NCBI GenBank assembly: GCA_949282305.1
Contig: CASDPB010000011.1
Location: forward strand, 1-64,000
Origin: an uncultured Lentisphaeria bacterium
GTDB lineage: Bacteria; Verrucomicrobiota; Lentisphaeria; Victivallales; UBA1829
Length of the DNA stretch: 64,000 bases
Reading direction: 5' to 3'
Numbering within the stretch: the first letter of the stretch is position 1; each line of letters begins with the position of its first letter. Shown piece after piece: positions 1 through 64,000 of this stretch. The notes under the pieces are model-generated. The model did no database searches. It had not been told where the DNA came from and saw nothing but the letters and a program-made list of their open reading frames with translations. The position numbers and the translations under genes were made by a program.

Positions 1-404
1 CCGGCGAGTTCCGTGAAGATTTTCCGGTTCTCCTCCCTGAGCGGCGTAACTGCCTTGTCCAGTTCCAGCAGCGAGGATGCCAGCAGAAGCCGGTCGCTGA
101 TCGGGATGGAAGCCAGCCGGCGCGCGGCATTCAGCGCGCCGGAGTAGTCCGCCGCTTTTTCCGCATTGTCGGCAAGTTCGTCCGCATCCAGTTCCGGATG
201 AGAGTTGGTCAGACGCAGTTTGAGCTCCTCAAGGTCGCTTTCCGGCGGCAGGGACTGATTGATGGTTTTGTAGGCATACAGGAACAGAGTCAGGACAGCC
301 TGCGCCTTTTCCTGCGGAACCGCTCCCATGTATTTGGAGGTGAAATCAATAAAAACGGAACTTCTGCGGTTCCGGAAAAAAATTGTGATGTCTGTCAGGT
401 TCAT
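1..404 (-). CDS. Hypothetical protein, N-terminal part (runs off the window)
   Basis: The frame is open from an ATG at 404 down to the left edge (134 codons) with no stop, so only the N-terminus is present. The start is supported by a GGGGAG ribosome site just upstream. The visible part is soluble, mostly helical and rich in Leu, Ala and acidic residues, with no signal peptide or membrane segment. I do not recognise the family. The first 30 residues (MNLTDITIFFRNRRSS onward) followed by helices are loosely like a small helical domain preceding another domain, but this cannot be settled without the missing C-terminus. Confidence 0.7.
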   Translation of the reverse strand, partial: MNLTDITIFFRNRRSSVFIDFTSKYMGAVPQEKAQAVLTLFLYAYKTINQSLPPESDLEELKLRLTNSHPELDADELADNAEKAADYSGALNAARRLASIPISDRLLLASSLLELDKAVTPLREENRKIFTELA

Positions 405-632
405 CCGTCTTCTCCCCATCGTAAGTTGAAATACAATATAGCATGTCGTGCGGTTTTTACGAGTCGCGGACAGAGATAATCAGCGAAAAATCAACTCCTT
501 CCGGCTGGGAGGTCTGTTCGCGGAGACCGCGGATCATGTTTCCGCGTCCTCCCGCGGAATATGGAGATGCCGCAGAATGAATTTCCGGCTTTGCAGTGTT
601 TCCCCATACAGCGCGGGACGGGTCACTGCTGT

Positions 633-1790
633 TTACCGGAGATTGAGAAACTCCCAGTTGACCGGTGCCGCGGCTGATTTCCCCGACTCATCGGTGAACG
701 TGACTCTGCCCGGTTCAAACGAGGCTGTGGCGGTTTTTCCGAAGCCAGCCGGGATTTCCGCAACGCCTTGAATATGGTGAATCGTCACCGGTGTGTCTTT
801 CCTGAATGTGCCGCAGGTTTTCCATCCTTTCCTTGTCAGACAGTTTTCCTCGATGGACGGTTTGCATCCGTCGGCAAAAAAGGAACAGGTCTCCTCAATG
901 CCGAGACAGCGCGTATTGCCGCTCCACGGCATTGCATACCGTCCGCTGTTGGACACCCATACCGTTGTGGATGGCAGTTCCGCCGCATTTTTCAGGGAGA
1001 AGAAAAGGTATCCGCGGGACGGATAGACGGCAGTTGCCCATGCCGGTTCTCCTGTCGGCTTCTTGAGCATTGCAAACAGATCGACATAACCGACGGGGGA
1101 AGGCATGACGGAATAATCCCGGACCGGATTCGCCTTGAATTGTGTGGGAAGCGCTTCGAGCGAGGAAAACTCCTCGCCGGAAGCAAGATACTGGTATTCG
1201 AGATTGACGGGGCTGGCGAACACGCCGGGGCAGGTCATGCCGAAATCAAATTTGCCGACGGAGAAGAACATTGTTTCATTTTCTTCCGGCATCTGAATGA
1301 TCGTATGGTGTCCGTAAGGCATCCTGCCGTCCAGACCGCTGATCGTGTGAGCCAGGTAAAGGGCGTCGGTTCCTTCCTGCATTTCAATGTGCTTGAGGAC
1401 TTCCGCCCCGGATACGGAACAGGTCATTGCAAACTCAAAAACCGTTTTTGAACCTTGTGCCTCGGCTTTGACGAGTTCCCAGCGGAAAGCCGCGGTTTCG
1501 CCGTGGGGCGGATACTGTCTGCCGTCAACCGGGTCGCCGTTGCCGCCGAAGGGCAGACAGAAGAAGTCGCCGCGCAGGTTCTGGAGCAGGGGAGCGGCGG
1601 AAAGATCGGGACGCTGATCCTGCCACGGACTGATGAAATAGGGCTGAATCGGTTTCGCCGTGTTTCTGCGGAAAGTTACGGGCGCGTGCTGGCCGCCGTC
1701 TTCCGTGAGGAACAGTTCAATGTCCTTGGACTTCAGATACCAGCCGGGGGTTTTGTGGTTGACGTCTTTGCGGAACAGTGTTTCATTCAT
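633..1790 (-). CDS. Galactose-mutarotase-fold protein (aldose epimerase-like), hypothetical
   Basis: This is a 385-residue soluble protein of beta-sandwich character. Its Pro-His-Gly segment (YPPHGETAAFRW, about residues 120-130) resembles the HG.A....W motif of aldose 1-epimerase-like sugar-binding folds. That family interconverts sugar anomers or binds sugars, but the substrate here cannot be told. The frame extends further upstream, but I chose the ATG at 1790 because GGAG lies 8 bases before it and the upstream residues are low in quality. A plausible promoter lies at 1837-1864. The gene is divergent from the secreted Sel1-repeat gene, with about 240 bases between the two starts. The function is an inference from fold-level similarity only. 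Confidence 0.6.
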   Translation of the reverse strand: MNETLFRKDVNHKTPGWYLKSKDIELFLTEDGGQHAPVTFRRNTAKPIQPYFISPWQDQRPDLSAAPLLQNLRGDFFCLPFGGNGDPVDGRQYPPHGETAAFRWELVKAEAQGSKTVFEFAMTCSVSGAEVLKHIEMQEGTDALYLAHTISGLDGRMPYGHHTIIQMPEENETMFFSVGKFDFGMTCPGVFASPVNLEYQYLASGEEFSSLEALPTQFKANPVRDYSVMPSPVGYVDLFAMLKKPTGEPAWATAVYPSRGYLFFSLKNAAELPSTTVWVSNSGRYAMPWSGNTRCLGIEETCSFFADGCKPSIEENCLTRKGWKTCGTFRKDTPVTIHHIQGVAEIPAGFGKTATASFEPGRVTFTDESGKSAAAPVNWEFLNLR

Positions 1791-1836
1791 GACCTTTTCT
1801 CCGTTTGTGATTGCGGGTTGTGCATTCTCTGTGACT

Positions 1837-1864
1837 ATAATAATGTGTTTTGACATAAAATCAA
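1837..1864 (-). promoter_or_regulatory. Putative sigma70 promoter of the mutarotase-fold gene
   Basis: Read on the minus strand, TTGATT and TATTAT are separated by 16 bases. The transcript would begin about 40 bases before the ATG at 1790. Confidence 0.45.
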
Positions 1865-1976
1865 GCTGTGAAGAGGAAAAGAGCCTGACACCCCCGGAAA
1901 AAAATGTGTCTTTTCCGGAAAATGAGACGCCGCGGCGGAGAAATGAAATATTTTTCCGTCTGAGAATGAAAATCTG

Positions 1977-2005
1977 TTGAAAGCTGCCGTTTTTCATGCT
2001 ACACT
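1977..2005 (+). promoter_or_regulatory. Putative sigma70 promoter of the Sel1-repeat gene
   Basis: TTGAAA and TACACT are separated by 17 bases. The predicted transcription start lies shortly before the GAGGAGG ribosome site and the ATG at 2030, giving a short leader. Confidence 0.5.
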
Positions 2006-2029
2006 ATGGAAAAAGAAGAGGAGGAAGAT

Positions 2030-4456
2030 ATGCGCGGTATTCTGATGATGCTTCTGTGTCTGCTTGCTTCAGCGGATTTATTTGCCGCAAAGGTGAAAAA
2101 CCGGAAGACCGGAGACACTTTCCCCGTGCGGATCGCTGCCGGATGGGAATGCGGAAACGGAGTCAGGAAACTTTATGACACTCCTCTGGGAGCGGTCTAT
2201 TCTTTTCATCGTTCCGCTCCACTTCTGGAAAACAAATTCAGTTTCTGGCTTAATCAGCCGAATACGGTTCAAAGCTGGAAGCAGAATGGAGTCCGGAAGG
2301 ATGAAAATGGGGCTGATGTAATAAGCTGTCCTTTGCAGATCAGACTGTTCAGAAGCGATACGGAGGCTGCGAAGAAAACGCGCCGTTTTCTCGTGATTGA
2401 TTTTTTTCTCCGGCAGTTTCCGGTGGAACAGGATACTGGCATGGACCTGCTGCTGTTCACTTCTCCGGAATTGTTCGGTGTTTCCGATCTGGCGCGGGCA
2501 AATTATTTCATTGCTCCGTTTTTTGATCTCAAAAAGGAAAGCGGAGAGTTTGACCGTTTGATTTACAGCAGATACGACTGCATGGGATCTCCGTCTTTTT
2601 TCCGGAAATCCGCAGGCAGGGCGCTTCTTTCGTTTTCTCCGCTGCGCTACAGTCCCTTTGACTTGTTCAGCTGCCGCATCATTCTTGACACATCCAACGA
2701 GGAAAACCGCTTCTGCGCGCTGAATCTGAACGGAGAGGCGATCTATGTTTCCAGAAGCAGCTATCACAATGCCATTCCCGGAGATACGATCCGCACCGTC
2801 GGTCTGGTGGTCGGCGGCAGCGGGACAAGCCGTATTTGGGAAGTATCGTCTCCCCGCGTTACGCTGGCGGAGACGCTGGACGATCTGAAGAATCTGCCCG
2901 TCCTGTCGCGGATGCCGTATCCCTATGAACGTTACCCTGTTCCTGCCGCGGACAAGGTCGGCGACAGCAGGAATCCCGATGAATTGTATTCACAGGCGTT
3001 GCGTCTTCTGAACGGCAACGGAATGAAGACAAATCTGCCGGAGGCGGTGGAGCTGCTGGAAAAAGCGGAAAGGAAGGATCACGTTCCCGCGCGTTATCTG
3101 CTGGCGGTCTGTCACTGGCGCGGAATCGGCGTTGAGAAGGACAGGGAGAAAGCGGAAAAATATCTTCGGCGGTGCATCAAGTATGATTATGGAAAAGCCG
3201 TTGCGCTTCAACTCCTTCTGGACTCGGAACTTCCGGAAGGGGACGAAAAGCGGAAATCCCCGTTGACGGAAAAGGAAAGAATCCGTTTTTCCCGGCAGGC
3301 TCCGGAAGGGATCACAACGGCGCTGATTCGGAATTCCCGGTCGCCTTCTTTCGACGCTCTGGATTTTCGTCTTCATCCGAAGATGGCGTTTCTTGCCGCA
3401 TCCCGGCAGATGCCGCGGGGAAGGGAATGTCTGGAATATGCCGTGAAAGAAAAATATTCTCCCGCTCTTCTGCTGAAAGCCAGGGAAATTTACCGCGGGA
3501 ATCCTGCCGGGGCGGAGCGTCTGCTGAATTCTGATGCGGCGCAGAGTGATCCCGGATGCCGCCTGGAGCTTCTGCGGTTCAGGGCGCTTGCCGGAAAACT
3601 GAGTGCCGCCGATTTGAAAGACCTGCCGCTGGAGGTATGGGACAGACCGTTGTTTTATCTTCTGCGTTATGCGTCGGCGCATCCGGAGGACGGTTTCGTG
3701 AAGTCCTGTCTTGAGACCGGCGATTTCAAAATCCTGGACAATCTTCGCGGCCGTCCGGAGTATCATCTGCTGTACGGCGCCGCCTCTCTTGCCCGTGTGA
3801 TGGACGATTTCCGTCCGGATTCCTCCCGGAAGACCGTTGATGACGCCGTGGCGCATCTGAAAAAAGCAGCGCAGACGGATGAGGATGCCGCATATCTTCT
3901 TGCGAATCTTTATTTGAACGGCAGGCATGTCCCCTGCAATCCCCGCGCGGGAATGAGTTTTCTGGAGAAGGCTGTCCGGAGCGGAGGAAATCCCGCGGCG
4001 TTATTGAAGAAAGCAAAGATGCTGATGAAGACCGACCGGAATGCGGCGCTTGCATTGCTGAAAAAACTTTCCGCTTATCCTGAACCTCTTTATCTGGCGG
4101 CGGAAATCATGCGTCGGCAGGGAAACGGCAGAAACGCTTTCCGGTATTATCAGCGTGCGGCGAAACTGGGATGGCCGGATGGATGGCTCCAGATCGGAAA
4201 TGTCTTTTACAGAGGAATTTACGGTATCCGCCAGAACAAGGATGACGCTTCTCTCTGCTGGCAGCGGTTCATGGCATTGGACAAGCAGAGACGGCAGAAT
4301 GACATTCAGGATTTCTACTGGGAGAAATCAGAACTTCCGGACATGACGCCCTATGCGGAATCATACGGCGGAAACACGGCTCTGCTGCGTGGCGGAATGC
4401 CTCTCCGGGAAATCTTCGGGATTGTCCGCGGCTCAGGATCAGTGGTCAGTGATTAG
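2030..4456 (+). CDS. Secreted Sel1-repeat (TPR-like) protein
   Basis: This 808-residue protein has a clear signal peptide (MRGILMMLLCLLASADLFA). An unrecognised N-terminal region of about 300 residues follows. After it come helical Sel1-like repeats, recognisable by alternating Ala/Leu/Gly patterns such as ALRLLNGNGMKTNLPEAVEL and YLLAVCHWRGIGVEKDREKA, with further copies near residues 590-650 and 700-760. Sel1 repeats act as protein-protein interaction scaffolds. Here the protein is probably periplasmic or at the cell surface. The frame opens 8 codons upstream, but the ATG at 2030 follows GAGGAGG and starts the signal peptide. No enzyme motif was seen. It stands alone between a divergent gene and a convergent one, with a shared hairpin terminator downstream. 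Confidence 0.8.
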   Translation: MRGILMMLLCLLASADLFAAKVKNRKTGDTFPVRIAAGWECGNGVRKLYDTPLGAVYSFHRSAPLLENKFSFWLNQPNTVQSWKQNGVRKDENGADVISCPLQIRLFRSDTEAAKKTRRFLVIDFFLRQFPVEQDTGMDLLLFTSPELFGVSDLARANYFIAPFFDLKKESGEFDRLIYSRYDCMGSPSFFRKSAGRALLSFSPLRYSPFDLFSCRIILDTSNEENRFCALNLNGEAIYVSRSSYHNAIPGDTIRTVGLVVGGSGTSRIWEVSSPRVTLAETLDDLKNLPVLSRMPYPYERYPVPAADKVGDSRNPDELYSQALRLLNGNGMKTNLPEAVELLEKAERKDHVPARYLLAVCHWRGIGVEKDREKAEKYLRRCIKYDYGKAVALQLLLDSELPEGDEKRKSPLTEKERIRFSRQAPEGITTALIRNSRSPSFDALDFRLHPKMAFLAASRQMPRGRECLEYAVKEKYSPALLLKAREIYRGNPAGAERLLNSDAAQSDPGCRLELLRFRALAGKLSAADLKDLPLEVWDRPLFYLLRYASAHPEDGFVKSCLETGDFKILDNLRGRPEYHLLYGAASLARVMDDFRPDSSRKTVDDAVAHLKKAAQTDEDAAYLLANLYLNGRHVPCNPRAGMSFLEKAVRSGGNPAALLKKAKMLMKTDRNAALALLKKLSAYPEPLYLAAEIMRRQGNGRNAFRYYQRAAKLGWPDGWLQIGNVFYRGIYGIRQNKDDASLCWQRFMALDKQRRQNDIQDFYWEKSELPDMTPYAESYGGNTALLRGGMPLREIFGIVRGSGSVVSD

Positions 4457-4503
4457 TGGGCAGCGTAGGGGGAATGTCTGAGGTGGCGGAGTCGAAAAAT
4501 GAA

Positions 4504-4540
4504 AAATGCAGAGCATGGGGGTTATTCACGCTCTGCATTT
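4504..4540. terminator. Bidirectional hairpin terminator between convergent genes
   Basis: An 11-bp perfect stem (AAATGCAGAGC paired with GCTCTGCATTT) encloses a 15-base loop. A-rich and T-rich flanks on either side would let it serve both the Sel1-repeat gene and the facing alpha-galactosidase gene. Confidence 0.55.
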
Positions 4541-4557
4541 CTGCATGACAGGAAGAT

Positions 4558-6165
4558 TTACTTTGCGACGATCAGTGCCGCGTCATGGGCGGGAAGAATG
4601 ATTTTCTTCTTCCGGACAGACGGGACGTCAAGAAGTTCGTCGCATTCTTCCGGCAGACCGTATTTGTCAAACTCATAAGTCATTTCATGGTCGCAGTCAT
4701 TGAAGATTGCGATTGCCTTTTTGCCGTTGACCGTTCCCTCAAAGACCTGCGGCCAGTAGTCCATGGGCCATTCAAAGGGTTTCGCGTCCTTGAGACGCAG
4801 CTCCTGCGCGCGTCCGAGAAGTGCAAGCCGGTCCGGCGCGATTGTGGCGAGATTGTCGCTCGTGATGCAGATTCCGGTAATGATGCCGGTCAGGACGGAC
4901 ATCTTTGCCTCTCCGTAGGTATAGAATGCGTTGTCCTGACGCGCCATGAGCGTATCGGGGTCACAGCGGAACCAGCGGTCATACTTCCACCAGTTCGCCA
5001 TTGTGAGGTGCATTGCATGACGGATCGAACATCCCGTATTGGAGTCGTAGTTTGCATAAGCCGGGGCAGGGGCATAGTAATAACGGCTGGTATCGCTGCT
5101 GACTCGGCAGTTGTCGACGAGTCCGAGGCATGGCATGAACGGCGGGCAGCATCCGAGGAGTGTCGCATCCGGCACCGCTTCGCGGATCGCCTTGAGCGCA
5201 AGGCGGAACGCACTGACCGGAGTGGCATCCGGATCATGGCGTCTGCCGACGGCGAGCCCGTATCCGAGCCCGTCCATCTTGAAGTAAGTGTATCCCCAGG
5301 AACGGAAAGTCCTGAACACATGCGCCAGATGTTCCTGAACCGCGGGGAGCGTCGCATCAAGGCAGAGCCAGTGGTGATCCGGCGGCGGTGACCAGCCGCG
5401 GATTGCGAGCGGTTCTCCCCCGTCGTCTTTTACGAACCAGTCCGGATGTTCCTTGAACACGCTGCTTGCCGTAGACGCCAGCATCGGCATGGTCCAGATG
5501 CCGGCTTCCATTCCGGCGGATGTAATCTCTTCCGCTATTGTTTTCAGCGGCGTGGGCCATGCGTCGCGCTGGTCGAGCCAGTCCCCCTGATGTGTCTGGT
5601 AGCCGTCGTCGATCTGAACGATCTGCGCCGCATAGGGAACGCGGTTTCTTTTCAAGGCTTCCAGATTGTCCAGCAGATTCTTTTCCGAAACGTCCGCGTA
5701 ATAGTAATACCACGTGCAGTAACCGGTTATGTTTTTGGATGCGTCGATCGGTCTTACGCCCATTTTCTTTGCCGCTGCGTCCGCATACTGAATCATGAGT
5801 TCCCGCCAGTCGGAACCTTCCAGAACCAGCAGTTCTTCCGGCTGCTCCCCGGGCTTGATGAACGGCTGCCGGACGCTGATTCCGACGAAGCGCCCTTTGC
5901 GGATGACCGTAAAATAGGTCAGGGAACGGTTTGCGGTCAAGGCTCCGGCAAGCACATATCTGTTGGTATTGACATCGCCCGCGATGACCACGTCTTGACT
6001 GTCCAGCGTCCAGTCTATTCCTCCAATTTCATACACATTCGGATTGAGAACGGAAGGTGACATATTATTATTGTTTCTGTAGATGAAGGACGCTTCCGGG
6101 GGAAGATCCAGCGGAAGAAAGGCACGGTAACATTCCGCTTCCGGCTGCCAAACAGTTGTCTGCAT
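4558..6165 (-). CDS. Alpha-galactosidase-like glycoside hydrolase (clan GH-D, GH36-like)
   Basis: This is a 535-residue protein with a (beta/alpha)8 barrel typical of clan D. Key pieces are IVQIDDGYQ (residues about 175-185), FKMDGLGY with the probable nucleophile Asp298, and RVSSDTSRYYY with the probable acid/base Asp358. It would hydrolyse alpha-galactosidic bonds. There is no signal peptide, so it should act on imported oligosaccharides. It is shorter than the usual 700-residue GH36 enzymes and lacks much of the N-terminal sandwich. The start at 6165 has AAGGAG 7 bases upstream; the open frame before it is not credible. It shares orientation with the fucose isomerase region but has its own upstream region with repeated TTCGCA motifs. 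Alternative: another clan-D specificity such as alpha-N-acetylgalactosaminidase. Confidence 0.8.
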   Translation of the reverse strand: MQTTVWQPEAECYRAFLPLDLPPEASFIYRNNNNMSPSVLNPNVYEIGGIDWTLDSQDVVIAGDVNTNRYVLAGALTANRSLTYFTVIRKGRFVGISVRQPFIKPGEQPEELLVLEGSDWRELMIQYADAAAKKMGVRPIDASKNITGYCTWYYYYADVSEKNLLDNLEALKRNRVPYAAQIVQIDDGYQTHQGDWLDQRDAWPTPLKTIAEEITSAGMEAGIWTMPMLASTASSVFKEHPDWFVKDDGGEPLAIRGWSPPPDHHWLCLDATLPAVQEHLAHVFRTFRSWGYTYFKMDGLGYGLAVGRRHDPDATPVSAFRLALKAIREAVPDATLLGCCPPFMPCLGLVDNCRVSSDTSRYYYAPAPAYANYDSNTGCSIRHAMHLTMANWWKYDRWFRCDPDTLMARQDNAFYTYGEAKMSVLTGIITGICITSDNLATIAPDRLALLGRAQELRLKDAKPFEWPMDYWPQVFEGTVNGKKAIAIFNDCDHEMTYEFDKYGLPEECDELLDVPSVRKKKIILPAHDAALIVAK

Positions 6166-6289
6166 AAAATCTCCTTTTTGCATGTTGAACATTCGCATCA
6201 ATATATAACATTTCGCAGATAAGGAAAGAGAAATTGAATGAAAAAGATATAAAAAATGTGCTTTCGCATGGTAGTTTTGTGCTCTCCGG

Positions 6290-6892
6290 CTATCTCCTGA
6301 TCTTTGGACCGCTTTTCCTGCGGACCGAGAAGCCGAAATGCCCGAGGCAGCGCCCCAGATCAAAATAATGCCCGTGGACATAAGCCAGGAGACCGTCTTT
6401 CTCAAGGCGGAAACGCCCCTTTTCATCCAGATATGACTCCGATACCTGAACCGCCAGGATATTTGCCAGAAAGAGGGTATGGGAGCCGAGCGGAATTTCC
6501 TGCTTCACCCTGCATTCCAGACCGAGCGGACATTCGCCGATCAGCGGCGCGGAGATTTCAGAGGAGGGCAGGGGAGTCAGATTCCGCTCCTGGAATTTGT
6601 CGTGATCGCGCCCCGAAACAACGCCGCACCAGTCGGTCAGGTTCGCCAGACGTGCTGTGGGGATGTTGAGCGTGAATTCCCCCGTGTCGCGGATGATTTC
6701 AAAGGAATAACGTTCCGGGCGGACTGAAATGCCGAGCATCGGCGGGTCGCTGCATACGATTCCCGTCCATGCCAACGTGATGATATTCTGTTTCCAACCC
6801 CTGCTTCCGCCGCATGCCGCCATGACTGCCGGGAGCGGCGCCAGCTGCGTGCTTCCCCGCCAGACCTGTTTTTTAAAGAGTTTCCCGTTCAT
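6290..6892 (-). CDS. Flavin reductase-like / flavoredoxin family protein
   Basis: This 200-residue protein matches the FMN-binding split-barrel flavin reductase-like family. Near the N-terminus is ITLAWTGIVCSDPPMLGISV, then GEFTLNIPTARLANLTDWCG, the usual flavin-binding segment, and a C-terminal GLLAYVHGHYFDLGRCLG. Such proteins bind FMN and transfer electrons or reduce free flavin. The physiological partner is unknown. The start has AGGAT immediately upstream. It lies between the alpha-galactosidase and fucI genes in the same orientation, with a terminator of fucI in the gap behind it, so it is probably transcribed separately. Confidence 0.85.
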   Translation of the reverse strand: MNGKLFKKQVWRGSTQLAPLPAVMAACGGSRGWKQNIITLAWTGIVCSDPPMLGISVRPERYSFEIIRDTGEFTLNIPTARLANLTDWCGVVSGRDHDKFQERNLTPLPSSEISAPLIGECPLGLECRVKQEIPLGSHTLFLANILAVQVSESYLDEKGRFRLEKDGLLAYVHGHYFDLGRCLGHFGFSVRRKSGPKIRR

Positions 6893-7052
6893 ATCCTATC
6901 CTGTTTCAGTTGATACAAGATAGCGCGTCTTCCGGAAAAAACAATGCCCCGGCGGAAATTTTTCTTCCGCACGGCGTTTCCTTCCGGCAATAGAAGAACG
7001 CCCGCATATTCTCCCGTTTCAAAGCCGTCCGCCGAGGGGTGTGAGTTGAAAT

Positions 7053-7089
7053 AAAAAAAAGCCGTGAGGCTGACAGATGCCCCACGGCT
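7053..7089 (-). terminator. Rho-independent terminator of fucI
   Basis: On the minus strand a GC-rich stem (AGCCGTGGGGC pairing with GCCTCACGGCT, with one mismatch or bulge) is followed by eight T residues. It sits 20 bases beyond the fucI stop. Confidence 0.85.
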
Positions 7090-7108
7090 GAAATTTCAGA
7101 CGGCTGTA

Positions 7109-8860
7109 TTATTTTTTGTAAAGCGGTCCGAAGTTGGCGCAGGCGCGGTAGTCGGCGCCTTCGAGGTCCATTCCGAATGCCGCCCATGCCGCCGGACGGA
7201 AGATCTTCTCCGGTGCGACGTTGTGCATGCAGACCGGAATGCGGAGCATTGACGCCATGGTAATCAGGTCGGCGCCGATATGCCCGTAGTTGAACGCTCC
7301 GTGGTTGGCGCCCCAGTTCGTCATGACGCTGTAGACATCCTTGAATGCGCCTGTTCCGGTCAGATTCGGCACGAACCAGGTGGTCGGCCATCCCGGATCG
7401 GTGCGGTTGTCGAGTATGGCATGAACCTTTGCCGGAAGTTCATAGGTGTAGCCTTCGGCGATCTGGAGAACGGGACCGAGACCGTGAATCCGGTTTACGC
7501 GCGCCATTGTGACAGGCATTCCGCCTTTTGTCAGGAAGTGGGAGGAGAATCCGCCGCCGCGGAAGTAGCCGAGGTTTGCGGGAACCCATTCCGTTGCGTC
7601 AAGACATGCCTGCGCCTCTTTTTCCGTGATTTCCCAGAACGGTTTCATGGCGGGCTTGCCTTTGATGGTTTGGCGTCCGGTTGCGTCCATGGTGGTCGCG
7701 CCGGAGTTGATCAGATGGATCAGACCGGGGACTGCGAGTTTGTGACCGGTTGCCTTCTTGAGCGCCTCGGGGCTCCAGAAGGTGCGGACGTCGGAGAAAC
7801 CGGATGCGGAGTTTGTGAGCAGATGCCCGAAGAGCATTGCCACACCGTTGAGACCGTCGTTTTCCGTTGCCATGATGTAGGGTTTGCGGATGCCGTTCCA
7901 GTCGAAGGAGGAGTTCAGGATGGTCTCCATGACGTCGCCGTTCGGCATATGGTCGGTCCACTGGCGCTGCCCCTGGAATCCCGCCATGATGGCATTGTGT
8001 CCCATGCCTTCCTCGATGAAGCCGAGTTCCTTGAGTTTTTCGTTGCCGACCATGAGGTCGCGGGCGATCATTGTCATCTTGATGCAGTATTCAAGTTTCG
8101 CCTGCTGTTCCCTGGCGGAAAGTCCCTTTTTCCCGTTATAGACGTCCTTGCCGAGCTTGCAGTTCTTTTTCGCCCAGGCAATCGCTTTTTTCGCTTCGGC
8201 GGGATCGTAAATGTTTTCATTGACGCGGCGGATGATTTCCGTCATGTCAACGGATTCGCAGCGCATGTTGAGGTAGGACTCATAGAACTCGGGGTCAAGG
8301 ATCGAACCGGCGATGCCCATTGCGACGGAGCCGATCGAAAGGTAGGATTTGCCGCGCATTTCCGCCACGGCGATGCCGGCGCGGACGAAGCGGAGAATCT
8401 TTTCCGACACGTCGTCCGGGATTTTTGTTTCATCGGCGTTCTGGACGTCGCGGCCGTAGATGCCGAACGCCGGAAGTCCCTTCTGCGCGTGTGCCGCCAG
8501 AACGGCTGCCAGGTAGACTGCGCCGGGACGTTCCGTTCCGTTGAATCCCCAGACAGCTTTCGGGGTGTGCGGATCCATGTCCATCGTTTCCGAACCGTAG
8601 CACCAGCATGGTGTTACGGTCAGGGAGACTCCGACGTTTTCGAGCCGGAATTTGTCGGCGCAGGCGGCGGCTTCCGCGACACCGCCGATGGTGGTGTCGG
8701 CAATGACGCATTGAACCGGAGTTCCGTCTGTATAACGCAGATTTTTGGAGATCAGTTCAGCGGCGGCTTTCGCCATGTTCATGGTCTGGTCTTCCAGAGA
8801 TTCGCGGATGCCTTTGCGGCGGCCGTCGATCGCGGGGCGGATTCCAACTTTCGGATACAT
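7109..8860 (-). CDS. fucI: L-fucose isomerase
   Basis: This 583-residue protein is strongly similar from end to end to Escherichia coli Fuc[22 protein letters not shown] near the start in modified form, [31 protein letters not shown] and the closing [14 protein letters not shown]. It converts L-fucose to L-fuculose (and can act on D-arabinose) using Mn2+. By alignment with the E. coli enzyme the metal/catalytic residues are Glu333, Asp357 and His520, all present. The ATG at 8860 follows AAGGAGG at ideal spacing. A promoter lies at 8948-8976 and a strong terminator at 7053-7089, so it is monocistronic. No fuculokinase (FGGY) or fuculose-1-phosphate aldolase gene is nearby; the closest kinase is the PfkB gene just upstream. 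Confidence 0.97.
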
Positions 8861-8947
8861 AGGACATACCTCCTTGGTTTAGTTTATGAAACTGGAACGT
8901 TTGATTTATATGTCATTTTGCTGCTGCAAATCCTCATTTACTGAAAA

Positions 8948-8976
8948 AACATAAGCGGCAATATGAATTTAGTCAA
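8948..8976 (-). promoter_or_regulatory. Sigma70 promoter of fucI
   Basis: On the minus strand TTGACT and TATGTT are separated by 17 bases, giving a leader of about 80 bases. The -35 region is surrounded by repeated ATTCATAT boxes. Confidence 0.6.
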
Positions 8977-9013
8977 CACCGGAAATATGAATAATGTATG
9001 ATTTTATATGAAT
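8961..9013 (-). repeat. Three direct ATTCATAT boxes at the fucI promoter (possible activator or repressor sites)
   Basis: Identical 8-mers (ATTCATAT on the minus strand) start at 8961, 8985 and 9006, spaced 24 and 21 bases, about two helical turns. One is inside the promoter spacer and two are upstream of the -35. Spacing of this sort suits an AraC-type regulator; this is inference. Confidence 0.45.
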
Positions 9014-9035
9014 AAAACAAACATTCTCCTGCTTT

Positions 9036-9072
9036 GCGCAATCTGCGGGAAACGCCGGAACTCAGATTGCGC
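9036..9072 (-). repeat. Inverted repeat overlapping the PfkB kinase stop codon
   Basis: Perfect 10-base arms GCGCAATCTG and CAGATTGCGC are separated by 17 bases. The second arm covers the stop codon of the kinase gene. There is no T-run, so it is more likely a transcript-end hairpin than a classical terminator. Confidence 0.4.
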
Positions 9073-9889
9073 CTTCCTGTCCGGCAATCACGGCGGCAAG
9101 AGCGTTTCCGGCATCCGCGGAGTTCTGCAGGGAATCTCCTGTCAGCCAGTGATAGAGGAATGCCGCGCTGAAGGCGTCTCCCGCGCCGACCGTGCTCACG
9201 ACTTTCACTTCCGTCGCCGGGCTTGTGATCGTCTCCCCGTCCGAATAGACTTTGCATCCTTTCGGACCGAGCGTGAGGATTACCGTGCCGATATTGAACT
9301 TCCTGCTGAACTCCGCCGGTTCCGGCTTCAAGCTGAACATTTCTGCCAGAACGACAATCTCCTCCTCATTGAGCTTGATCAGATCGGCGCTGTTCAGGGA
9401 GTCTTCCAGGACTTCCCTGCTGTAAAAGTTCTGCCTGAGATTCACGTCGTAAAAAAAGGGACATTGCAGCCGGTTCCGCAGTTTTCCGAGTGTTGCGCGC
9501 GATTCCTCCGCGCGCTGTGCCAGAGTTCCGAAACAGAAGAGATCGGCATTGCCGGAAAAATGCGGCGCCGGAATATGGTCGTATGCGGTGTCGTTTCCGA
9601 ATGTATAGGCGGGAATCTTGTGTTCGTCGAGCGTCACGGAGACAGTCCCCGTGGGATATTTGTCAAGCACGGCAATCATGGATGTGTCCAGATTCCGTCC
9701 TGCCAGTTCGGCCAGTGCGGTTCTGCCGAGTTCATCGTTTCCGACTGCGGAAACGATATGGGACTTTGCTCCCAGCTGCTGCAGATGGACTGCCAGATTC
9801 AACGGGGCGCCGCCCAGATACGGGGTGCCGCCGATTACGTCGAAAAGGATTTCTCCGAAAGAAAGAATTTCGGGATGTCTGTTCTTCAT
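9062..9889 (-). CDS. PfkB-family carbohydrate kinase (fructokinase-like)
   Basis: This is a 275-residue ribokinase/PfkB kinase. It opens with ILSFGEILFDVIGGTPYLGG and has the sugar-binding GGAPLNLA segment (residues 26-33). It ends with the signature VSTVGAGDAFSAAF, with catalytic base Asp238. It would phosphorylate a sugar with ATP; sequence alone suggests fructose or a related ketose. The start at 9889 lies 11 bases after the stop of the upstream acyltransferase-like gene, so the two form an operon. Its position directly upstream of fucI raises the possibility that it acts on a ketose from the same pathway, such as L-fuculose or tagatose derivatives, but no residue proves this. Confidence 0.88.
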   Translation of the reverse strand: MKNRHPEILSFGEILFDVIGGTPYLGGAPLNLAVHLQQLGAKSHIVSAVGNDELGRTALAELAGRNLDTSMIAVLDKYPTGTVSVTLDEHKIPAYTFGNDTAYDHIPAPHFSGNADLFCFGTLAQRAEESRATLGKLRNRLQCPFFYDVNLRQNFYSREVLEDSLNSADLIKLNEEEIVVLAEMFSLKPEPAEFSRKFNIGTVILTLGPKGCKVYSDGETITSPATEVKVVSTVGAGDAFSAAFLYHWLTGDSLQNSADAGNALAAVIAGQEGAI

Positions 9890-9900
9890 GTCTGCTCCAT

Positions 9901-11148
9901 TCAGTGATTACGGTAATATTGTGTGCCGAATTGCTCCAGTTTGTCGGTGAGGAAGAAGATTGCGCCGCTGCGCAGCGGTCTGCCGGCTTTCAGCAGACGG
10001 TGGAACGCCTGCTGCATTGTGTTGTGTGCCGGATAGGCGAGGGGATTTTCGTGATCTGTCCGCCCGAAGATGAAGAAGACACCGTCCCGCCCTCCGGCTT
10101 TTCCGAAGGGCACCATATAGCCTTCGCGCATGAATTTTGCCAGATTGGAGTCCGGAAGTTCCGTCTCCCAGTCCGGATTGAGGATCCACGAGGCACAGGC
10201 AAACAGCTTGACGTCCTGCTTGAAGTATTTGCGGAAAAATTCCTTTGCATCAAGCATGGACTGCTTTGCCAGTTCAGGCGTCATTCCTCCGCCGCCCGGA
10301 ATGTGAATGCTCGGAATCAGTTCCCACGGCTGACAGATTCCTTCCCATTCCGCAAGGTCAATGGTCACTTTCCGCCCGATCAGAACCTTGCCGTCCGGCG
10401 TGATGGGAGTTCCCGTCACATGATTGTCCAGAATCTTGAGCTTTACCGGGATCAGTGCGGAATCAGGCACCGTGGTCGGCGGTATGGTTCCATCCTGCAT
10501 GAAGCGCCAGTTGTCACGGCAGAGCACCATCAGACTGCCGTTTTTCCGATTGCGGTAAATTGCCGGCATCCAGTCCGGACAGTTGTGCATGAGATATTCA
10601 AAGCGTCCGATCCGGAATAAGCGTCCGTCGATGTAGTGGCGGATCCAGGTGATCTGCTGGAGAGTGTGTCCGGGAATTCCGTTGTGTCCTTCTGCAAAAA
10701 TGGAAATCGTTCCGCCGATCCATTTCGCAATGTCGTGCGCGTATCGCTCCGGAATATTGAGGCGCTTCATCGTCGCTTCGATCATGGGAATGGCGCTGAC
10801 CGCAGTCATCAGCTGGAAAATGCCGGCATTTTCCCCGAAAACCTTTTCCGGCAACGGCAGATCACCGGGATCAGCCGCCGGTGAGCGGAGGAATACGGAA
10901 TAGTGCAGCAGCCATGCGTAAAATGCGGCTTCAGGTGCCTTTTCGATGATCCGGCATACTTCCTCCATGCGTTTCAGATGACCGGGATCACCGCCGGTGA
11001 GCGGATAATATCTGCGGCAGAAATCTATAGTCATGAACGCGGGAATTCCCGGCGGCGCCGTCCTGGCGGCTTCATCCCAGAGCCCCTCCAGGATGTGTTT
11101 TGCCGCTTGACCGAAGCCCATAACGGAACAAAAATCGTCAATCGTCAT
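9901..11148 (-). CDS. Acyltransferase-domain protein (NAT_N / GNAT_C-like)
   Basis: This 415-residue soluble protein has no signal peptide. Its layout resembles a little-studied two-domain family: an N-terminal helical N-acyltransferase-like domain and a C-terminal GNAT-like domain. Matching family-like stretches are LFRIGRFEYL (about residue 178), IHIPGGGGMTPELA (about 280) and LFACASWILNPDWE (about 310). Members are annotated only as acyltransferase domain proteins; the acyl donor and acceptor are unknown. It is first in an operon with the PfkB kinase (11-base gap) and divergent from the deoxyribosyltransferase gene. The family assignment is from memory of motifs and is moderate in strength. 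Confidence 0.6.
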   Translation of the reverse strand: MTIDDFCSVMGFGQAAKHILEGLWDEAARTAPPGIPAFMTIDFCRRYYPLTGGDPGHLKRMEEVCRIIEKAPEAAFYAWLLHYSVFLRSPAADPGDLPLPEKVFGENAGIFQLMTAVSAIPMIEATMKRLNIPERYAHDIAKWIGGTISIFAEGHNGIPGHTLQQITWIRHYIDGRLFRIGRFEYLMHNCPDWMPAIYRNRKNGSLMVLCRDNWRFMQDGTIPPTTVPDSALIPVKLKILDNHVTGTPITPDGKVLIGRKVTIDLAEWEGICQPWELIPSIHIPGGGGMTPELAKQSMLDAKEFFRKYFKQDVKLFACASWILNPDWETELPDSNLAKFMREGYMVPFGKAGGRDGVFFIFGRTDHENPLAYPAHNTMQQAFHRLLKAGRPLRSGAIFFLTDKLEQFGTQYYRNH

Positions 11149-11195
11149 ACTTTCCTCTGCTTTTCTGCTTGAAAAATTGAAAAAGTGACTTCATA

Positions 11196-11224
11196 TTAGC
11201 ATCAACCGGCTGTTACCATATAAC
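11196..11224 (+). promoter_or_regulatory. Possible promoter of the deoxyribosyltransferase-Nudix pair
   Basis: TTAGCA and TATAAC are separated by 17 bases, about 45 bases before the ATG at 11270. The match is modest. Confidence 0.3.
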
Positions 11225-11269
11225 ACCGGGATGAAAAATCAAGACTGTTTCACAAATTAAGGATGTTTT

Positions 11270-11911
11270 ATGAACGTTTATCATGCCGGAGATCTTTTTG
11301 ATTTCAAACATCTTTCCGGAAATCTGCTTCTGAGTCAGGCGATTGCGGATGTCTCCCGCGGAAGATACCGGACTCTCCTGCCGCAGGCGAACGAAGGCAA
11401 CAAAAAGCGGAATGCCAATATCCGCAACGGCGACCTTGACATGGTGATGAGCTGCCATCTGGCGCTTTTGAATTTTGACGGGACGGATCTGGATTCCGGA
11501 ACTGTCGTGGAGTTTATGGCGGCGAAGATGCTGGATATTCCCTGTGTGCTTCTGCGCACGGATTTCCGCAATGCGGGGGATCAGGCTGTCAGCGCAGATC
11601 CGTGGAACCTGATGTGTTCCGGCTATCCGCGCAGTCGGACGCTGCTCGTCAATGCACTGGCGCTTTATAACGAGACCGTGGCTTCTCCCGGTGATCTTTC
11701 GGCTTATCTGCACAAAATCGCGGAGCGGACGATTGAGGCGATGGATGAAGTGGTCGCCCGTCCGTCCCTGTTCGGCGGAGATCTGAGCAGGGCGGAGCAG
11801 GTTTACTCCTGGTTCGTGAAGAGCTGCGGCAGCGATTTTGAGCATCTGATGACTCCGGAGCGCATTCAGACTGTTCTGAAGGAGAAAGCGGAGCTCGGGC
11901 TGTTGTCATGA
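11270..11911 (+). CDS. Nucleoside 2-deoxyribosyltransferase family protein
   Basis: This 213-residue protein has the N-deoxyribosyltransferase-like fold: an N-terminal YHAGDLFDFKH in place of the usual Y.A.PLF, and the core LLNFDGTDLDSGTVVEFMAA with Asp70, Asp73, Asp75 and probable catalytic Glu81. Family members exchange the base of 2-deoxyribonucleosides or hydrolyse nucleotide N-glycosidic bonds. The start has AAGGA 7 bases upstream. Its last codons overlap the first codon of the Nudix gene by 4 bases (ATGA), which implies translational coupling and a joint role in nucleotide salvage or clean-up. Confidence 0.82.
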   Translation: MNVYHAGDLFDFKHLSGNLLLSQAIADVSRGRYRTLLPQANEGNKKRNANIRNGDLDMVMSCHLALLNFDGTDLDSGTVVEFMAAKMLDIPCVLLRTDFRNAGDQAVSADPWNLMCSGYPRSRTLLVNALALYNETVASPGDLSAYLHKIAERTIEAMDEVVARPSLFGGDLSRAEQVYSWFVKSCGSDFEHLMTPERIQTVLKEKAELGLLS

Positions 11912-12459
11912 AGCAGTATCATCCGACTTTGGATTCCATCCGGTTCTGTCCGAAATGCGGGATGCCGCTGCATACGCCGCAGCGGGAAAATTATATGGAA
12001 TGCCCTCATTGCGGATTCCTTCTTTTTTTCAATGCGGCTCTTGCCGTGGCGGTCGTCCTGTGCGACGCTGCCGGAAGAATCCTGATGACGCGCCGCGCGA
12101 AGGAACCGGCGAAGGGGACGCTGGACCTTCCCGGCGGTTTTGCCGATATTTTTGAAAAACCGGAAGCGGCGGCATGCAGGGAGCTTGCGGAAGAATGCGG
12201 AATTGCGCTGTCTCCTGAGAAGCTGACTTACTTTTACAGTGATGTCAATCCTTATTCCTATCACGGCGTCACCTATGTTTCGACGGATCTTTATTTTATG
12301 GCGCGGGTTCCCGACTTTTCCGCCGCACGCGCATTGGACGAAAGTTCCGGAATTGCGGTTTTGCAGCCGCGGGAAATCAATCTGCAGGAAGTTTCTTTTA
12401 ACTCGGCTAGAAATGCCATTCAATATTATATGATATTGAATGACATCAAAAAGTGTTAA
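11908..12459 (+). CDS. Nudix hydrolase with N-terminal zinc ribbon
   Basis: This is a 183-residue protein. Cys14, Cys17, Cys32 and Cys35 (CPKC and CPHC) form a zinc ribbon like that of NudC-type enzymes. The Nudix box spans about residues 77-98: Gly77, five residues, Glu, seven residues, then REL.EECG. It would hydrolyse a nucleoside-diphosphate-X compound with Mg2+. It is shorter than NudC and lacks its N-terminal domain, so the substrate is open. It overlaps the preceding deoxyribosyltransferase gene by 4 bases. An inverted repeat lies within its last codons, upstream of the dehydrogenase gene. Confidence 0.88.
   Translation: MKQYHPTLDSIRFCPKCGMPLHTPQRENYMECPHCGFLLFFNAALAVAVVLCDAAGRILMTRRAKEPAKGTLDLPGGFADIFEKPEAAACRELAEECGIALSPEKLTYFYSDVNPYSYHGVTYVSTDLYFMARVPDFSAARALDESSGIAVLQPREINLQEVSFNSARNAIQYYMILNDIKKC
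12417..12442. repeat. Inverted repeat in the 3' end of the Nudix gene (possible operator)
   Basis: Perfect arms CATTCAATAT and ATATTGAATG flank a 6-base loop. ATGATATTG occurs again 30 bases on (12460-12468). The site lies about 70 bases before the dehydrogenase start and could be an operator for it. Confidence 0.35.
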
Positions 12460-12512
12460 ATGATATTGTAAAACATTCAGACGGAAAGTCTGAAAAAAGG
12501 GAGAAATCAGGA

Positions 12513-14192
12513 ATGAAAGAAGAAAAAAACGGGATGCCGGAAAAGATTCTGGCATGGCAGCTGTTCGGTGCCGGATTTGAAAACTTCGGCAAAAACAATG
12601 AACCTTCCCTGCTTCCCATGCCGGAGATTGCGGAGGATGAGCTGCTTGTAAAAATTGAAGCGATCGGATTGTGCTTCTCGGATGTGAAGCTGATCCGTGC
12701 CGGGGAATCGCATCCGCGCGTGATTTCCAAAAATTTGAAAGAGGATCCGGTGATCCCAGGTCATGAGGCTGTCATGAGCATTGCCAAAGTCGGCTCGAAG
12801 ATTCAGGACAGATTCAAGGTCGGGCAGCGTTATATCATTCAGGCGGATGTTTATGTGAACGGCGTCGGTTTTGCCTATGGCTACGCCCTGAACGGAGGGA
12901 TGGCGCAATACAGCGTAATCAATCAGAAGGTTCTGAACGGGGACGAAGGATGCTATCTGCTTCCGATTGCAGACTCAATGCCGTCTGCCGTGGCAGCTCT
13001 GCTTGAACCCTGGACTTGCGTTCTTGCCAGTTATGCGATCAGGCATCGCGTCAAACCTGCGGAGAACGGCGATATGCTTTTCGTGTTCGGTTCCGATGCC
13101 TTGGAATATGAGCTCGGAAGCGTGCTCGCGGAAGCCGCCCCCGCTTCCGTCACTTTGGTGAAAGCCCCTGCCGCCTTTGCCGCGAAAATTGCTGAAACCT
13201 ATCCGAATGCCGCGGTCAAGGTTGCATCCGCCCTTCCTGCGGACGGGAAATATGATGATATTTTCCTGTGCGGATGCGGGCGCGCCGAAGGCGAGGCGGC
13301 GGCGAAAGCCGGCAGAACCGGCGCATGTATCAGCTTCATCGGTGATTATTCAAAAGAAAACTGGATGTTCGATGTCGGCAGCATTCACTATCAGGGCTGG
13401 TTCTATCAGGGAACGACGGGAACCGACCTTTCCGCCGCATACGGCCGCAACGTCAGAAGCTCCGTGAAAAAAGGCGGAACCTGCTGGCTTCCCGGCGGAG
13501 CGGGAGCCATGGGACAGATGCACACTCAGCTGGCTGTGGACAGCGAAGACGGTCCTGCCCGGATTCTTGTGACTGATATGGACAAGACCCGCATTGAACA
13601 TGTGCGGGAACAGCTCGGTCCGATTGCGGAAAAGCGTGGAATCGAGCTCAAATTGATGAATCCCGCAGATTTCGCCTCTCCGCAGGAGTTCGACGATGCC
13701 GTGACGGCGTTTGCTCCGGAAGGTTTTGACGACATTGTCATGCTGGTTCCTGTTCCCGCACTGGTTTCCGGTTCCGCAAAACATCTCGGAAAGGATGGCT
13801 TGATGAATATCTTTGCGGGGATTCCCGCGGGGAAGGAGGCGGAACTTCCGACAGCCGGAATCGCAGCAGACGGTTTCCGTTTCATCGGGTCAAGCGGAAG
13901 CCGCACGGAGGATCTGCGGCATACGATCCGTCTTGTGGAGGCGGGAACTCTGAACCCTGTCTCCGCGCTGGCGGCGATCGGCGGCATGAAGGTGCTGAAG
14001 GAGGGACTGGAAGCTGTGGCGAATGCGAAGTTCCCCGGCAAGACCGTGATTTTCCCGAATTGTCCCGATATGCCTTTGACCGCAGTCGACAAGATGCCGA
14101 CACTGGTTCCCGGGCTGGAGAAGACTTTTGCCGCGGACGGCACCTACACGACGGCGACCGAAGCAGAGCTGCTCAGGGCATTTGAGAAATAA
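12513..14192 (+). CDS. Zinc-dependent MDR dehydrogenase with two Rossmann-like segments
   Basis: This 559-residue protein is much longer than the usual 340-410 residues of medium-chain alcohol/sugar dehydrogenases. The N-terminal GroES-like catalytic domain shows the zinc ligand region GLCFSD (Cys54) and PGHEA (His84, Glu85). The first Rossmann-like unit (about residues 187-300) begins LFVFGSDALEYELG and has a degraded glycine motif. A second (from about residue 322) has the intact WLPGGAGAMGQMH followed by an acidic TDMD and should bind NAD(P). It resembles sorbitol/L-sorbose-1-phosphate reductase-type enzymes, so a sugar or sugar-phosphate substrate is likely. The frame extends 20 codons upstream, but the ATG at 12513 follows GGGAG. 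It is followed by a strong terminator. Confidence 0.75.
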   Translation: MKEEKNGMPEKILAWQLFGAGFENFGKNNEPSLLPMPEIAEDELLVKIEAIGLCFSDVKLIRAGESHPRVISKNLKEDPVIPGHEAVMSIAKVGSKIQDRFKVGQRYIIQADVYVNGVGFAYGYALNGGMAQYSVINQKVLNGDEGCYLLPIADSMPSAVAALLEPWTCVLASYAIRHRVKPAENGDMLFVFGSDALEYELGSVLAEAAPASVTLVKAPAAFAAKIAETYPNAAVKVASALPADGKYDDIFLCGCGRAEGEAAAKAGRTGACISFIGDYSKENWMFDVGSIHYQGWFYQGTTGTDLSAAYGRNVRSSVKKGGTCWLPGGAGAMGQMHTQLAVDSEDGPARILVTDMDKTRIEHVREQLGPIAEKRGIELKLMNPADFASPQEFDDAVTAFAPEGFDDIVMLVPVPALVSGSAKHLGKDGLMNIFAGIPAGKEAELPTAGIAADGFRFIGSSGSRTEDLRHTIRLVEAGTLNPVSALAAIGGMKVLKEGLEAVANAKFPGKTVIFPNCPDMPLTAVDKMPTLVPGLEKTFAADGTYTTATEAELLRAFEK

Positions 14193-14212
14193 AGCCGTAT
14201 TTCCGAAGATTG

Positions 14213-14247
14213 AAAGCCTCCGGTCTGTGCCAGGCCGGAGGCTTTTT
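14213..14247 (+). terminator. Rho-independent terminator of the MDR dehydrogenase gene
   Basis: Stem GCCTCCGG with CCGGAGGC, flanked by AAA and followed by five T residues, 20 bases after the stop. Confidence 0.85.
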
Positions 14248-14308
14248 GGCGCATAATTATCAGTATTATTCGTTTTCCTCCTTGAAATCATTCTGTTTCA
14301 GTATTAAA

Positions 14309-14336
14309 TTGCGGGGAATTTAACTGTAATTATTAT
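14309..14336 (+). promoter_or_regulatory. Possible promoter of the lptD-like gene
   Basis: TTGCGG and TATTAT are separated by 16 bases. Transcription from here would start only about 6 bases before the GTG at 14349, so either the message is nearly leaderless or another start is used. A second candidate TTGAAA lies at 14282-14287. Confidence 0.35.
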
Positions 14337-14348
14337 CCTGAGTGTATT

Positions 14349-17231
14349 GTGCGAAAGAGAAAGCAGAAAAAAAGTAAAAGAGTGCATGTCGTAATAGCAG
14401 GCGCATTTGTCCTCCTGGCAGGCGGAAGCCTTTATGCTGACGGTTACAGAGCGAATACGGACAATTCCAACTTCAAGACCAATCTGTTGGATAAAAGTGC
14501 CTTTCAGATCAAGGCGACTCCGATTCCCAAGTTCAGCGATCTTTCCAAGGAAAAACTGGATACCAGCGCCGACTCCTATAAATACGTCGGCGCAAACCTG
14601 ATTGCGGAAGGGCATGTCGTCATCCGGTCCGGCAATTTTCAGATTACCTGCGACAAGGCGGTAATCAACCTGCAGACCAAGGATCTTGAGGTTGCGGGAA
14701 ATGTCATCTTTTCCGGAACTGCGTCCTCTCCCGTTACTCTGACTCAGGAGGAATACGAGGAGCTTCTCAAAGATCCGACCTGCCGGGTGGTGGTGAACGG
14801 TGTCACGACCCTGCCGACCGGACGGCAGAAGATCAAGGCAACGGTTTACACGACAGCCGCTTATATGAAAGCGGCGCGGGCTTCGGGAAATCTTGACACG
14901 GGCACGCTGGAGTTCCGGGACTTCATGATCAAGACCGGTCTGCTTTACTGTTCCGGCAGATTTGCGGAGCGTTTCCCGAATGGCAAGATCAAGCTCCATG
15001 ACGCAAAGATGACGACCTGCGAATATGAACTGGACAACAATGCGCACTATTCGATCGGCGCCTCGACCCTGACTCTGGCGCCTCGCGAAGCAAATCGCGG
15101 CGTGACGAATTACAACCCGGATTACGGCGAACATTCCGCATGGGCTTTCAACAATATCCTGAGAGTCTGGGACTTCCCCGTTTTCTGGTTCCCCGCACTT
15201 TACAAGCCTGCGGACTCCAACACTTTTGGCGGCCGTTTCGAGTTCGGAAACACTTCCGCGTGGGGATATTACCTGCGCACCAGCAAGGAACTGGCACTGC
15301 TGGACGAACCGGCTCTGGTAAAGGCGGCGGTCATCCTGGATTTCTATGAACAGCGGGGATTCGGCTACGGAACAACGGCGGATATTCAGACACCGGAGTC
15401 GCTGACCGAGATTTTCGCTTATTCAATTCATGACCGCAATCCTTACGACTACTGGGAAAGCGAACACGGCGATGCTCCCGATGGCATGAGCATGCCCGAA
15501 TGGATCAGGAGAAACAGCCGTTTCCGCATCCCCAAGAATCGTTTTGAATTTAAAATTTCAAATTTGACTCATCTGACCCCCCGCCTGGATTTCCGCGGAC
15601 AGTTCGACAGGATCAGTGATTACAATTTCCTGGAAGACTATTTCGAGGCGCGCTATGACTCCAACATCCAGCCGCCCACATTTGCGGCGCTTGAGTATCA
15701 GGGGGAACGTTTTTCCGCGACTCTCCAGACCGTTGTCAAGGCGAATTCCTTTGACAGCATGGTGGAACGCCTTCCGGAATTCCGTCTGGATTTCCAGCGT
15801 CAGGAGCTGTTCAAGAACATCTATTATCAGGGGCAGTCCAGTGTCGGCTACTACCGGATGGACTGGCGGCGCTATAATTACGACCGTGATGAGAATCTGA
15901 ATTTGAACCTGTCCGGCATCCTGAACCGGGAGCGGGCGAATCTTTCCGCAAACGAAATTGCCCAGGCGACTCAGATTATCCGCAATCAGCATTTGTCAAA
16001 TTCCCAAAAGGCGGCTCAGCTGGCTAGTCTGAATCCCGAAGCCTTTGCCGGATATTTCGAGGATCCGAAAGACTACAGCTCTTTCCGGTTTGATACTTTG
16101 CACATGTTCTACTATCCGATCAAGCTCTTTGATGCGATCAACCTGATTCCGCGCGTCGGCGGCCGTTTTACCGCTTATTCCAAATCGTCGAAAAGGTCTG
16201 TCGATATTGAAGACCTTTATACCATCATCAATGCGGATGAACTTGACGACTGGCCGGATCAGTATTTGAAAGTCCAGAACTATGACGACAAAGGCGGAGC
16301 CCGCTACCGTTTCGTCGCGGAATTCGGTTTGGAGGCGAATACGAAGTTTTACCGTGCGTGGCAGACTCCCAAGAATGCTTTCTGGGAGATTGACGGACTG
16401 CGGCACGTGGCGGTGCCATACATCAATTACACTTTGATTCCTGATCCGACCGTCAGCTACAAGAAACTTTATTATTTCGATGAAGTCGACCAGATCGAGC
16501 GCCAGAATTTCATCCGCTTCGGATTGCAGAACCGTTTGCAGACCAGGCGCGACTCCCAGATTTACGAGTGGATGGCTCTTGAAAACTACTGGGATTTCCA
16601 TTTTGACCGGACGGAAGGATTCAATCATGTCGGGGATCTGGGAACGATTTTCCGTTTCACTCCGTTTGCGAACCTGACCTTTACGACTGATCTTTTGCTG
16701 GACCTCGGCGGCAACAACGAGCATAACGAACAGGTGATCCGCGGCAGGGAAAAGGTCGGGCAGCCCGGTATCTCCAACAAGCTGATCAATCGCTGGAATA
16801 CGACGCTTTCCTATAAAATCACCGAAGACTGGATTGTTTCCGCAAGTTATATGTATTCCGACGGCTATGAGCAGCGCACCGCCTATTCCATGGGGTCGAC
16901 CCTGGCGGCGATCAACTCCACTTCCCGGTTCCGTTCCTACTTCGAGCGCCATCAGTATTTAAGGCTGGCGTTGAATTTCCCCACGCTGATTGATGAACGC
17001 CTGAAGGGAATGATTACCGTCAGCTACGATGTCGAAGAGGCGTTGGTCGAGGATGCCAGATTCACCTTGACCCGTGATTTCCATTGCTGGTATTTCCAGT
17101 TTATGGGCGGCGCATCCTGCGACCGTGACGGCAACGGCGACCGTGACTGGTCCCGTTATCTGAGTTTTGCCGTGGGGCTGAGCGCCATGCCGGGACTCGG
17201 CTTCCATGCCAAGACCGGCGACAGCCTGTAA
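14349..17231 (+). CDS. lptD: LPS-assembly outer-membrane protein (LptD/OstA-like)
   Basis: This 960-residue protein has a basic N-terminus and a signal peptide (HVVIAGAFVLLAGGSLYA). An OstA/LptA-like beta-jellyroll follows (VIRSGNFQITCDKAVI and LEVAGNVIFSG, residues about 95-125). The VWDFPVFWFPALYKPA segment (about residue 275) is the LptD landmark where an intermediate-membrane jellyroll leads into the barrel. The remaining 600 residues are rich in aromatic and charged alternation and should form a large beta-barrel. LptD inserts lipopolysaccharide into the outer leaflet with LptE. The conserved cysteine pairs of enterobacterial LptD are not evident. The start used is GTG, poorly supported by a ribosome site; GTG at 14382 is an alternative that still keeps the signal peptide. 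The gene stands alone. Confidence 0.8.
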   Translation: MRKRKQKKSKRVHVVIAGAFVLLAGGSLYADGYRANTDNSNFKTNLLDKSAFQIKATPIPKFSDLSKEKLDTSADSYKYVGANLIAEGHVVIRSGNFQITCDKAVINLQTKDLEVAGNVIFSGTASSPVTLTQEEYEELLKDPTCRVVVNGVTTLPTGRQKIKATVYTTAAYMKAARASGNLDTGTLEFRDFMIKTGLLYCSGRFAERFPNGKIKLHDAKMTTCEYELDNNAHYSIGASTLTLAPREANRGVTNYNPDYGEHSAWAFNNILRVWDFPVFWFPALYKPADSNTFGGRFEFGNTSAWGYYLRTSKELALLDEPALVKAAVILDFYEQRGFGYGTTADIQTPESLTEIFAYSIHDRNPYDYWESEHGDAPDGMSMPEWIRRNSRFRIPKNRFEFKISNLTHLTPRLDFRGQFDRISDYNFLEDYFEARYDSNIQPPTFAALEYQGERFSATLQTVVKANSFDSMVERLPEFRLDFQRQELFKNIYYQGQSSVGYYRMDWRRYNYDRDENLNLNLSGILNRERANLSANEIAQATQIIRNQHLSNSQKAAQLASLNPEAFAGYFEDPKDYSSFRFDTLHMFYYPIKLFDAINLIPRVGGRFTAYSKSSKRSVDIEDLYTIINADELDDWPDQYLKVQNYDDKGGARYRFVAEFGLEANTKFYRAWQTPKNAFWEIDGLRHVAVPYINYTLIPDPTVSYKKLYYFDEVDQIERQNFIRFGLQNRLQTRRDSQIYEWMALENYWDFHFDRTEGFNHVGDLGTIFRFTPFANLTFTTDLLLDLGGNNEHNEQVIRGREKVGQPGISNKLINRWNTTLSYKITEDWIVSASYMYSDGYEQRTAYSMGSTLAAINSTSRFRSYFERHQYLRLALNFPTLIDERLKGMITVSYDVEEALVEDARFTLTRDFHCWYFQFMGGASCDRDGNGDRDWSRYLSFAVGLSAMPGLGFHAKTGDSL

Positions 17232-17340
17232 GCCGTTTCCGGCTATGCCGCTTTTCAAAAGTCCGCCTTCTCCGGTATTCCGCGTGGCTGTTTTCTGTCG
17301 TTGTGATAAATATTTTTTTTATTGTTTTTTTTTCCAACTC

Positions 17341-17368
17341 TTGAAAGAGAGCATTCCCGTGTTATATT
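17341..17368 (+). promoter_or_regulatory. Sigma70 promoter of gdhA
   Basis: TTGAAA and TATATT are separated by 16 bases, about 55 bases before the ribosome site. A second perfect TATAAT hexamer lies at 17391-17396 without a good -35. Confidence 0.5.
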
Positions 17369-17385
17369 AAAAATCACTTTTTTGA

Positions 17386-18771
<1,386 letters not shown>

Positions 18772-18793
18772 GCCGGGGTTCTGAAACATCCAG

Positions 18794-18828
18794 CGGGAGA
18801 ACGGTTACGGCTGTTCTCCCGTTTTTTT
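18794..18828 (+). terminator. Rho-independent terminator of gdhA
   Basis: Nine-base stem CGGGAGAAC with GTTCTCCCG, followed by seven T residues. Confidence 0.92.
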
Positions 18829-18841
18829 ATATCCGACAGAT

Positions 18842-18885
18842 GTATCATATGATCTCAAACAATGAAAGATGACAGAATATGATAC
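18842..18885. repeat. Inverted repeat upstream of the S24/HTH regulator gene
   Basis: GTATCATAT (18842-18850) and ATATGATAC (18877-18885) are exact inverted copies. The first arm also lies within a perfect 10-base palindrome, ATCATATGAT (18844-18853). The site precedes a candidate promoter (TTGAAA 18895-18900, TATTAC 18919-18924) and looks like an operator. Confidence 0.45.
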
Positions 18886-18923
18886 TTTGTGATATTGAAA
18901 AACAATAAATATCTGCCATATTA

Positions 18924-18950
18924 CCTGAAATGACAGTTTCTAATTTCAGG
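18924..18950. repeat. Inverted repeat covering the ribosome site of the S24/HTH gene
   Basis: CCTGAAAT and ATTTCAGG are perfect inverted arms with an 11-base loop. The second arm merges with the AGGAGG ribosome site (18948-18953). It could act as an operator at the promoter or, if included in the RNA, hide the ribosome site. Confidence 0.45.
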
Positions 18951-18957
18951 AGGTATC

Positions 18958-19524
18958 ATGAAACAGTATGACGGTTTTCTGACTGTTACGGCTGAGGATA
19001 TTGGATGCGATCCGCGCATTCCGAAAGGAGCGCAGCTTCTGTGCACAGGGAAAATTGAACCGCGGAATGGCGATTATGTGCTGGTCAAACGCGGAAATGC
19101 ACCACCTTTCATCCGGGGATATTTCGTCCGTGAAGATGGCTCCATTCTCTTGAAATCATTCAATAAAGACGCAGACAGCTATGTTGCGACGGCACAGGCT
19201 CTGAATGCCGCTGGAGTCATGGTCATAGTCCGGATGGAGCATGATTTTCCTGCTGCTTCCAGAGCTGCGATGCCTGAAACGGAAGTCCCGGCTGCCGTTT
19301 TCCCGCAAGAACGTCAGGAGTCTGTTTCTCCGCTTCCCGTCAATCTCGACCCGGCGGAACTTCTGACTTTTGATGAGGCGCAGGCGCTGCTGAAAGTCAA
19401 ACGCACCAAAATGTATGCCCTGCTTCGTTCCGGAGAACTGCGTGCTTCCAAGATCGGCAAGCTCTGGCGTGTGGAACGTGGTTCGATCCAGCAGTATCTG
19501 GCGGCAAGAACCTATAAAAACTGA
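18958..19524 (+). CDS. Small regulator: S24/LexA-like domain fused to an excisionase-type HTH
   Basis: This is a 188-residue protein with two parts. Residues 1-85 look like a peptidase S24/LexA C-terminal-like beta domain (GDYVLVKRGN... then a segment ending ILLKSFNKD), but no clear catalytic Ser-Lys dyad is visible, so autoproteolysis is doubtful. After a Pro-rich linker, residues about 133-182 form an excisionase/MerR-like winged HTH: LLTFDEAQALLKVKRTKMYA then LRASKIGKLWRVERGSIQQY. Such HTH domains bind DNA as phage excisionases or as small regulators. The start has a strong AGGAGG. Dyad symmetries upstream suggest autoregulation. There is no integrase nearby, so it is probably a chromosomal regulator of unknown target. 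Confidence 0.75.
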   Translation: MKQYDGFLTVTAEDIGCDPRIPKGAQLLCTGKIEPRNGDYVLVKRGNAPPFIRGYFVREDGSILLKSFNKDADSYVATAQALNAAGVMVIVRMEHDFPAASRAAMPETEVPAAVFPQERQESVSPLPVNLDPAELLTFDEAQALLKVKRTKMYALLRSGELRASKIGKLWRVERGSIQQYLAARTYKN

Positions 19525-19572
19525 GTTCGGCAGTTCCTCAATGCCGCGCTGTGCGCCGGGGAGACAAGCGGC

Positions 19573-20613
19573 TTATTCTTCACGGATTTTGTCCCATGCC
19601 TGGATATATTTCGCGTTGTCTGCACCGAGGTCGCGCAGCGGAACACATCTGGCGCGGACGGATTCCGGGATGGAGAATGCCGGATTCCGCCTGAGTTTCT
19701 CGTCCACCAGTTTTACCGCTTCCGTATTCGGGGTGACGTACATGATTTCATTCATGTTTTCCGCCGCGATTTCCGGGCGGTACATGAAATTGATGAACTC
19801 ATGCGCGAGTTTTGGATTGGAACAGTTTTTCACCACAGTGAAGTTGTCGAATGTGACTGTGGAACCTTCCTCGGGGATGACGAATGCGACATTGGGTTTC
19901 TCCATGGAGACCTGAAGCATGTCACCGCTGTAGGTCTGAATCAGGAAAAATTCGCCGGAGGCAAGCGCGCGCTTTGCATCGTCCACCTCAAACTTTGCGA
20001 TATTCTGCTTCCATTTCTGAACCAGTTCCACAGCCTCGTCGATCTGTTTCTGATCTGTGGAATTGACGTCATAGCCGAGTGTGCGGAGCGCGCAGCCCAT
20101 GACCTCGCGCTGGTCGTTCAGGAGAGACGAACGCTTTTTGATCTCCGGACGTTCAAACATGCGCCAGGTCGGCTTGAAATTCCTGACCCGGTTCGTGTCG
20201 TAGCCGATGCCGGTGAAGCTGACGAAATAAGGAACCGAGTATTTCAGCTCGCCGTCAAGGGAAAGAGGGCTGTAGGAGCGGTCAAAATATTTTGTGACAT
20301 TTGGAAGCAGAGAGGAATCAAGGTCGAGGAGCATTCCCTGCTCATACATGAGCTTCGCCATATAGGAGGAGGGCACGATGATGTCGTATCCGCCCGCGCC
20401 CGCCTTGAGTTTGGTATACATTGCCTCGTTGGAGTCGAAAACATCCACCTTGACTCTGCAGTTGAATTCCTTTTCAAACTTGCGGATCACGTTGTCGGAA
20501 ATGTAGTCGCCCCAATTGTAGATATGGAGAGTCTTCCCGGGGTTGCCGCAGGAGGACAGGACAAAGACGGCCGCCAGTAAAAACAAGGCGCAGGGCAGGA
20601 TGATTCGTTTCAT
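19573..20613 (-). CDS. potD: Spermidine/putrescine ABC transporter substrate-binding lipoprotein
   Basis: This is a 346-residue periplasmic binding protein with a lipoprotein signal (lipobox LSSC near residue 21). The mature start TLHIYNWGDYISDNVIRKFE is the classic PotD opening. Later motifs include YDIIVPSSYM and GSTVTFDNFTVVKNC. It captures polyamines and delivers them to the PotBC permease. Its start overlaps the potC stop by 4 bases (ATGA). It is last in the potABCD operon, convergent with the S24/HTH gene. Confidence 0.95.
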   Translation of the reverse strand: MKRIILPCALFLLAAVFVLSSCGNPGKTLHIYNWGDYISDNVIRKFEKEFNCRVKVDVFDSNEAMYTKLKAGAGGYDIIVPSSYMAKLMYEQGMLLDLDSSLLPNVTKYFDRSYSPLSLDGELKYSVPYFVSFTGIGYDTNRVRNFKPTWRMFERPEIKKRSSLLNDQREVMGCALRTLGYDVNSTDQKQIDEAVELVQKWKQNIAKFEVDDAKRALASGEFFLIQTYSGDMLQVSMEKPNVAFVIPEEGSTVTFDNFTVVKNCSNPKLAHEFINFMYRPEIAAENMNEIMYVTPNTEAVKLVDEKLRRNPAFSIPESVRARCVPLRDLGADNAKYIQAWDKIREE

Positions 20614-21446
20614 TTTTGATTCTCCGTTTTATTGGAAAGAAGTTTTTGCGTGATGAAGACTAAGGCAAATGTCATGGCCAGAAAGACCACCGACAAAGCA
20701 TTGATTACTGCGGGGGTGCCGCGCCTCATGGCGCTTTGAATATAAATGGGAAGCGTCGTGTCCCCTGCGCCTTTCACGAAGAACGTGATGACGAAATCAT
20801 CGATCGACAGCGTAAAGGCGAAAAGGGCTCCCGCGATGATTCCCGGGGAGATAACCGGCAGGGTCACACGGAAAAAGGTATAGAGACCGCTTGCTCCGAG
20901 ATCCTGCGCAGCCTCGACGAGCGAGGAGTCGAACTCCTGGAGCCTTCCGAGGACAACCATTGTGACGTAGCTCATGCAGAAGGTGATGTGGGCGATGATG
21001 ATCGTCGTCATTCCCAGCTCCATTTCAATTCCGAATACGCGCCTGACCCATTCTCCGCAGACGGAAAGCACGGTCACGAACAGCAGCAGAAGGCTGATTC
21101 CCAGCAGGATGTCCGGCACGACCAGTGGCGTATGGACAAGTGCGTAATAGATTCCCCTGAGTCTGCTTCTGGAACGATGAAGCGCCAGCGCGCTGAGCGT
21201 TCCGAGCAGAGTCGAGAAAAAAGTCGAGATCAGCGCAATAATCAGTGTGTTCGTCAGGGCTTCCCAGATGGAACGCTCCTGAAACAGCTTCTGATACCAG
21301 ATCAGAGAGAACCTGGTCCATGCTCCGCCGTATTTGCTGGCGTTGAAGGATGCGACAGCGACAAGAATCAGCGGCGTATAGAGAAATACCAGCGTCAGGA
21401 GCGTGACGATCAGAGGAAAACGGCTGTGTCTGCTGCATTGTTTCAT
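20610..21446 (-). CDS. potC: Polyamine ABC transporter permease
   Basis: This is a 278-residue inner-membrane protein with six predicted helices. The ABC permease EAA loop is EAAQDLGASGLYTFFRVTLP (about residues 170-190). SIDDFVITFF near residue 210 is typical of PotC. The open frame continues 16 codons further upstream, but the ATG at 21446 overlaps the potB stop by 4 bases and has AGGGA upstream, so it was chosen. It pairs with PotB. Confidence 0.95.
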   Translation of the reverse strand: MKQCSRHSRFPLIVTLLTLVFLYTPLILVAVASFNASKYGGAWTRFSLIWYQKLFQERSIWEALTNTLIIALISTFFSTLLGTLSALALHRSRSRLRGIYYALVHTPLVVPDILLGISLLLLFVTVLSVCGEWVRRVFGIEMELGMTTIIIAHITFCMSYVTMVVLGRLQEFDSSLVEAAQDLGASGLYTFFRVTLPVISPGIIAGALFAFTLSIDDFVITFFVKGAGDTTLPIYIQSAMRRGTPAVINALSVVFLAMTFALVFITQKLLSNKTENQK

Positions 21447-22309
21447 TTTGCTTTTTCCCTGTATTTGGACTTTGCCTGTATTTTCCTGAGCCACAATATG
21501 CAGACCAGCGGCAGAAAGACCGCCAGCATCAGGAGCGCGGAAAGCGCGCTGGCATGCGGCAGGTTGCGGTCGATGAAGACACGCTGCGCAATCTTGTCTC
21601 CGATGAGTTCATTGGCGGGACCGCCCACCAGATCGGGAATCAGGTAGGCTCCGAACGCCGGAATCAGAACCACCATGACAGCCGTCCAGATTCCTTTTGC
21701 CACGCCGGGCAGGAATACCCGGCGGAATGCGTAAAAGGAGCTTGCCCCGAGGTCTTTGGCAGCGTCAAGCAGTGAGAAATCGAATTTTTCGGCGGAAGCG
21801 TAGATCGGCAGAACCGCAAACGGAATGTATGTGTAGATCATGACCGCAAGGACTGCCCACTGATTGTAAAGAAGCATGGCGGAGTCGGGGATCACGCCGG
21901 TCAGCACCAGCAGCTTCTTGAAAAATCCGTCCGGATGCAGAAAGACTTTCCATGCGTAGATGCGGATCAGGAAATTAGTCCAGAAAGGAACGATAATCAG
22001 GAGAAGGAAAATATTTTTCAGGCGTGTGCTCATCCGGGAAAGCTGGTAGCTGATCGGGATTGCCACCGCAATGCAGACCGCAGTGGAAACGATGCCGAGC
22101 CACAGTGTCCTCCAGATGATTGCGGGATAGCTGGGATTGCGCAGATCCTGAATGGTCTTCAGCGTCCAGCCGGCACCTATGCCGCCGTAGGAGTCAACAG
22201 GCTTGAACGCCAGCAGGAACACAATCAGCACCGGCAGGGCGTAAAAGATGACGAGCCACAGAAAAGAAGGCGCGCCGAGGATGAAATTCATGAATTTGCG
22301 GCTTTTCAT
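21443..22309 (-). CDS. potB: Polyamine ABC transporter permease
   Basis: This 288-residue permease has six membrane segments. Hallmarks are VPFWTNFLIRIYAWKVFLH, which follows the PotB pattern, and the EAA-type loop DAAKDLGASSFYAFRRVFLP. The frame is open for 62 more codons inside potA, but those encode no membrane-like sequence. The ATG at 22309, 13 bases after the potA stop, starts MKSRKFMNFILGAPSF. The ribosome site is weak (GGGGG), consistent with coupling to potA translation. Confidence 0.95.
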   Translation of the reverse strand: MKSRKFMNFILGAPSFLWLVIFYALPVLIVFLLAFKPVDSYGGIGAGWTLKTIQDLRNPSYPAIIWRTLWLGIVSTAVCIAVAIPISYQLSRMSTRLKNIFLLLIIVPFWTNFLIRIYAWKVFLHPDGFFKKLLVLTGVIPDSAMLLYNQWAVLAVMIYTYIPFAVLPIYASAEKFDFSLLDAAKDLGASSFYAFRRVFLPGVAKGIWTAVMVVLIPAFGAYLIPDLVGGPANELIGDKIAQRVFIDRNLPHASALSALLMLAVFLPLVCILWLRKIQAKSKYREKAK

Positions 22310-22322
22310 TTCAGCCCCCGGA

Positions 22323-23456
22323 TTAGAGATCGGGCAGGGCGAGGAGCTTTTCATCGTCCTCTGCATAACGGTCAAGCATGTAGGCGTTGTCCGCCTCGAA
22401 CCTGAGCCAGACGTCGTCATCCCATTTGATGCGCCGTTCGTCCAGCGCATAACCGTAATGCTGCTTGATGACGGAAATCCGCCAGTCCTGCACACGCACC
22501 CAGTAACGGGTGTGCGCTCCGAGGTAAATCACTTCCTCGACTTTGCCGTGAAGGATGTTCGTATTGGCGTCGCTTTTTTCCGGCTTGTTCAGGGAGATCA
22601 TGAATTTTTCCGGGCGGATGCTGATGTGGATGCTTTCACCGACCTGCACCTTTTTGTCGTTATAGAGGCGGATAGGCTGGAACCCGTCGATTTTCAGATT
22701 GCAGTAATCGCCGTCGATGCTTTCCACTGTGCCGGAGAAGAAATTGGTGTCGCCGATGAACGCCGCCACAAAACTGGTGCGGGGCGCTTCATAGAGTTCC
22801 GGCTGTGTGCCGATCTGTTCCACACGGCCGCCGCGGAGTACGGCAATATGGTCGCTGATGCTCATTGCCTCCTGCTGGTCATGGGTGACGAAGATAAAGG
22901 TAATGCCGACGTCGTCATGGATTGTGTCGAGCTCGATCAGCATTCTCTGGCGGAGTTTCAGGTCGAGCGCGGCAAGCGGTTCATCCAGAAGCAGGACTTT
23001 GGGTTTTGTAATCAGTGCGCGCGCGATTGCGACTCTCTGGCGCTGCCCACCGCTGAGCTGTCCGGGTTTCCGGTTTTCATATCCGCTCAGTTGAACCAGT
23101 TCGACGTATTTCGGAACTTCTTCCGAGATTTTTTTCGGATCGGTTCCCGTTGCCTTCAGCCCGAACGCGATATTTTCCCAGACCGTCATGTGCGGGAAGA
23201 GCGCATAATTCTGGAAGACGGTTCTGACCGCCCTGCGGTTTGCCGGCAGACTGGTGATGTCGATTCCGTCCAGAATCACACGCCCCGAATCGGGCGGCTC
23301 GAAACCGCCGCAGATGCGAAGCAGAGTCGTCTTTCCGCATCCGCTCGGTCCCAGCAGGGAGAACACTTCGCCGGCGTTGATTGAGAGCGACACATTGTCG
23401 AGGACAGTATTTTGCCCGTATCGTTTTGTAATATTCTCAAAGCGCAGGATTTCCAT
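22323..23456 (-). CDS. potA: Polyamine ABC transporter ATPase
   Basis: This 377-residue ATPase has the Walker A motif GPSGCGKT (residues 36-43), signature LSGGQRQR, Walker B VLLLDEPL and switch region FVTHDQQEA. A C-terminal TOBE-like domain (about residues 250-370) follows. It powers polyamine import. The start MEILRFENITKRYG at 23456 fits the family; the nearest GGAG is about 13 bases upstream, a little far. It is first in the potABCD operon, with a promoter at 23511-23539. Confidence 0.95.
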   Translation of the reverse strand: MEILRFENITKRYGQNTVLDNVSLSINAGEVFSLLGPSGCGKTTLLRICGGFEPPDSGRVILDGIDITSLPANRRAVRTVFQNYALFPHMTVWENIAFGLKATGTDPKKISEEVPKYVELVQLSGYENRKPGQLSGGQRQRVAIARALITKPKVLLLDEPLAALDLKLRQRMLIELDTIHDDVGITFIFVTHDQQEAMSISDHIAVLRGGRVEQIGTQPELYEAPRTSFVAAFIGDTNFFSGTVESIDGDYCNLKIDGFQPIRLYNDKKVQVGESIHISIRPEKFMISLNKPEKSDANTNILHGKVEEVIYLGAHTRYWVRVQDWRISVIKQHYGYALDERRIKWDDDVWLRFEADNAYMLDRYAEDDEKLLALPDL

Positions 23457-23498
23457 TTTCCGGGGCGTTCTCCTTCCGTTCCTTTTCCTTTCTGAAAG

Positions 23499-23539
23499 CA
23501 ATGAGGCATTACAATAACATCAGGCTCATTGTTTTTCAA
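23499..23539 (-). promoter_or_regulatory. potABCD promoter with flanking inverted repeat
   Basis: On the minus strand TTGAAA (23534-23539) and TATTGT (23511-23516) have a 17-base spacer. CAATGAG (23499-23505) and CTCATTG (23525-23531) are inverted arms on either side of the -10, a plausible operator. Confidence 0.45.
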
Positions 23540-23621
23540 TTCGGAAAACAAGAATGTTGGCGAAAAAGCCTCTTCCCCGCGGGGACTGCGGAACATGGCG
23601 CGGCGCAGCCCCCGAACGGCA

Positions 23622-25235
23622 TTACTCCTCGTCGTCGCTGCTCCTGCCGAGGATTTTTTCGACTTCATGGAGCAGGTTGCCTTCTCCGAGAATCATCAGG
23701 GAGTCGTGCAGCAGAATTTTTGTGCTGCCGCGCGGCACAACGAACTGATGTCCCCGGCGGATCAGCAGAACGAGAGCGCCCGGAGGCAATCCCAGTTCGG
23801 ACAGCCGTTTTCCGATGAAAGGCGCCGACTCCATGACCTCGAATTCCTTCATTTCTCCGTCGAGAGTCCCCGTGTTTTCAAATTCAAGCGGGACACGGGG
23901 AGAAACCTTGAGCGGTTTGTCCAGCCCCAGGAGCTTTGCAAACGGCATCAGGGTCTTGCCCTGAAACACCACGGAAGTCAAAACGATCAGGAACACGATA
24001 TTGAACATGACGTTGGAATCGGGGATGCTGTCTTTGTACATCAGCGGAAATGTGGCAAGCATGATCGGCGCTCCGCCCCGCAGTCCGACCCAGGAAACGA
24101 AAGTGCGCTCCTTCATGGTGAACTTGCTTCCGATCATGCACAGGAACACGACGAGCGGGCGTGCGACAAACATCATAATCAGGCTGACACCCAGTCCCAG
24201 CCAGATCGCCTTCAGAAGCCCGGACGGAAACACCAGCAGTCCGAGCATACCGAAGAGCGTCACCTGCATCAGCCAGGCAATGCCGTCATGGAAACGCCCG
24301 AGCCCGTATTGATAGGTGAATTTGCTGTTGCCCATCATCATGCCGCAGACATACACCGCCATGAACCCGTTGCCGCGCAGGTATTCCACTCCGAAGCCCC
24401 AGTCGGCGATTCCGTAAGTCAGCAGGACAACGCCGATGCCGATGACGTAGTAAAGTCCGTCATAGTCGAAGTCGATTTTGTCGAAATACCTGGCGGCGAG
24501 CCATCCGATCAGCAGTCCCAGCAGAATTCCGATTCCCATGCGCATGGGGAACGTCCAGAGTATCGACCAGTAGCTTGTAGTCTCCGGGCGCGTGATTACG
24601 TCGATCATGAACAGTGTCAGGAATGTCGCCATCGGATCGTTGCTTCCCGATTCATACTCAAGCAGAGGCTGGAGCTTTCCCTTCAGACTGACGCTTTTGC
24701 TGCGCAGGATCGCAAACACCGCCGCGGCATCGGTGGAGGAGACGATGGAGCCGAGCAGCAGGCACCACGGCAGCGGGTAGTTCAGCCCGAGCAGACGGAA
24801 AAATCCGTAAGCGCCGACCCCCACGGCAACCGCGGTCAGAAGCACTCCGACACTGGAAAGAATACTGCCGTAGCCGATTACGCTCTTTACGGACTTCCAG
24901 CTGGTGTCATAACCGCCGGAATAGAGAATGAACGCCATGGCGATTGTCCCGATGATGTTGGCGGAGAAGGCGTCCTCATAGTAAATTCCGCCGAATCCCT
25001 CGCTGCCGGCAAGCATGCCGACCGCAAGGAACATGACGAGAACGGGGACATTGATCCAGTTCGCGACGCGGCTCAGAAAGTAACTGACAGGTTTTACCGG
25101 ATGCTGGGTGGCGGAGGAAATCCGCCGGGAACAGGCGTTGACAATGCTGGCGAGTTTGCTTGAGGTCGCACCTACAAGAATCAGAACCGCCACGATCGTG
25201 AGGGAAACAGATAGATTGAATGCAAGTTTTTCCAT
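23622..25235 (-). CDS. K+/H+ (or Na+/H+) antiporter, CPA1 family, with TrkA-C-like domain
   Basis: This 537-residue protein has about 12 membrane helices. The ion-binding helix region reads LGSIVSSTDAAAVFAILRS (about residues 155-175), followed by ESGSNDPMA. WVGLRGGAPIMLATFPLM (about residues 370-390) is the conserved CPA1 landmark. A cytosolic C-terminal domain (residues about 435-530, SAPFIGKRLSELGLPPGALV onward) is a TrkA-C/RCK-C-type ligand-binding domain. The overall layout matches the NhaP2/CvrA group of K+/H+ antiporters, which regulate potassium and turgor. The gene is monocistronic and ends about 165 bases upstream of the potA start. Confidence 0.9.
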   Translation of the reverse strand: MEKLAFNLSVSLTIVAVLILVGATSSKLASIVNACSRRISSATQHPVKPVSYFLSRVANWINVPVLVMFLAVGMLAGSEGFGGIYYEDAFSANIIGTIAMAFILYSGGYDTSWKSVKSVIGYGSILSSVGVLLTAVAVGVGAYGFFRLLGLNYPLPWCLLLGSIVSSTDAAAVFAILRSKSVSLKGKLQPLLEYESGSNDPMATFLTLFMIDVITRPETTSYWSILWTFPMRMGIGILLGLLIGWLAARYFDKIDFDYDGLYYVIGIGVVLLTYGIADWGFGVEYLRGNGFMAVYVCGMMMGNSKFTYQYGLGRFHDGIAWLMQVTLFGMLGLLVFPSGLLKAIWLGLGVSLIMMFVARPLVVFLCMIGSKFTMKERTFVSWVGLRGGAPIMLATFPLMYKDSIPDSNVMFNIVFLIVLTSVVFQGKTLMPFAKLLGLDKPLKVSPRVPLEFENTGTLDGEMKEFEVMESAPFIGKRLSELGLPPGALVLLIRRGHQFVVPRGSTKILLHDSLMILGEGNLLHEVEKILGRSSDDEE

Positions 25236-25858
25236 GAATGAAATCCAGAAATATAAGGTTGAAAAAGAAAAATCAGGTAAGGCTGCTCTTCAGGGGAAGC
25301 CGGGGACTGGCGCGGGCGCCGCAGGAACCGGTCGGAACATCGCTGGAAATGTCGTTTCCGGGGAAGGCGCAGTAGCTTTCCTTTCTGGCGGCAAAAGAAA
25401 AATTTCCCGGAAAGCCTTCTGAAATCAGGCTGGAACCGGAACGCGCCGGAAACTGAAAGCAGCTTTTCTTTTTCGGTATCAGGATGATGTTTTTCGATTG
25501 TGCCGCACCGCGGGAACAGGTGACGGCGGATCCTGCCGGAGAAAACATGAAGTCCGTTCTTGAAGAACGGATTCCGGAGTTTCCGCCGGGCAAAAGGCAA
25601 AACGAAGCAAGTTGAATCAGAATGATAAAACGAAGCATTGAAGTTCCCTGTTCCAGCTGAGTTGCCATAAAGTAACATGACGATGAAACTTTTCAATAAG
25701 AAAACTTGAAAAAAATCCTTTTTTGTAATCTGCGGGGGAGGTGTCACGCAGCGGATTTTCCAACGGGGGATGTCCTGCGAAGGAAAACAGGACGGAGAAG
25801 GCTTGCAAGCGGGAAAAATGCGGATATATTGCCGTGAAACGGGAAAGGCTGGATTTGC
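25236..25858. other. Gene-poor stretch of about 620 bases
   Basis: This lies between the divergent starts of the antiporter and the P-loop kinase. Open frames exist on the minus strand, but they lack a ribosome site, family features and sensible composition. An 11-base direct repeat, AAAACGAAGCA, occurs at 25599-25609 and 25627-25637. I see no RNA gene or transposon end. It could be a decayed gene or a long regulatory region. Confidence 0.4.
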
Positions 25859-26368
25859 ATGAAAAGGATTCTGATTGTCGGCTGCGGCGGCGCGGGAAAA
25901 ACCACATTGTCCCGCGCGCTTGGAGAAAAACTCCGGATTCCGGTTTATCATCTGGACCGCTATTTCTGGAAGCCGGGATGGGTGGAGGAGCCGAAGGAGA
26001 AATTTGACGCCGTTCTCGGAGAACTGCTCCGGCGGGATGCGTGGATTATGGACGGCAATTACGGGCGCACGTTTCCCGAACGCCTCAAATATGCGGATAC
26101 GGTGATTTTCCTGAGATATTCGCGCCGGGTCTGTCTCTGCCGCATTCTGAAGCGTTACCTGACTTATCGCGGCAGGACACGCCCCGACCTGACGGAAGGC
26201 TGTTCCGAACGTCTGAACCTTGAGTTCCTGCGCTATATCTGGACTTACAACCGCAGGATGCTGCCGAGGATGGAGGCATATCTGAAAGAGATGCCGGAAG
26301 GATGCGCTCTGCATGTCTTTCGCGATCCCGGGGAAACCGGGGCGTTTTTACGCCGTCTGGAACAGTGA
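25859..26368 (+). CDS. P-loop NTPase, adenylate kinase/topology-modulation-like
   Basis: This 169-residue protein begins MKRILIVGCGGAGKTTLSRA with a Walker A variant at residues 8-15. It continues with IPVYHLDRYFWKPGW and WIMDGNYGRT, which are typical of small kinase-like proteins annotated as DNA topology modulation or FlaR-like AAA proteins. It should bind ATP and probably phosphorylate a small molecule; the substrate is unknown. It is a single gene, convergent with sixA. Confidence 0.82.
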   Translation: MKRILIVGCGGAGKTTLSRALGEKLRIPVYHLDRYFWKPGWVEEPKEKFDAVLGELLRRDAWIMDGNYGRTFPERLKYADTVIFLRYSRRVCLCRILKRYLTYRGRTRPDLTEGCSERLNLEFLRYIWTYNRRMLPRMEAYLKEMPEGCALHVFRDPGETGAFLRRLEQ

Positions 26369-26451
26369 CAGTGTGGGAAATGCTGTTGAATCTCCTTGCG
26401 GAGTTCTGAACGAAGCGGAACTTTGCCGCCGGGGGGATTCGCTTCGCCGCG

Positions 26452-26931
26452 TCAGCAGTTCTGAAAACGCAGTGCCGGAGGTGTTGACTCTATCTTTTTC
26501 CAGCATTCCGCGGGGAATTCAAGAGAGCAGACGGAGCAGGTGGGGAAGGAACCTGAAAACTGCGGATACAGACGCAGGATCAGTTCCGCGACAGTCGGAT
26601 TGTGCCCGAACAGAATGACACGGCTGACTGCGTCGTCCCAATGTGAAATGACCTGCATGATGTCGGATGCGGAACCCGTGTAGATCAGCATGTCCGTGAT
26701 TACGGCGTCCTGCGGGATGTGGAACGCGGCGGCGAAAATGTGCGCGGTCTGCATCGCTCTCTGCGCGGGGCTGGAGACCAGCATTTCCGGGGCGGGGATG
26801 TTCCGCGCCGTTTTCTGCGATATCTGATCCGCCTGCCGGATGCCGTGTTTCGTAAGGGATCGTTCAAAATCGGAGTGAAGGCTTCTGAGCGGTTCCGCTT
26901 CCGCATGGCGCACAATGGTCAAATGTTTCAT
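26452..26931 (-). CDS. sixA: Phosphohistidine phosphatase SixA-like (histidine phosphatase superfamily)
   Basis: This 159-residue protein starts MKHLTIVRHAEAEP with the RHG-like catalytic motif RHAEA (catalytic His10). The second catalytic region is ILFGHNPTVAELI. This is the compact SixA architecture, which removes phosphate from phosphohistidine, for example on phosphotransfer domains. The frame is open 77 codons upstream across the end of htrA, but the ATG at 26931 has GGGAG and the family N-terminus. It lies 17 bases after the htrA stop, so the two are co-transcribed. Confidence 0.85.
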   Translation of the reverse strand: MKHLTIVRHAEAEPLRSLHSDFERSLTKHGIRQADQISQKTARNIPAPEMLVSSPAQRAMQTAHIFAAAFHIPQDAVITDMLIYTGSASDIMQVISHWDDAVSRVILFGHNPTVAELILRLYPQFSGSFPTCSVCSLEFPAECWKKIESTPPALRFQNC

Positions 26932-26948
26932 GATCGGTTCTCCCTTTG

Positions 26949-28334
26949 TTATCTGACCGGCAGCTTCACCATCTGCTTGGCAAGATAGTGTTTTCCGGCG
27001 ATTGTGACAGGCGTGATGAAAACCGCTTCTGCGGTGTCGTTGTAATGAAGATGGGTCATTGCCACTGCCAGATCTGTTGCCGAGTTGATGTTGGTGGAGT
27101 TGATCTTCACCAGCAGATCGCCCCGTTTGATTTCCGATGGAGTGTTCGGCAGAATGCCGCATACCACCAGTCCGGAGTCCACGGCATAGGGGATTTCCCG
27201 CGCCAGTTCCGGCGTGATGATGGCGAGATCAAGCCCGAGCTTTTCCCTTGCAGTTTCGACAGCGTTGTGGTAGGTGAGCTGGCGCGGCATGATCTTATAC
27301 TGTCTTCCGGATGCTGTTTCGAGCGTGACCGGCTGTCCCGGTTCCAATGCGATGAGTTTCCGGCTGAGATCCAGCAGACCGCAAAGTTTTTTTCCGTTGA
27401 ATGAGACGATGACATCGTTTTTCCGGAGTCCGGCTTCGGCAGCCGGAGAGCCGTGAATGATGTCCGACACAATGATTTCGCAGGTGTCGTTTTCCAGCTT
27501 TCTCTGTCCGGGGACGATTCCGAGATAGAGATGCCTGAAGCGTTCCGGGAGCATCCACTTGGCGATGACGTTTTCAATGCGCAGCAGGGGAATGGCGAAT
27601 CCGATTCCGGGGGCGTTTTCATAGACGGACATGTTCATGCCGATCACTTCTCCGTCAATATTGATGAGCGGTCCGCCGCTGTTGCCGGGGTATACGATGG
27701 CGTCCGTCTGGAGGATGTCGGAGAAGATGACGCGGCCCTTGTAGGTGAACTTGCGCATTTTCCCGCTGAGCGTTCCGACGGAAATGGAACTGTCCAGCCC
27801 GAACGGGTTTCCCACGGCGATCACGGTTTCTCCGAGATAGAGCTTTCCGGTATTGTCGCAGGTGATCGCCTGAAGATTCGGCGGGGGATTTTTGATGCGG
27901 AGCAGTGCAATGTCGTTGACCTGGTCATCCGCCACGATGTTGGCGTCGCAGGCTTTGCCGTCGGTCAGCGTGACCATGATGCGCGTTGCCCGGTTCACGA
28001 CGTGCGCATTGGTGACTACGAGTCCCGATTTGTCGATGATGAAGCCGCTGCCGAGAGAGTAGGTTTTCTGCTGTTTCTGCGCATTGATGAATTCGTCGAA
28101 CAGGTTCTGGTAGGGACCGTTCTGTGCATCTCGCGTCACAATTCGCTCCGTGCCGATATTGACCACGGCGGGCATGACTTTTTCAATCGCTTTCACCACT
28201 TCGTTGCGGCGTCTCGATTCTCCCCGCACCTCCGGATCTGCCGGCGATTCCGCGTGTTCCGGCGGGAAAACGAGAAAAGCAAGCACAATTATCAGCAGTG
28301 CAATGACAAATAGACTTGATTTTTTCGCATTCAT
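26949..28334 (-). CDS. htrA: HtrA/DegP-like serine protease with PDZ domains
   Basis: This 461-residue envelope protease has an N-terminal membrane anchor or signal (SSLFVIALLIIVLAFLVF). The trypsin-like domain has the complete triad His111 (TNAHVV), Asp141 (VNDIAL) and Ser219 (GNSGGPL). A PDZ domain follows (about residues 270-360, with HGSPAAEAGLRKNDVIVSFN), and a second, degenerate PDZ (about 375-455, with ILPNTPSEIKRGDLLVKIN). HtrA proteases degrade or refold damaged envelope proteins. The start at 28334 has AAGGAA 7-8 bases upstream. The gene is divergent from the DUF2851 gene and probably shares its promoter region. Confidence 0.93.
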   Translation of the reverse strand: MNAKKSSLFVIALLIIVLAFLVFPPEHAESPADPEVRGESRRRNEVVKAIEKVMPAVVNIGTERIVTRDAQNGPYQNLFDEFINAQKQQKTYSLGSGFIIDKSGLVVTNAHVVNRATRIMVTLTDGKACDANIVADDQVNDIALLRIKNPPPNLQAITCDNTGKLYLGETVIAVGNPFGLDSSISVGTLSGKMRKFTYKGRVIFSDILQTDAIVYPGNSGGPLINIDGEVIGMNMSVYENAPGIGFAIPLLRIENVIAKWMLPERFRHLYLGIVPGQRKLENDTCEIIVSDIIHGSPAAEAGLRKNDVIVSFNGKKLCGLLDLSRKLIALEPGQPVTLETASGRQYKIMPRQLTYHNAVETAREKLGLDLAIITPELAREIPYAVDSGLVVCGILPNTPSEIKRGDLLVKINSTNINSATDLAVAMTHLHYNDTAEAVFITPVTIAGKHYLAKQMVKLPVR

Positions 28335-28388
28335 GATAAATATTTCCTTATGATGATTCAGTTTAAGAATAACCGACAACGGGAAAAA

Positions 28389-29738
28389 ATGCAAACGGAA
28401 AAACAAAATATTCCGGAGAGTTTTCAGATCGCGGAAATGGAATACGCCTATGAGTCGGAGATGCAGTCCGCCTGGGACCGCCTTCCGAACGGCGTTTCGT
28501 TGCGTCTGAACGACGGTTCCACCGCCGTGATTCTTTCTCATGGAATCTGGAATCTGGAAGCGGGACCGGATTTCCTGAACGCGAAGATCATGCGGAACGG
28601 CAGGATTATGCGCGGCGATATTGAACTTCACCGGAAAAGTTCCGATTTCATCCGTCACGGACATCTGGAGGATCCCGCCTACAGCGACGTGATTCTGCAT
28701 GTCGTCTCGGAGGATGACCTGGCGAATGATCCTTCGGCTCCTCTGCGCGAACTGCCGGTTTACATCATGCACGACGGGGAGTTCGAGGCGATTCTTGCCA
28801 ATCCTCCGAAAGGTTCCTGCTGCCGGATTTTTCCGTTCATGGAGGATGCGGAGCTCTGTTCCTTTTTCACGGACGCGGGGGTGGAACGGATGTACAGAAA
28901 ATCGGAGGCGGTTCTTGCCAATATGATTGCCTCCGGCAGCAGTTACGGTTTTCTGGAACGGCTGTTTTCCGCGGCGGGATACAAGAACAACTCCATCCCG
29001 TTCCGTGATCTGCTGACCCGTTACATGAAATATCCGGAAGAGATAAGGCGAGAGCATTTCCGGGCGATTCTATGGGGGGAGTCCGGGATGCTGCCCGATC
29101 CTTCCCGCGAAATTCTCCCGCCGGAAAACGTGGAGTATGCCAAAACTCTCTGGAATGAATTCTGGACGCTGCGTCTGCGCGCCCTGCCGCAGATAGAGTG
29201 GCGGCGCGACTCGGTGCGCCCCGCGAACACTCCGGAGCGGCGTCTGGCGATGATCTGCGCTCTCATCGAACGGTTCACCGAGGATCCGCTTCCAGCATTT
29301 TCGGAAGACCTGGCATCCATGGATTCCGGGGCGTTTCTGAAGAAATACATGCACCTGTTCCAATGTTCCGACGGATTCTGGGACCGCCGTTTCACGTTCC
29401 GTTCGGAGCCGTTGAACCGTCCTCTTGCCGTCCTGAGCGCTTCGCGTTCGCGGACTTTCCTGGTGGATGTGCTGATGCCCTCGCTTCTCGCCTATGCGAA
29501 ACTGCACTCGGACGAGGCTTTGACGGAAGCCGCTCTGCGCTTCCTGAAAATCCTGCCGGCGACGGAAAGCAATACGGTTTTCCGCAATGCCCTGAAGACA
29601 TGGTTCAGGGGAGGGGAGGCGCGCATGGAAAAACTATTCTCCTCCGCCGTGATGCGGCAGGGGTGTATTCATATCTATAAAAACTACTGCGAGGAGACCG
29701 CCGCTGACTGCGAATCGTGTCTTCTTGCGAACTCATAG
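28389..29738 (+). CDS. DUF2851 family protein
   Basis: This 449-residue protein shows the DUF2851 core: VILSHGIWNLEAGPDFLNAK then GDIELHRKSSDFIRHGHLED and YSDVILHVVSEDD (residues about 50-120). The C-terminus ends with a cysteine cluster, CEETAADCESCLL. The Glu-x-His/Asp pattern of the core suggests a metal-dependent, nuclease-like fold, but the family has no established function that I know. The frame is also open from ATG 28350; 28389 was chosen because it follows a purine-rich stretch, and the choice is uncertain. It is followed by the DUF523 gene with only about 10 bases between. Confidence 0.8.
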   Translation: MQTEKQNIPESFQIAEMEYAYESEMQSAWDRLPNGVSLRLNDGSTAVILSHGIWNLEAGPDFLNAKIMRNGRIMRGDIELHRKSSDFIRHGHLEDPAYSDVILHVVSEDDLANDPSAPLRELPVYIMHDGEFEAILANPPKGSCCRIFPFMEDAELCSFFTDAGVERMYRKSEAVLANMIASGSSYGFLERLFSAAGYKNNSIPFRDLLTRYMKYPEEIRREHFRAILWGESGMLPDPSREILPPENVEYAKTLWNEFWTLRLRALPQIEWRRDSVRPANTPERRLAMICALIERFTEDPLPAFSEDLASMDSGAFLKKYMHLFQCSDGFWDRRFTFRSEPLNRPLAVLSASRSRTFLVDVLMPSLLAYAKLHSDEALTEAALRFLKILPATESNTVFRNALKTWFRGGEARMEKLFSSAVMRQGCIHIYKNYCEETAADCESCLLANS

Positions 29739-29748
29739 GATGACCATT

Positions 29749-30264
29749 ATGTCCGGAAAAAAATTGAAAATCGGAATCAGTGCATGTCTTCTCGGCATAA
29801 AATGCCGTTATGACGGCAAGGCGAAAGGCGATCCCCGGATTTATGAACTTCTGAAAGACAAGGTGGATCTGATCCCGATCTGCCCCGAGTTCAACTGCGG
29901 ACTCGGAATTCCGCGTCCCCCGATGCGCCTGGAGGCATCTCCGAAAGGCACGCGCATGAAAGTCATTGAGACCGGCGAAGACAAGACGGAGGTCATGCGC
30001 GACTGGATTAATGTCGAACTCAAGCTGCTGGAACGGATTGACATTGCGGCATTCATCTTCAAGGCACGTTCTCCGAGCTGCGGTCTGCATGGCGTCGATC
30101 TCTTCAACAAAGACGGGCGCTGCCTCGGCAAGTGCGGGCGCGGGCTCTTTGCCGCCGCTCTTGTCCGCAGATTCCCGTGGATGACCGTCTGCGAAGAGGG
30201 GGACTTCCCTGAAGTTGCGGAAAAGCTGGTGATTGCAGTTCCGCCCCGTCGGGAAGAGAAATGA
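29749..30264 (+). CDS. DUF523 family protein
   Basis: This 171-residue protein has the DUF523 signature: ISACLLGIKCRYDGKAK, then CPEFNCGLGIPRPPM and KARSPSCGLHGVDLF. Conserved cysteines in these motifs suggest metal or sulfur chemistry, but no biochemical role is known to me. The ATG at 29749 has AGGA 8 bases upstream; an in-frame ATG at 29740 is an alternative. It closely follows the DUF2851 gene and ends in a terminator hairpin. Confidence 0.88.
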   Translation: MSGKKLKIGISACLLGIKCRYDGKAKGDPRIYELLKDKVDLIPICPEFNCGLGIPRPPMRLEASPKGTRMKVIETGEDKTEVMRDWINVELKLLERIDIAAFIFKARSPSCGLHGVDLFNKDGRCLGKCGRGLFAAALVRRFPWMTVCEEGDFPEVAEKLVIAVPPRREEK

Positions 30265-30308
30265 GCCCTGATGCGGGGCTGACGGACATCACACCTGTTT
30301 TCCGAATG

Positions 30309-30334
30309 AAGGCTGCCGCAGCCTTTTCTTTTTT
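30309..30334 (+). terminator. Terminator of the DUF2851-DUF523 pair
   Basis: Seven-base stem AAGGCTG with CAGCCTT and a 3-base loop, followed by a T-rich run. Confidence 0.7.
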
Positions 30335-30358
30335 CACGGAGATGTTTTGTACACATAG

Positions 30359-30397
30359 CTGCCCGGCAGCCACGCATGGCGCGCGGATGCCGGGCAG
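30359..30397. repeat. Inverted repeat between convergent genes
   Basis: Perfect 10-base arms CTGCCCGGCA and TGCCGGGCAG enclose 19 bases, 26 bases beyond the stop of the large CBM protein. It may end that transcript, although no T-run follows. Confidence 0.4.
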
Positions 30398-30422
30398 GTG
30401 GTGTGGGTGAATTTGTTCCGGT

Positions 30423-33400
30423 TCAGTCTTCGACGAAATAGCGGAACGTCTGTTTCCCGCCTTGTTTGAAGATCAGCGATACTTCAAAGTTCTTGCTGCC
30501 GGAGGGAACATTTACATCGAATCCGACAGTATTGTCTGCTGCCGCACGTCCCCTGATCTGTTTTCCGGACGGCAGCTCCAGAATGGCGGAGTCCGCTTTG
30601 ATTCCGTCAAACAAGGCGAATTCAAGCCGGTTTTCTCCTTTTTTCAGAACAGGCATTCCAATTGCCGCCGCCTGATAGTGTCCATGCCCGTTGAGCAGGA
30701 GCGCCAGAGCCGTGCCGAAGGGGGGCAGCTTGATTGCCGTCTCTTTTCCTTCCGCAGTGAAGGGAATCCGGAAAACTCCCGGATAATCGACGGATACGGC
30801 GTTCACTTCCCGGACGGTCTGATGTTCCGGGTTGACTGTGATTCTTGCATTCTTGTCGAAATCCAGTGTGCCGAGCCGTGAACGCACCGGCGAGATCACG
30901 GTTGCCATATAGGAACCGTCTTTGAGGCGGAAGATGTTTCCGGCGGTGTTCGACGGAAGTCTGATCGCATGTGCATTCAGCACCCAGTCTCTGCCCTTCA
31001 TGATTTCAAAGAGGGGGAGATAACTTTCCGTCACATTTGCCGGATCGTCGTTTTTCGAGACGGGCGAAGTCCACGCGATTACCGGATAAACGCCCCAGGC
31101 AAGCGAGTGCTTGAAGCGGTCTTCAATCGTCTGCTGATTGCCGGTCGTATGCGAAAAGACGATGGGGCGTTTCAGTCCGAAGAACTGGAAGCACTGCGGA
31201 ATGGGATGCACGCCGGGATTTTCAATCAGAACCGCGTCGAGGTTGCGGTAGAGCTCAATTCCGACTGGTCCGTTGGCGTAGGAGCCTTTCCCCTGCGAAC
31301 GTATCAGGCGGTAAGCCTTCTGAAGCATTTCGTCCAGGGCGAAAGCCATTGTAAAGGCGCGTTTGCCGTTGATCATTGTAATGCCGTCGTCATGTCCGAA
31401 ATCCCATGAGATGTAGTCCACGCGGTCGATGAAGACACCGTCCACTGCCGGATAACGCTTCAGCGTTTTTTCCAGTTCTCCGTAGATGTGTCTGCCCCAT
31501 GCCCCGTCCGGATTCTGGTTGAGAACGTAGTGTTCCGGGATGGCGATCGTATAGCGGCCGTCGGCGTTTTTGGCGATGTCGCTCCGGAATTCCTTTTCCG
31601 CATAGGGGATCCACACCTCGCTGGGATTCCAGTAAATGTAGTTGGCGATTCCGTGCTTTTTGAATTCATCAATCGTTTCGCGGTTGCGGGCGTAGGAACT
31701 CCACCAGTTGTGAGGCCAGTTCATGACCTTGAGTGCGGATTTCTCTTTTTCATACCTTTCCAGAGTCCATTGTCCTTTCTGGGACATTGTGCCGTTGATG
31801 AATACCGACCATTCTTCGCGGTTGTCCGGCGCATAAATGCCGTAGAACGGGAAATGTCCTCCGTAAATGTTGATTGCCACGCCGCGCTTTTCCCAGTGGG
31901 CGGCGACTTCCCTGAAATGCTGGTCCGGCCCGGAGAGACACAGCAGTCCTTCGTGCTCGCGGGTCTGCGGCGCCGCAGTGAAATAGTCGGGATAGCGTTC
32001 CAGCATCCAGGCGAAGCCGGGGCGGAAATCGCTTTCATGCGCAACCAGTGCGACTCCGGTATTGATTTTTGATCCCTGCCCGTAGCGGAAGTGTTTGTAA
32101 CGCATCTCCATATTCCCGTTTTCAAGCAGGAAAGAGAGGTCGGGGCGTTTCAGTTCAAAGGGGGAAATAACGCTGAGCCCGAAGTCAAAACGGTCGTTGC
32201 CGAGAATAATCAGCGGCATCAGCATGCCTCCGTCATACCGGTAGCGGATCTCGCCGGCGGAGAGGGACTCAAGAGGGACGCTTTTCGCCAGGGATGTGTT
32301 GAAGACTGTCTCAAACGCCTTCATGATCGGCATGGTATAGGATATTCTCATCTCGCGGTCGCTTGTCGCGGTCGCTGCCGCAAGTTCCGCATCCCAGCGC
32401 AGATGTGCATTGTCCACGCGGAAATATTCCAGGCATTTTCCGCCGTCGGGCAGGGTGCGTGTGATTTCCAGCACAACCGCGCCGTCGCTCTTTCCCTGCT
32501 GTATGGAATGGAACGCGGCGGGAAAGTCCGTGGCTTTTCCGTTTTCCACACATTTGAGATCAAGGGATGCGGGGGCGTTGAGAAGATTCACATACGGTTT
32601 GACATGTTTGGGAACCAGCGAAACCAGTCTGCCGGTATCCGCCGCGACCGCTGCTTCAAAGCGATTGTTGCCGAGGATGTAGAGATTTCCGTTTCTCCTG
32701 AGATACGGCGCGGGAAGAGAGTTTCCTTTTTCAACGAGACTGCCCGGGGTTAAAGCCGCTCTGGCGCTTTCCACCAGGCTTGCATCGTCGAAGCGGATGG
32801 TGCCGTTTGCCTGGAAAAGTCCGAAGATGATGACCAGTTTGCGTGCGTCGGGCAGAGTGCGGATTGTTTTTCCGAATTTCCGGAACGGTGTATTTTCCAG
32901 TATGGTGACGGCATCGACGGATGAGATCAGCTCACCGCGCCCGTTCAGCTGCCATATCGCCACGATTCCGGCGCCTTTGCCGTGTTCCGTGCGTTTTGTC
33001 AGGTTTTCCGTGGATGCCCAGACTGAAAAGTCGTACAGGGCATCCGGCTTGAAGTCACTGACCACATACTGCACATTGCCTTCGCCGTCTTTCGTGCTGC
33101 CGGAAATTCGGAGCGCACCGCCGCCGCTGCGTCCGCCGTCCGGTTCGACGGCGAACATCCTGCTGTTGCCGGTGCATGCCCATGCCGGAGAGAGAGCATT
33201 GCCTTCCGCCAGTTCAAAATCGCCGTTTTCAATCTTGTTGGCTGATTCCGGGGCGATTCCCAGGGAGAGGTCGTCAAACCAGACCGTTCCGTTTGCCTGG
33301 AAGAGCCCGAGAATAATCTTGAGCTGGCGCGTTTCCGGAAGCGTCTTGAATGTTTTCACGTATTTTTTCCAGTCCGTGGATTCCGTGACTGCGACTGCGT

Positions 33401-34250
33401 CAATTGCGGTAAGCAGTTTACCCTGTGCATCCAGCTGCCAGACCGCCGCAAACGCCATTCCGCGTCCGTCCGGTGTCCTGCGGGAAAGATTGGCTGTGCG
33501 CATCCGGAGTTCAAATCTGTAGACTTTGCCCGGTTCTGCGTTGTTGAGCGTGCAGGATATGTTGCCTTCGCCGTCCTTTGTGCTGCCGTCGATCCGGGCG
33601 GAAACCGCTCCTGAAGCCGGATTTTCCGTATCCAGGCTGAACAGGGCGGGATTGCCGGCGTTTGCCCACGGCGAAGAAGCTCTGGAACGGTGTGTCTCCT
33701 CAAAGGAACCGTCCCGGAGCAGATTCTTTATCCCGTCGGCTGATGTCAGGGACAGATTGTCGAAATATGCTGTCCCGTCTGCATCGAAGATGCGCAGGAT
33801 CAGTTCCAGAGAGGCGGCGTCGCCGCGGGTAGTGAACTCTTTTTTGAATTCATGCATTGCATTGGTGCCGCGCTCGTGAAACAGTTCATGATGGGCGATC
33901 GTCTTTCCCGTCTTGTCCTTTTCCACCACTTCGACCAGGGAATAGCCGAGTCCTGTGTAGGTGTTCTCCTTTACTCCCTGCGTGCCGGTGCGTCCGCTCA
34001 GAATCAGTTTGGCTCCGGCGGGAAAGGAACTGATCTGCTGTGAAACTGCACCGAGTTTTGTTCCCCTGCCAGTCAGCACAAGTGCCTTGGAACCATCATG
34101 GATTTCCGTTCGGACCGATGAGGGATCACCGGAAGAACGCCAGTGGGCGGAATCGCTTTCAAAGTCTCCGTTCTGCAGCAGATTCTGCGCCGGAGCTGCC
34201 AGCACAGCCGAGAGCAGAAGTGCCGGGAGTGTGATTTTTTTCATGTTCAT
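30423..34250 (-). CDS. Large secreted carbohydrate-active protein: three CBM-like modules plus TIM-barrel-like domain
   Basis: This 1275-residue protein has a signal peptide (KKITLPALLLSAVLAAPAQ). Three tandem jelly-roll modules of the CBM4/9 type follow (about residues 20-170, 175-340 and 345-505). Each opens with a NGDFE or DGSFE motif and closes with a FDDxSL or FDNLSL motif, the calcium/strand hallmark of this fold. A beta-sandwich (about 505-720) precedes a barrel-like region (about 730-1075) with INIYGGHFPFYG, YWNPSEVWIP and VDGVFIDRVDY; Asp/Glu in these are catalytic candidates. The C-terminus is beta-rich. It does not clearly match a GH family I can name. It is last in the LacI-controlled operon, 18 bases after the GPH transporter stop. 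Confidence 0.8.
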   Translation of the reverse strand: MNMKKITLPALLLSAVLAAPAQNLLQNGDFESDSAHWRSSGDPSSVRTEIHDGSKALVLTGRGTKLGAVSQQISSFPAGAKLILSGRTGTQGVKENTYTGLGYSLVEVVEKDKTGKTIAHHELFHERGTNAMHEFKKEFTTRGDAASLELILRIFDADGTAYFDNLSLTSADGIKNLLRDGSFEETHRSRASSPWANAGNPALFSLDTENPASGAVSARIDGSTKDGEGNISCTLNNAEPGKVYRFELRMRTANLSRRTPDGRGMAFAAVWQLDAQGKLLTAIDAVAVTESTDWKKYVKTFKTLPETRQLKIILGLFQANGTVWFDDLSLGIAPESANKIENGDFELAEGNALSPAWACTGNSRMFAVEPDGGRSGGGALRISGSTKDGEGNVQYVVSDFKPDALYDFSVWASTENLTKRTEHGKGAGIVAIWQLNGRGELISSVDAVTILENTPFRKFGKTIRTLPDARKLVIIFGLFQANGTIRFDDASLVESARAALTPGSLVEKGNSLPAPYLRRNGNLYILGNNRFEAAVAADTGRLVSLVPKHVKPYVNLLNAPASLDLKCVENGKATDFPAAFHSIQQGKSDGAVVLEITRTLPDGGKCLEYFRVDNAHLRWDAELAAATATSDREMRISYTMPIMKAFETVFNTSLAKSVPLESLSAGEIRYRYDGGMLMPLIILGNDRFDFGLSVISPFELKRPDLSFLLENGNMEMRYKHFRYGQGSKINTGVALVAHESDFRPGFAWMLERYPDYFTAAPQTREHEGLLCLSGPDQHFREVAAHWEKRGVAINIYGGHFPFYGIYAPDNREEWSVFINGTMSQKGQWTLERYEKEKSALKVMNWPHNWWSSYARNRETIDEFKKHGIANYIYWNPSEVWIPYAEKEFRSDIAKNADGRYTIAIPEHYVLNQNPDGAWGRHIYGELEKTLKRYPAVDGVFIDRVDYISWDFGHDDGITMINGKRAFTMAFALDEMLQKAYRLIRSQGKGSYANGPVGIELYRNLDAVLIENPGVHPIPQCFQFFGLKRPIVFSHTTGNQQTIEDRFKHSLAWGVYPVIAWTSPVSKNDDPANVTESYLPLFEIMKGRDWVLNAHAIRLPSNTAGNIFRLKDGSYMATVISPVRSRLGTLDFDKNARITVNPEHQTVREVNAVSVDYPGVFRIPFTAEGKETAIKLPPFGTALALLLNGHGHYQAAAIGMPVLKKGENRLEFALFDGIKADSAILELPSGKQIRGRAAADNTVGFDVNVPSGSKNFEVSLIFKQGGKQTFRYFVED

Positions 34251-34268
34251 GGAGTGATTTTCCTTATT

Positions 34269-35642
34269 TTAAAGTTGTTTTTCCTGCGTATTTTCAGAGA
34301 GTTGTTTCATGAATGCGGCGGTAAGCGGATATTTGAGCAGCAGCAATGCCGCAAGCGTCAGTCCGCCGCCGATGCCAATGACGAAAAACAGCCGCATGGC
34401 AAGGAGAACGCCTTCCCCCTGCGCCGCACCCGCTTCCTGTCTGAATCCCGTAAGGTTGAGGACAATTCCGGACAGGGCAATGCCGAGCGTGATGCCTGCC
34501 TTTCCCGCCCAGGAGAACAGGGCGGCTATCACGCCGTCCCTGTGAAGACCGTTCGTCTTGAAGTCATATTCGCAAACGTCCGCGGTCATCGCCATCAGCA
34601 GCATCCAGAGTCCGTTCAAACCCGGCAGCAGCACCAGACTGACTGCGACTGACAGATACGGGCATTCCGGTGTATAGAGAAACCAGCTTGAGGCTGCACC
34701 CGCCGCACTGAACAACAAAAGTGCAATCAGTGCATTGCGTTTGCCGAATTTTGCGGACAGCGCGGTCATTGCCGGAAGCAGGACGAATGAGAATATGACG
34801 GAAAAGGTCGGTCCGAGTCCTATGTAATAGGCTCCCTCTGCCGTATCGCCTGCGCAGACATAATAAATGATGATATAGGTTCCCAGCGAAGATACCGCCA
34901 GGAAACCGAGAACGCCGATGACCAGTGCTCCCGCAATAATCATGAAGGGGAAGAGCTTGAACGTGGACAGAACGTCGCGCAGACGTATCTTCGGGCGCTC
35001 CTGATGGACGGAAGTTTCAACGCTGCGCGCCAGAAAGACCGGGCCGAGCGAGGAGATCATGAAGAGGATTCCCATGCCCGCGGCACAGCACCGCATCCCC
35101 ATCAGCTGATCCGGAAACACGGGATTCTGAGTCAGATAGTAAAGCCATGGCAGGAGCAGTCCGCCGATGTTGACGAAGAACATGCGGTAAGCCATCAGGC
35201 GCGTTCTCTCTTCGTAATCCGAACTCAATTCATAGCCGTAGCCAATGTAAGGTACGCAGTAGACAGTCGTTGCCAGGAAATAGATCACGGACATGATTCC
35301 GAAATACCAGAGGTATTGCGCCGGACTCCATCCGGAAGCCGGAAACATCCAGACCAGCACGAAGCAGACCGCCGCCGCAACGGCGCCGCCGAGCATATAA
35401 GGTTTCCGTGCGCCCCATCTGCTGCGGGTGTTGTCGGAAATATATCCCATCAGCGGATCGGTCAGGGCGTCCGTCACCCGTGTGACTGCCATGATGATGC
35501 CGAGCATGACCGGGTCAAGCCCCATGTAGATGTTCATGATCGGCATTGCCATCATCGGCAGGGCGTTCTGCATGTTGTTTTCGGCAATGGCGCCGAATCC
35601 GTAGCCCGCCTTGTCTTTGAAGTGCAGCGGAGAAGTCTTCAT
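34269..35642 (-). CDS. MFS sugar transporter, glycoside-pentoside-hexuronide (GPH/MelB-like) family
   Basis: This 457-residue protein has 12 membrane helices. GPH hallmarks include [17 protein letters not shown] at the N-terminus, [20 protein letters not shown] (loop 2-3, residues about 63-82) and [13 protein letters not shown]. It would import a glycoside by cation symport. Its start overlaps the pseudopilin stop by 4 bases (ATGA), and the CBM protein starts 18 bases after its end. Its product is therefore likely the importer of sugars released by that secreted protein; the specific sugar is unknown. Confidence 0.92.
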
Positions 35643-36598
35643 TTGTCAATCGTCCACATCCCGTAAATGTCGTTTCCGCCCCGTATGGGGAAGGGATTCG
35701 GCGTGGTGTCGCGATAGGCAAGGAACTGCACATGCCCGTCTGCGAAGGCATAGTTGGAGGAATTGACGCGCTTGTGCATTTTTGCGTAAACGCCGTAGGC
35801 TTCAGGCGAATAGTCCGCGTAGACATAGGCGGCGGTGCCGGAGGAGGGGGAACCGGCGATATTGGTCTGTGTCCAGTGTTCGCAATAGGAGATTGTGGTG
35901 GACGGATGAGTGACCTGGGAGAAAGGACGTCCGCAGACACCTCTGTTGACGCCGTCCCACTGGCTGACGATGATCGAATAGGAACGGGTGCCGGCGGTAG
36001 GCGCGTTGCTGGACGGGCATTTTACGTGTTTGCCGCGTCTGCCTTCATACATTGTGTCGTTGGTGACGGAAAAATGTTCTGCAATCTGCGCATCATATCC
36101 CCAGCCGGTGTTGTCGGGAAAATGACCTTTGTTGTCATCGGCATACAGAGTTGTGGCAAGCATGACCTGTTTGAGCTTTGAGGCACAGGTGGTGACTCTT
36201 GCCGACTCTCTGGCGACATTCAGCGCCGGCAGCAGCATTGCCGCTAAAATGGCGATGATCGCAATCACGATGAGGAGCTCTATGAGGGTGAAAATCCGTA
36301 TTTTCCCCCTGCGAAGGAAGAATCTCGAACAGAGAACAGGGAAGTAAGAAGTAGAAAAACATTTGAACAGTGGAACATTAGAGCAATTCAATAATGGAAG
36401 GAAGAAAGAAGATGGATGAGCAGGGGACTGGCAACGTCCTGTCCTGCCTTGCTGCCGGAATGAAATACCATTTTTGCAACTTTCCCTCATGATGAGCTTT
36501 ATCAGGGTGAAAATTCCTGTTGTCCCACGTGTTTTCCCGTCTGCGGGGAATGGAGAAATGTGACACTTCCTGCCTTTCATAAGACTTTCGCTGTCCAT
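35639..36598 (-). CDS. Pseudopilin-like secreted protein with an unusual long leader
   Basis: This 319-residue protein has a type II/IV prepilin helix, [16 protein letters not shown], but it begins about 100 residues in instead of within the first 10-15. An earlier, broken copy, FTLIKLIM, occurs around residue 30. The mature domain is Cys-containing, with [10 protein letters not shown] and a C-terminal [12 protein letters not shown] resembling the H-X9-DG motif of PVC prepilin-like proteins (spacing here 11). The ATG at 36598 has AAAGG at proper distance, so the long leader may really be translated; a shorter start is not obvious. It is first in the operon with the GPH transporter (4-base overlap). 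Role unknown; it is probably envelope or surface associated. Confidence 0.78.
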
Positions 36599-36715
36599 AA
36601 TACACCTTTTTTGTTCAGAGGCATTTCTGCTTTTTGAAAAACTGCATACGTTCTTGTTTGTATTTTTATTTACTTGAAAATTTAGTTTTCCTGCACCTTG
36701 TCTTGCAGAATTTTC

Positions 36716-36740
36716 GAGATTTCAGAAATCCTGAAATCTC
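36716..36740. repeat. Inverted repeat upstream of the pseudopilin-transporter-CBM operon
   Basis: GAGATTTCAG and CTGAAATCTC are perfect 10-base arms with a 5-base loop. It lies between lacI and the pseudopilin start and could be an attenuator, a weak lacI terminator or a second regulator site. Confidence 0.45.
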
Positions 36741-36791
36741 ATTTCACTGGAATGGATCCGGATGTCATACAGATTTTCACAACCTCCCTTC

Positions 36792-36805
36792 TTGAAACGT
36801 TTTAA
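36792..36805. promoter_or_regulatory. LacI-type operator before the pseudopilin operon
   Basis: TTGAAACGTTTTAA has the AAACGTTT core of LacI-family sites and differs at one base from the perfect palindrome upstream of lacI. It lies about 195 bases before the pseudopilin ATG. Confidence 0.6.
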
Positions 36806-36816
36806 TATAATAATTA

Positions 36817-37764
36817 TTATTTCACTGTATTCCTGACAACCAGCCGGGGAGCCAGAAGACGATGATAATGCTCCTCGCCGTTGAGCATCGCCAGGATTCC
36901 CTGCACGGAACACTGCCCGAGTTCCTTCTGCTGCTGGCTGATGGTTGTCAGCATGAATTCCGGCCGTCCGGCAAGGTCGATGTTGTCGAAGCCTATGACG
37001 GAAATGTCTTCCGGTACTCTTATTGCTTTCATTCTCAGCATGTAGATGAGATCAATCGCCTGCAGATCCGAATAGGCGAGAATCGCATCGACGGGGAATC
37101 GTTCCGTCATTGCGACCGCCTCTTCCGGAGTGCTGAATGGCAGAAGATCGGCGTCCGGATATTCCTGCACTGCCTTCCGATTGCCCGCATGGCGCAGCGG
37201 ATCAATATTGCAGCTGAGCAGATGTCTGTGCCGACGTTCGAGCAGAAATTTCGCCGCCATGTAACCGCCCGCAAAGTTGTCCGTGATGACCGAAGAAAAT
37301 TTTTCGTCGCAGTAAGTGGAACAGAAGAGATACGGAATATGACGTTTCTCAAATTTTTCCCGGAAAGGAACGAATTTCGCGTAGGGGAGGGAGAGTATCA
37401 ATCCGTCGATCTTTTTTTCCAGGAGAATCTTCATCTGATTCTGAAGCATGAAATCCTTGTCCCCTGTCGATGCGATGGTTGTCAGGAGCCCATAGTTGTG
37501 CTGCGCGGCCTCCAGACCGACAGCCTGCATGATGTTGTTGAAGAAGGAGAGGTTGACGCCTTCCAGCACATAGCCGATCAGTTTGCTGCGGTTTGACTGC
37601 AGTCCGCGTCCGAAATTGTTCGGCATGTAATCGGACTGGTCCGCCAGTTCCAGAACTTTGGCACGGGTTTTCGGGGAGACGACCGGAGAGCCGTTGAGTG
37701 CAAGACTTACGGTCGCCGGTGACACCCCCAGCCTCATTGCCATTTCCTTGATTGTCGTCGGCAT
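36817..37764 (-). CDS. LacI-family transcriptional regulator
   Basis: This 315-residue protein opens with the LacI DNA-binding helices: TTIKEMAMRLGVSPATVSLA then the hinge region (KVLELADQSDYMPNNFGRGL). The periplasmic-binding-like sensor domain is evident from VIGFDNIDLAGRPEFMLTTI. It should repress or activate sugar genes on binding a glycan-derived ligand. The frame extends 24 codons upstream, but the ATG at 37764 has GAGGAG. A perfect operator lies just upstream (37780-37795), consistent with autoregulation. A second operator downstream implies control of the pseudopilin-transporter-CBM operon. Confidence 0.93.
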   Translation of the reverse strand: MPTTIKEMAMRLGVSPATVSLALNGSPVVSPKTRAKVLELADQSDYMPNNFGRGLQSNRSKLIGYVLEGVNLSFFNNIMQAVGLEAAQHNYGLLTTIASTGDKDFMLQNQMKILLEKKIDGLILSLPYAKFVPFREKFEKRHIPYLFCSTYCDEKFSSVITDNFAGGYMAAKFLLERRHRHLLSCNIDPLRHAGNRKAVQEYPDADLLPFSTPEEAVAMTERFPVDAILAYSDLQAIDLIYMLRMKAIRVPEDISVIGFDNIDLAGRPEFMLTTISQQQKELGQCSVQGILAMLNGEEHYHRLLAPRLVVRNTVK

Positions 37765-37779
37765 CAGTTTCTCCTCTTT

Positions 37780-37795
37780 ATTAAAACGTTTTAAT
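37780..37795. promoter_or_regulatory. LacI-type operator in the lacI leader
   Basis: ATTAAAACGTTTTAAT is a perfect 16-base palindrome, 15 bases before the lacI start codon. Binding would block lacI expression. Confidence 0.65.
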
Positions 37796-37887
37796 TTTTC
37801 GCCGTTACATATAATGCCGGAAAGGAACGTTGTCAAATGATTTTCCTGAAAAAATTTGTTTTTTTCAGGAGAACGGAGAGAAATGGA

Positions 37888-37940
37888 AAATGAAAAATGC
37901 CGTTTTCAGGTAACAGTGCTGTTTCCCTGAAAACGGCATT
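37888..37940 (-). terminator. Terminator of the RND efflux operon
   Basis: A 15-base perfect stem (AATGCCGTTTTCAGG with CCTGAAAACGGCATT) and a T-rich tail on the minus strand, 16 bases beyond the RND gene stop. Confidence 0.88.
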
Positions 37941-37955
37941 CCAATGGGGTCGGGG

Positions 37956-40900
37956 TTATACGGCGGGCTCTTTTTTGCCCGGCATGATTCTGGCGCGCAG
38001 TTTCAGCAGAAGACGGCGCAGGGTATGGCGCCTGGGTTTCGCCGTGTCGTGCACGAAGATGAAATACAGCGCGGGAATGACATACAGCGTCAGGAGCGAG
38101 GCAATCGTAAGCCCGCCGACCACGCCCATGCCGCAGCTGGAACGGAGTTCCGAGCCGAGCCCTGTTCCCAGCGCCATCGGCAACATTCCGGCAACCGATG
38201 CGATGCTTGTCATGACAATCGGGCGGAACTTGGACTGTGTCGCAAGGAGCATCGCCTTATGCGTCGTGACACCCGAATTGACCAGTGTGGTGCATTCGTC
38301 CATAATCAGAATGGCGTTGTTCACCACGATTCCGATCATCATCACGCCGCCGAGGAGTCCCATCATGGACATTGACATGCCTGTCGCCCAGAGTGTCGCA
38401 TACATGCCGAGGAAGCCGAGCGGCACCGTGAACATAATCAGGAAGGGACGGGTCCACGACTCCATGATCGCGGCGATCAGGAGGTAGGTCAGGATTGCCG
38501 CCAGAAGGATCACCTGCAGGAATTCCGCCGCCGTTTCATTCATCAGCTCCACGTTTCCGCTCATTCTTACTCCGTAGCCCGGGGGCAGGGCGTCCTGTGC
38601 CATCTTTCCGATTGCTCCGGAGACCGTCCCGAGCGCCATGCCCGGAGCTGTATTCGCATACAGCCACATGGTTCTCACCTTGTCATAACGGTTGACCACC
38701 ACGGGACGGGTATCCTCGGTGATCTCCGCCAGCGCTTCCGCTCCGAGCGGATTGTTGTCCTTGATCGCCGGAGCCGCCTGCCGGAGCTGTTCCTCGCCGT
38801 ATTCCTTCTGATTCTTCACACGAATATCGAAGGTGCGCGCTCCGTCGCGGTAGTCTCCGACTTCAATTCCGTCCAGAGATCCGCGCAGGTATTCATAAAG
38901 TTCGTTTGCGGACATGTTCAGGTTCTGCAGAACCGTGCGCCGGGGGGTGATGTTGATGTTCGGCTTGCGTTCCCGGCGGCTGGAGTCAAGGTCGCGGGTC
39001 ATTCCCAGAGAGGGCAGTTTTTCCATTACTTCCATTTCCGCCTGTTCAAGAACTTCGAGATCCGGCCCGTTCATCACGCACCGGATTTCGGCGCCGCTTC
39101 CGCCGAACGTCGGAGGAATGGAAAGCGTGATGCGGCAGTTGTCCAGGTAGGAGAGCTCTTTGCGGATCAGCGCCTGAAGCTCATAGATGGACTCCTCACG
39201 CTCGAATTTGTCCGTCGTGCGCAGATTGATCTGTCCGAGATAGACCGCCGAACTGACCTGTCCGCTTCCTCCGTCGGAGTCTCCGACCGAGATGGACATT
39301 CCCCGGATGAAGTCGAACTTCTTCAGGTGATCCGCCGCCTCCTGGATCAGCTTGTTCGTCGTATCCAGATTGTAGTTGGTGGGGAATTCGAACTTGATGC
39401 GGATCTCTCCCTGGTCGCAGAATGGCAGGAAGGAAAGCCCGACCTGCGGCACGATCCAGAACAGAGTTCCCAGGGAAAGCGCCAGTACCGCAAGTATCAG
39501 CGTCTTGGGATGACGTGCCGTCCATTCAATGCTCCTGTCGAATTTGCGGCAGAGCCAGTCATAACCGATATCCCACGGAAGGAACATGCGCTGAAGCAGC
39601 GTTTTCCGCTGGTGCTCCTCCTGGTTCTTCTTTTTCAGCAGAACACAGGCGAGAATCGGCGTCAGAGTGAAACTGATGAACAGCGATACGAGCGTCGCGC
39701 CGACCATGACTCCGGCGAACGGCACCATCATACGGCCGATTCGTGTGCTCATCATCATGACGGGAACGAAAACAACCACGTTGGTCAGTGCGCTGGCGGA
39801 GACAGCCGCAATCACTTCGCCAGTGCCGCGCTCCGCCGCGGTTTTCAGCGCTTCGCCGCGGTCAAGGTGCTTGAAGATGTTCTCAATCACGACAATTGAG
39901 TTTGTCACCAGCACGCCGACCGAGCATCCCAGTGAAAGGAGTGTCATGATGTTGAACGAATAGTCAAAATATGCCATGACGGCAAACGTCACAATGACCG
40001 AGATAGGCATCGAGATCATCACGATGAATGTGGATCTTGGTTCATGCAGGAAGAGAAACAGCAGGACCGCGGTCAGGATGATGCCGGTCATGATGCTGCT
40101 CCAGGCGTCGTCGACGGATGCCTGAATGAATGCGCCGGAATCGGTGAACCAGACCAGCTTCATTCCTGTCGGCAGTTCGCCGTTCTTAATCATGGCGTTG
40201 AAGCGGTCGCGGATTCCGTTGATGACTTCGATGGCGTTCGCCTCTCCTTTCTTGATGATTCGGAAGCGGGCGGCGGGTTCGCCGTTCACGTATGCCTTGC
40301 TGCGCACCTCGCGGCTCATGAATTTCACATCGGCGACATCCCGCAGATAAATGCGCTTGTCCTTGAACTTTCCGATCTCCAGTGCCTTGATCTGTTCAAA
40401 ATCCTTGAAATCCCCATCGAAGGTGACGTTCTTTTCCCCCTTGTCAAACTGGATTCTCCCGAGAGGTTCGCGGACATTGTTTTCCCTCAGTTTTTCCACG
40501 ACATCGTTGATTGTGATGTTCATGGCGGTCAGCTTTTCACGGTTCAGGAGCACATGAATCTGCATCTCGTTTGCGCCATATACCCGGACTTCACCGACCC
40601 CGGGAACCGAAGAAAAACGGTCTGCGATCACATCGTCCGCATAGTCGTACAGATCGTCCTGCGTCCGGTCTCCGACCAGGAACGCCTGCACCACGGTTGT
40701 CGCGTTGGTGTCGATTTTCCGGATTGTGGGCTCGTCCGCGCCGTCCGGCAGGTCTTCGCGGATGCGGTTCAGCGCCTCGCGGATGTCGGTGGCGGCAACA
40801 TCGACGTCAGTTCCCATGTTGAATTCCAGCTGAATGCGTGCTTCGTCCTCAATCGAAACGCTGGTGATGTGCTTGATGCCGTCAAGCGAGGAGACCGCGT

Positions 40901-41105
40901 CTTCAATCCGCTTGGCGATTTCCACTTCGATTTCAGTCGGGCTGGCGCCTTCATATTCGCACCGGACGAGCACCGTCGGGATTTCCATGTTCGGGAGCAG
41001 GTCGATGCTGATGCGCGGATAAAAATTCAGACCGATCATGACCAGAATGATAATGAGCGCCGTCATCGCGATCGGTCTTTGAACGGACCATCTGCTTAAA
41101 AACAT
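37956..41105 (-). CDS. RND efflux transporter inner-membrane pump (HAE1/AcrB-like)
   Basis: This 1049-residue protein is of normal length for AcrB-type pumps, with 12 membrane helices in two repeats and two large periplasmic loops. It begins MFLSRWSVQRPIAMTALIII. It has the conserved GVGEVRVYGANE porter segment, PISVIVTFAVMAYFDYSFNI (TM3 region), SCSVGVLVTNSIVVIENI in altered form (TM4) and VPLGFLGMYATLWATG. It exports small toxic molecules using the proton gradient. It lies 15 bases after the adaptor gene. No outer-membrane TolC-like channel gene is present nearby. Confidence 0.95.
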   Translation of the reverse strand: MFLSRWSVQRPIAMTALIIILVMIGLNFYPRISIDLLPNMEIPTVLVRCEYEGASPTEIEVEIAKRIEDAVSSLDGIKHITSVSIEDEARIQLEFNMGTDVDVAATDIREALNRIREDLPDGADEPTIRKIDTNATTVVQAFLVGDRTQDDLYDYADDVIADRFSSVPGVGEVRVYGANEMQIHVLLNREKLTAMNITINDVVEKLRENNVREPLGRIQFDKGEKNVTFDGDFKDFEQIKALEIGKFKDKRIYLRDVADVKFMSREVRSKAYVNGEPAARFRIIKKGEANAIEVINGIRDRFNAMIKNGELPTGMKLVWFTDSGAFIQASVDDAWSSIMTGIILTAVLLFLFLHEPRSTFIVMISMPISVIVTFAVMAYFDYSFNIMTLLSLGCSVGVLVTNSIVVIENIFKHLDRGEALKTAAERGTGEVIAAVSASALTNVVVFVPVMMMSTRIGRMMVPFAGVMVGATLVSLFISFTLTPILACVLLKKKNQEEHQRKTLLQRMFLPWDIGYDWLCRKFDRSIEWTARHPKTLILAVLALSLGTLFWIVPQVGLSFLPFCDQGEIRIKFEFPTNYNLDTTNKLIQEAADHLKKFDFIRGMSISVGDSDGGSGQVSSAVYLGQINLRTTDKFEREESIYELQALIRKELSYLDNCRITLSIPPTFGGSGAEIRCVMNGPDLEVLEQAEMEVMEKLPSLGMTRDLDSSRRERKPNINITPRRTVLQNLNMSANELYEYLRGSLDGIEVGDYRDGARTFDIRVKNQKEYGEEQLRQAAPAIKDNNPLGAEALAEITEDTRPVVVNRYDKVRTMWLYANTAPGMALGTVSGAIGKMAQDALPPGYGVRMSGNVELMNETAAEFLQVILLAAILTYLLIAAIMESWTRPFLIMFTVPLGFLGMYATLWATGMSMSMMGLLGGVMMIGIVVNNAILIMDECTTLVNSGVTTHKAMLLATQSKFRPIVMTSIASVAGMLPMALGTGLGSELRSSCGMGVVGGLTIASLLTLYVIPALYFIFVHDTAKPRRHTLRRLLLKLRARIMPGKKEPAV

Positions 41106-41120
41106 TTAGTGAGCCCTCCG

Positions 41121-42290
41121 TTATTCCGCATTGATGGCGCGAAGCAGCGAGCCGTTGTTGACGAATGTCTGCCCTGTCACGACGAAGCGTTCTTTCAGGA
41201 GTTCTGCGGCGTTCACGACTTCGCAGTATTTTCCGTCCACGATGCCGCGGACCACGTTGAAGCTCTTTGCCCGGTTGTCCTCATCCGCCGCATACACGAT
41301 ATAACGGTCATTTGCCCGCAGCAGCAGCGCGTCCGCCGGCAGTCCGTAAGCCTCTTTTTCCTCAAGAATGAGATTGAGGTCGCACAAGGTTCCGCTGACC
41401 AGGGAAGTTTCCGGCGGAACCAGCGCCTTCAGTTTGAACGTCCGGCTTTCCGGGTCGATGCTCGGCGCCTTGTAGGTGACGATCCCTTTGCCCTTCTTCA
41501 CACCGTCAAGTGCGAACTCGACCGGCGTCTTTCCCGCGCTGACCAGATCATAGTAAATGGCGCTGATGTAGCAGATGACTTCCAGTTTCTTCTGATTTTC
41601 CAGCTTGAGAATGTTCTGCCCTACCGTGACATATTCGTTTTCTTCCACATACTTGTCCACAACGATGCAGTCAAAGGGCGCCTTGAGCACGGAGTCCGCC
41701 AGATTTTTCTGCGCGATAATCAGATTTCCCTGTGCCTGTTTCAGCTGCGCTTCAGCATTGGCGATAGCCGCCTTGGCTGTCTTCACGTCGGTTTCCGCCT
41801 TCTTGTATGCGGTTTCGTAGGCTTCAAAATCCGCCTGGCTGGCGACTTTGGAACGCCAGAGGCTCAGATAACGCTCATAGTCCAGAGTTGCCTTTCTGCC
41901 GGAAATTTCCGCATTTTCCAGAGTGATCTTCGCGCTTTCCAGCTCGGCCTGTTTCACCTTGATCTCGTTCTCGCAGACCGTGACCTGGTTTTTCAGAATC
42001 TGGCGGTCGATGCCGAACAGCACATCGCCTTTCTTGCGGACGTCTCCCTCATCCACTTTCAGGAGTTCCAGCGTTCCGCTGATTTTTGCGGAAATGGTGG
42101 CATATTCAACCGGCCAGACCGTTCCCTGGACAGGAATCTGCCTGCGGAAGATCCGCTTCTGCAGCGGTTCCAGTGTGACACGTATTTCCCGCTCTTCGAC
42201 GGCTTTCTGCTGTTTTTCTGCGCAACCGTTGCCGCCGATGACGATTCCAAGCAGTAAGGCGCAGCTCAAAGAATAAGAAAGTTTTTTCAT
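41121..42290 (-). CDS. RND efflux periplasmic adaptor (membrane fusion lipoprotein)
   Basis: This 389-residue lipoprotein has a signal and lipobox (GNGCAE, Cys about residue 23). Lipoyl-like half-motifs ISAKISGTLELLKVDEGDVR and LKAPFDCIVVDKYVEENEYV flank a long alpha-helical hairpin (residues about 95-180, Ala/Lys/Glu rich), then beta-barrel and membrane-proximal domains. It links the inner-membrane pump to an outer channel. The ATG follows GGAGG. It is first in the efflux operon, with a candidate promoter at 42341-42368, and is transcribed away from the two-component genes' end. Confidence 0.93.
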   Translation of the reverse strand: MKKLSYSLSCALLLGIVIGGNGCAEKQQKAVEEREIRVTLEPLQKRIFRRQIPVQGTVWPVEYATISAKISGTLELLKVDEGDVRKKGDVLFGIDRQILKNQVTVCENEIKVKQAELESAKITLENAEISGRKATLDYERYLSLWRSKVASQADFEAYETAYKKAETDVKTAKAAIANAEAQLKQAQGNLIIAQKNLADSVLKAPFDCIVVDKYVEENEYVTVGQNILKLENQKKLEVICYISAIYYDLVSAGKTPVEFALDGVKKGKGIVTYKAPSIDPESRTFKLKALVPPETSLVSGTLCDLNLILEEKEAYGLPADALLLRANDRYIVYAADEDNRAKSFNVVRGIVDGKYCEVVNAAELLKERFVVTGQTFVNNGSLLRAINAE

Positions 42291-42340
42291 GTATCCTCCG
42301 TTCTTCCTTCAACTCCGTTTGTGAAATAGTTCCGGTTCGT

Positions 42341-42368
42341 AATTTACCACATGGAAAGCGAAGTGCAA
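42341..42368 (-). promoter_or_regulatory. Possible promoter of the efflux operon
   Basis: On the minus strand TTGCAC and TAAATT are separated by 16 bases, about 50 bases before the adaptor start. Confidence 0.35.
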
Positions 42369-42401
42369 TCTTCCTGACGCAATTTTGACAAAATATTGAT
42401 T

Positions 42402-44177
42402 TCAATTCGACAAATGAGGCTGACTGATGGGAAGGGTCATGCGGAATTCCGCTCCGTTTCCGGGGGTGGAGCAAAGGGACGTTGTCCCGTGGTGATAGCG
42501 CGCGATGTGCTTGACGATCGCCAGCCCGATCCCGCTGCCTTTCTGCTTTGTCCCGCTGATGGGAACGCGGTAGAAACGTTTGAAGATCCGTTCCTGATGT
42601 TCCGCGGCGATTCCTCTGCCGTAATCCCGGACACGGAAAACGATATGCTCCTCATCCGTTTTGACGGCGGATATTTCGATCCGCTTTGTGCCGCTGTGCA
42701 GGATCGCGTTGGTAATCAGGTTGTTGAGCGCCTGCTGGAGAAGCAGGGAGTCGCCCTGGAATTCGACGGAATCGCATTCCCCCGTTTCCAGGACGATTCC
42801 CGCCGCTTCCGCCGCCGGGCGGCACACCTCGGCGGAACTTCGTATTACGGCGGCTGCCTGAAGCGGAAGAAAACTGTCTTCGGAATCCTTGCGCATGTTT
42901 TCCAGTGAAGTCAGCGTGAGAAAGTTCAGCAGCAGAACGTGCAGACGCTCCGACTGAAGTGTCAGTGTCTCTATGCAGCGCTTTTTGTAATCCTCATTGT
43001 CGAGCGCTCCGCTGTTGATTGCATCGACGGCGCCGACGATTCCCGTAAGCGGTGTCTTCATTTCATGGGAGATGGCCGCAATGAATTCGCTGCGGTAGGT
43101 TTCCAGCTTCCGGATGTCGGAAAGATCGGTTGCGGAAACCAGAAAGAAACAGCGTCCGGAACGGGTGAAGGAGACCACGTTGACAAGGAGCTGGAAGACC
43201 TGTTTTTTCCGTGTGATTGCAAGTTCCGCCGAACAGCCTCCGCCTGCCGCCGCTTTCCTGATATATTCCTGAAGTTCCTCCGGGCATTCCATGCCGTCGA
43301 TCTCTTCGCGCTTTCTGCCCGGATAAAACAGATTTCCGGCGGTTTTGTTCCATTGGCTGACCTTGCCGTCCGCGTCAATCAGGAGAACCGCTTCCGTCAG
43401 GGCGTTGAGTATGGCGTCGCGTTCATTGGCGTCGTCGCGCAGGGAAAGAATCTGTTTTTTCAACTGTTCCGTAAGCGATTGCAGACAAAGGGCGATCTCG
43501 CGGATCAGCCCGCTTTTCGGAATGTAGACCGGGTATTCCAGCTCTCCCGCGGCAATTTTGGACATGCTTGCGAACAGACGGTTCAGCGGCGAACGGATCC
43601 AGTAGCAGAAATAGGTAATCAGTGCGAGCGTCGAAAGAATTCCCAGAATCGTCAGAATCAGGATTCCCTGTCGAGTCTGCCGCATCAGAAGCGTCATGCT
43701 GGTGCATTTCGACGCCATGAGCAGCACGTAGTCCTGTGTTCCCGCTTTGAAACGGACGGAGTGATATACCATGAACGAGTTCAGGGTGTTGTCGAATTTG
43801 ACGAGCACGTCTTCGTCCCGGTTCGTTTTGAAAATGTCCTTGATCTCCGGTTCCCGGATGTGCCTGACCAGATAGGCGGGAACTCCTTCCGTCTCCATAA
43901 TCACGCCTTTCCCCTGGGCAATGATTTTCACGATTATGGGATTGCCGCCGTAATTGCTGTTGAGCATCCGGTGCATTTTGTCCAGCTGGTTTGATTCCAG
44001 CAGATCGCGGAAAATGCGGACCAGGTAGAAATTGTTCCGCTTTGTCTCCTCGCCGACTTCCTGAAAGTAGGCTTCCTGAAAGTTCGCAAGCTGAATGTCA
44101 AGCAGAAAAATCGAAAGAATGATGATGCCGCCGATGATTGCCGGGATGAACAGCAGGACTGTGTCTTTCCGCGCCAT
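42402..44177 (-). CDS. Sensor histidine kinase (PhoR-like, HAMP and PAS domains)
   Basis: This 591-residue membrane kinase has TM1 at residues 8-28, a periplasmic sensor region of about 140 residues and TM2 near 175-200. A HAMP domain follows (RSPLNRLFASMSKIAAGELE), then a PAS-like domain (about 250-340, AILNALTEAVLLIDADGKVS). The HisKA domain carries the phospho-acceptor His371 in SHEMKTPLTG. The HATPase core has NNLITNAILHS (N box), DYGRGI and GSGIGLAIV. It phosphorylates the adjacent response regulator. The ATG at 44177 lies 4 bases after the regulator's stop, with GGAG 9 bases before it. What it senses is unknown; the efflux operon downstream is a possible target. Confidence 0.93.
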   Translation of the reverse strand: MARKDTVLLFIPAIIGGIIILSIFLLDIQLANFQEAYFQEVGEETKRNNFYLVRIFRDLLESNQLDKMHRMLNSNYGGNPIIVKIIAQGKGVIMETEGVPAYLVRHIREPEIKDIFKTNRDEDVLVKFDNTLNSFMVYHSVRFKAGTQDYVLLMASKCTSMTLLMRQTRQGILILTILGILSTLALITYFCYWIRSPLNRLFASMSKIAAGELEYPVYIPKSGLIREIALCLQSLTEQLKKQILSLRDDANERDAILNALTEAVLLIDADGKVSQWNKTAGNLFYPGRKREEIDGMECPEELQEYIRKAAAGGGCSAELAITRKKQVFQLLVNVVSFTRSGRCFFLVSATDLSDIRKLETYRSEFIAAISHEMKTPLTGIVGAVDAINSGALDNEDYKKRCIETLTLQSERLHVLLLNFLTLTSLENMRKDSEDSFLPLQAAAVIRSSAEVCRPAAEAAGIVLETGECDSVEFQGDSLLLQQALNNLITNAILHSGTKRIEISAVKTDEEHIVFRVRDYGRGIAAEHQERIFKRFYRVPISGTKQKGSGIGLAIVKHIARYHHGTTSLCSTPGNGAEFRMTLPISQPHLSN

Positions 44178-44181
44178 GGGG

Positions 44182-44868
44182 TCAGTCTCCGGCAATCCGG
44201 TAGCCGACGCCCCGGATGGTTTCGATGTGATCCGCCCAGTTCCCGAGCTTCCGGCGCAGGTTGACCATGTGCATGTCGATGGCGCGCGCCGTCACGGAAT
44301 AGTTGTCCCCTTTGACTTCCCGTATGATCTGGTTTCGCGTAAAGACCTTTCCCGGATTTGCCGCCAGAAGCGCCAGCGTCTTGAATTCATCGGCGGTCAG
44401 CATCAGAGGATGGCTGTTGAGAGTCGCGCTGTATGCGGTCATGTCGATTGCCAGTCCGTCAAGCAGAATCAGATGCGCGTCTTTCCTTCCGGCGGACTTC
44501 TCCCTGAGCCGGACGGCGATTCTTGCGGCAAGCACCTTGCTGCTGTAAGGCTTTGTCACGTAGTCGTCGGCGCCCATTTCCAGACCGAGGACAATATCGT
44601 TTTCCTCGCCTTTGGCTGTGAGCATGATGATCGGAATATCCGCCAGTGCCGGATTGTTTTTCAGATTCCGGCAGACCGTCAGACCGTCAATTCCGGGCAG
44701 CATGACGTCAAGCAGAATCAGATCCGGGACAAGCTGGGCGGCGAGTTCCAGCCCCTCTTCTCCGTCCGAGGCGCAGTAAACCTGCTGGAATCCATTCATA
44801 TTGAGATTCATTTTCGTCATGTCGCAAATGGAGGCGTCATCCTCGATCAGCAATATTTTCGGGTTCAT
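44182..44868 (-). CDS. OmpR/PhoB-type response regulator
   Basis: This 228-residue regulator has a receiver domain with the acidic pocket (IEDD), phospho-acceptor Asp54 (LILLDVMLPG) and conserved Lys (VTKPYSS). A winged HTH effector follows (residues about 130-225, ending NWADHIETIRGVGYRIAGD), as in PhoB/OmpR. The frame is open 17 codons further, but the ATG at 44868 has AGGAAG. It sits upstream of and close to the kinase gene in one operon, with a strong promoter at 44908-44936. Confidence 0.95.
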   Translation of the reverse strand: MNPKILLIEDDASICDMTKMNLNMNGFQQVYCASDGEEGLELAAQLVPDLILLDVMLPGIDGLTVCRNLKNNPALADIPIIMLTAKGEENDIVLGLEMGADDYVTKPYSSKVLAARIAVRLREKSAGRKDAHLILLDGLAIDMTAYSATLNSHPLMLTADEFKTLALLAANPGKVFTRNQIIREVKGDNYSVTARAIDMHMVNLRRKLGNWADHIETIRGVGYRIAGD

Positions 44869-44907
44869 AGTCCGGCTTCCTCTTTCCTGCAAATTGATTT
44901 CATGAAT

Positions 44908-44936
44908 ATTATACTGCAATCTCTCCTTTTTTGCAA
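44908..44936 (-). promoter_or_regulatory. Sigma70 promoter of the two-component operon
   Basis: On the minus strand TTGCAA and a perfect TATAAT are separated by 17 bases, about 35 bases before the response-regulator ATG. Confidence 0.65.
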
Positions 44937-45104
44937 TCCCCCGGCGGAAATTTCAAAAGAACGGCGTTCCGAATGAGAAGGCTTTTCTCCTTTTTTCATG
45001 GATAATGTGGAAGATTTTTCCCTTGCCTTCCTTTTCTTTTTCCTGCGAAGTGGTTATATTATCCTCAGGAAATGCAGGTTTTAATTTTCAGCCAAGGGGG
45101 CAGA

Positions 45105-45719
45105 ATGAAGACTTTGATGCACATTGCCGCGTCGCCGAGAATCCGGCGTTCCCATTCCCGCGGACTGGCGGAATATTTTATCGAAAAATTTCTGAAGGAA
45201 AATCCCGATTACACGCTGGATCAGTATGACATTGCGAAGGGGGAGCTGGCGCAGTTCACGGAACCGGGAGCAACCGCAAAGTTCAAGAGTCTGCGGAATG
45301 TTCCCATGACTCTGGACGAGACGGCGCAATGGACGGCTGCTCAGGAGGAGTTCAGGCGTTTTTCCGCAGCGGATAAATATGTGTTCAGTGTCCCGATGTG
45401 GAATTTCGGGATGCCGTATCATCTGAAGCAGTATATTGATCTCATTACGCAGCCCGGCTGGCTCTTCGGCATGGACGAAAAGGGATACTTCGGTTTGTGC
45501 GGGGGGAAATCCGCATTGTTCTGCTGTGCGACGGGTTCGTTCTACCCGGAAAAGGAACTTTGGCGCGATCATCTGCGTCCCTGCCTGAAAGATTGGTCGG
45601 CTCTGGTTGACTTGAACTATTTTGAGGTCACATTGGAGGGTAACAATGCCGAAGCGGATCACGAGAAACTGAAAGCGGAGGCTCATGCCCGGCTGGATGC
45701 TATTGTCGGGCGGTTCTGA
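45105..45719 (+). CDS. azoR: FMN-dependent NADH:quinone oxidoreductase / azoreductase (flavodoxin-like)
   Basis: This 204-residue protein has the flavodoxin-like fold of AzoR. It begins MKTLMHIAASPRIRRSHSRG (FMN phosphate loop region) and has VFSVPMWNFGMPYHLKQYID (residues about 90-110), the family's FMN/substrate motif. It carries out two-electron reduction of quinones or azo compounds with NADH, protecting against quinone stress. The ATG at 45105 follows AAGGGGG; an earlier in-frame ATG lacks this. It is divergent from the two-component operon. Confidence 0.88.
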   Translation: MKTLMHIAASPRIRRSHSRGLAEYFIEKFLKENPDYTLDQYDIAKGELAQFTEPGATAKFKSLRNVPMTLDETAQWTAAQEEFRRFSAADKYVFSVPMWNFGMPYHLKQYIDLITQPGWLFGMDEKGYFGLCGGKSALFCCATGSFYPEKELWRDHLRPCLKDWSALVDLNYFEVTLEGNNAEADHEKLKAEAHARLDAIVGRF

Positions 45720-45891
45720 TTTCCGGGGCAAACGGAAAAGCGGGCGGTTTCCCGGAGGAAACTCCCCTTTTTTCCTGCCCGGTGTTTTTCCGTGTCTCAA
45801 ATCGGGACGAACTGCGGAAATGCTGAAGACGAGAAAAAAATACGCCATGAGTTTGCAATACGGAAAAAATAGCTCGGCGGGCATATAAACA

Positions 45892-45929
45892 ATCTTCCGG
45901 CTGCCGGTTTTGTCTCCGTGCCGGAAGAT
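45892..45929 (-). terminator. Hairpin beyond the GH84-like gene
   Basis: ATCTTCCGG and CCGGAAGAT are inverted arms of 9 bases, 16 bases past the stop. The T-content after it on the minus strand is modest. Confidence 0.45.
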
Positions 45930-45945
45930 GTGATGTGTTCTGAAG

Positions 45946-48900
45946 TTACTTTGCCTGTGCTTTCAGCACCGCATAATTCAGCATGAAGAAAGGAGGTCCG
46001 GAAACATTGCCGGAATCCGCAGTGTTGGCAATCGTGAGAGAGTTGGCGCCTTCCTTCAGGACTCCTGCCGGAATTTTAAACTTTTGAATGTTCCAGCCGA
46101 AGCGTTTGAACGGATTTTTCCCCTCGAATATGAGATTGCCGTTCATTTCGATTCTGATCGGACACTGTTCTGCGCTGTCGTCGTCCTGTCCGCAGATGAC
46201 CAGCTCATACTGCTGATTCAACTTTTCCGCCTGCAAAGGGAAGCCTGCGGTCATTTTCGGGATTTTCGTTTTCTTCCCTTTCACGAATGTGGCGAGCCGC
46301 TTTTCGCAGCGGTAGGTGTAAAAAAGCGGATTGGCGCCGCCGCCGAAATCGTAGGCTGTCAGCAAAATATCCTTGTCATGCTGAAAACCAGCTTCTTTTG
46401 CAGCATACTGCCGGACCTGTTCCGTGTTTTTCGTGAATATTCCGGAATCAATATTCCCGGCTTTTTCAAGACTCCGGCGGAACAGATTGAAGAAATTGCG
46501 ATAGGTGGTCCATTTGTCCAATTCCGGATTCTGTGCGGCGGCGGGATTGTAAATTTGTTCTGCACGTTCTATAATTGCACGGATTTTCTGTTGGTTTCTG
46601 ATGAAGTAAGGAGTGACCTGATAGCCGAATTCATTCATCTTCTGGAGTTCCGCCGTAACCTTCCGTGCCTCCGTCAGACTCTTTTCGCCGATCAGAGAGC
46701 AGAAAGCCTGCCGGATGGAACGTCCGGCGTCGTATGCCTTCGGATTATGCCAGTAGTCTGCAAAAGTCAGAGTCAGCATGAGGAAATGCGGCTGATTGGT
46801 TCCCAGCAGAGCACCGGCGATTTCATTTTCCATTCCCTGATAATACCACTGCGGCCATGCGTTGATTTCTTCCGTGAAAAAGTGCCAGCGTTCAATATTG
46901 GGGCCGCCGCCGAAAATAAGGATGAACGGAGCACGCCCGTAACTTTCTTTTGCCCATTTCAGGTCGGATGGCTTGATTTTTGTGGAACATACGCTCGGTC
47001 CGTTCCAGGTGAATCTGATTTCCGGGGACAGTTTCCTGACCCGTTTCAGATATTCATCGCGGTCATCGGGGTAGGCGGGTGCGGCTTCCGGACCCCAGTA
47101 CATCGGCGGACAGAAATAGATTTTTGCCTCCGGGTATTTTTTCCACAGCTTTTCCGTGATTCCGCTTATGAACGCATAATCGGCATCGCCGCCGTTCGGA
47201 TATTTTTCCGTCTCCTTGATATTGCGGGGATAGCGGGCATCATCGTATTGGAACATGAAACTGCCGCCGTTGGAAACAACATTTTCCGCCTGACGGTAAA
47301 TGATTTCAAAATCGGCGGGGGAGGAACTGTCTAGCTTTGTCTGCGGAGTCCCTTCAATGGCATGTGTCGTGACACACCACTCAATGCCGAGAGAAGTGAA
47401 GAGTTCTCCCATTTCCCTGTAATCGGCGATATACTTTTCAGAGGATACTTCTTTCCACTTTTTCCAGTTTCCCCGGATGTCCGTCATGTCCCATGGGCGA
47501 ACCAGCAGCATGATGTCAAGTTTGTACAGAAGATGCAGTTTTGCCCATTCCCTTTTGGTTATCTTTTTGAAATCGCTGACACCGCTCCAGTATCCGCGGT
47601 GTTTTGTCGCCGGGTAATCATAAATTTCAGCGGAGCGCACGGCTGGACCGTTCTTTGTTGCATCGGTCAGTTGGAGAAAGGAACCTGTCGCCCAGCTCAG
47701 ACCCGTCTTGTCGAATGCTTTCAAAGTGATCTGCTTTTGTTCTGCATTGGCGCTCAAATAATAGGCCTGTGCTCTGGGATGCCGGTCTTTGGAAAGCTGC
47801 AAGGTAAGATTGACGGCATTCTTCAATGGTGTTTTCCCTACACTGCTTGTGCCGCCGAGTTCCGCGATGCGCTCCTGTATGAATTGAATCCGCAGGTCGT
47901 CAGCCGCGATTCCGTCGGGGATGATGCGGACATTGTTCAGCGGAATCCATCGTTCGCCGTAAACTGCTTTCTGCGGCGCGGGGTAGACGGCGCCCATGTA
48001 ATGCGGGAAAGAGATCGCATATTTTTCCTTTGCCGCAGCCCCCGTGGGTTCTGTCAGTGTTTCAGCGCTGTTTCCCCAGCGGACTTCACTTTTTCTGTCA
48101 CGGTTGATGCCGGAGATCAGAAACAGCCCCTCTTTGAACTTGAATGTATGGACATCCGTCAATCCGGTCTTGAGCGTTGCGGCAGGTTTGTCGAATTTGC
48201 CTTTCCGGAAAATCCGCAGGACACCGGTTTTGCGGTCGATCAGATAAAGTGCGCCTTTTTCGATTACCGGAATGCCGTTTCCGGGAATCACGAGGTTTGG
48301 CGATGCTTCGTTTGTAAAACCGGTCGGTGAGTTCTGAAAAAAGATGTAAGTTTTTCTGCTTGCCCTGCCATATTCCGGGAGTGTTGCCGCCGCGATGTCC
48401 GGGCGCGCATCATCATTGAGGTCGCCGATGGCAATGTCACTGACGATCAGAGGTGTTTTCAATTCGACAAATTCACTCAGTTCTTTGGGGATGAATTTCA
48501 TTTTTCCGTAAAACGGTGCATAGTACAGACGGATCAGCGGCTGGCTCTTCACAGTGAAGACGGCATCCATTTCATCGTCCATGTTCAGATCGCAGAAATA
48601 TCCTGAATTATTGTTGTTCTGCTGCGGACCGTAAAAATAGCCGTGCTGGATTTTATCCGGGGGAGTGAAACGGCGGAGACAGGCTCCGTGAAGAATGTCG
48701 AATGATGCCCCGTCAGGCTTTAGACTGCCGGTAAAACAATTTGCCGTCCATTGGTTTGCGCTCTGGTTGACGAAGGCGGTCTTGAACTGATCGTCCGGAT
48801 TGAAAATGAAGATTCTCTGTCTGCTGCCCGTTACAAGAATATAAGTTTTTCCGCCGGCGGTTCCCGTATTCAGATTACTGCTTCCGGCACCGTCCTGAAT

Positions 48901-49152
48901 TGCCGTGACAATATCCGCTTTTCCCGTGGCGCTTCCTTTGCCTCCGAGATAAATTTCCAGCTGCTCTTTTCCATTTTGAACCGTGAGCAGAATGACATCC
49001 GGCTGTTTGTCGCTGTTGACGTCGGCAAGCTCCGATTTCAGAATCTTTGATTGCGGTGTCAGGTTTCCGGCTGTCAGGTGCGCAATGCACAGAAGCAAGC
49101 CTGAAAAAATTATGATCCCTTTGCTGATACACATGTATATGCACCTTTCCAT
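45946..49152 (-). CDS. Secreted FG-GAP/beta-propeller protein with GH84-like glycosidase domain
   Basis: This is a protein of about 1068 residues with a signal peptide (SKGIIIFSGLLLCIAHLTAG). The N-terminal 330 residues carry FG-GAP/VCBS-like repeats, for example SELADVNSDKQPDVILLTVQ and DIAIGDLNDDARPDIAAATL. A GH20b-like domain (about 375-490) precedes a barrel (about 500-800) with YDYPATKHRGYWSG and FMFQYDDARYP. The adjacent Asp637-Asp638 fit the paired Asp of GH84 beta-N-acetylglucosaminidases/hyaluronidases. A beta-sandwich ends the protein. It probably cleaves N-acetylhexosamine from host glycans at the surface or periplasm. Starts at 49134 and 49182 are also possible; 49152 keeps a moderate ribosome site. 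It is last in the GntR-pseudopilin operon. Confidence 0.68.
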   Translation of the reverse strand: MERCIYMCISKGIIIFSGLLLCIAHLTAGNLTPQSKILKSELADVNSDKQPDVILLTVQNGKEQLEIYLGGKGSATGKADIVTAIQDGAGSSNLNTGTAGGKTYILVTGSRQRIFIFNPDDQFKTAFVNQSANQWTANCFTGSLKPDGASFDILHGACLRRFTPPDKIQHGYFYGPQQNNNNSGYFCDLNMDDEMDAVFTVKSQPLIRLYYAPFYGKMKFIPKELSEFVELKTPLIVSDIAIGDLNDDARPDIAAATLPEYGRASRKTYIFFQNSPTGFTNEASPNLVIPGNGIPVIEKGALYLIDRKTGVLRIFRKGKFDKPAATLKTGLTDVHTFKFKEGLFLISGINRDRKSEVRWGNSAETLTEPTGAAAKEKYAISFPHYMGAVYPAPQKAVYGERWIPLNNVRIIPDGIAADDLRIQFIQERIAELGGTSSVGKTPLKNAVNLTLQLSKDRHPRAQAYYLSANAEQKQITLKAFDKTGLSWATGSFLQLTDATKNGPAVRSAEIYDYPATKHRGYWSGVSDFKKITKREWAKLHLLYKLDIMLLVRPWDMTDIRGNWKKWKEVSSEKYIADYREMGELFTSLGIEWCVTTHAIEGTPQTKLDSSSPADFEIIYRQAENVVSNGGSFMFQYDDARYPRNIKETEKYPNGGDADYAFISGITEKLWKKYPEAKIYFCPPMYWGPEAAPAYPDDRDEYLKRVRKLSPEIRFTWNGPSVCSTKIKPSDLKWAKESYGRAPFILIFGGGPNIERWHFFTEEINAWPQWYYQGMENEIAGALLGTNQPHFLMLTLTFADYWHNPKAYDAGRSIRQAFCSLIGEKSLTEARKVTAELQKMNEFGYQVTPYFIRNQQKIRAIIERAEQIYNPAAAQNPELDKWTTYRNFFNLFRRSLEKAGNIDSGIFTKNTEQVRQYAAKEAGFQHDKDILLTAYDFGGGANPLFYTYRCEKRLATFVKGKKTKIPKMTAGFPLQAEKLNQQYELVICGQDDDSAEQCPIRIEMNGNLIFEGKNPFKRFGWNIQKFKIPAGVLKEGANSLTIANTADSGNVSGPPFFMLNYAVLKAQAK

Positions 49153-49171
49153 GTTATTGTTCCGTTCTTTC

Positions 49172-49945
49172 TTACTTGTCATACCACATGCCGGTATTTG
49201 CGATGTTTTTCACCGGTTCGGATATGTACTGCATCAGGAAAAAGAGCTGGTCGCCGTTGTTCAGACCGTAACTGCCGCTCCATTTCGCATACGCTTTTTT
49301 TGCAATGTTTTTCAGGGAACGGACTGCTCCGTTTTCAAAACCTGCGAGAAATGTCCAGTTATGTGGAAATGTCGGATAGACTCCCGCATACGGGGAACAA
49401 TAGAGCAGTGCTCCGTTTGGATAGTTGCCCAGTCTGTATCCCCAGCGGTTTTTATCTGAATTGATATTGGCATAGGTGCCTTTGATATCAGTGGCTCTCA
49501 GATTGTAGGAGGCGTTGAAAAAAACATCTTTCTGCTGAGGGCAATGTTTTAAATTATAAGAGACTTTCTGTCCCCCGGTGATGTAATCCGGTTTTTTCCA
49601 GCCGGGGCATTGCAGTGCCCCGGGAGAAACATATTTGCTTTCCGTGAATAAGCCTGCTACTGTAGTTCTGCACCATATGCCATTCTGATAAACCAGATAT
49701 GCCCGCTGCCACGCTGCTGCAATGCTGTTGCTGTGAGTTTCCGTGGGTCCGTATTCTTTGTTGTCGACCGAATAGGAGGATATTCCAGTAAGAATTTGCC
49801 TCATGTTTCCTGTACATGCGGCAACTTTCGCCTTTTCCTTCGCCACATTGAGTGCAGGCAGGAGCATTGCGGCAAGTATGGCGATGATCGCTATTACAAC
49901 TAGAAGTTCTATCAATGTGAAGGTTTCCCTGTACGGCTTTTTCAT
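49172..49945 (-). CDS. Pseudopilin-like secreted protein
   Basis: This 257-residue protein begins MKKPYRETFTLIELLVVIAI, a prepilin signal of ordinary length. The usual Gly before the Phe is replaced by Thr, and the pilin Glu5 is kept. The mature domain has a conserved ALNVAKEKAKVAACTGNMRQ helix. Its C-terminal HNWTFLAGFENGAV is a variant (H-X9-NG) of the H-X9-DG motif common in PVC prepilin-like proteins. AAGGAG precedes the ATG. It lies 12 bases downstream of the GntR regulator and overlaps the open frame of the GH84-like gene, so all three are in one operon. The function is not established; it is likely an envelope-anchored partner of the glycosidase. Confidence 0.85.
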   Translation of the reverse strand: MKKPYRETFTLIELLVVIAIIAILAAMLLPALNVAKEKAKVAACTGNMRQILTGISSYSVDNKEYGPTETHSNSIAAAWQRAYLVYQNGIWCRTTVAGLFTESKYVSPGALQCPGWKKPDYITGGQKVSYNLKHCPQQKDVFFNASYNLRATDIKGTYANINSDKNRWGYRLGNYPNGALLYCSPYAGVYPTFPHNWTFLAGFENGAVRSLKNIAKKAYAKWSGSYGLNNGDQLFFLMQYISEPVKNIANTGMWYDK

Positions 49946-49957
49946 GCAAACATCTCC

Positions 49958-51031
49958 TTATGTGTTGTTTGTCTTTTCATGGAAAGGCAGATTCCTGAGC
50001 TGGTGGGGGACGAAGATTCTGCATCCCGTCTCCCAAAGGTGCTCGTAAGCGACTTCCGCGACATGGCGGAAGTTCTCCACAACGGTCGGGATCGCGATTC
50101 CGGAGTGCTGCGGGGATTCCTCATTGTCGAAATCGCCGTAGAAATAATCGCGGTTGAGTCTGTAAGAGCGTTCCCGCAGGAAATTCAGGACGGCGCCGGT
50201 CATCTCCGCGGAGGAGGAGAGCAGCAGGGCAGGGGAGGCGCCTGACCTGCGCGAGTCAAATTCCGCAAGCTGTTCGCGGTTATAAGGTTCGTTATGCTGT
50301 TTGAACTCGATCAGACGGAAGAACCGGCGGTGTTTTTCACATGCGTCCATGAAGCCCGTGCGCCGTTCCGTCCAGACGAAGCGGTTGGAACGTTCCTCGA
50401 CGAATGGCATGTCGAGAAGTCCGACGGGAGTGTTTTCCGGCAGGTTCGAGAGGAATGCGTCCGCAAGATCGAATGCCGCCCGGCGATGGTTGATCGAGAC
50501 GAAATCGCAGTCGGGATAGCAGCGGTTCAGCAGCAGAAAGCGGCTTCGGTCGCCGACAACCCGGACGGCACGTTCAAAGTCTTCAGGCGAGAGGTTGTTC
50601 CAGAGAATCCGTCGATAGCGGCGGAGGATTTCCGGTGTCTGCAGGACATCCGTCACGTTGAGAATCCGGCGCTTTTCTTCGGGCACAAGCTGGAAAAGCC
50701 GTCCGAACATGGAATAGAAATTGAGCTCGGAGTTCCATTCCGCGAGATGTGTCATAAGCAGTTCGATGTGAACGATGAATGCCGCCTTGTCCTCAATCTC
50801 CGGAGCATCGGGGACAAACGTTCCGCCGCGCTGCGCCGCCTTGAGCAGTCCTTCGCGCAGGAGTTCGCCCACCGCCCTGTTGACCGTCGCGCGCGTGACG
50901 CCGTAACGTTCGACGAGTTCTTCTCGCGACGGGAGTTTGTCGCCGGGCTTCAGGACGCCCTGCCGGAGCATCGCATGGAGCTCGTTGATGATCTTCTGAT
51001 ATTTTGGTACAAACCCGGTTTCCGCAGTCAT
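49958..51031 (-). CDS. GntR-family transcriptional regulator with a ligand-binding-like C-terminal domain
   Basis: This 357-residue protein has a classic GntR winged HTH at residues about 8-75: QKIINELHAMLRQGVLKPGD then LPSREELVERYGVTRATVNR. The C-terminal 270 residues resemble LacI/periplasmic-binding sensor domains (NTPVGLLDMPFVEE and SPALLLSSSAEM), as in AraR-type regulators, though they are quite divergent. It should sense a sugar and control the operon it heads. The ATG follows AAAGGTGG. A consensus promoter lies at 51056-51083. Confidence 0.9.
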   Translation of the reverse strand: MTAETGFVPKYQKIINELHAMLRQGVLKPGDKLPSREELVERYGVTRATVNRAVGELLREGLLKAAQRGGTFVPDAPEIEDKAAFIVHIELLMTHLAEWNSELNFYSMFGRLFQLVPEEKRRILNVTDVLQTPEILRRYRRILWNNLSPEDFERAVRVVGDRSRFLLLNRCYPDCDFVSINHRRAAFDLADAFLSNLPENTPVGLLDMPFVEERSNRFVWTERRTGFMDACEKHRRFFRLIEFKQHNEPYNREQLAEFDSRRSGASPALLLSSSAEMTGAVLNFLRERSYRLNRDYFYGDFDNEESPQHSGIAIPTVVENFRHVAEVAYEHLWETGCRIFVPHQLRNLPFHEKTNNT

Positions 51032-51055
51032 GATCCACCTTTCGTTCTTGTATTA

Positions 51056-51083
51056 ATTATAATCAAAAATGAAAGATTGTCAA
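51056..51083 (-). promoter_or_regulatory. Near-perfect sigma70 promoter of the GntR-pseudopilin-GH84 operon
   Basis: On the minus strand exact TTGACA and TATAAT hexamers are separated by 16 bases, about 25 bases before the start codon. The strength suggests that expression is limited by a repressor, plausibly the GntR protein itself. Confidence 0.8.
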
Positions 51084-51176
51084 GACTGCAAAAGAATATT
51101 TTTTAATAAAAAGATAGTTTTTTGACAGGCACGAAAAAAGGGGGAAAGAACAGACATATTCGTGGGAATGAGAAAT

Positions 51177-51210
51177 GAAAAAAGCGCACCACCTTGCGGG
51201 TGGTGCGCTT
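51177..51210 (-). terminator. Rho-independent terminator of nifJ
   Basis: Eleven-base stem AAGCGCACCAC with GTGGTGCGCTT, then six T residues on the minus strand, about 22 bases past the stop. Confidence 0.9.
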
Positions 51211-51231
51211 GAGAAGCAGCTCTGATTCAGA

Positions 51232-54200
51232 TTACTTCATGAGTTCGCCGACCTGCTTGTAGAATTCCATACGGCGTGCGGCGTCCGCTTCCGCTTTCTT
51301 GTACAGCTCTTCCGCATCGGCGGGTGCTGTCTTGAGAAGGGATTTGTAACGGCCTTCGCTGCGGATGAATTCCTGGAAGTTGCCTGTCGGGGCCTTGGCA
51401 TCCCAGGTGAACGGCTTGTCGCCGTTGTTCGGGTTGAAGCGGTAGAGCGGCCAGTAACCGCAATCCACGGCGCGCTTCTGTTCGACCTGAGTCTTGCTCA
51501 TATCGATGCCGTGTGCGATACACGGAGCGTATGCCATGATGATGGACGGTCCCTTGTGGGCTTCCGCTTCCTGGAAGGCTTTGAGTGTCTGGAGTCTGTC
51601 CGCACCCATGGAGATGGAGGCGACGTAGACATATCCGTAGCTCATGCACATGAAGCCGAGGTTCTTCTTGGCAAGGTGTTTACCGCCTGTCGCGAATTTC
51701 GCAACAGCCGCGATCGGGGTGGACTTGGATGCCTGTCCGCCGGTGTTGGAGTAAACTTCCGTGTCGAGGACGAGAATATTGACATCGCGTCCGGAAGCCA
51801 CGACGTGGTCGAGTCCTCCGTAACCGATGTCATACGCCCATCCGTCGCCGCCGAGAATCCAGACGGACTTGTCGACGAAGTAGTCCTGGAGTTCCTGAAT
51901 CTTTTCAAGAATGACCTTGCCTTCGGGGCAGGCGTTCCTGATGGCTTCCGGCAACGCCGCTTTCACGGCATTCTGCGCGGCAACGGCTTCCGGCCCTTTG
52001 GAATCCCAGAGCTCCATTGCCTTGCCGAGAACGTTTTTGAGGGAGTCGCAGGCATTTTCACATGCGAGAACCTTTTCCACATTGAGTTTGAGAATCGCAC
52101 GGTTCTGATCCACGGAAAGCCTCATGCCCAGACCGAATTCGGCATTGTCCTCGAACAGGGAGTTCGCCCAGCTCGGTCCTCTGCCTTCTTTGGTTGTGGT
52201 ATAGGGAATGGTCGGGAATGTTCCGCCGTAGATGGAGGAGCATCCAGTCGCATTCGCGATGATCATATTGCTGCCGAAGAGCTGGCTCATGAGTTTGACA
52301 TACGGTGTTTCGCCGCATCCCGCGCAGGCGCCGGAGAACTCGAACAGCGGTTTCTTGAACATGGCGCCCTTGACGGTCGTCGGAGCGAAAGAACCGAGAA
52401 CATCGTCGGGGAGAGAATCGAAGAACTTCTCGTTGGCATTTTCGCCGGCGGCACGCTCTTTTTCGAGCGTGGACCAGGTGAGAGCTCTCTTTTCCGGCTT
52501 GGTCGGGCAGGTTTCAAGGCAGACGCCGCATCCCGTGCAGTCTTCGATATAGACCTGAATCTTGAAGTTGTAAGCCGGATCTTTCTTCGGTTTGGACTCA
52601 ATGGTCTTGAAGGATGCCGGAGCATTTGCCAGATCTTTGGGATCGATGAGCTTGGCTCTGATCGCTGCATGCGGGCAGGACATGGTGCACATGTTGCACT
52701 GAATGCAGTTGTCGGAGTTCCAGACCGGAACGCGCGGAGCGATACCGCGTTTTTCGAGACAGCTTGTGCCGGTCGGAAGTGTGCCGTCAACGGACATCGC
52801 GGATACCGGAACTTCATCGCCCTTGAGGTGCATCAGCGGCTTGATGATGGATTTCGCAAACGGAATCGCATCGTCGCTGATGAGCTGCGGCGGAACGTAG
52901 CAGGACACGCCGTCGAGAGACGCCGGAACCTTGACTTCCTGACAGGCATCGACAGCCAGATCGATCAGTTTCAGGTTCATGTTGACAACTTCGTCGCCTT
53001 TTTTCTTGAAGGTCTTCTTCGTCATTTCCTGCATGCCGACGTAAGCCTTGTCGAACGGAACGATGCCGGAAACCTTGAAGTATGCCACCATCATGACGGT
53101 GTTCGCGCCTTTGCCGCGGAGACCGGGCTGGCTCTTGATGATCGCTTCCGCGTTGATGTTATAGAACTTGATCTTTTTGTTGATGATCGTTTCCTGCATG
53201 TCGCGGGTCAGCTTCGAGAACACTTCATCGTTGCTATAATGGCTGTTCAGCAGGAATGTTCCGCCTTCCTTGATGCCTTTGAGGAGATCATAGCGCCCGA
53301 TATAGGAGGCGCTGGAACAGGAGACGAAATCGGGAGAGGTGATGAGATAGGTGCTCTTGATCGGCCTGTCGCCGAAACGGAGATGGGATACCGTCACACC
53401 GTAGGATTTCTTGGAATCGTAGGAGAAGTAAGCCTGGGCATACTTGTCGGTGTTGTCGCCGATGATCTTGATGGAGCTCTTGTTTGCTCCGACGGTTCCA
53501 TCGCCGCCGAGACCCCAGAACATGCAGTTCGTGGTGCCTTCCGGTTCGGTCGTGATCTCTTCCTCAATTTTGAGAGAGAGGTTGGTGACGTCGTCGTCAA
53601 TACCGACCGTGAAACCGTGGAAACCGCCTCTTTCAAGGTGTTTGTAAACTGCGAGAACCATGGATGGCGTGAACTCCTTGGAGGAGAGTCCGTAACGTCC
53701 GCCGATGATGTAAAGTCCCATTCCTTCGAGAGCGACCTTGACATCGAGGAACAGAGGTTCGCCGATTGCGCCCGGCTCTTTGGTTCTGTCGAGAACCGCG
53801 ACTCTCTTGGCTGTTTTCGGAACAAGCGCCTTGATGGCTTCCACGGAGAACGGACGGAACAGACGGACTTTGATCAGTCCGTATTTCGTGCCGCGTTTCG
53901 CGTTGAGGTATTCAATTGTTTCTTCGATGGTTTCGCAGCTGGAACCCATCGAAACGATGATGTCGGTGGCATCCGGTGCGCCGACATAGTCGAAGAGGTG
54001 CATCGGCCTGCCGGTGACGGCGGCGACTTTGTCCATGTATTCCTGAACGATTGCGGGAAGTTCGTTGTAGAACTTGTTGACCGTTTCGCGTCCCTGGAAG
54101 TAGACGTCGGGATTCTGGGCGCCGACTTTGCAGATCGGTTTTTCAGGGCGGATGCCTCTGTCGCGGAACTCCTGAATATATTTGGGTTCAACGAGCTTTG

Positions 54201-54774
54201 CAATATCTTCGTAAGAGATTTCTTCGATCTTGTGAAGCTCATGGGATGTGCGGAAACCGTCGAAGAAAGCGAGGAACGGAACCTTGCTCTTGAGAGTTGC
54301 GAGGTGGGCGACGAGCGCCATGTCCATTTCTTCCTGGACGGAAGCAGCGGAGGTCAGCGCGAAACCGGTGTTTCTGCATGCCATGACGTCGGAATGATCG
54401 CCGAAGATTGCGAGAGACTGACAGGCGAGAGAACGCGCCGTCACATGGAAGACGCAGGGGAGCATTTCGCCCGCGATCTTATACATATTCGGAATCATGA
54501 GGAGCAGTCCCTGAGAAGCGGTATAGGTGCTTGTCAGAGAACCTGCGGCAAGAGCTCCGTGCACGGCGCCCGCGGCACCGGCTTCGGACTGCATTTCCAT
54601 GACGGAAACTTCTTTTCCCCAGATGTTTTTCTTTCCCTGGCTTGCCCACTCGTCAACGTATTCGCCCATTGTCGAAGACGGAGTAATGGGATAAATGGCT
54701 GCAACTTCGCTCAATGCGTAAGCCACATGCGCGGCGGCGTAATTGCCGTCTACTGTAATTTTTTTCCCGGACAT
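51232..54774 (-). CDS. nifJ: Pyruvate:ferredoxin (flavodoxin) oxidoreductase, single-chain
   Basis: This 1180-residue protein is the usual length of homodimeric PFOR. It oxidatively decarboxylates pyruvate to acetyl-CoA and CO2 with reduction of ferredoxin. It starts with the PorA-like domain (GNYAAAHVAYALSEVAAIYP). It has two 4Fe-4S motifs, CIQCNMCTMSCPH (about residue 690) and CTGCGVCLETCP (about residue 745). The C-terminal TPP domain has CAGCGETPYVKL, GGDGWAYDIGYGGLDHV and DTEVYSNTGGQ. The ATG follows AAGGAG at good spacing. It is monocistronic with a strong promoter and terminator, indicating high expression, as expected for a fermenter. Confidence 0.97.
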   Translation of the reverse strand: MSGKKITVDGNYAAAHVAYALSEVAAIYPITPSSTMGEYVDEWASQGKKNIWGKEVSVMEMQSEAGAAGAVHGALAAGSLTSTYTASQGLLLMIPNMYKIAGEMLPCVFHVTARSLACQSLAIFGDHSDVMACRNTGFALTSAASVQEEMDMALVAHLATLKSKVPFLAFFDGFRTSHELHKIEEISYEDIAKLVEPKYIQEFRDRGIRPEKPICKVGAQNPDVYFQGRETVNKFYNELPAIVQEYMDKVAAVTGRPMHLFDYVGAPDATDIIVSMGSSCETIEETIEYLNAKRGTKYGLIKVRLFRPFSVEAIKALVPKTAKRVAVLDRTKEPGAIGEPLFLDVKVALEGMGLYIIGGRYGLSSKEFTPSMVLAVYKHLERGGFHGFTVGIDDDVTNLSLKIEEEITTEPEGTTNCMFWGLGGDGTVGANKSSIKIIGDNTDKYAQAYFSYDSKKSYGVTVSHLRFGDRPIKSTYLITSPDFVSCSSASYIGRYDLLKGIKEGGTFLLNSHYSNDEVFSKLTRDMQETIINKKIKFYNINAEAIIKSQPGLRGKGANTVMMVAYFKVSGIVPFDKAYVGMQEMTKKTFKKKGDEVVNMNLKLIDLAVDACQEVKVPASLDGVSCYVPPQLISDDAIPFAKSIIKPLMHLKGDEVPVSAMSVDGTLPTGTSCLEKRGIAPRVPVWNSDNCIQCNMCTMSCPHAAIRAKLIDPKDLANAPASFKTIESKPKKDPAYNFKIQVYIEDCTGCGVCLETCPTKPEKRALTWSTLEKERAAGENANEKFFDSLPDDVLGSFAPTTVKGAMFKKPLFEFSGACAGCGETPYVKLMSQLFGSNMIIANATGCSSIYGGTFPTIPYTTTKEGRGPSWANSLFEDNAEFGLGMRLSVDQNRAILKLNVEKVLACENACDSLKNVLGKAMELWDSKGPEAVAAQNAVKAALPEAIRNACPEGKVILEKIQELQDYFVDKSVWILGGDGWAYDIGYGGLDHVVASGRDVNILVLDTEVYSNTGGQASKSTPIAAVAKFATGGKHLAKKNLGFMCMSYGYVYVASISMGADRLQTLKAFQEAEAHKGPSIIMAYAPCIAHGIDMSKTQVEQKRAVDCGYWPLYRFNPNNGDKPFTWDAKAPTGNFQEFIRSEGRYKSLLKTAPADAEELYKKAEADAARRMEFYKQVGELMK

Positions 54775-54860
54775 CAGTGTTATCTCCTTAACATTCGGTT
54801 ATATGGTTTAGGGTATTGAAAAATACTATTTTTATAATTCATTCTACAAATATGGCTGTT

Positions 54861-54889
54861 AAGATACACCGCGTTCTTTCGATTGTCAA
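54861..54889 (-). promoter_or_regulatory. Sigma70 promoter of nifJ
   Basis: On the minus strand perfect TTGACA and TATCTT are separated by 17 bases, giving a leader of about 80 bases. Confidence 0.7.
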
Positions 54890-55062
54890 CAGGGGATTTG
54901 AAATATTTCTTTTCTCTTTGAGAAAAAATCCCGACGATGCACCGCATTGCGCGGCGGTGATTCTTTTTCCTCCGCAATTTTGAGAGGGGGATTTGCATTT
55001 CCGGAAAAGAATGGTATGTTTGACTTCGGTTCAGACAAATCAACATGACAAAGAGGGAATTT

Positions 55063-55617
55063 ATGTGGAATAAAATCTTTTTCGGACAGGACATCGTCGG
55101 CGGCATTACAAAATGGGGGCTTTTCTGGCGCGGTGTCGTTGTTATGGCGTTCGGGGCGATTTTCGCGTTCAAGCCGTTTTTCACTGCGATCAATCTCGGA
55201 TTTCTTACGGGATTCCTGATGGCTCTCAGCGGCATCTGGATCATGATCAGCGCGTTCACAAGGGAGGAGAAGCGCACGGCGTGGTTCTTCTACGGGTTTC
55301 TGCTGACAGTTGCCGGAGCATTGCTGCTGTATAATCCGGTTGCGGAAATCATCTTTCTCGCATGGTGCATCGCGACATTCTTCCTGTCCTCCGGCGTGAT
55401 CGGGATTTCAATTTCTTCTGCGATCAGCACGGACTCCGTCAATAAGACGTTCAACATCATCAGCTGTCTGCTGAGTATTCTGGTCGGGCTCTTTCTGCTG
55501 TTCGCGCCGGTTTTCGCGTTCGCGCAGCTGGTTCTGGTGACGGGAATTGTCCTGCTGGCGGAGGGGCTGCTTTTCGTGATTTTCTCATTCTTCATGCCGA
55601 AGGAAATCCAACAGTAA
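55063..55617 (+). CDS. HdeD-like/DUF308 membrane protein
   Basis: This 184-residue protein has about six membrane helices arranged as repeated two-helix units: LFWRGVVVMAFGAIFAFKPF, then FYGFLLTVAGALLLYNPV and SCLLSILVGLFLLFAPV. This pattern of three helical pairs with WR.. and NP turns is typical of HdeD/DUF308 proteins, some of which are linked to acid stress. The function here is unproven. The ATG at 55063 follows GAGGGA; an in-frame ATG 18 bases earlier has no ribosome site. It is followed by a terminator that overlaps the end of the facing gene. Confidence 0.82.
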   Translation: MWNKIFFGQDIVGGITKWGLFWRGVVVMAFGAIFAFKPFFTAINLGFLTGFLMALSGIWIMISAFTREEKRTAWFFYGFLLTVAGALLLYNPVAEIIFLAWCIATFFLSSGVIGISISSAISTDSVNKTFNIISCLLSILVGLFLLFAPVFAFAQLVLVTGIVLLAEGLLFVIFSFFMPKEIQQ

Positions 55618-55627
55618 TTCCTACGGA

Positions 55628-55655
55628 GGGACCTGAACCGGTCAGGTCCCTTTTT
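55628..55655 (+). terminator. Terminator of the HdeD-like gene, inside the 3' end of the DUF1848 gene
   Basis: Nine-base stem GGGACCTGA with TCAGGTCCC, loop of 5, then five T residues. The second arm covers the stop codon of the convergent gene (55642-55644). Confidence 0.85.
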
Positions 55656-56463
55656 GCTGTACCGGTTTCGTATTAGCGTAGCAGTAGATACAGCCGTTGC
55701 CGCAGGTGTTGTAGCTGCCGATGTCCACACTCGGGGCGCAGTTGCAGAACGGACGCTGGCTTCTGTCTTTTCCGGCAGGAAAACGTTTATGCGTCAGTTT
55801 CTCCATCAGCTCGGGGTCGATGCACGCGCCGGAACGGATTCCATACAGCTCCAGTCCTTCGCAGCAGGAGCGGAGTTCAAGCGCATGTTTTTCCGCGATG
55901 TTCTTGAACGCTCCGGCTGTTTCCGCAATCATTGATTCATCGGGGCGGATGACCGGACATTCCGCCATGTTCCGTTCCGTTTTCCGGTAGAAGTCGAGAA
56001 AGCTGATGACGCAGCGCTCCGTATAAGGCGCCAGCCGTTCCGCCAATGACTGAAAACACCGGATATGTTCCGCGACTCCATATTTTCCGGTGAAGAGAAT
56101 CGGGTCATAACGCCAGACGATCTTCTGTCTGCCGATCTGCTCCGAAAGCAGCCGGAACGTGCGGATGAGTTCCGTTTTCGGCGGCAGATGCTTTTCGATT
56201 GTGGTGTTATAAGGCGTCAGCGTGAACTGGAAATAATAACAATATCCCATGTCGTCGATTTCATGGAGCAGCGGCAGCATCGGAGCCGGATTTTTTGTCC
56301 AGAATACGATGCAGTCGATTTTGTCCGGAGAGAGACTGATCTCTCTGATCTGTTTCGGGTTGAAGGGATTGCGAACGGAAACCGATCCGGTTTTCAGCCG
56401 TTCCAGCATCCATCTTCCGTAATACGCCGGAATGTCCGTGCGTCTGCTTGCGCTGATGACCAT
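55642..56463 (-). CDS. DUF1848 family protein with a C-terminal radical-SAM-like cysteine motif
   Basis: This is a 273-residue protein. The N-terminus reads MVISASRRTDIPAYYGRWML, and VFWTKNPAPMLPLL (about residue 55) is characteristic of DUF1848. Near the C-terminus Cys240, Cys242, Cys254, Cys258 and Cys261 cluster. The last three form CX3CX2C, the iron-sulfur pattern of radical SAM enzymes, here at the wrong end of the chain. It may bind a 4Fe-4S cluster; the chemistry is unknown. It is convergent with the HdeD-like gene and is a single gene with no clear partners. Confidence 0.85.
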   Translation of the reverse strand: MVISASRRTDIPAYYGRWMLERLKTGSVSVRNPFNPKQIREISLSPDKIDCIVFWTKNPAPMLPLLHEIDDMGYCYYFQFTLTPYNTTIEKHLPPKTELIRTFRLLSEQIGRQKIVWRYDPILFTGKYGVAEHIRCFQSLAERLAPYTERCVISFLDFYRKTERNMAECPVIRPDESMIAETAGAFKNIAEKHALELRSCCEGLELYGIRSGACIDPELMEKLTHKRFPAGKDRSQRPFCNCAPSVDIGSYNTCGNGCIYCYANTKPVQQKGT

Positions 56464-56544
56464 AGATAAAAAATTCCGCCTTTCCTCCGTAACTTACATC
56501 TGCTGATGTTCAGGGACGGGATTTTTTCCGTTTCATATTTTCAT

Positions 56545-56586
56545 AAAAAAAGCAACTGAGGGATCTGCTTGTGCCGTCAGTTGCTT
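56545..56586 (-). terminator. Rho-independent terminator of the ior-paaK-ACT operon
   Basis: Ten-base stem AAGCAACTGA with TCAGTTGCTT, then seven T residues on the minus strand, about 25 bases past the ACT gene stop. Confidence 0.88.
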
Positions 56587-56610
56587 TGGACTTCGGATAT
56601 TCCGGTCGGA

Positions 56611-57036
56611 TTACTGGAAGATATCCTCCGGTTCGACGAATTTCACAGCGTCGTCCGCCTTGAGCTTCTCAATCGCGACATCCGGCGCATCAAAACGGAA
56701 AATGATAATCGCCGCTTTCGTCGCCGCAAACGCATACATGTATTCCACATTGATCGAATACCTGCTGAGCGTATCCAGAATCGAGCACATGCCGCCGGGA
56801 CGGTTCGGAACCTCGACAGCCACGACATCCGTCACCCGGACAATGATCTGATTCCGTGTGAGGACGTCGCGCGCCTTTTCCCAGTCTTTGGTGATGACGC
56901 GCAGAATTCCGAAATCCGTCGTATCGGCGAGGGAAAGCGTCAGAATATCAATATTGTTTTCCGCAAGCAGTTTGCAGATTTTGTTCAGAGAACCGGGTTT
57001 GTTCTCCGCAAAGATCGAGAGCTGATTCAGTTTCAT
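56611..57036 (-). CDS. Tandem ACT-domain protein
   Basis: This 141-residue protein is built of two ACT domains: residues 1-66 (QLSIFAENKPGSLNKICKLL) and 70-141 (VVAVEVPNRPGGMCSILDTL). ACT domains bind amino acids. This two-domain form is often found next to phenylacetate-CoA ligase and indolepyruvate oxidoreductase genes, and probably senses aromatic amino acids. It is last in the operon, 17 bases after the paaK stop. Confidence 0.9.
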   Translation of the reverse strand: MKLNQLSIFAENKPGSLNKICKLLAENNIDILTLSLADTTDFGILRVITKDWEKARDVLTRNQIIVRVTDVVAVEVPNRPGGMCSILDTLSRYSINVEYMYAFAATKAAIIIFRFDAPDVAIEKLKADDAVKFVEPEDIFQ

Positions 57037-57053
57037 CGTAAACCCCTTTCCGG

Positions 57054-58388
57054 TTAATTGTTGCTGCGGCGGTCAATGACGCGCTTTGCCTTGCCTTCGC
57101 TCCTCGGGATCGAGTTCGGCGGAAGCATTTTGACCGCGACGCGGATGCCGAGGACTTTTTCTATGGCGTGGGAGAAGCGTGCGGTCAGCGTCTCGATCGC
57201 GCTGATTTTGTCGCTGAACATCTCCTGCGTCATTTCAATGTCGACCTCGACGTTGTCGAGCCCGTGGCTCCGCGTCAGAATGATCTGATAGTGCGGCAGA
57301 TTCTTTTCCTCGTTGAGAATCGCGGTCTCGATCTGAGACGGGAAGACGTTGACGCCGCGGATGATGAACATGTCGTCGCTGCGGTGCGATATCTTTGAAA
57401 TCCGGCGGATGGTGCGTCCGCAGGCGCATTTTTCCGTCATGATGCTTGTCAGATCTCGCGTCCGGTAGCGGAGCATGGGCATCGCCATCTTGGAAAGCGT
57501 GCTCAGAACGAGTTCTCCTTCCTGTCCGTCCGGCAGGACTTCCAGCGTGTCGGGGTCGATGATCTCCGGGTAATAGTGGTCTTCAAAGATATGGAGACCG
57601 CACTGGCATTCGCACGCCGCGCCGACGCCGGGTCCCGTGATTTCGGAGAGCCCGTAAATGTCGAACGCCTTGATGCCCGCGCCCTCTTCAATATGGCGGC
57701 GCATCTCCTCCGTCCACGGTTCCGCGCCGAACATGCCGCGGCGGAGCGGAAGTTTGCGGAGATCAACCCCCATTTTCCGGGCTTCTTCGATCATGTGGAC
57801 AAAGTAGCTTGGCGTGCATGCAATTGCGGTTACGCCGAAGTCCTTCATCAGCATGATCTGGCGTTCCGTATTTCCGCCGGAAGCGGGAATCACGGTGGCG
57901 CCGAGTCCCTCTGCGCCGTAGTGCGCGCCGAGTCCGCCGGTGAAGAGCCCGTAACCGAAGGAGACCTGCACAATGTCATCGCTGGAAACTCCCGCCGCCG
58001 CCATTGCGCGCATCATGGTCTCCTGCCATACGTCGAGGTCGCTTTTCGTGTAGGCGACGACGATCGGCTTGCCCGTGGTTCCGCTGGATGCGTGCAGACG
58101 CACAATGTCCTTGAGCGGGCTTGCGAACAATCCGAAGGGATAAGTGTCGCGGAGATCCGCCTTGATCGTGAACGGCAGGTGTTTCACATCGTCCAGGCTT
58201 CTGAAGTCGTCGGGCGTCAGATTTTTTTCTTCCATGCGTTTGCGGTAAAACGGCACATTTTCGTATGCCCGCCGGATGATCCGGGCAAAACGCTCCGTTT
58301 GAAGTTCCCTGAGTTTTTCCATCGGCAGATAGTCCGGCGCACTGACCGGATTGAATCCCGGATTCCCCATTCGTTTATACTCTGACAT
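57054..58388 (-). CDS. paaK: Phenylacetate-CoA ligase
   Basis: This 444-residue protein is a full-length PaaK of the adenylate-forming family. Key motifs are LHASSGTTGKPIVVAY (residues about 92-107, the ATP-binding P-loop), DIYGLSEITGPGV (about 235) and RYRTRDLT (about 310), with the adenylation/thioesterification hinge near RSDDMFIIRGVNVFPSQ. It joins aryl acids such as phenylacetate to CoA with ATP, or runs in reverse to make ATP from aryl-CoA. The frame continues 28 codons upstream, but the ATG at 58388 has AGGAAG. It lies downstream of iorB, so it very likely handles the aryl-acyl-CoA made by the oxidoreductase. Confidence 0.95.
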   Translation of the reverse strand: MSEYKRMGNPGFNPVSAPDYLPMEKLRELQTERFARIIRRAYENVPFYRKRMEEKNLTPDDFRSLDDVKHLPFTIKADLRDTYPFGLFASPLKDIVRLHASSGTTGKPIVVAYTKSDLDVWQETMMRAMAAAGVSSDDIVQVSFGYGLFTGGLGAHYGAEGLGATVIPASGGNTERQIMLMKDFGVTAIACTPSYFVHMIEEARKMGVDLRKLPLRRGMFGAEPWTEEMRRHIEEGAGIKAFDIYGLSEITGPGVGAACECQCGLHIFEDHYYPEIIDPDTLEVLPDGQEGELVLSTLSKMAMPMLRYRTRDLTSIMTEKCACGRTIRRISKISHRSDDMFIIRGVNVFPSQIETAILNEEKNLPHYQIILTRSHGLDNVEVDIEMTQEMFSDKISAIETLTARFSHAIEKVLGIRVAVKMLPPNSIPRSEGKAKRVIDRRSNN

Positions 58389-58428
58389 TCTTCCTGAACC
58401 TGTATTATGTGATTGTGATGAGTAAGAC

Positions 58429-58896
58429 TTATTCCTGCGCCCGCTTGAATGCGGCGATGTTCTGTTCTGCAACTTCGCCTTTGAAAGACTCGCGGATCAG
58501 AGCGATCCAGAGTTCCTCGGGGAATTTGAGATATTTGTTGAGACGGCCGAGCATTGCGATGTTCAGCATTCTGGACTTCGCATCCTCTTCGTTGATTTCC
58601 GAGGGGCGGATGATGACGGCATCTTTTTTCAGATATTTCTCGTTGACTTCGATCTGATCTTCGGAAACCGCCACCAGATAGTCCGCCTGTCCTTCGGGAA
58701 TCATCGGACTGTAGACCTTGTCGCCGAAACGGACGTCGCTGGAGACGGAGCCGCCGCGCTGGCTCATGCCGTGCAGTTCGCTTTTCTTGACGTCGTAGTT
58801 CATGCGGAATGCGGCTTCCGTCAGCATGTCGGACGCCTTGATGATACCTTGCCCCCCGATTCCGGCGAACAGAACATTTGTCAGTTTGTTTTCCAT
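58429..58896 (-). CDS. iorB: Indolepyruvate ferredoxin oxidoreductase, beta (gamma-domain) subunit
   Basis: This 155-residue protein has the IorB signature LFAGIGGQGIIKASDMLTEA (residues about 7-27) and HGMSQRGGSVSSDVRFGDKV. It is the 2-oxoacid:acceptor oxidoreductase gamma-type subunit. It is somewhat shorter than the common 180-200 residues. The ATG at 58896 has AGAGAGG 8 bases upstream; an ATG at 58902 also exists, but its spacing is too small. It lies 14 bases after the iorA stop and forms a complex with IorA. Confidence 0.93.
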   Translation of the reverse strand: MENKLTNVLFAGIGGQGIIKASDMLTEAAFRMNYDVKKSELHGMSQRGGSVSSDVRFGDKVYSPMIPEGQADYLVAVSEDQIEVNEKYLKKDAVIIRPSEINEEDAKSRMLNIAMLGRLNKYLKFPEELWIALIRESFKGEVAEQNIAAFKRAQE

Positions 58897-58910
58897 TGTC
58901 ATGACCTCTC

Positions 58911-60491
58911 TTACTTTTTGAGCTTGGAAAGTTTCTTCATCTGAAGAATGCAGGGGCGGCGCGCGATGATGACGCTGGCGTCGTTGGACGCAAGGCGTTT
59001 TTTGACGAGTTCGACAAACTCGTCATGTTTGAGCGTCGGGTCGATCACGTCCACATTGTCCGCGCCTGCCGCTCTGCAGATTGCCTCCAGGTTCAGCTGC
59101 GAGGCGTCGGTCATGTTCAGATGGCGTCCCGTCGCGGGGTTCTCCTGAAGCCCGGTCATTGCCGTTGTGGAGTTGTCGAGAATCAGAACCAGATGGCCTG
59201 TCGCCGGCTTGTTGTAAACCATTTCCACGATTCCCGTGATGCCGCTGTGAACGAACGTGCTGTCGCCGATGACGCTGACGACTTTCCGCGCGTCTTCTTC
59301 CGCGAGTCCGTGCCGGAGCCCCAGTCCCGCGCCGATGCTTGCGCCCATGCAGACGCAGCAGTCGATTGCATTGAACGGCGGAAGCACGCCGAGCGTATAA
59401 CAGCCGATGTCGCCGGAGACGATACAGCCCAGGTCGCGCAATGTCTCAAAGACTTTGCGGTGAGGGCATCCCGGACAGAGCTGCGGCGGACGCCCCGGCT
59501 TCGACGGAGCTTCCGGCGTTTCATCCCTGTTGACTAGTTTCGTGACCTTTGCAACATTGAGTTCACCGAAAAGGAAGGCGTCGCCTTTGGGCTCCACCTG
59601 AATTCCATGCGCCAGAATCTTTTCCGCCATGACCTTTTCGCCTTCCTCCACGACGACGGTGCGCCGACAGCCTTCCGTGAATTTGCGGATCGCCTCATAG
59701 GGCAGGGGCCATGTCATGCCGAGTTTGAGAATGCGCGCCTCGGGAAACGCCTCCCGCGCATGCTGGAAAGCGGCTCCGGCGCAGATGATGCCGAGATCGG
59801 ACTTTTCCGGACCGGAGACCTGATGCAGATCGGATTTTTCGTTCCATTCCGCAAGCGCCTTCATGCTGTTGACCAGTTTGACATGCGCACCTTTGGCAAA
59901 CGCGGGGATCATGACACGCTCTTTGACGGCACGGCGGTAGTTTCTGGCGGCGGGAGCTTCTTTGGCTTTCCAGCGGTTCACGATGCCGCGGGAATGGCAG
60001 ACGCGCGTGGTCATGCGGAGCATCGCCGGCACGTGGAACTGTTCGGAAAGTTCAAGCGCCCTGATCGTGAAATCATAGGCTTCCTGACTGTCGGACGGCT
60101 CGAACATGGGCATCTGGGCGGCAATCGCGTAAAGACGGTTGTCCTGCTCGTTCTGGCTGGACGCCATGCCCGGATCGTCGGCGGATATGAGAAGGAGCCC
60201 GCCTTCGACGCCGATATAGGTCAACGTGAACAGGGGATCGGCGGCGACATTGACGCCGACATGCTTCATTGTGACAATCGTTCTTGCGCCGGAGAACGCG
60301 ACTCCGGAGGCGACTTCCAGCGCCACTTTTTCATTCGGAGCCCATTCGGCGCTGCCGCCGATGGCGGAGAAATGTTCGAGAATCTCTGTCGAGGGAGTCC
60401 CCGGATAACCGGTTCCGAGTTTCACTCCGCAGGCAAGAGCCGCCTCGGCGACCGCTTCGTCGCCGCTGAGGATAATACGTTGTTCTGCCAT
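58911..60491 (-). CDS. iorA: Indolepyruvate ferredoxin oxidoreductase, alpha (TPP) subunit lacking the ferredoxin domain
   Basis: This is a 526-residue protein. The N-terminal pyrimidine-binding region reads GVKLGTGYPGTPSTEILEHF. CPGCPHRKVFETL leads the TPP/Mg2+ domain, with VIGDSTFVHSGITG and LILDNSTTAMTG. It decarboxylates aryl-pyruvates (from Trp, Phe, Tyr) to arylacetyl-CoA. The usual IorA continues about 60-100 residues with an 8Fe ferredoxin domain, but this one stops right after RRPCILQMKKLSKLKK, and iorB follows within 14 bases, so no remnant is present. Electrons must go to another carrier. It is first in the ior-paaK-ACT operon, and its ATG follows AGGTGA. Confidence 0.93.
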   Translation of the reverse strand: MAEQRIILSGDEAVAEAALACGVKLGTGYPGTPSTEILEHFSAIGGSAEWAPNEKVALEVASGVAFSGARTIVTMKHVGVNVAADPLFTLTYIGVEGGLLLISADDPGMASSQNEQDNRLYAIAAQMPMFEPSDSQEAYDFTIRALELSEQFHVPAMLRMTTRVCHSRGIVNRWKAKEAPAARNYRRAVKERVMIPAFAKGAHVKLVNSMKALAEWNEKSDLHQVSGPEKSDLGIICAGAAFQHAREAFPEARILKLGMTWPLPYEAIRKFTEGCRRTVVVEEGEKVMAEKILAHGIQVEPKGDAFLFGELNVAKVTKLVNRDETPEAPSKPGRPPQLCPGCPHRKVFETLRDLGCIVSGDIGCYTLGVLPPFNAIDCCVCMGASIGAGLGLRHGLAEEDARKVVSVIGDSTFVHSGITGIVEMVYNKPATGHLVLILDNSTTAMTGLQENPATGRHLNMTDASQLNLEAICRAAGADNVDVIDPTLKHDEFVELVKKRLASNDASVIIARRPCILQMKKLSKLKK

Positions 60492-60527
60492 AATATTTCA
60501 CCTGTGATTTATTTCAGTAAAACAGTA

Positions 60528-60556
60528 ATCTAATCCGGATTCACTTGAATTGCAAA
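60528..60556 (-). promoter_or_regulatory. Promoter of the ior operon with a palindrome in the spacer
   Basis: On the minus strand TTGCAA and TAGATT are separated by 17 bases. AATCCGGATT, a perfect 10-base palindrome (60533-60542), overlaps the -10 end of the spacer and could be an operator. Confidence 0.45.
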
Positions 60557-60570
60557 TAATTTCAGCTTTT

Positions 60571-61542
60571 TTACAGAAGAATGATCAGGACAGCTCCGGC
60601 AACCATCACGAGAGAGCCCGCCAGTTTCCGCCGGAGTCCCTTTTCATGGAACAGGACGCCGCCGAAGAAAACACTCAGCAATGCCGAAAGCTGGAACAGA
60701 GCCAGTGCATAGCTGACCTGCATTCTCCCGAAGACGACATTCGTCGTAAACTGCATGATGCCGGTGGTCGAGGCGAGAACCAGCAGGAGAAGCAGAGATT
60801 TCCTGTTCAGGGCAAACGCCTGCCGCACCGTTTTCCACATCCTGCCGTGACAACCGGAATGATGCGCAAGAAAACCGTCGTATTCCTCCCATTCCGCCGC
60901 TTCCTCCCGCCTGTGGCTGACAATGTGGGCAAGAACCGTATTGCAGAAGTAGAGCAGGGTCGAAAATACGGCGCTCAGGATGCACCACATCGCAAACGAG
61001 GTGAACGGATTTGACGCGGTGATCGTCTGTTTCAGGAAAACGGCTTCCGTCGCCGTGCAGAAAATCGCGTAGAAACGGAACTGAATATCCGGGCGCAGAA
61101 GCATTTTCACAGAAAACGATTCGCCTTGTTTTTCCCGCATGAGCACGAAACTTCCGGCAAGAATCAGAAAAATTCCGATGATGCCCCAAGGTCCCGGAAC
61201 CTCTCCGATCAGGAAGAAGGCGGCGATCATGCTTACAATGACTTTATAGGAGTTGAGCGGCCCGAGCACGGAGAGTTCACCGTAATTCAGCGCCTTGATC
61301 AGACATGCGTTTCCGACTGCCGCGAGAATTCCCGACGCCGCCATCGGCAGCCAGAATGCGGCGCCCGGCTTTCCGAGTTCGAGAAAAGGCAGGCAGGGAA
61401 GCATGACAACGGAAAGCGCGATATAGGAAAAACAGTTGACTTTCAGTGACGGTTCGCCGTGAGAAGTCAGTTGTTTCTGGACGACATTGGAATAGGCGTT
61501 GGAAAAGATTCTCGCGAATACGGCAAGGATGGTAAGCAGCAT
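60571..61542 (-). CDS. DMT-superfamily (EamA-like) transporter
   Basis: This 323-residue protein has about 10 membrane helices in two repeats. The first repeat ends with LGPLNSYKVIVSMIAAFFLI then GIIGIFLILAGSFVLMREKQ, the EamA pattern. The second repeat ends with VSYALALFQLSALLSVFFGG. It is probably an exporter of amino acids or other metabolites. A hydrophilic insert (residues about 215-245) separates the halves. It has its own promoter (61584-61611) and lies upstream of the ior operon, so it might move aromatic metabolites, but this is a guess. Confidence 0.85.
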   Translation of the reverse strand: MLLTILAVFARIFSNAYSNVVQKQLTSHGEPSLKVNCFSYIALSVVMLPCLPFLELGKPGAAFWLPMAASGILAAVGNACLIKALNYGELSVLGPLNSYKVIVSMIAAFFLIGEVPGPWGIIGIFLILAGSFVLMREKQGESFSVKMLLRPDIQFRFYAIFCTATEAVFLKQTITASNPFTSFAMWCILSAVFSTLLYFCNTVLAHIVSHRREEAAEWEEYDGFLAHHSGCHGRMWKTVRQAFALNRKSLLLLLVLASTTGIMQFTTNVVFGRMQVSYALALFQLSALLSVFFGGVLFHEKGLRRKLAGSLVMVAGAVLIILL

Positions 61543-61583
61543 GATGTTCCGTTCTTTCCTGATTTACAGACTGTGCACGGCAT

Positions 61584-61611
61584 AATATATTCTTTTTGCT
61601 CTCTTTTGCAA
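61584..61611 (-). promoter_or_regulatory. Promoter of the DMT transporter gene
   Basis: On the minus strand TTGCAA and TATATT are separated by 16 bases, about 40 bases before the start. Confidence 0.5.
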
Positions 61612-61632
61612 GAAAATGCGGAAGGAAACAAT

Positions 61633-61661
61633 TTGAATCGGGCGCGTTGGGCATTTATATT
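61633..61661 (+). promoter_or_regulatory. Promoter of the hydroxyacid dehydrogenase-AraC pair
   Basis: TTGAAT and TATATT are separated by 17 bases, about 27 bases before the ATG at 61689. Confidence 0.55.
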
Positions 61662-61688
61662 GCTGGGTCAACCAATGAGGTGCAGCGT

Positions 61689-62651
61689 ATGGAACACAGG
61701 AAAATCGTGATTCTGGACGGGTTTGCCGCAAATCCTGGAGACCTGTCATGGAGCGAAATCGAGGCGATGGGAGACTGCCGGATCTATGCCCGGTGCGATT
61801 CCGAGCAGGAGATTGTGGAGCGTGCCGCCGATGCGGAAATCATTCTGACCAATAAATCGGTCATATCCCGCCTGGTGATGGAACAGCTTCCGAAACTGAA
61901 ATATATCGCGGTTCAGGCAACCGGTTACAACGTCGTGGACATTCAGGCGGCGCGGGAGCGCGGGATTCTGGTCAGCAACGTGCCGGCATACAGTACGGAT
62001 TCCGTGGCGCAGCTTACGTTTGCGCTGATCCTGGAACTGATGAACCGCACGGGAAAATATGCGGACGCCGTGGCGGAAGGTGAGTGGTGCCGGTGCAGGG
62101 ATTTCACATTCTCGCTGGGGCAGTCTCACGAGCTTGCCGGACTGACGTTCGGCATTGTCGGCTTCGGCTCCATCGGCAGGGCGGTCGCAAAGATTGCGGA
62201 CGCATTCGGAATGAAAGTGCTGGCGGCGGTGCGGACTCCGAAGGAATCCGGAATTGCGGAGTTCGTTTCCCTGGAAACGCTGTTTTCAGAAAGCGACATC
62301 GTTTCTCTGCATTGTCCGCTGACGGACGAGACAAAATTGCTGGTTAATGAAAAAACATTATCCCTAATGAAGAAGACTGCGCTCCTCATCAACACGGCGC
62401 GCGGCGGTCTGGTGGACGAAAAGGCGCTGGCGGACGCCCTGAACTGCGGACGCATTGCGGGGGCGGGACTCGATGTGCTGTCAACGGAACCGCCGTCCGC
62501 GGACAATCCGATGCTGACGGCGAAACACTGCATCATCACGCCTCACGTAGCCTGGGCGTCTTTCGAGGCGCGCCGCCGCCTGATTGACGTCTGCGCGGCA
62601 AATGTCCGGGCGTATCTTGCGGGGAAACCGGTCAACCTTGTAACGCCGTGA
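61689..62651 (+). CDS. D-2-hydroxyacid dehydrogenase (glycerate dehydrogenase-like)
   Basis: This 320-residue NAD-dependent enzyme has FGIVGFGSIGRAVAKIADAF (Rossmann GxGxxG, residues about 148-167) and the catalytic set Arg in LINTARGGLVDE, Glu in LSTEPPS and His in IITPHVAW. It reversibly reduces a 2-oxoacid, with hydroxypyruvate, glyoxylate or an aryl-pyruvate possible. The frame is open 31 codons upstream, but the ATG at 61689 has GAGGTG and starts the family N-terminus. It is followed 21 bases later by an AraC regulator, so the two form an operon. Confidence 0.93.
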   Translation: MEHRKIVILDGFAANPGDLSWSEIEAMGDCRIYARCDSEQEIVERAADAEIILTNKSVISRLVMEQLPKLKYIAVQATGYNVVDIQAARERGILVSNVPAYSTDSVAQLTFALILELMNRTGKYADAVAEGEWCRCRDFTFSLGQSHELAGLTFGIVGFGSIGRAVAKIADAFGMKVLAAVRTPKESGIAEFVSLETLFSESDIVSLHCPLTDETKLLVNEKTLSLMKKTALLINTARGGLVDEKALADALNCGRIAGAGLDVLSTEPPSADNPMLTAKHCIITPHVAWASFEARRRLIDVCAANVRAYLAGKPVNLVTP

Positions 62652-62672
62652 CTTGATTTCAGGTGGGATGCT

Positions 62673-63509
62673 ATGCTGAAAGTGCCGGAACCGAACAATT
62701 TTTCATGTATTCACAGACCGGAACCGAACGTCATGCCGGATCTTCCCCTGCCGTTCTGCCTGCGTTCCGCAGGGCATTATCTCCGCCTGAAGGAACATTA
62801 CGAACGGATTCCCGCCGGAGCCAAGCCGTTTGTCCAGTTTTTCTGGGGAATCAGCGGAGACGGCGAGTTCATCGTTGACGGCGAACCGCAGATTCTGCAT
62901 CCGGGAGATGTCTTTTACCGGATGCCGGGCGAGCCCCATTTTCAAGGGGCGCTTTCGGAACGGTGGGAATACCGCTGGTTCACTTTCGACGGAGAAGGCG
63001 CGGAAAATTTCATGCGCTCCTACGGGTATCCCCACCGCTGTTTTCACGCGGGGATCTGTCCGCATGAACTGTTTCTCCGTCTGGAGGAGCTGCTTCAGGA
63101 GATGAGCCCGTATGCCTGGCGCGAAATGATTTCCGTGGCTTCCTCCATTCTCGCGAGAGCGGGGGGACGCGAGGACTGTTCCACTCGGGAAGGGCGGCTC
63201 GTCTGCGAAGTGATCCGGCTCTGCCGCGAGAATTACGGCAATCCGGATTTGAATATCAACTCCATTGCGGAACAGCTCAAGGTGAACCGTTCCACTCTGC
63301 GGCGCATCTTTCAGGAGAAAATGAATATCGCCCCGAGCCAGTATCTGAGCCGGATGCGGATTCAGCGCGCATTGTCACTGCTTCAGGAAACCATCCTTCC
63401 GCTTTCCGAAGTCGCGAAGGAATGCGGCTTTACCGATGCGAGTTATTTTTCCCGCGTGATCCGGCGCAGTGTGGGCGATACTCCGAAACGCTTCCGGGAA
63501 CGAATCTGA
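62673..63509 (+). CDS. AraC-family transcriptional regulator
   Basis: This 278-residue protein has an N-terminal cupin-like sensor (residues about 45-110, GEFIVDGEPQILHPGDVFYR). The C-terminal double HTH (about 175-278) has LNINSIAEQLKVNRSTLRRI then LPLSEVAKECGFTDASYFSR and a typical closing GDTPKRFRERI. It probably senses a sugar or small acid. AGGTGGG precedes the ATG. It follows the hydroxyacid dehydrogenase gene in the same operon and may control it or neighbouring loci. Its candidate DNA sites are not identified. Confidence 0.93.
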   Translation: MLKVPEPNNFSCIHRPEPNVMPDLPLPFCLRSAGHYLRLKEHYERIPAGAKPFVQFFWGISGDGEFIVDGEPQILHPGDVFYRMPGEPHFQGALSERWEYRWFTFDGEGAENFMRSYGYPHRCFHAGICPHELFLRLEELLQEMSPYAWREMISVASSILARAGGREDCSTREGRLVCEVIRLCRENYGNPDLNINSIAEQLKVNRSTLRRIFQEKMNIAPSQYLSRMRIQRALSLLQETILPLSEVAKECGFTDASYFSRVIRRSVGDTPKRFRERI

Positions 63510-63583
63510 TCCGCGGGATGCTGAAATGATGAGATGAGTTTTTTTTATGCAGGTTCCGCAGCTGTGCAAACCGCTTCACGGGG

Positions 63584-63617
63584 GCAGGAGAGCCGCTTTG
63601 CCGGGGAACTCTCCTGC
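63584..63617. repeat. Inverted repeat before the NimA-like gene
   Basis: GCAGGAGAG and CTCTCCTGC are perfect 9-base arms with a 16-base loop and no T-run. It is a possible operator or leader hairpin of the downstream gene. Confidence 0.35.
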
Positions 63618-63655
63618 GGAGTCAACAGGAAAAAGAAAACAAGGAGGATATGAAA

Positions 63656-64000
63656 ATGAATGAACCGCGGAAAATGAGACGTTCCGACCGCCAGATCAGC
63701 AGCTTTTCCGAAATAGTTGAAATTCTTCAGAAAGCGGAATACGGCCATCTGGCGCTTGTCGACGGAGAACGTCCTTATCTTGTTGCTCTGAATTACGGGG
63801 TTGCCGTGAACGGAGAACGAATCACGCTTTATTTCCACTGTGCGCCGGAGGGACGCAAACTTGACTGCATCAGGAAAAATCCCCGCGGATGCTTCATGGC
63901 TGAAGACGGTGTCCGAGTGGTTTCCGCCGGACGGGAGAGCTGCAGGTGGACTGCGCATTACCGTTCCGTCTTCCTGGAGGGAACGCTGGAGATGATCGAA
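63656..64000 (+). CDS. Pyridoxamine 5'-phosphate oxidase-fold / NimA-like flavoprotein (partial, runs off the window)
   Basis: 115 codons are visible. The N-terminus, MNEPRKMRRSDRQISSFSEI then YGHLALVDGERPYLVALNYG and LYFHCAPEGRKLDCIRKN, matches the split-barrel family that includes 5-nitroimidazole reductases (Nim) and general PPOX-type proteins. These bind FMN or heme and may reduce nitro compounds. An ATG at 63650 lies only 2-3 bases after AAGGAGG, so the ATG at 63656 was preferred. The C-terminus is outside the window. Confidence 0.85.
   Translation, partial: MNEPRKMRRSDRQISSFSEIVEILQKAEYGHLALVDGERPYLVALNYGVAVNGERITLYFHCAPEGRKLDCIRKNPRGCFMAEDGVRVVSAGRESCRWTAHYRSVFLEGTLEMIE

Follow-up and report, generated by a model that had tools for sequence, protein, structure and literature searches.

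Glycoside hydrolase family GH66 (PF13199) comprises dextranases and cycloisomaltooligosaccharide glucanotransferases. GH151 (GHL6, PF14871) includes the alpha-L-fucosidase ALfuk2 (6tvk), for which mutagenesis contributed to the assignment of D154 as nucleophile and E235 as acid/base; in GH151 the barrel comes first, with a Rossmann-like domain after it (PMC10154630). The GH36 enzyme FpGalNase has two essential residues, D463 and D532, which are 69 apart (PMC11762096). We compared with these systems a gene from the window, i.e. the whole 64,000-nucleotide stretch of DNA analysed, and its features are collected in Table 1. Our analysis indicates that this gene probably encodes a secreted glycosidase, with a C-terminal half that represents a retaining alpha-glycosidase family absent from Pfam, NCBIfam and PDB and distantly related to GH66 and GH151.

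Table 1. Coordinates of the features of the CBM-GH gene and its locus in the window.
Feature	Coordinates	Strand	Basis
Whole gene, predicted secreted CBM-GH protein, 1275 aa	30423..34250	-	ORF, ATG start; Pfam
Signal-peptide-like N-terminus, aa ~1-21	34188..34250	-	Sequence by eye: MNMKK, hydrophobic run, AAPAQ end
CBM_4_9-like module 1, aa 20-174 (approximate boundaries)	33729..34193	-	Pfam and module comparison
CBM_4_9-like module 2, aa 175-334 (approximate boundaries)	33249..33728	-	Pfam and module comparison
CBM_4_9-like module 3, aa 335-496 (approximate boundaries)	32763..33248	-	Pfam and module comparison
Beta-sandwich domain ahead of barrel, aa ~500-740	32031..32753	-	Window model; same region in L046 model
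(beta/alpha)8 barrel, predicted catalytic domain, aa ~761-1085	30996..31970	-	Both models and fold matches
C-terminal beta region, aa ~1095-1275	30426..30968	-	Window model, low confidence from aa ~1190
Asp942, predicted nucleophile, end of barrel strand 4	31425..31427	-	Invariant 40/40; in GH66 and GH151 nucleophile columns
Glu1010, predicted acid/base, end of strand 6	31221..31223	-	Invariant 38/38; in conserved GH66 Glu and GHL6/GH151 acid/base columns
GPH/MFS_2 sugar:cation symporter gene, 18 bp upstream of CBM-GH gene	34269..35642	-	Pfam MFS_2, E 1.2e-57
DUF1559 pseudopilin-like gene, 4 bp overlap with symporter gene	35639..36598	-	Pfam SBP_bac_10, E 4e-7, and N_methyl
LacI-type regulator	36817..37764	-	Pfam LacI and Peripla_BP_3; ATG start judged from sequence
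LacI-type operator-like inverted repeat, between regulator and operon	36792..36805	.	
LacI-type operator-like perfect inverted repeat preceding regulator	37781..37794	.	

The original prediction of three similar CBM4/9-like modules at the N terminus is borne out, since PF02018 (CBM_4_9) matches three stretches with 68.4 bits against a curated cut-off of 25.9 (whole-protein E 1e-18, Pfam) and the modules resemble one another, with 67/160 identical positions (42%) between modules 2 and 3 and 43/151 and 44/152 between module 1 and modules 2 and 3, respectively. The only NCBIfam match of the window protein is a weak one to the N-terminus of a secreted protein (E 0.0039). In the adjoining genes, the symporter scores 159.9 bits with the NCBIfam gph model, under the cut-off of 231, and the ORF of the LacI-type regulator as listed runs to 37836 from a TTG. 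The operator pattern has two matches in the whole genome, both at this locus.

For the C-terminal ~780 aa (aa 496-1275) we obtained no Pfam match at E<=1 and no match in PDB sequence searches, apart from weak PDB matches to GH30 (E 0.25), a candidate that was rejected, its best stretch lying in the C-terminal beta region. This half nevertheless belongs to a coherent family of 40 non-redundant relatives together with the window protein, mostly 18-29% identical (profile E < 1e-80, then made non-redundant), which by submitters' titles come from Lentisphaerota, Kiritimatiellota, Planctomycetota, Armatimonadota, Omnitrophota and Ratteibacteria. The genome holds no second copy, the next matches to the family profile having E-values of 5.5e-4, 0.047 and 0.2; the first of them overlaps a GHL6 match. 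A phage origin was considered and dismissed: two stretches matched a pattern in viral contigs, neither encoding a relative. The profiles built from the family gave no significant match to any solved structure when compared with PDB sequences, and nothing significant was found when the catalytic part was compared with NCBIfam. That the family is new relative to Pfam, NCBIfam and PDB sequences is therefore supported, and we use the word in this sense because these were the libraries compared. Some CAZy-numbered families have no Pfam counterpart, and the protein may accordingly already sit in a CAZy family that lacks a Pfam or NCBIfam model and a close solved structure, with the same mechanism; we regard this as possible but rather unlikely, given that the family profiles and the catalytic part found no partner among solved structures and NCBIfam models, respectively.

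Structure prediction of two members, the relevant part of the window protein (pLDDT 79.3, pTM 0.81) and the relative L046 (pLDDT 93.9, pTM 0.93), in each case placed a beta-sandwich ahead of a (beta/alpha)8 barrel that is followed by a C-terminal beta domain, and the nearest solved folds are GH36, GH66, GH129 and GH151 enzymes. FpGalNase (8x1b, 9ayu) is the top match (Z 27.2 over 578 residues and 23.8 over 577); ALfuk2 is matched with Z 24.8 over 362 residues and 22.0 over 376, and GH66 with Z ~21-23 over ~380. As had been anticipated, no named GH family can be assigned: Pfam, NCBIfam and PDB sequences offer no clear match to a GH family or to a non-catalytic fold, and the predicted fold is that of a retaining alpha-glycosidase. 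The stretch VDGVFIDRVDY, which had been noted, along with other acidic strand ends, in a barrel-like pattern of the C-terminal half, covers aa 936-946 and ends predicted barrel strand 4, and a further acidic strand end is provided by Glu1010, which closes predicted strand 6. Examination of the Asp and Glu residues of the barrel thereby revealed an invariant pair, Asp942 and Glu1010, with counts that refer to the rows having a residue at the respective column; L034, L061 and L063 are incomplete rows without one or both catalytic columns. The two acids are 67-70 residues apart in 38/38 rows having both, and both models place the Asp after strand 4 and have strand 6 end with the Glu.

Within the family, the window protein sits on a long branch (1.76 changes per column) and deviates at 26 of the columns on which 75% or more of the relatives concur, including Glu795 to Ile, Trp904 to Ile and Trp742 to Phe; therefore, the function of the family need not apply to it. 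Because several family residues are lost, among them Glu795 and Trp904, the window copy could be proposed to be a binding protein that is retuned or has no catalytic activity. We find this improbable, as it retains the two acids predicted to be catalytic along with the invariant Tyr873, Gly938, Asp955, Asn993 and Asp1005, the reading frame is open and the operon structure is present.

We also looked at the neighbours of the relatives, for which 30 of the listed ORFs were scanned, some with no or only housekeeping matches, and these 30 point to no single substrate. DUF5107 is found near L046, L049, L051 and L058, BNR near L048, GH116 and GH95 near L052, and GH42 near L057, while GH123 genes lie beside L046 and L058, and GH20 and heparinase II/III near L053. 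The adjoining GH123 or GH20 genes would suit a beta-N-acetylhexosaminidase-like enzyme acting on host glycans by substrate-assisted catalysis. The GH123 motif, however, is an adjacent Asp-Glu pair (PMC11087588), and no such pair is invariant here, the invariant acids being on different strands at the spacing given above. The GH123-like motif was rejected as absent from the conserved columns, and we judge such an enzyme very unlikely.

In profile alignment, the family reached 94.5% with GH66 (354 columns) and 96.6% with GHL6 (178 columns), with reversed-profile controls at 0.1-0.4%. The GH66 link reached only 14% with two GH66 rows as against 94.5% with seven, and GH42, used as a control barrel, gave 45.6% over 93 columns; therefore, part of the profile signal is that of a generic barrel. 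Reference sets were filtered by one-seed agreement (GH66 7/9, GH129 19/25, GH36 20/25, GH42 21/25, GH101 4/5), and the DUF6259 and GHL6 sets were 25 rows each, unfiltered, with the longest ORF per locus; a few of these rows (e.g. L093, L103, L105) may be wrong frames, which could only lower the counts. By alignment, Asp942 is in register with D303 of the GH66 sequence L118, equivalent to CITase D308, and this position is Ala in the D308A structures, while Glu1010 is in register with E365 of L118, conserved in 7/7. GHL6 members are akin to ALfuk2 (E 7e-161), and the step from the register to residues D154 and E235 relies on a spacing of 81, the commonest in the GHL6 set compared here. At the level of single sequences, the window protein matches neither PF13199 at E<=1 (cut-off 23.7 bits) nor PF14871. 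Weak matches occur in 2/28 family members for PF13199 (best E 0.017) and in 8/28 for GHL6 (best E 3.3e-5), none of the latter reaching the 35-bit gathering threshold; L005 comes highest with 24.5 bits and also has the best E-value.

The GH66 alignment and the CITase structures among the fold matches would also be compatible with a transglycosylase instead of a hydrolase, similar to the cyclodextran-forming enzymes of GH66. We hold this to be unlikely: hydrolytic GH66 dextranases score equally in fold, and a secreted protein adjoining an uptake symporter would better suit breakdown.

The highest profile score was obtained with DUF6259 (PF19773; 97.1% over 321 columns). The Asp942 column is in register here too and the strand-4 DG-x-x-x-D motif is shared, but the Glu1010 column is acidic in only 1/25 rows among the letters listed. 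The conserved Glu of DUF6259 (21/25) lies instead on strand 5, one column past Asn993, and aligns with a GH129 Glu; in the family the preceding column is the invariant Asn993 (38/38), and the window protein has Gly994 at the place of the Glu. PF19773 (cut-off 28.7 bits) does not match the window protein and matches 3/28 family members (best E 8.1e-5). Despite its top profile score, DUF6259 was therefore rejected as the family, its second acid being on another strand. GH129 and GH101 were likewise set aside, as their fold matches come with profile values of only 9% and 1.2% (the GH101 set consisting of 4 rows). GH36, the best fold match, was rejected for want of sequence or profile support: PF02065 has no match in Pfam and its members reach 0.2% in profile alignment.

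For the glycosidase that we favour, we infer retaining chemistry, alpha linkage, secretion, regulation and product uptake. The three CBM_4_9-like modules would keep the enzyme on a carbohydrate, a glycosyl-enzyme would arise from attack of Asp942 on the anomeric carbon, and Glu1010 would serve as acid/base. The released mono- or oligosaccharide could then enter via the adjacent GPH symporter, and the LacI regulator with the two local operators may switch the operon on. On balance, we lean slightly towards a broader proposal, that this is a CAZy-unlisted GH family spanning at least six phyla and using a strand-4 Asp and a strand-6 Glu, that it joins GH66 and GH151 into a single strand-4/strand-6 lineage, with GH129 and DUF6259 in a separate strand-4/strand-5 lineage, and that the window member, with its three added CBM_4_9 modules, has moved to a new polymer. 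The named residue pair and the 38 predicted enzymes retaining it, whose bacterial hosts come from the gut, rumen, groundwater and elsewhere, would be a place to seek new alpha-glycosidase activity, and whether the acid/base stands on strand 5 or on strand 6 would provide a rule for sorting hypothetical hydrolases (DUF6259, GHL6 and the present family) between known CAZy lineages.

Among the known systems, GH36, represented by FpGalNase, may resemble the family in its three-domain fold, having the highest Z of all matches to the predicted models, and has its two essential residues at a comparable spacing, but shares 10-11% identity, and its second Asp is replaced by Glu in the family. GH66 has in common with it the barrel, the strand-4 Asp nucleophile within DG-x-h-x-D and a conserved Glu ~60-69 residues further, whereas the fold matches to GH66 extend only from the barrel on. 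In GH151/GHL6, the strand-4 Asp, the strand-6 Glu and a strand-5 Asn are in register, although the Asp-Glu spacing is mostly 81, longer than in the family. Altogether, we conclude that the family is as distant from GH66 and GH151 as GH66 and GH151 are from each other.

The window gene, an open reading frame on the minus strand, encodes a 1275 aa protein with a signal-peptide-like stretch at its start. In agreement with the original prediction, Pfam places three CBM_4_9 modules in this protein, and no named glycoside hydrolase family could be assigned to its C-terminal half, with 0 Pfam matches at E≤1 for the C-terminal 780 aa. The whole protein had no match among PDB sequences at E≤1, and NCBIfam gave a weak match at residues 3–34 alone (E 0.0039). 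Against PDB sequences, a 28-member family profile yielded just three non-significant matches (E 0.25–2.6) and a 35-member profile none; the family was described in no text found by an open-access literature search. Because modules 2 and 3 are closer to each other (67/160 identical) than either is to module 1 (about 28% identity each), a later duplication of one of the two would fit. CBM_4_9 was matched in none of 34 other family members scanned with Pfam (some of the locus ORFs may be truncated), and a separate 27-member scan agrees; thus, as far as seen, only the window protein carries the triple module.

A GPH-type symporter gene lies 18 bp upstream of the window gene and has a 4-bp overlap with a DUF1559 pseudopilin-like gene; a LacI regulator gene is found upstream on the same strand. 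LacI sites are typically palindromes with a central CG. The pattern TTRAAACGTTTYAA has two sites in the 4.36-Mb assembly, where its backward-read control does not occur, and a one-mismatch search within the window returned the same two sites, versus 0.01 expected; they are putative operators of the locus's LacI regulator. The pseudopilin-like ORF displays a second, broken prepilin-like start about 75 aa ahead of the intact one, perhaps the remnant of a duplicated N terminus. Some of the long ORFs lacking a Pfam match overlap opposite-strand ORFs and may not be genes.

Coordinates of the features discussed (L-numbers are loci of family members)
Feature	Position	Strand	Remark
Window gene	30423-34250	-	
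Pseudopilin-like ORF	35639-36598	-	
Putative operator	36792-36805		
Putative operator	37781-37794		
Beta-N-acetylglucosaminidase-like protein	45946-49182	-	1078 aa; NAGidase and GH20b domains; outside the window gene's operon
Distant Melibiase (GH36/27-like) protein	4558-6426	-	E 6.5e-11 over 66 residues
Long ORF	14349-17231	+	no Pfam match at E≤0.001
Long ORF	17398-18789	-	no Pfam match at E≤0.001
Long ORF	7280-8944	+	no Pfam match at E≤0.001
Long ORF	25181-26314	-	no Pfam match at E≤0.001
Family member with ACT domains	L003:1366-4050	-	
DUF5107 gene	L046:7074-10085		
DUF5107 gene	L049:3384-5393		
DUF5107 gene	L051:7486-9432		
DUF5107 gene	L058:7558-9516		

With the C-terminal part as query, matches were obtained in 15 of 288 genomes sampled from the phylum, the window's own included; the whole protein matched in 22 of 61 close genomes, many via the CBM part only. 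A scan of named genomes gave 28 pattern matches, 19 of them encoding relatives (Lentisphaeria, Kiritimatiellota, Pirellulales, Armatimonadota, Omnitrophota and Ratteibacteria), and these, pooled with earlier matches and freed of redundancy, made up 40 non-redundant relatives. In a quick tree the window protein forms a long branch with no firm position. When only rows with a residue at the column are counted in the 41-row alignment, Tyr873 (41/41), Gly938, Asp942 and Asp955 (40/40 each), and Asn993, Asp1005 and Glu1010 (38/38 each) are invariant, and Arg743 is present in 39/40. Asp942 and Glu1010, the predicted nucleophile and acid/base, are 67–70 residues apart in all 38 rows having both. The open frame of one member begins with two ACT domains; this odd pairing of an amino-acid sensor with a glycosidase-like domain may reflect either a genuine fusion or the loss of a stop codon. 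In four Lentisphaeria loci the family gene is directly followed by a DUF5107 gene, and the recurrence of this pair suggests that the two genes function together.

Models of residues 496–1275 (pLDDT 79.3, pTM 0.81) and of L046, a 653 aa relative without the extra modules (pLDDT 93.9, pTM 0.93), both contain an eight-stranded barrel with Asp directly past strand 4 and Glu closing strand 6, strand numbers being assigned by us from the models' element lists. Foldseek and VIA-align 2 grouped both with FpGalNase (GH36; details from an excerpt of PMC11762096), GH66 dextranases and CITases, and GH129; the GH151 fucosidase ALfuk2 ranked third in either VIA list, and GH101 appeared in both Foldseek lists. 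Alpha-amylases also reach Z of about 18–21 over about 330–360 residues, and the barrel by itself is therefore not specific; judged from the models, the three-domain matches (GH36, GH129) are more telling.

The GH66 profile (7 rows) scored 94.5% against the family over 354 columns, with Asp942 in register with D303 and Glu1010 with E365 (conserved 7/7) of a GH66 reference row. D303 aligns with the CITase position occupied by Asp in 3wnk and by Ala in the D308A structures; the excerpt of PMC12446779 does not give GH66 catalytic residues. The GHL6 profile (25 rows) scored 96.6% over 178 columns, Asp942 and Glu1010 being in register with D181 and E262 (21/25 each). One GHL6 member matches 6tvk, the ALfuk2 structure, over nearly its full length (E 7e-161). 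According to an excerpt of a review (PMC10154630), D154 and E235 of ALfuk2, located where strands 4 and 6 end, are nucleophile and acid/base on the basis of mutagenesis, structure, docking and QM/MM, and the GH151 mechanism is probably retaining, experimental demonstration lacking. Their spacing, 81, is the commonest Asp–Glu spacing among our GHL6 rows. Excerpts of two further papers report Mfuc3, which has a GHL6 domain, as a fucosidase (PMC4723247) and DSSM_1 as an unstudied protein whose predicted barrel is GH66-like and whose sequence matches nothing in the PDB (PMC11087588).

Reversed-profile controls scored 0.1–0.4%, and GH42, an unrelated barrel family, 45.6% across 93 columns that stop at Asp942, short of Glu1010; with two GH66 rows only, the GH66 score was 14%. 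In DUF6259 the conserved Glu sits on strand 5 and aligns with a GH129 Glu, whereas that of the family lies on strand 6. GH66 itself scores 93.6% against GHL6 and 94.8% against DUF6259, values by which the new family would lie about as far from GH66, GHL6 and DUF6259 as these three lie from one another.
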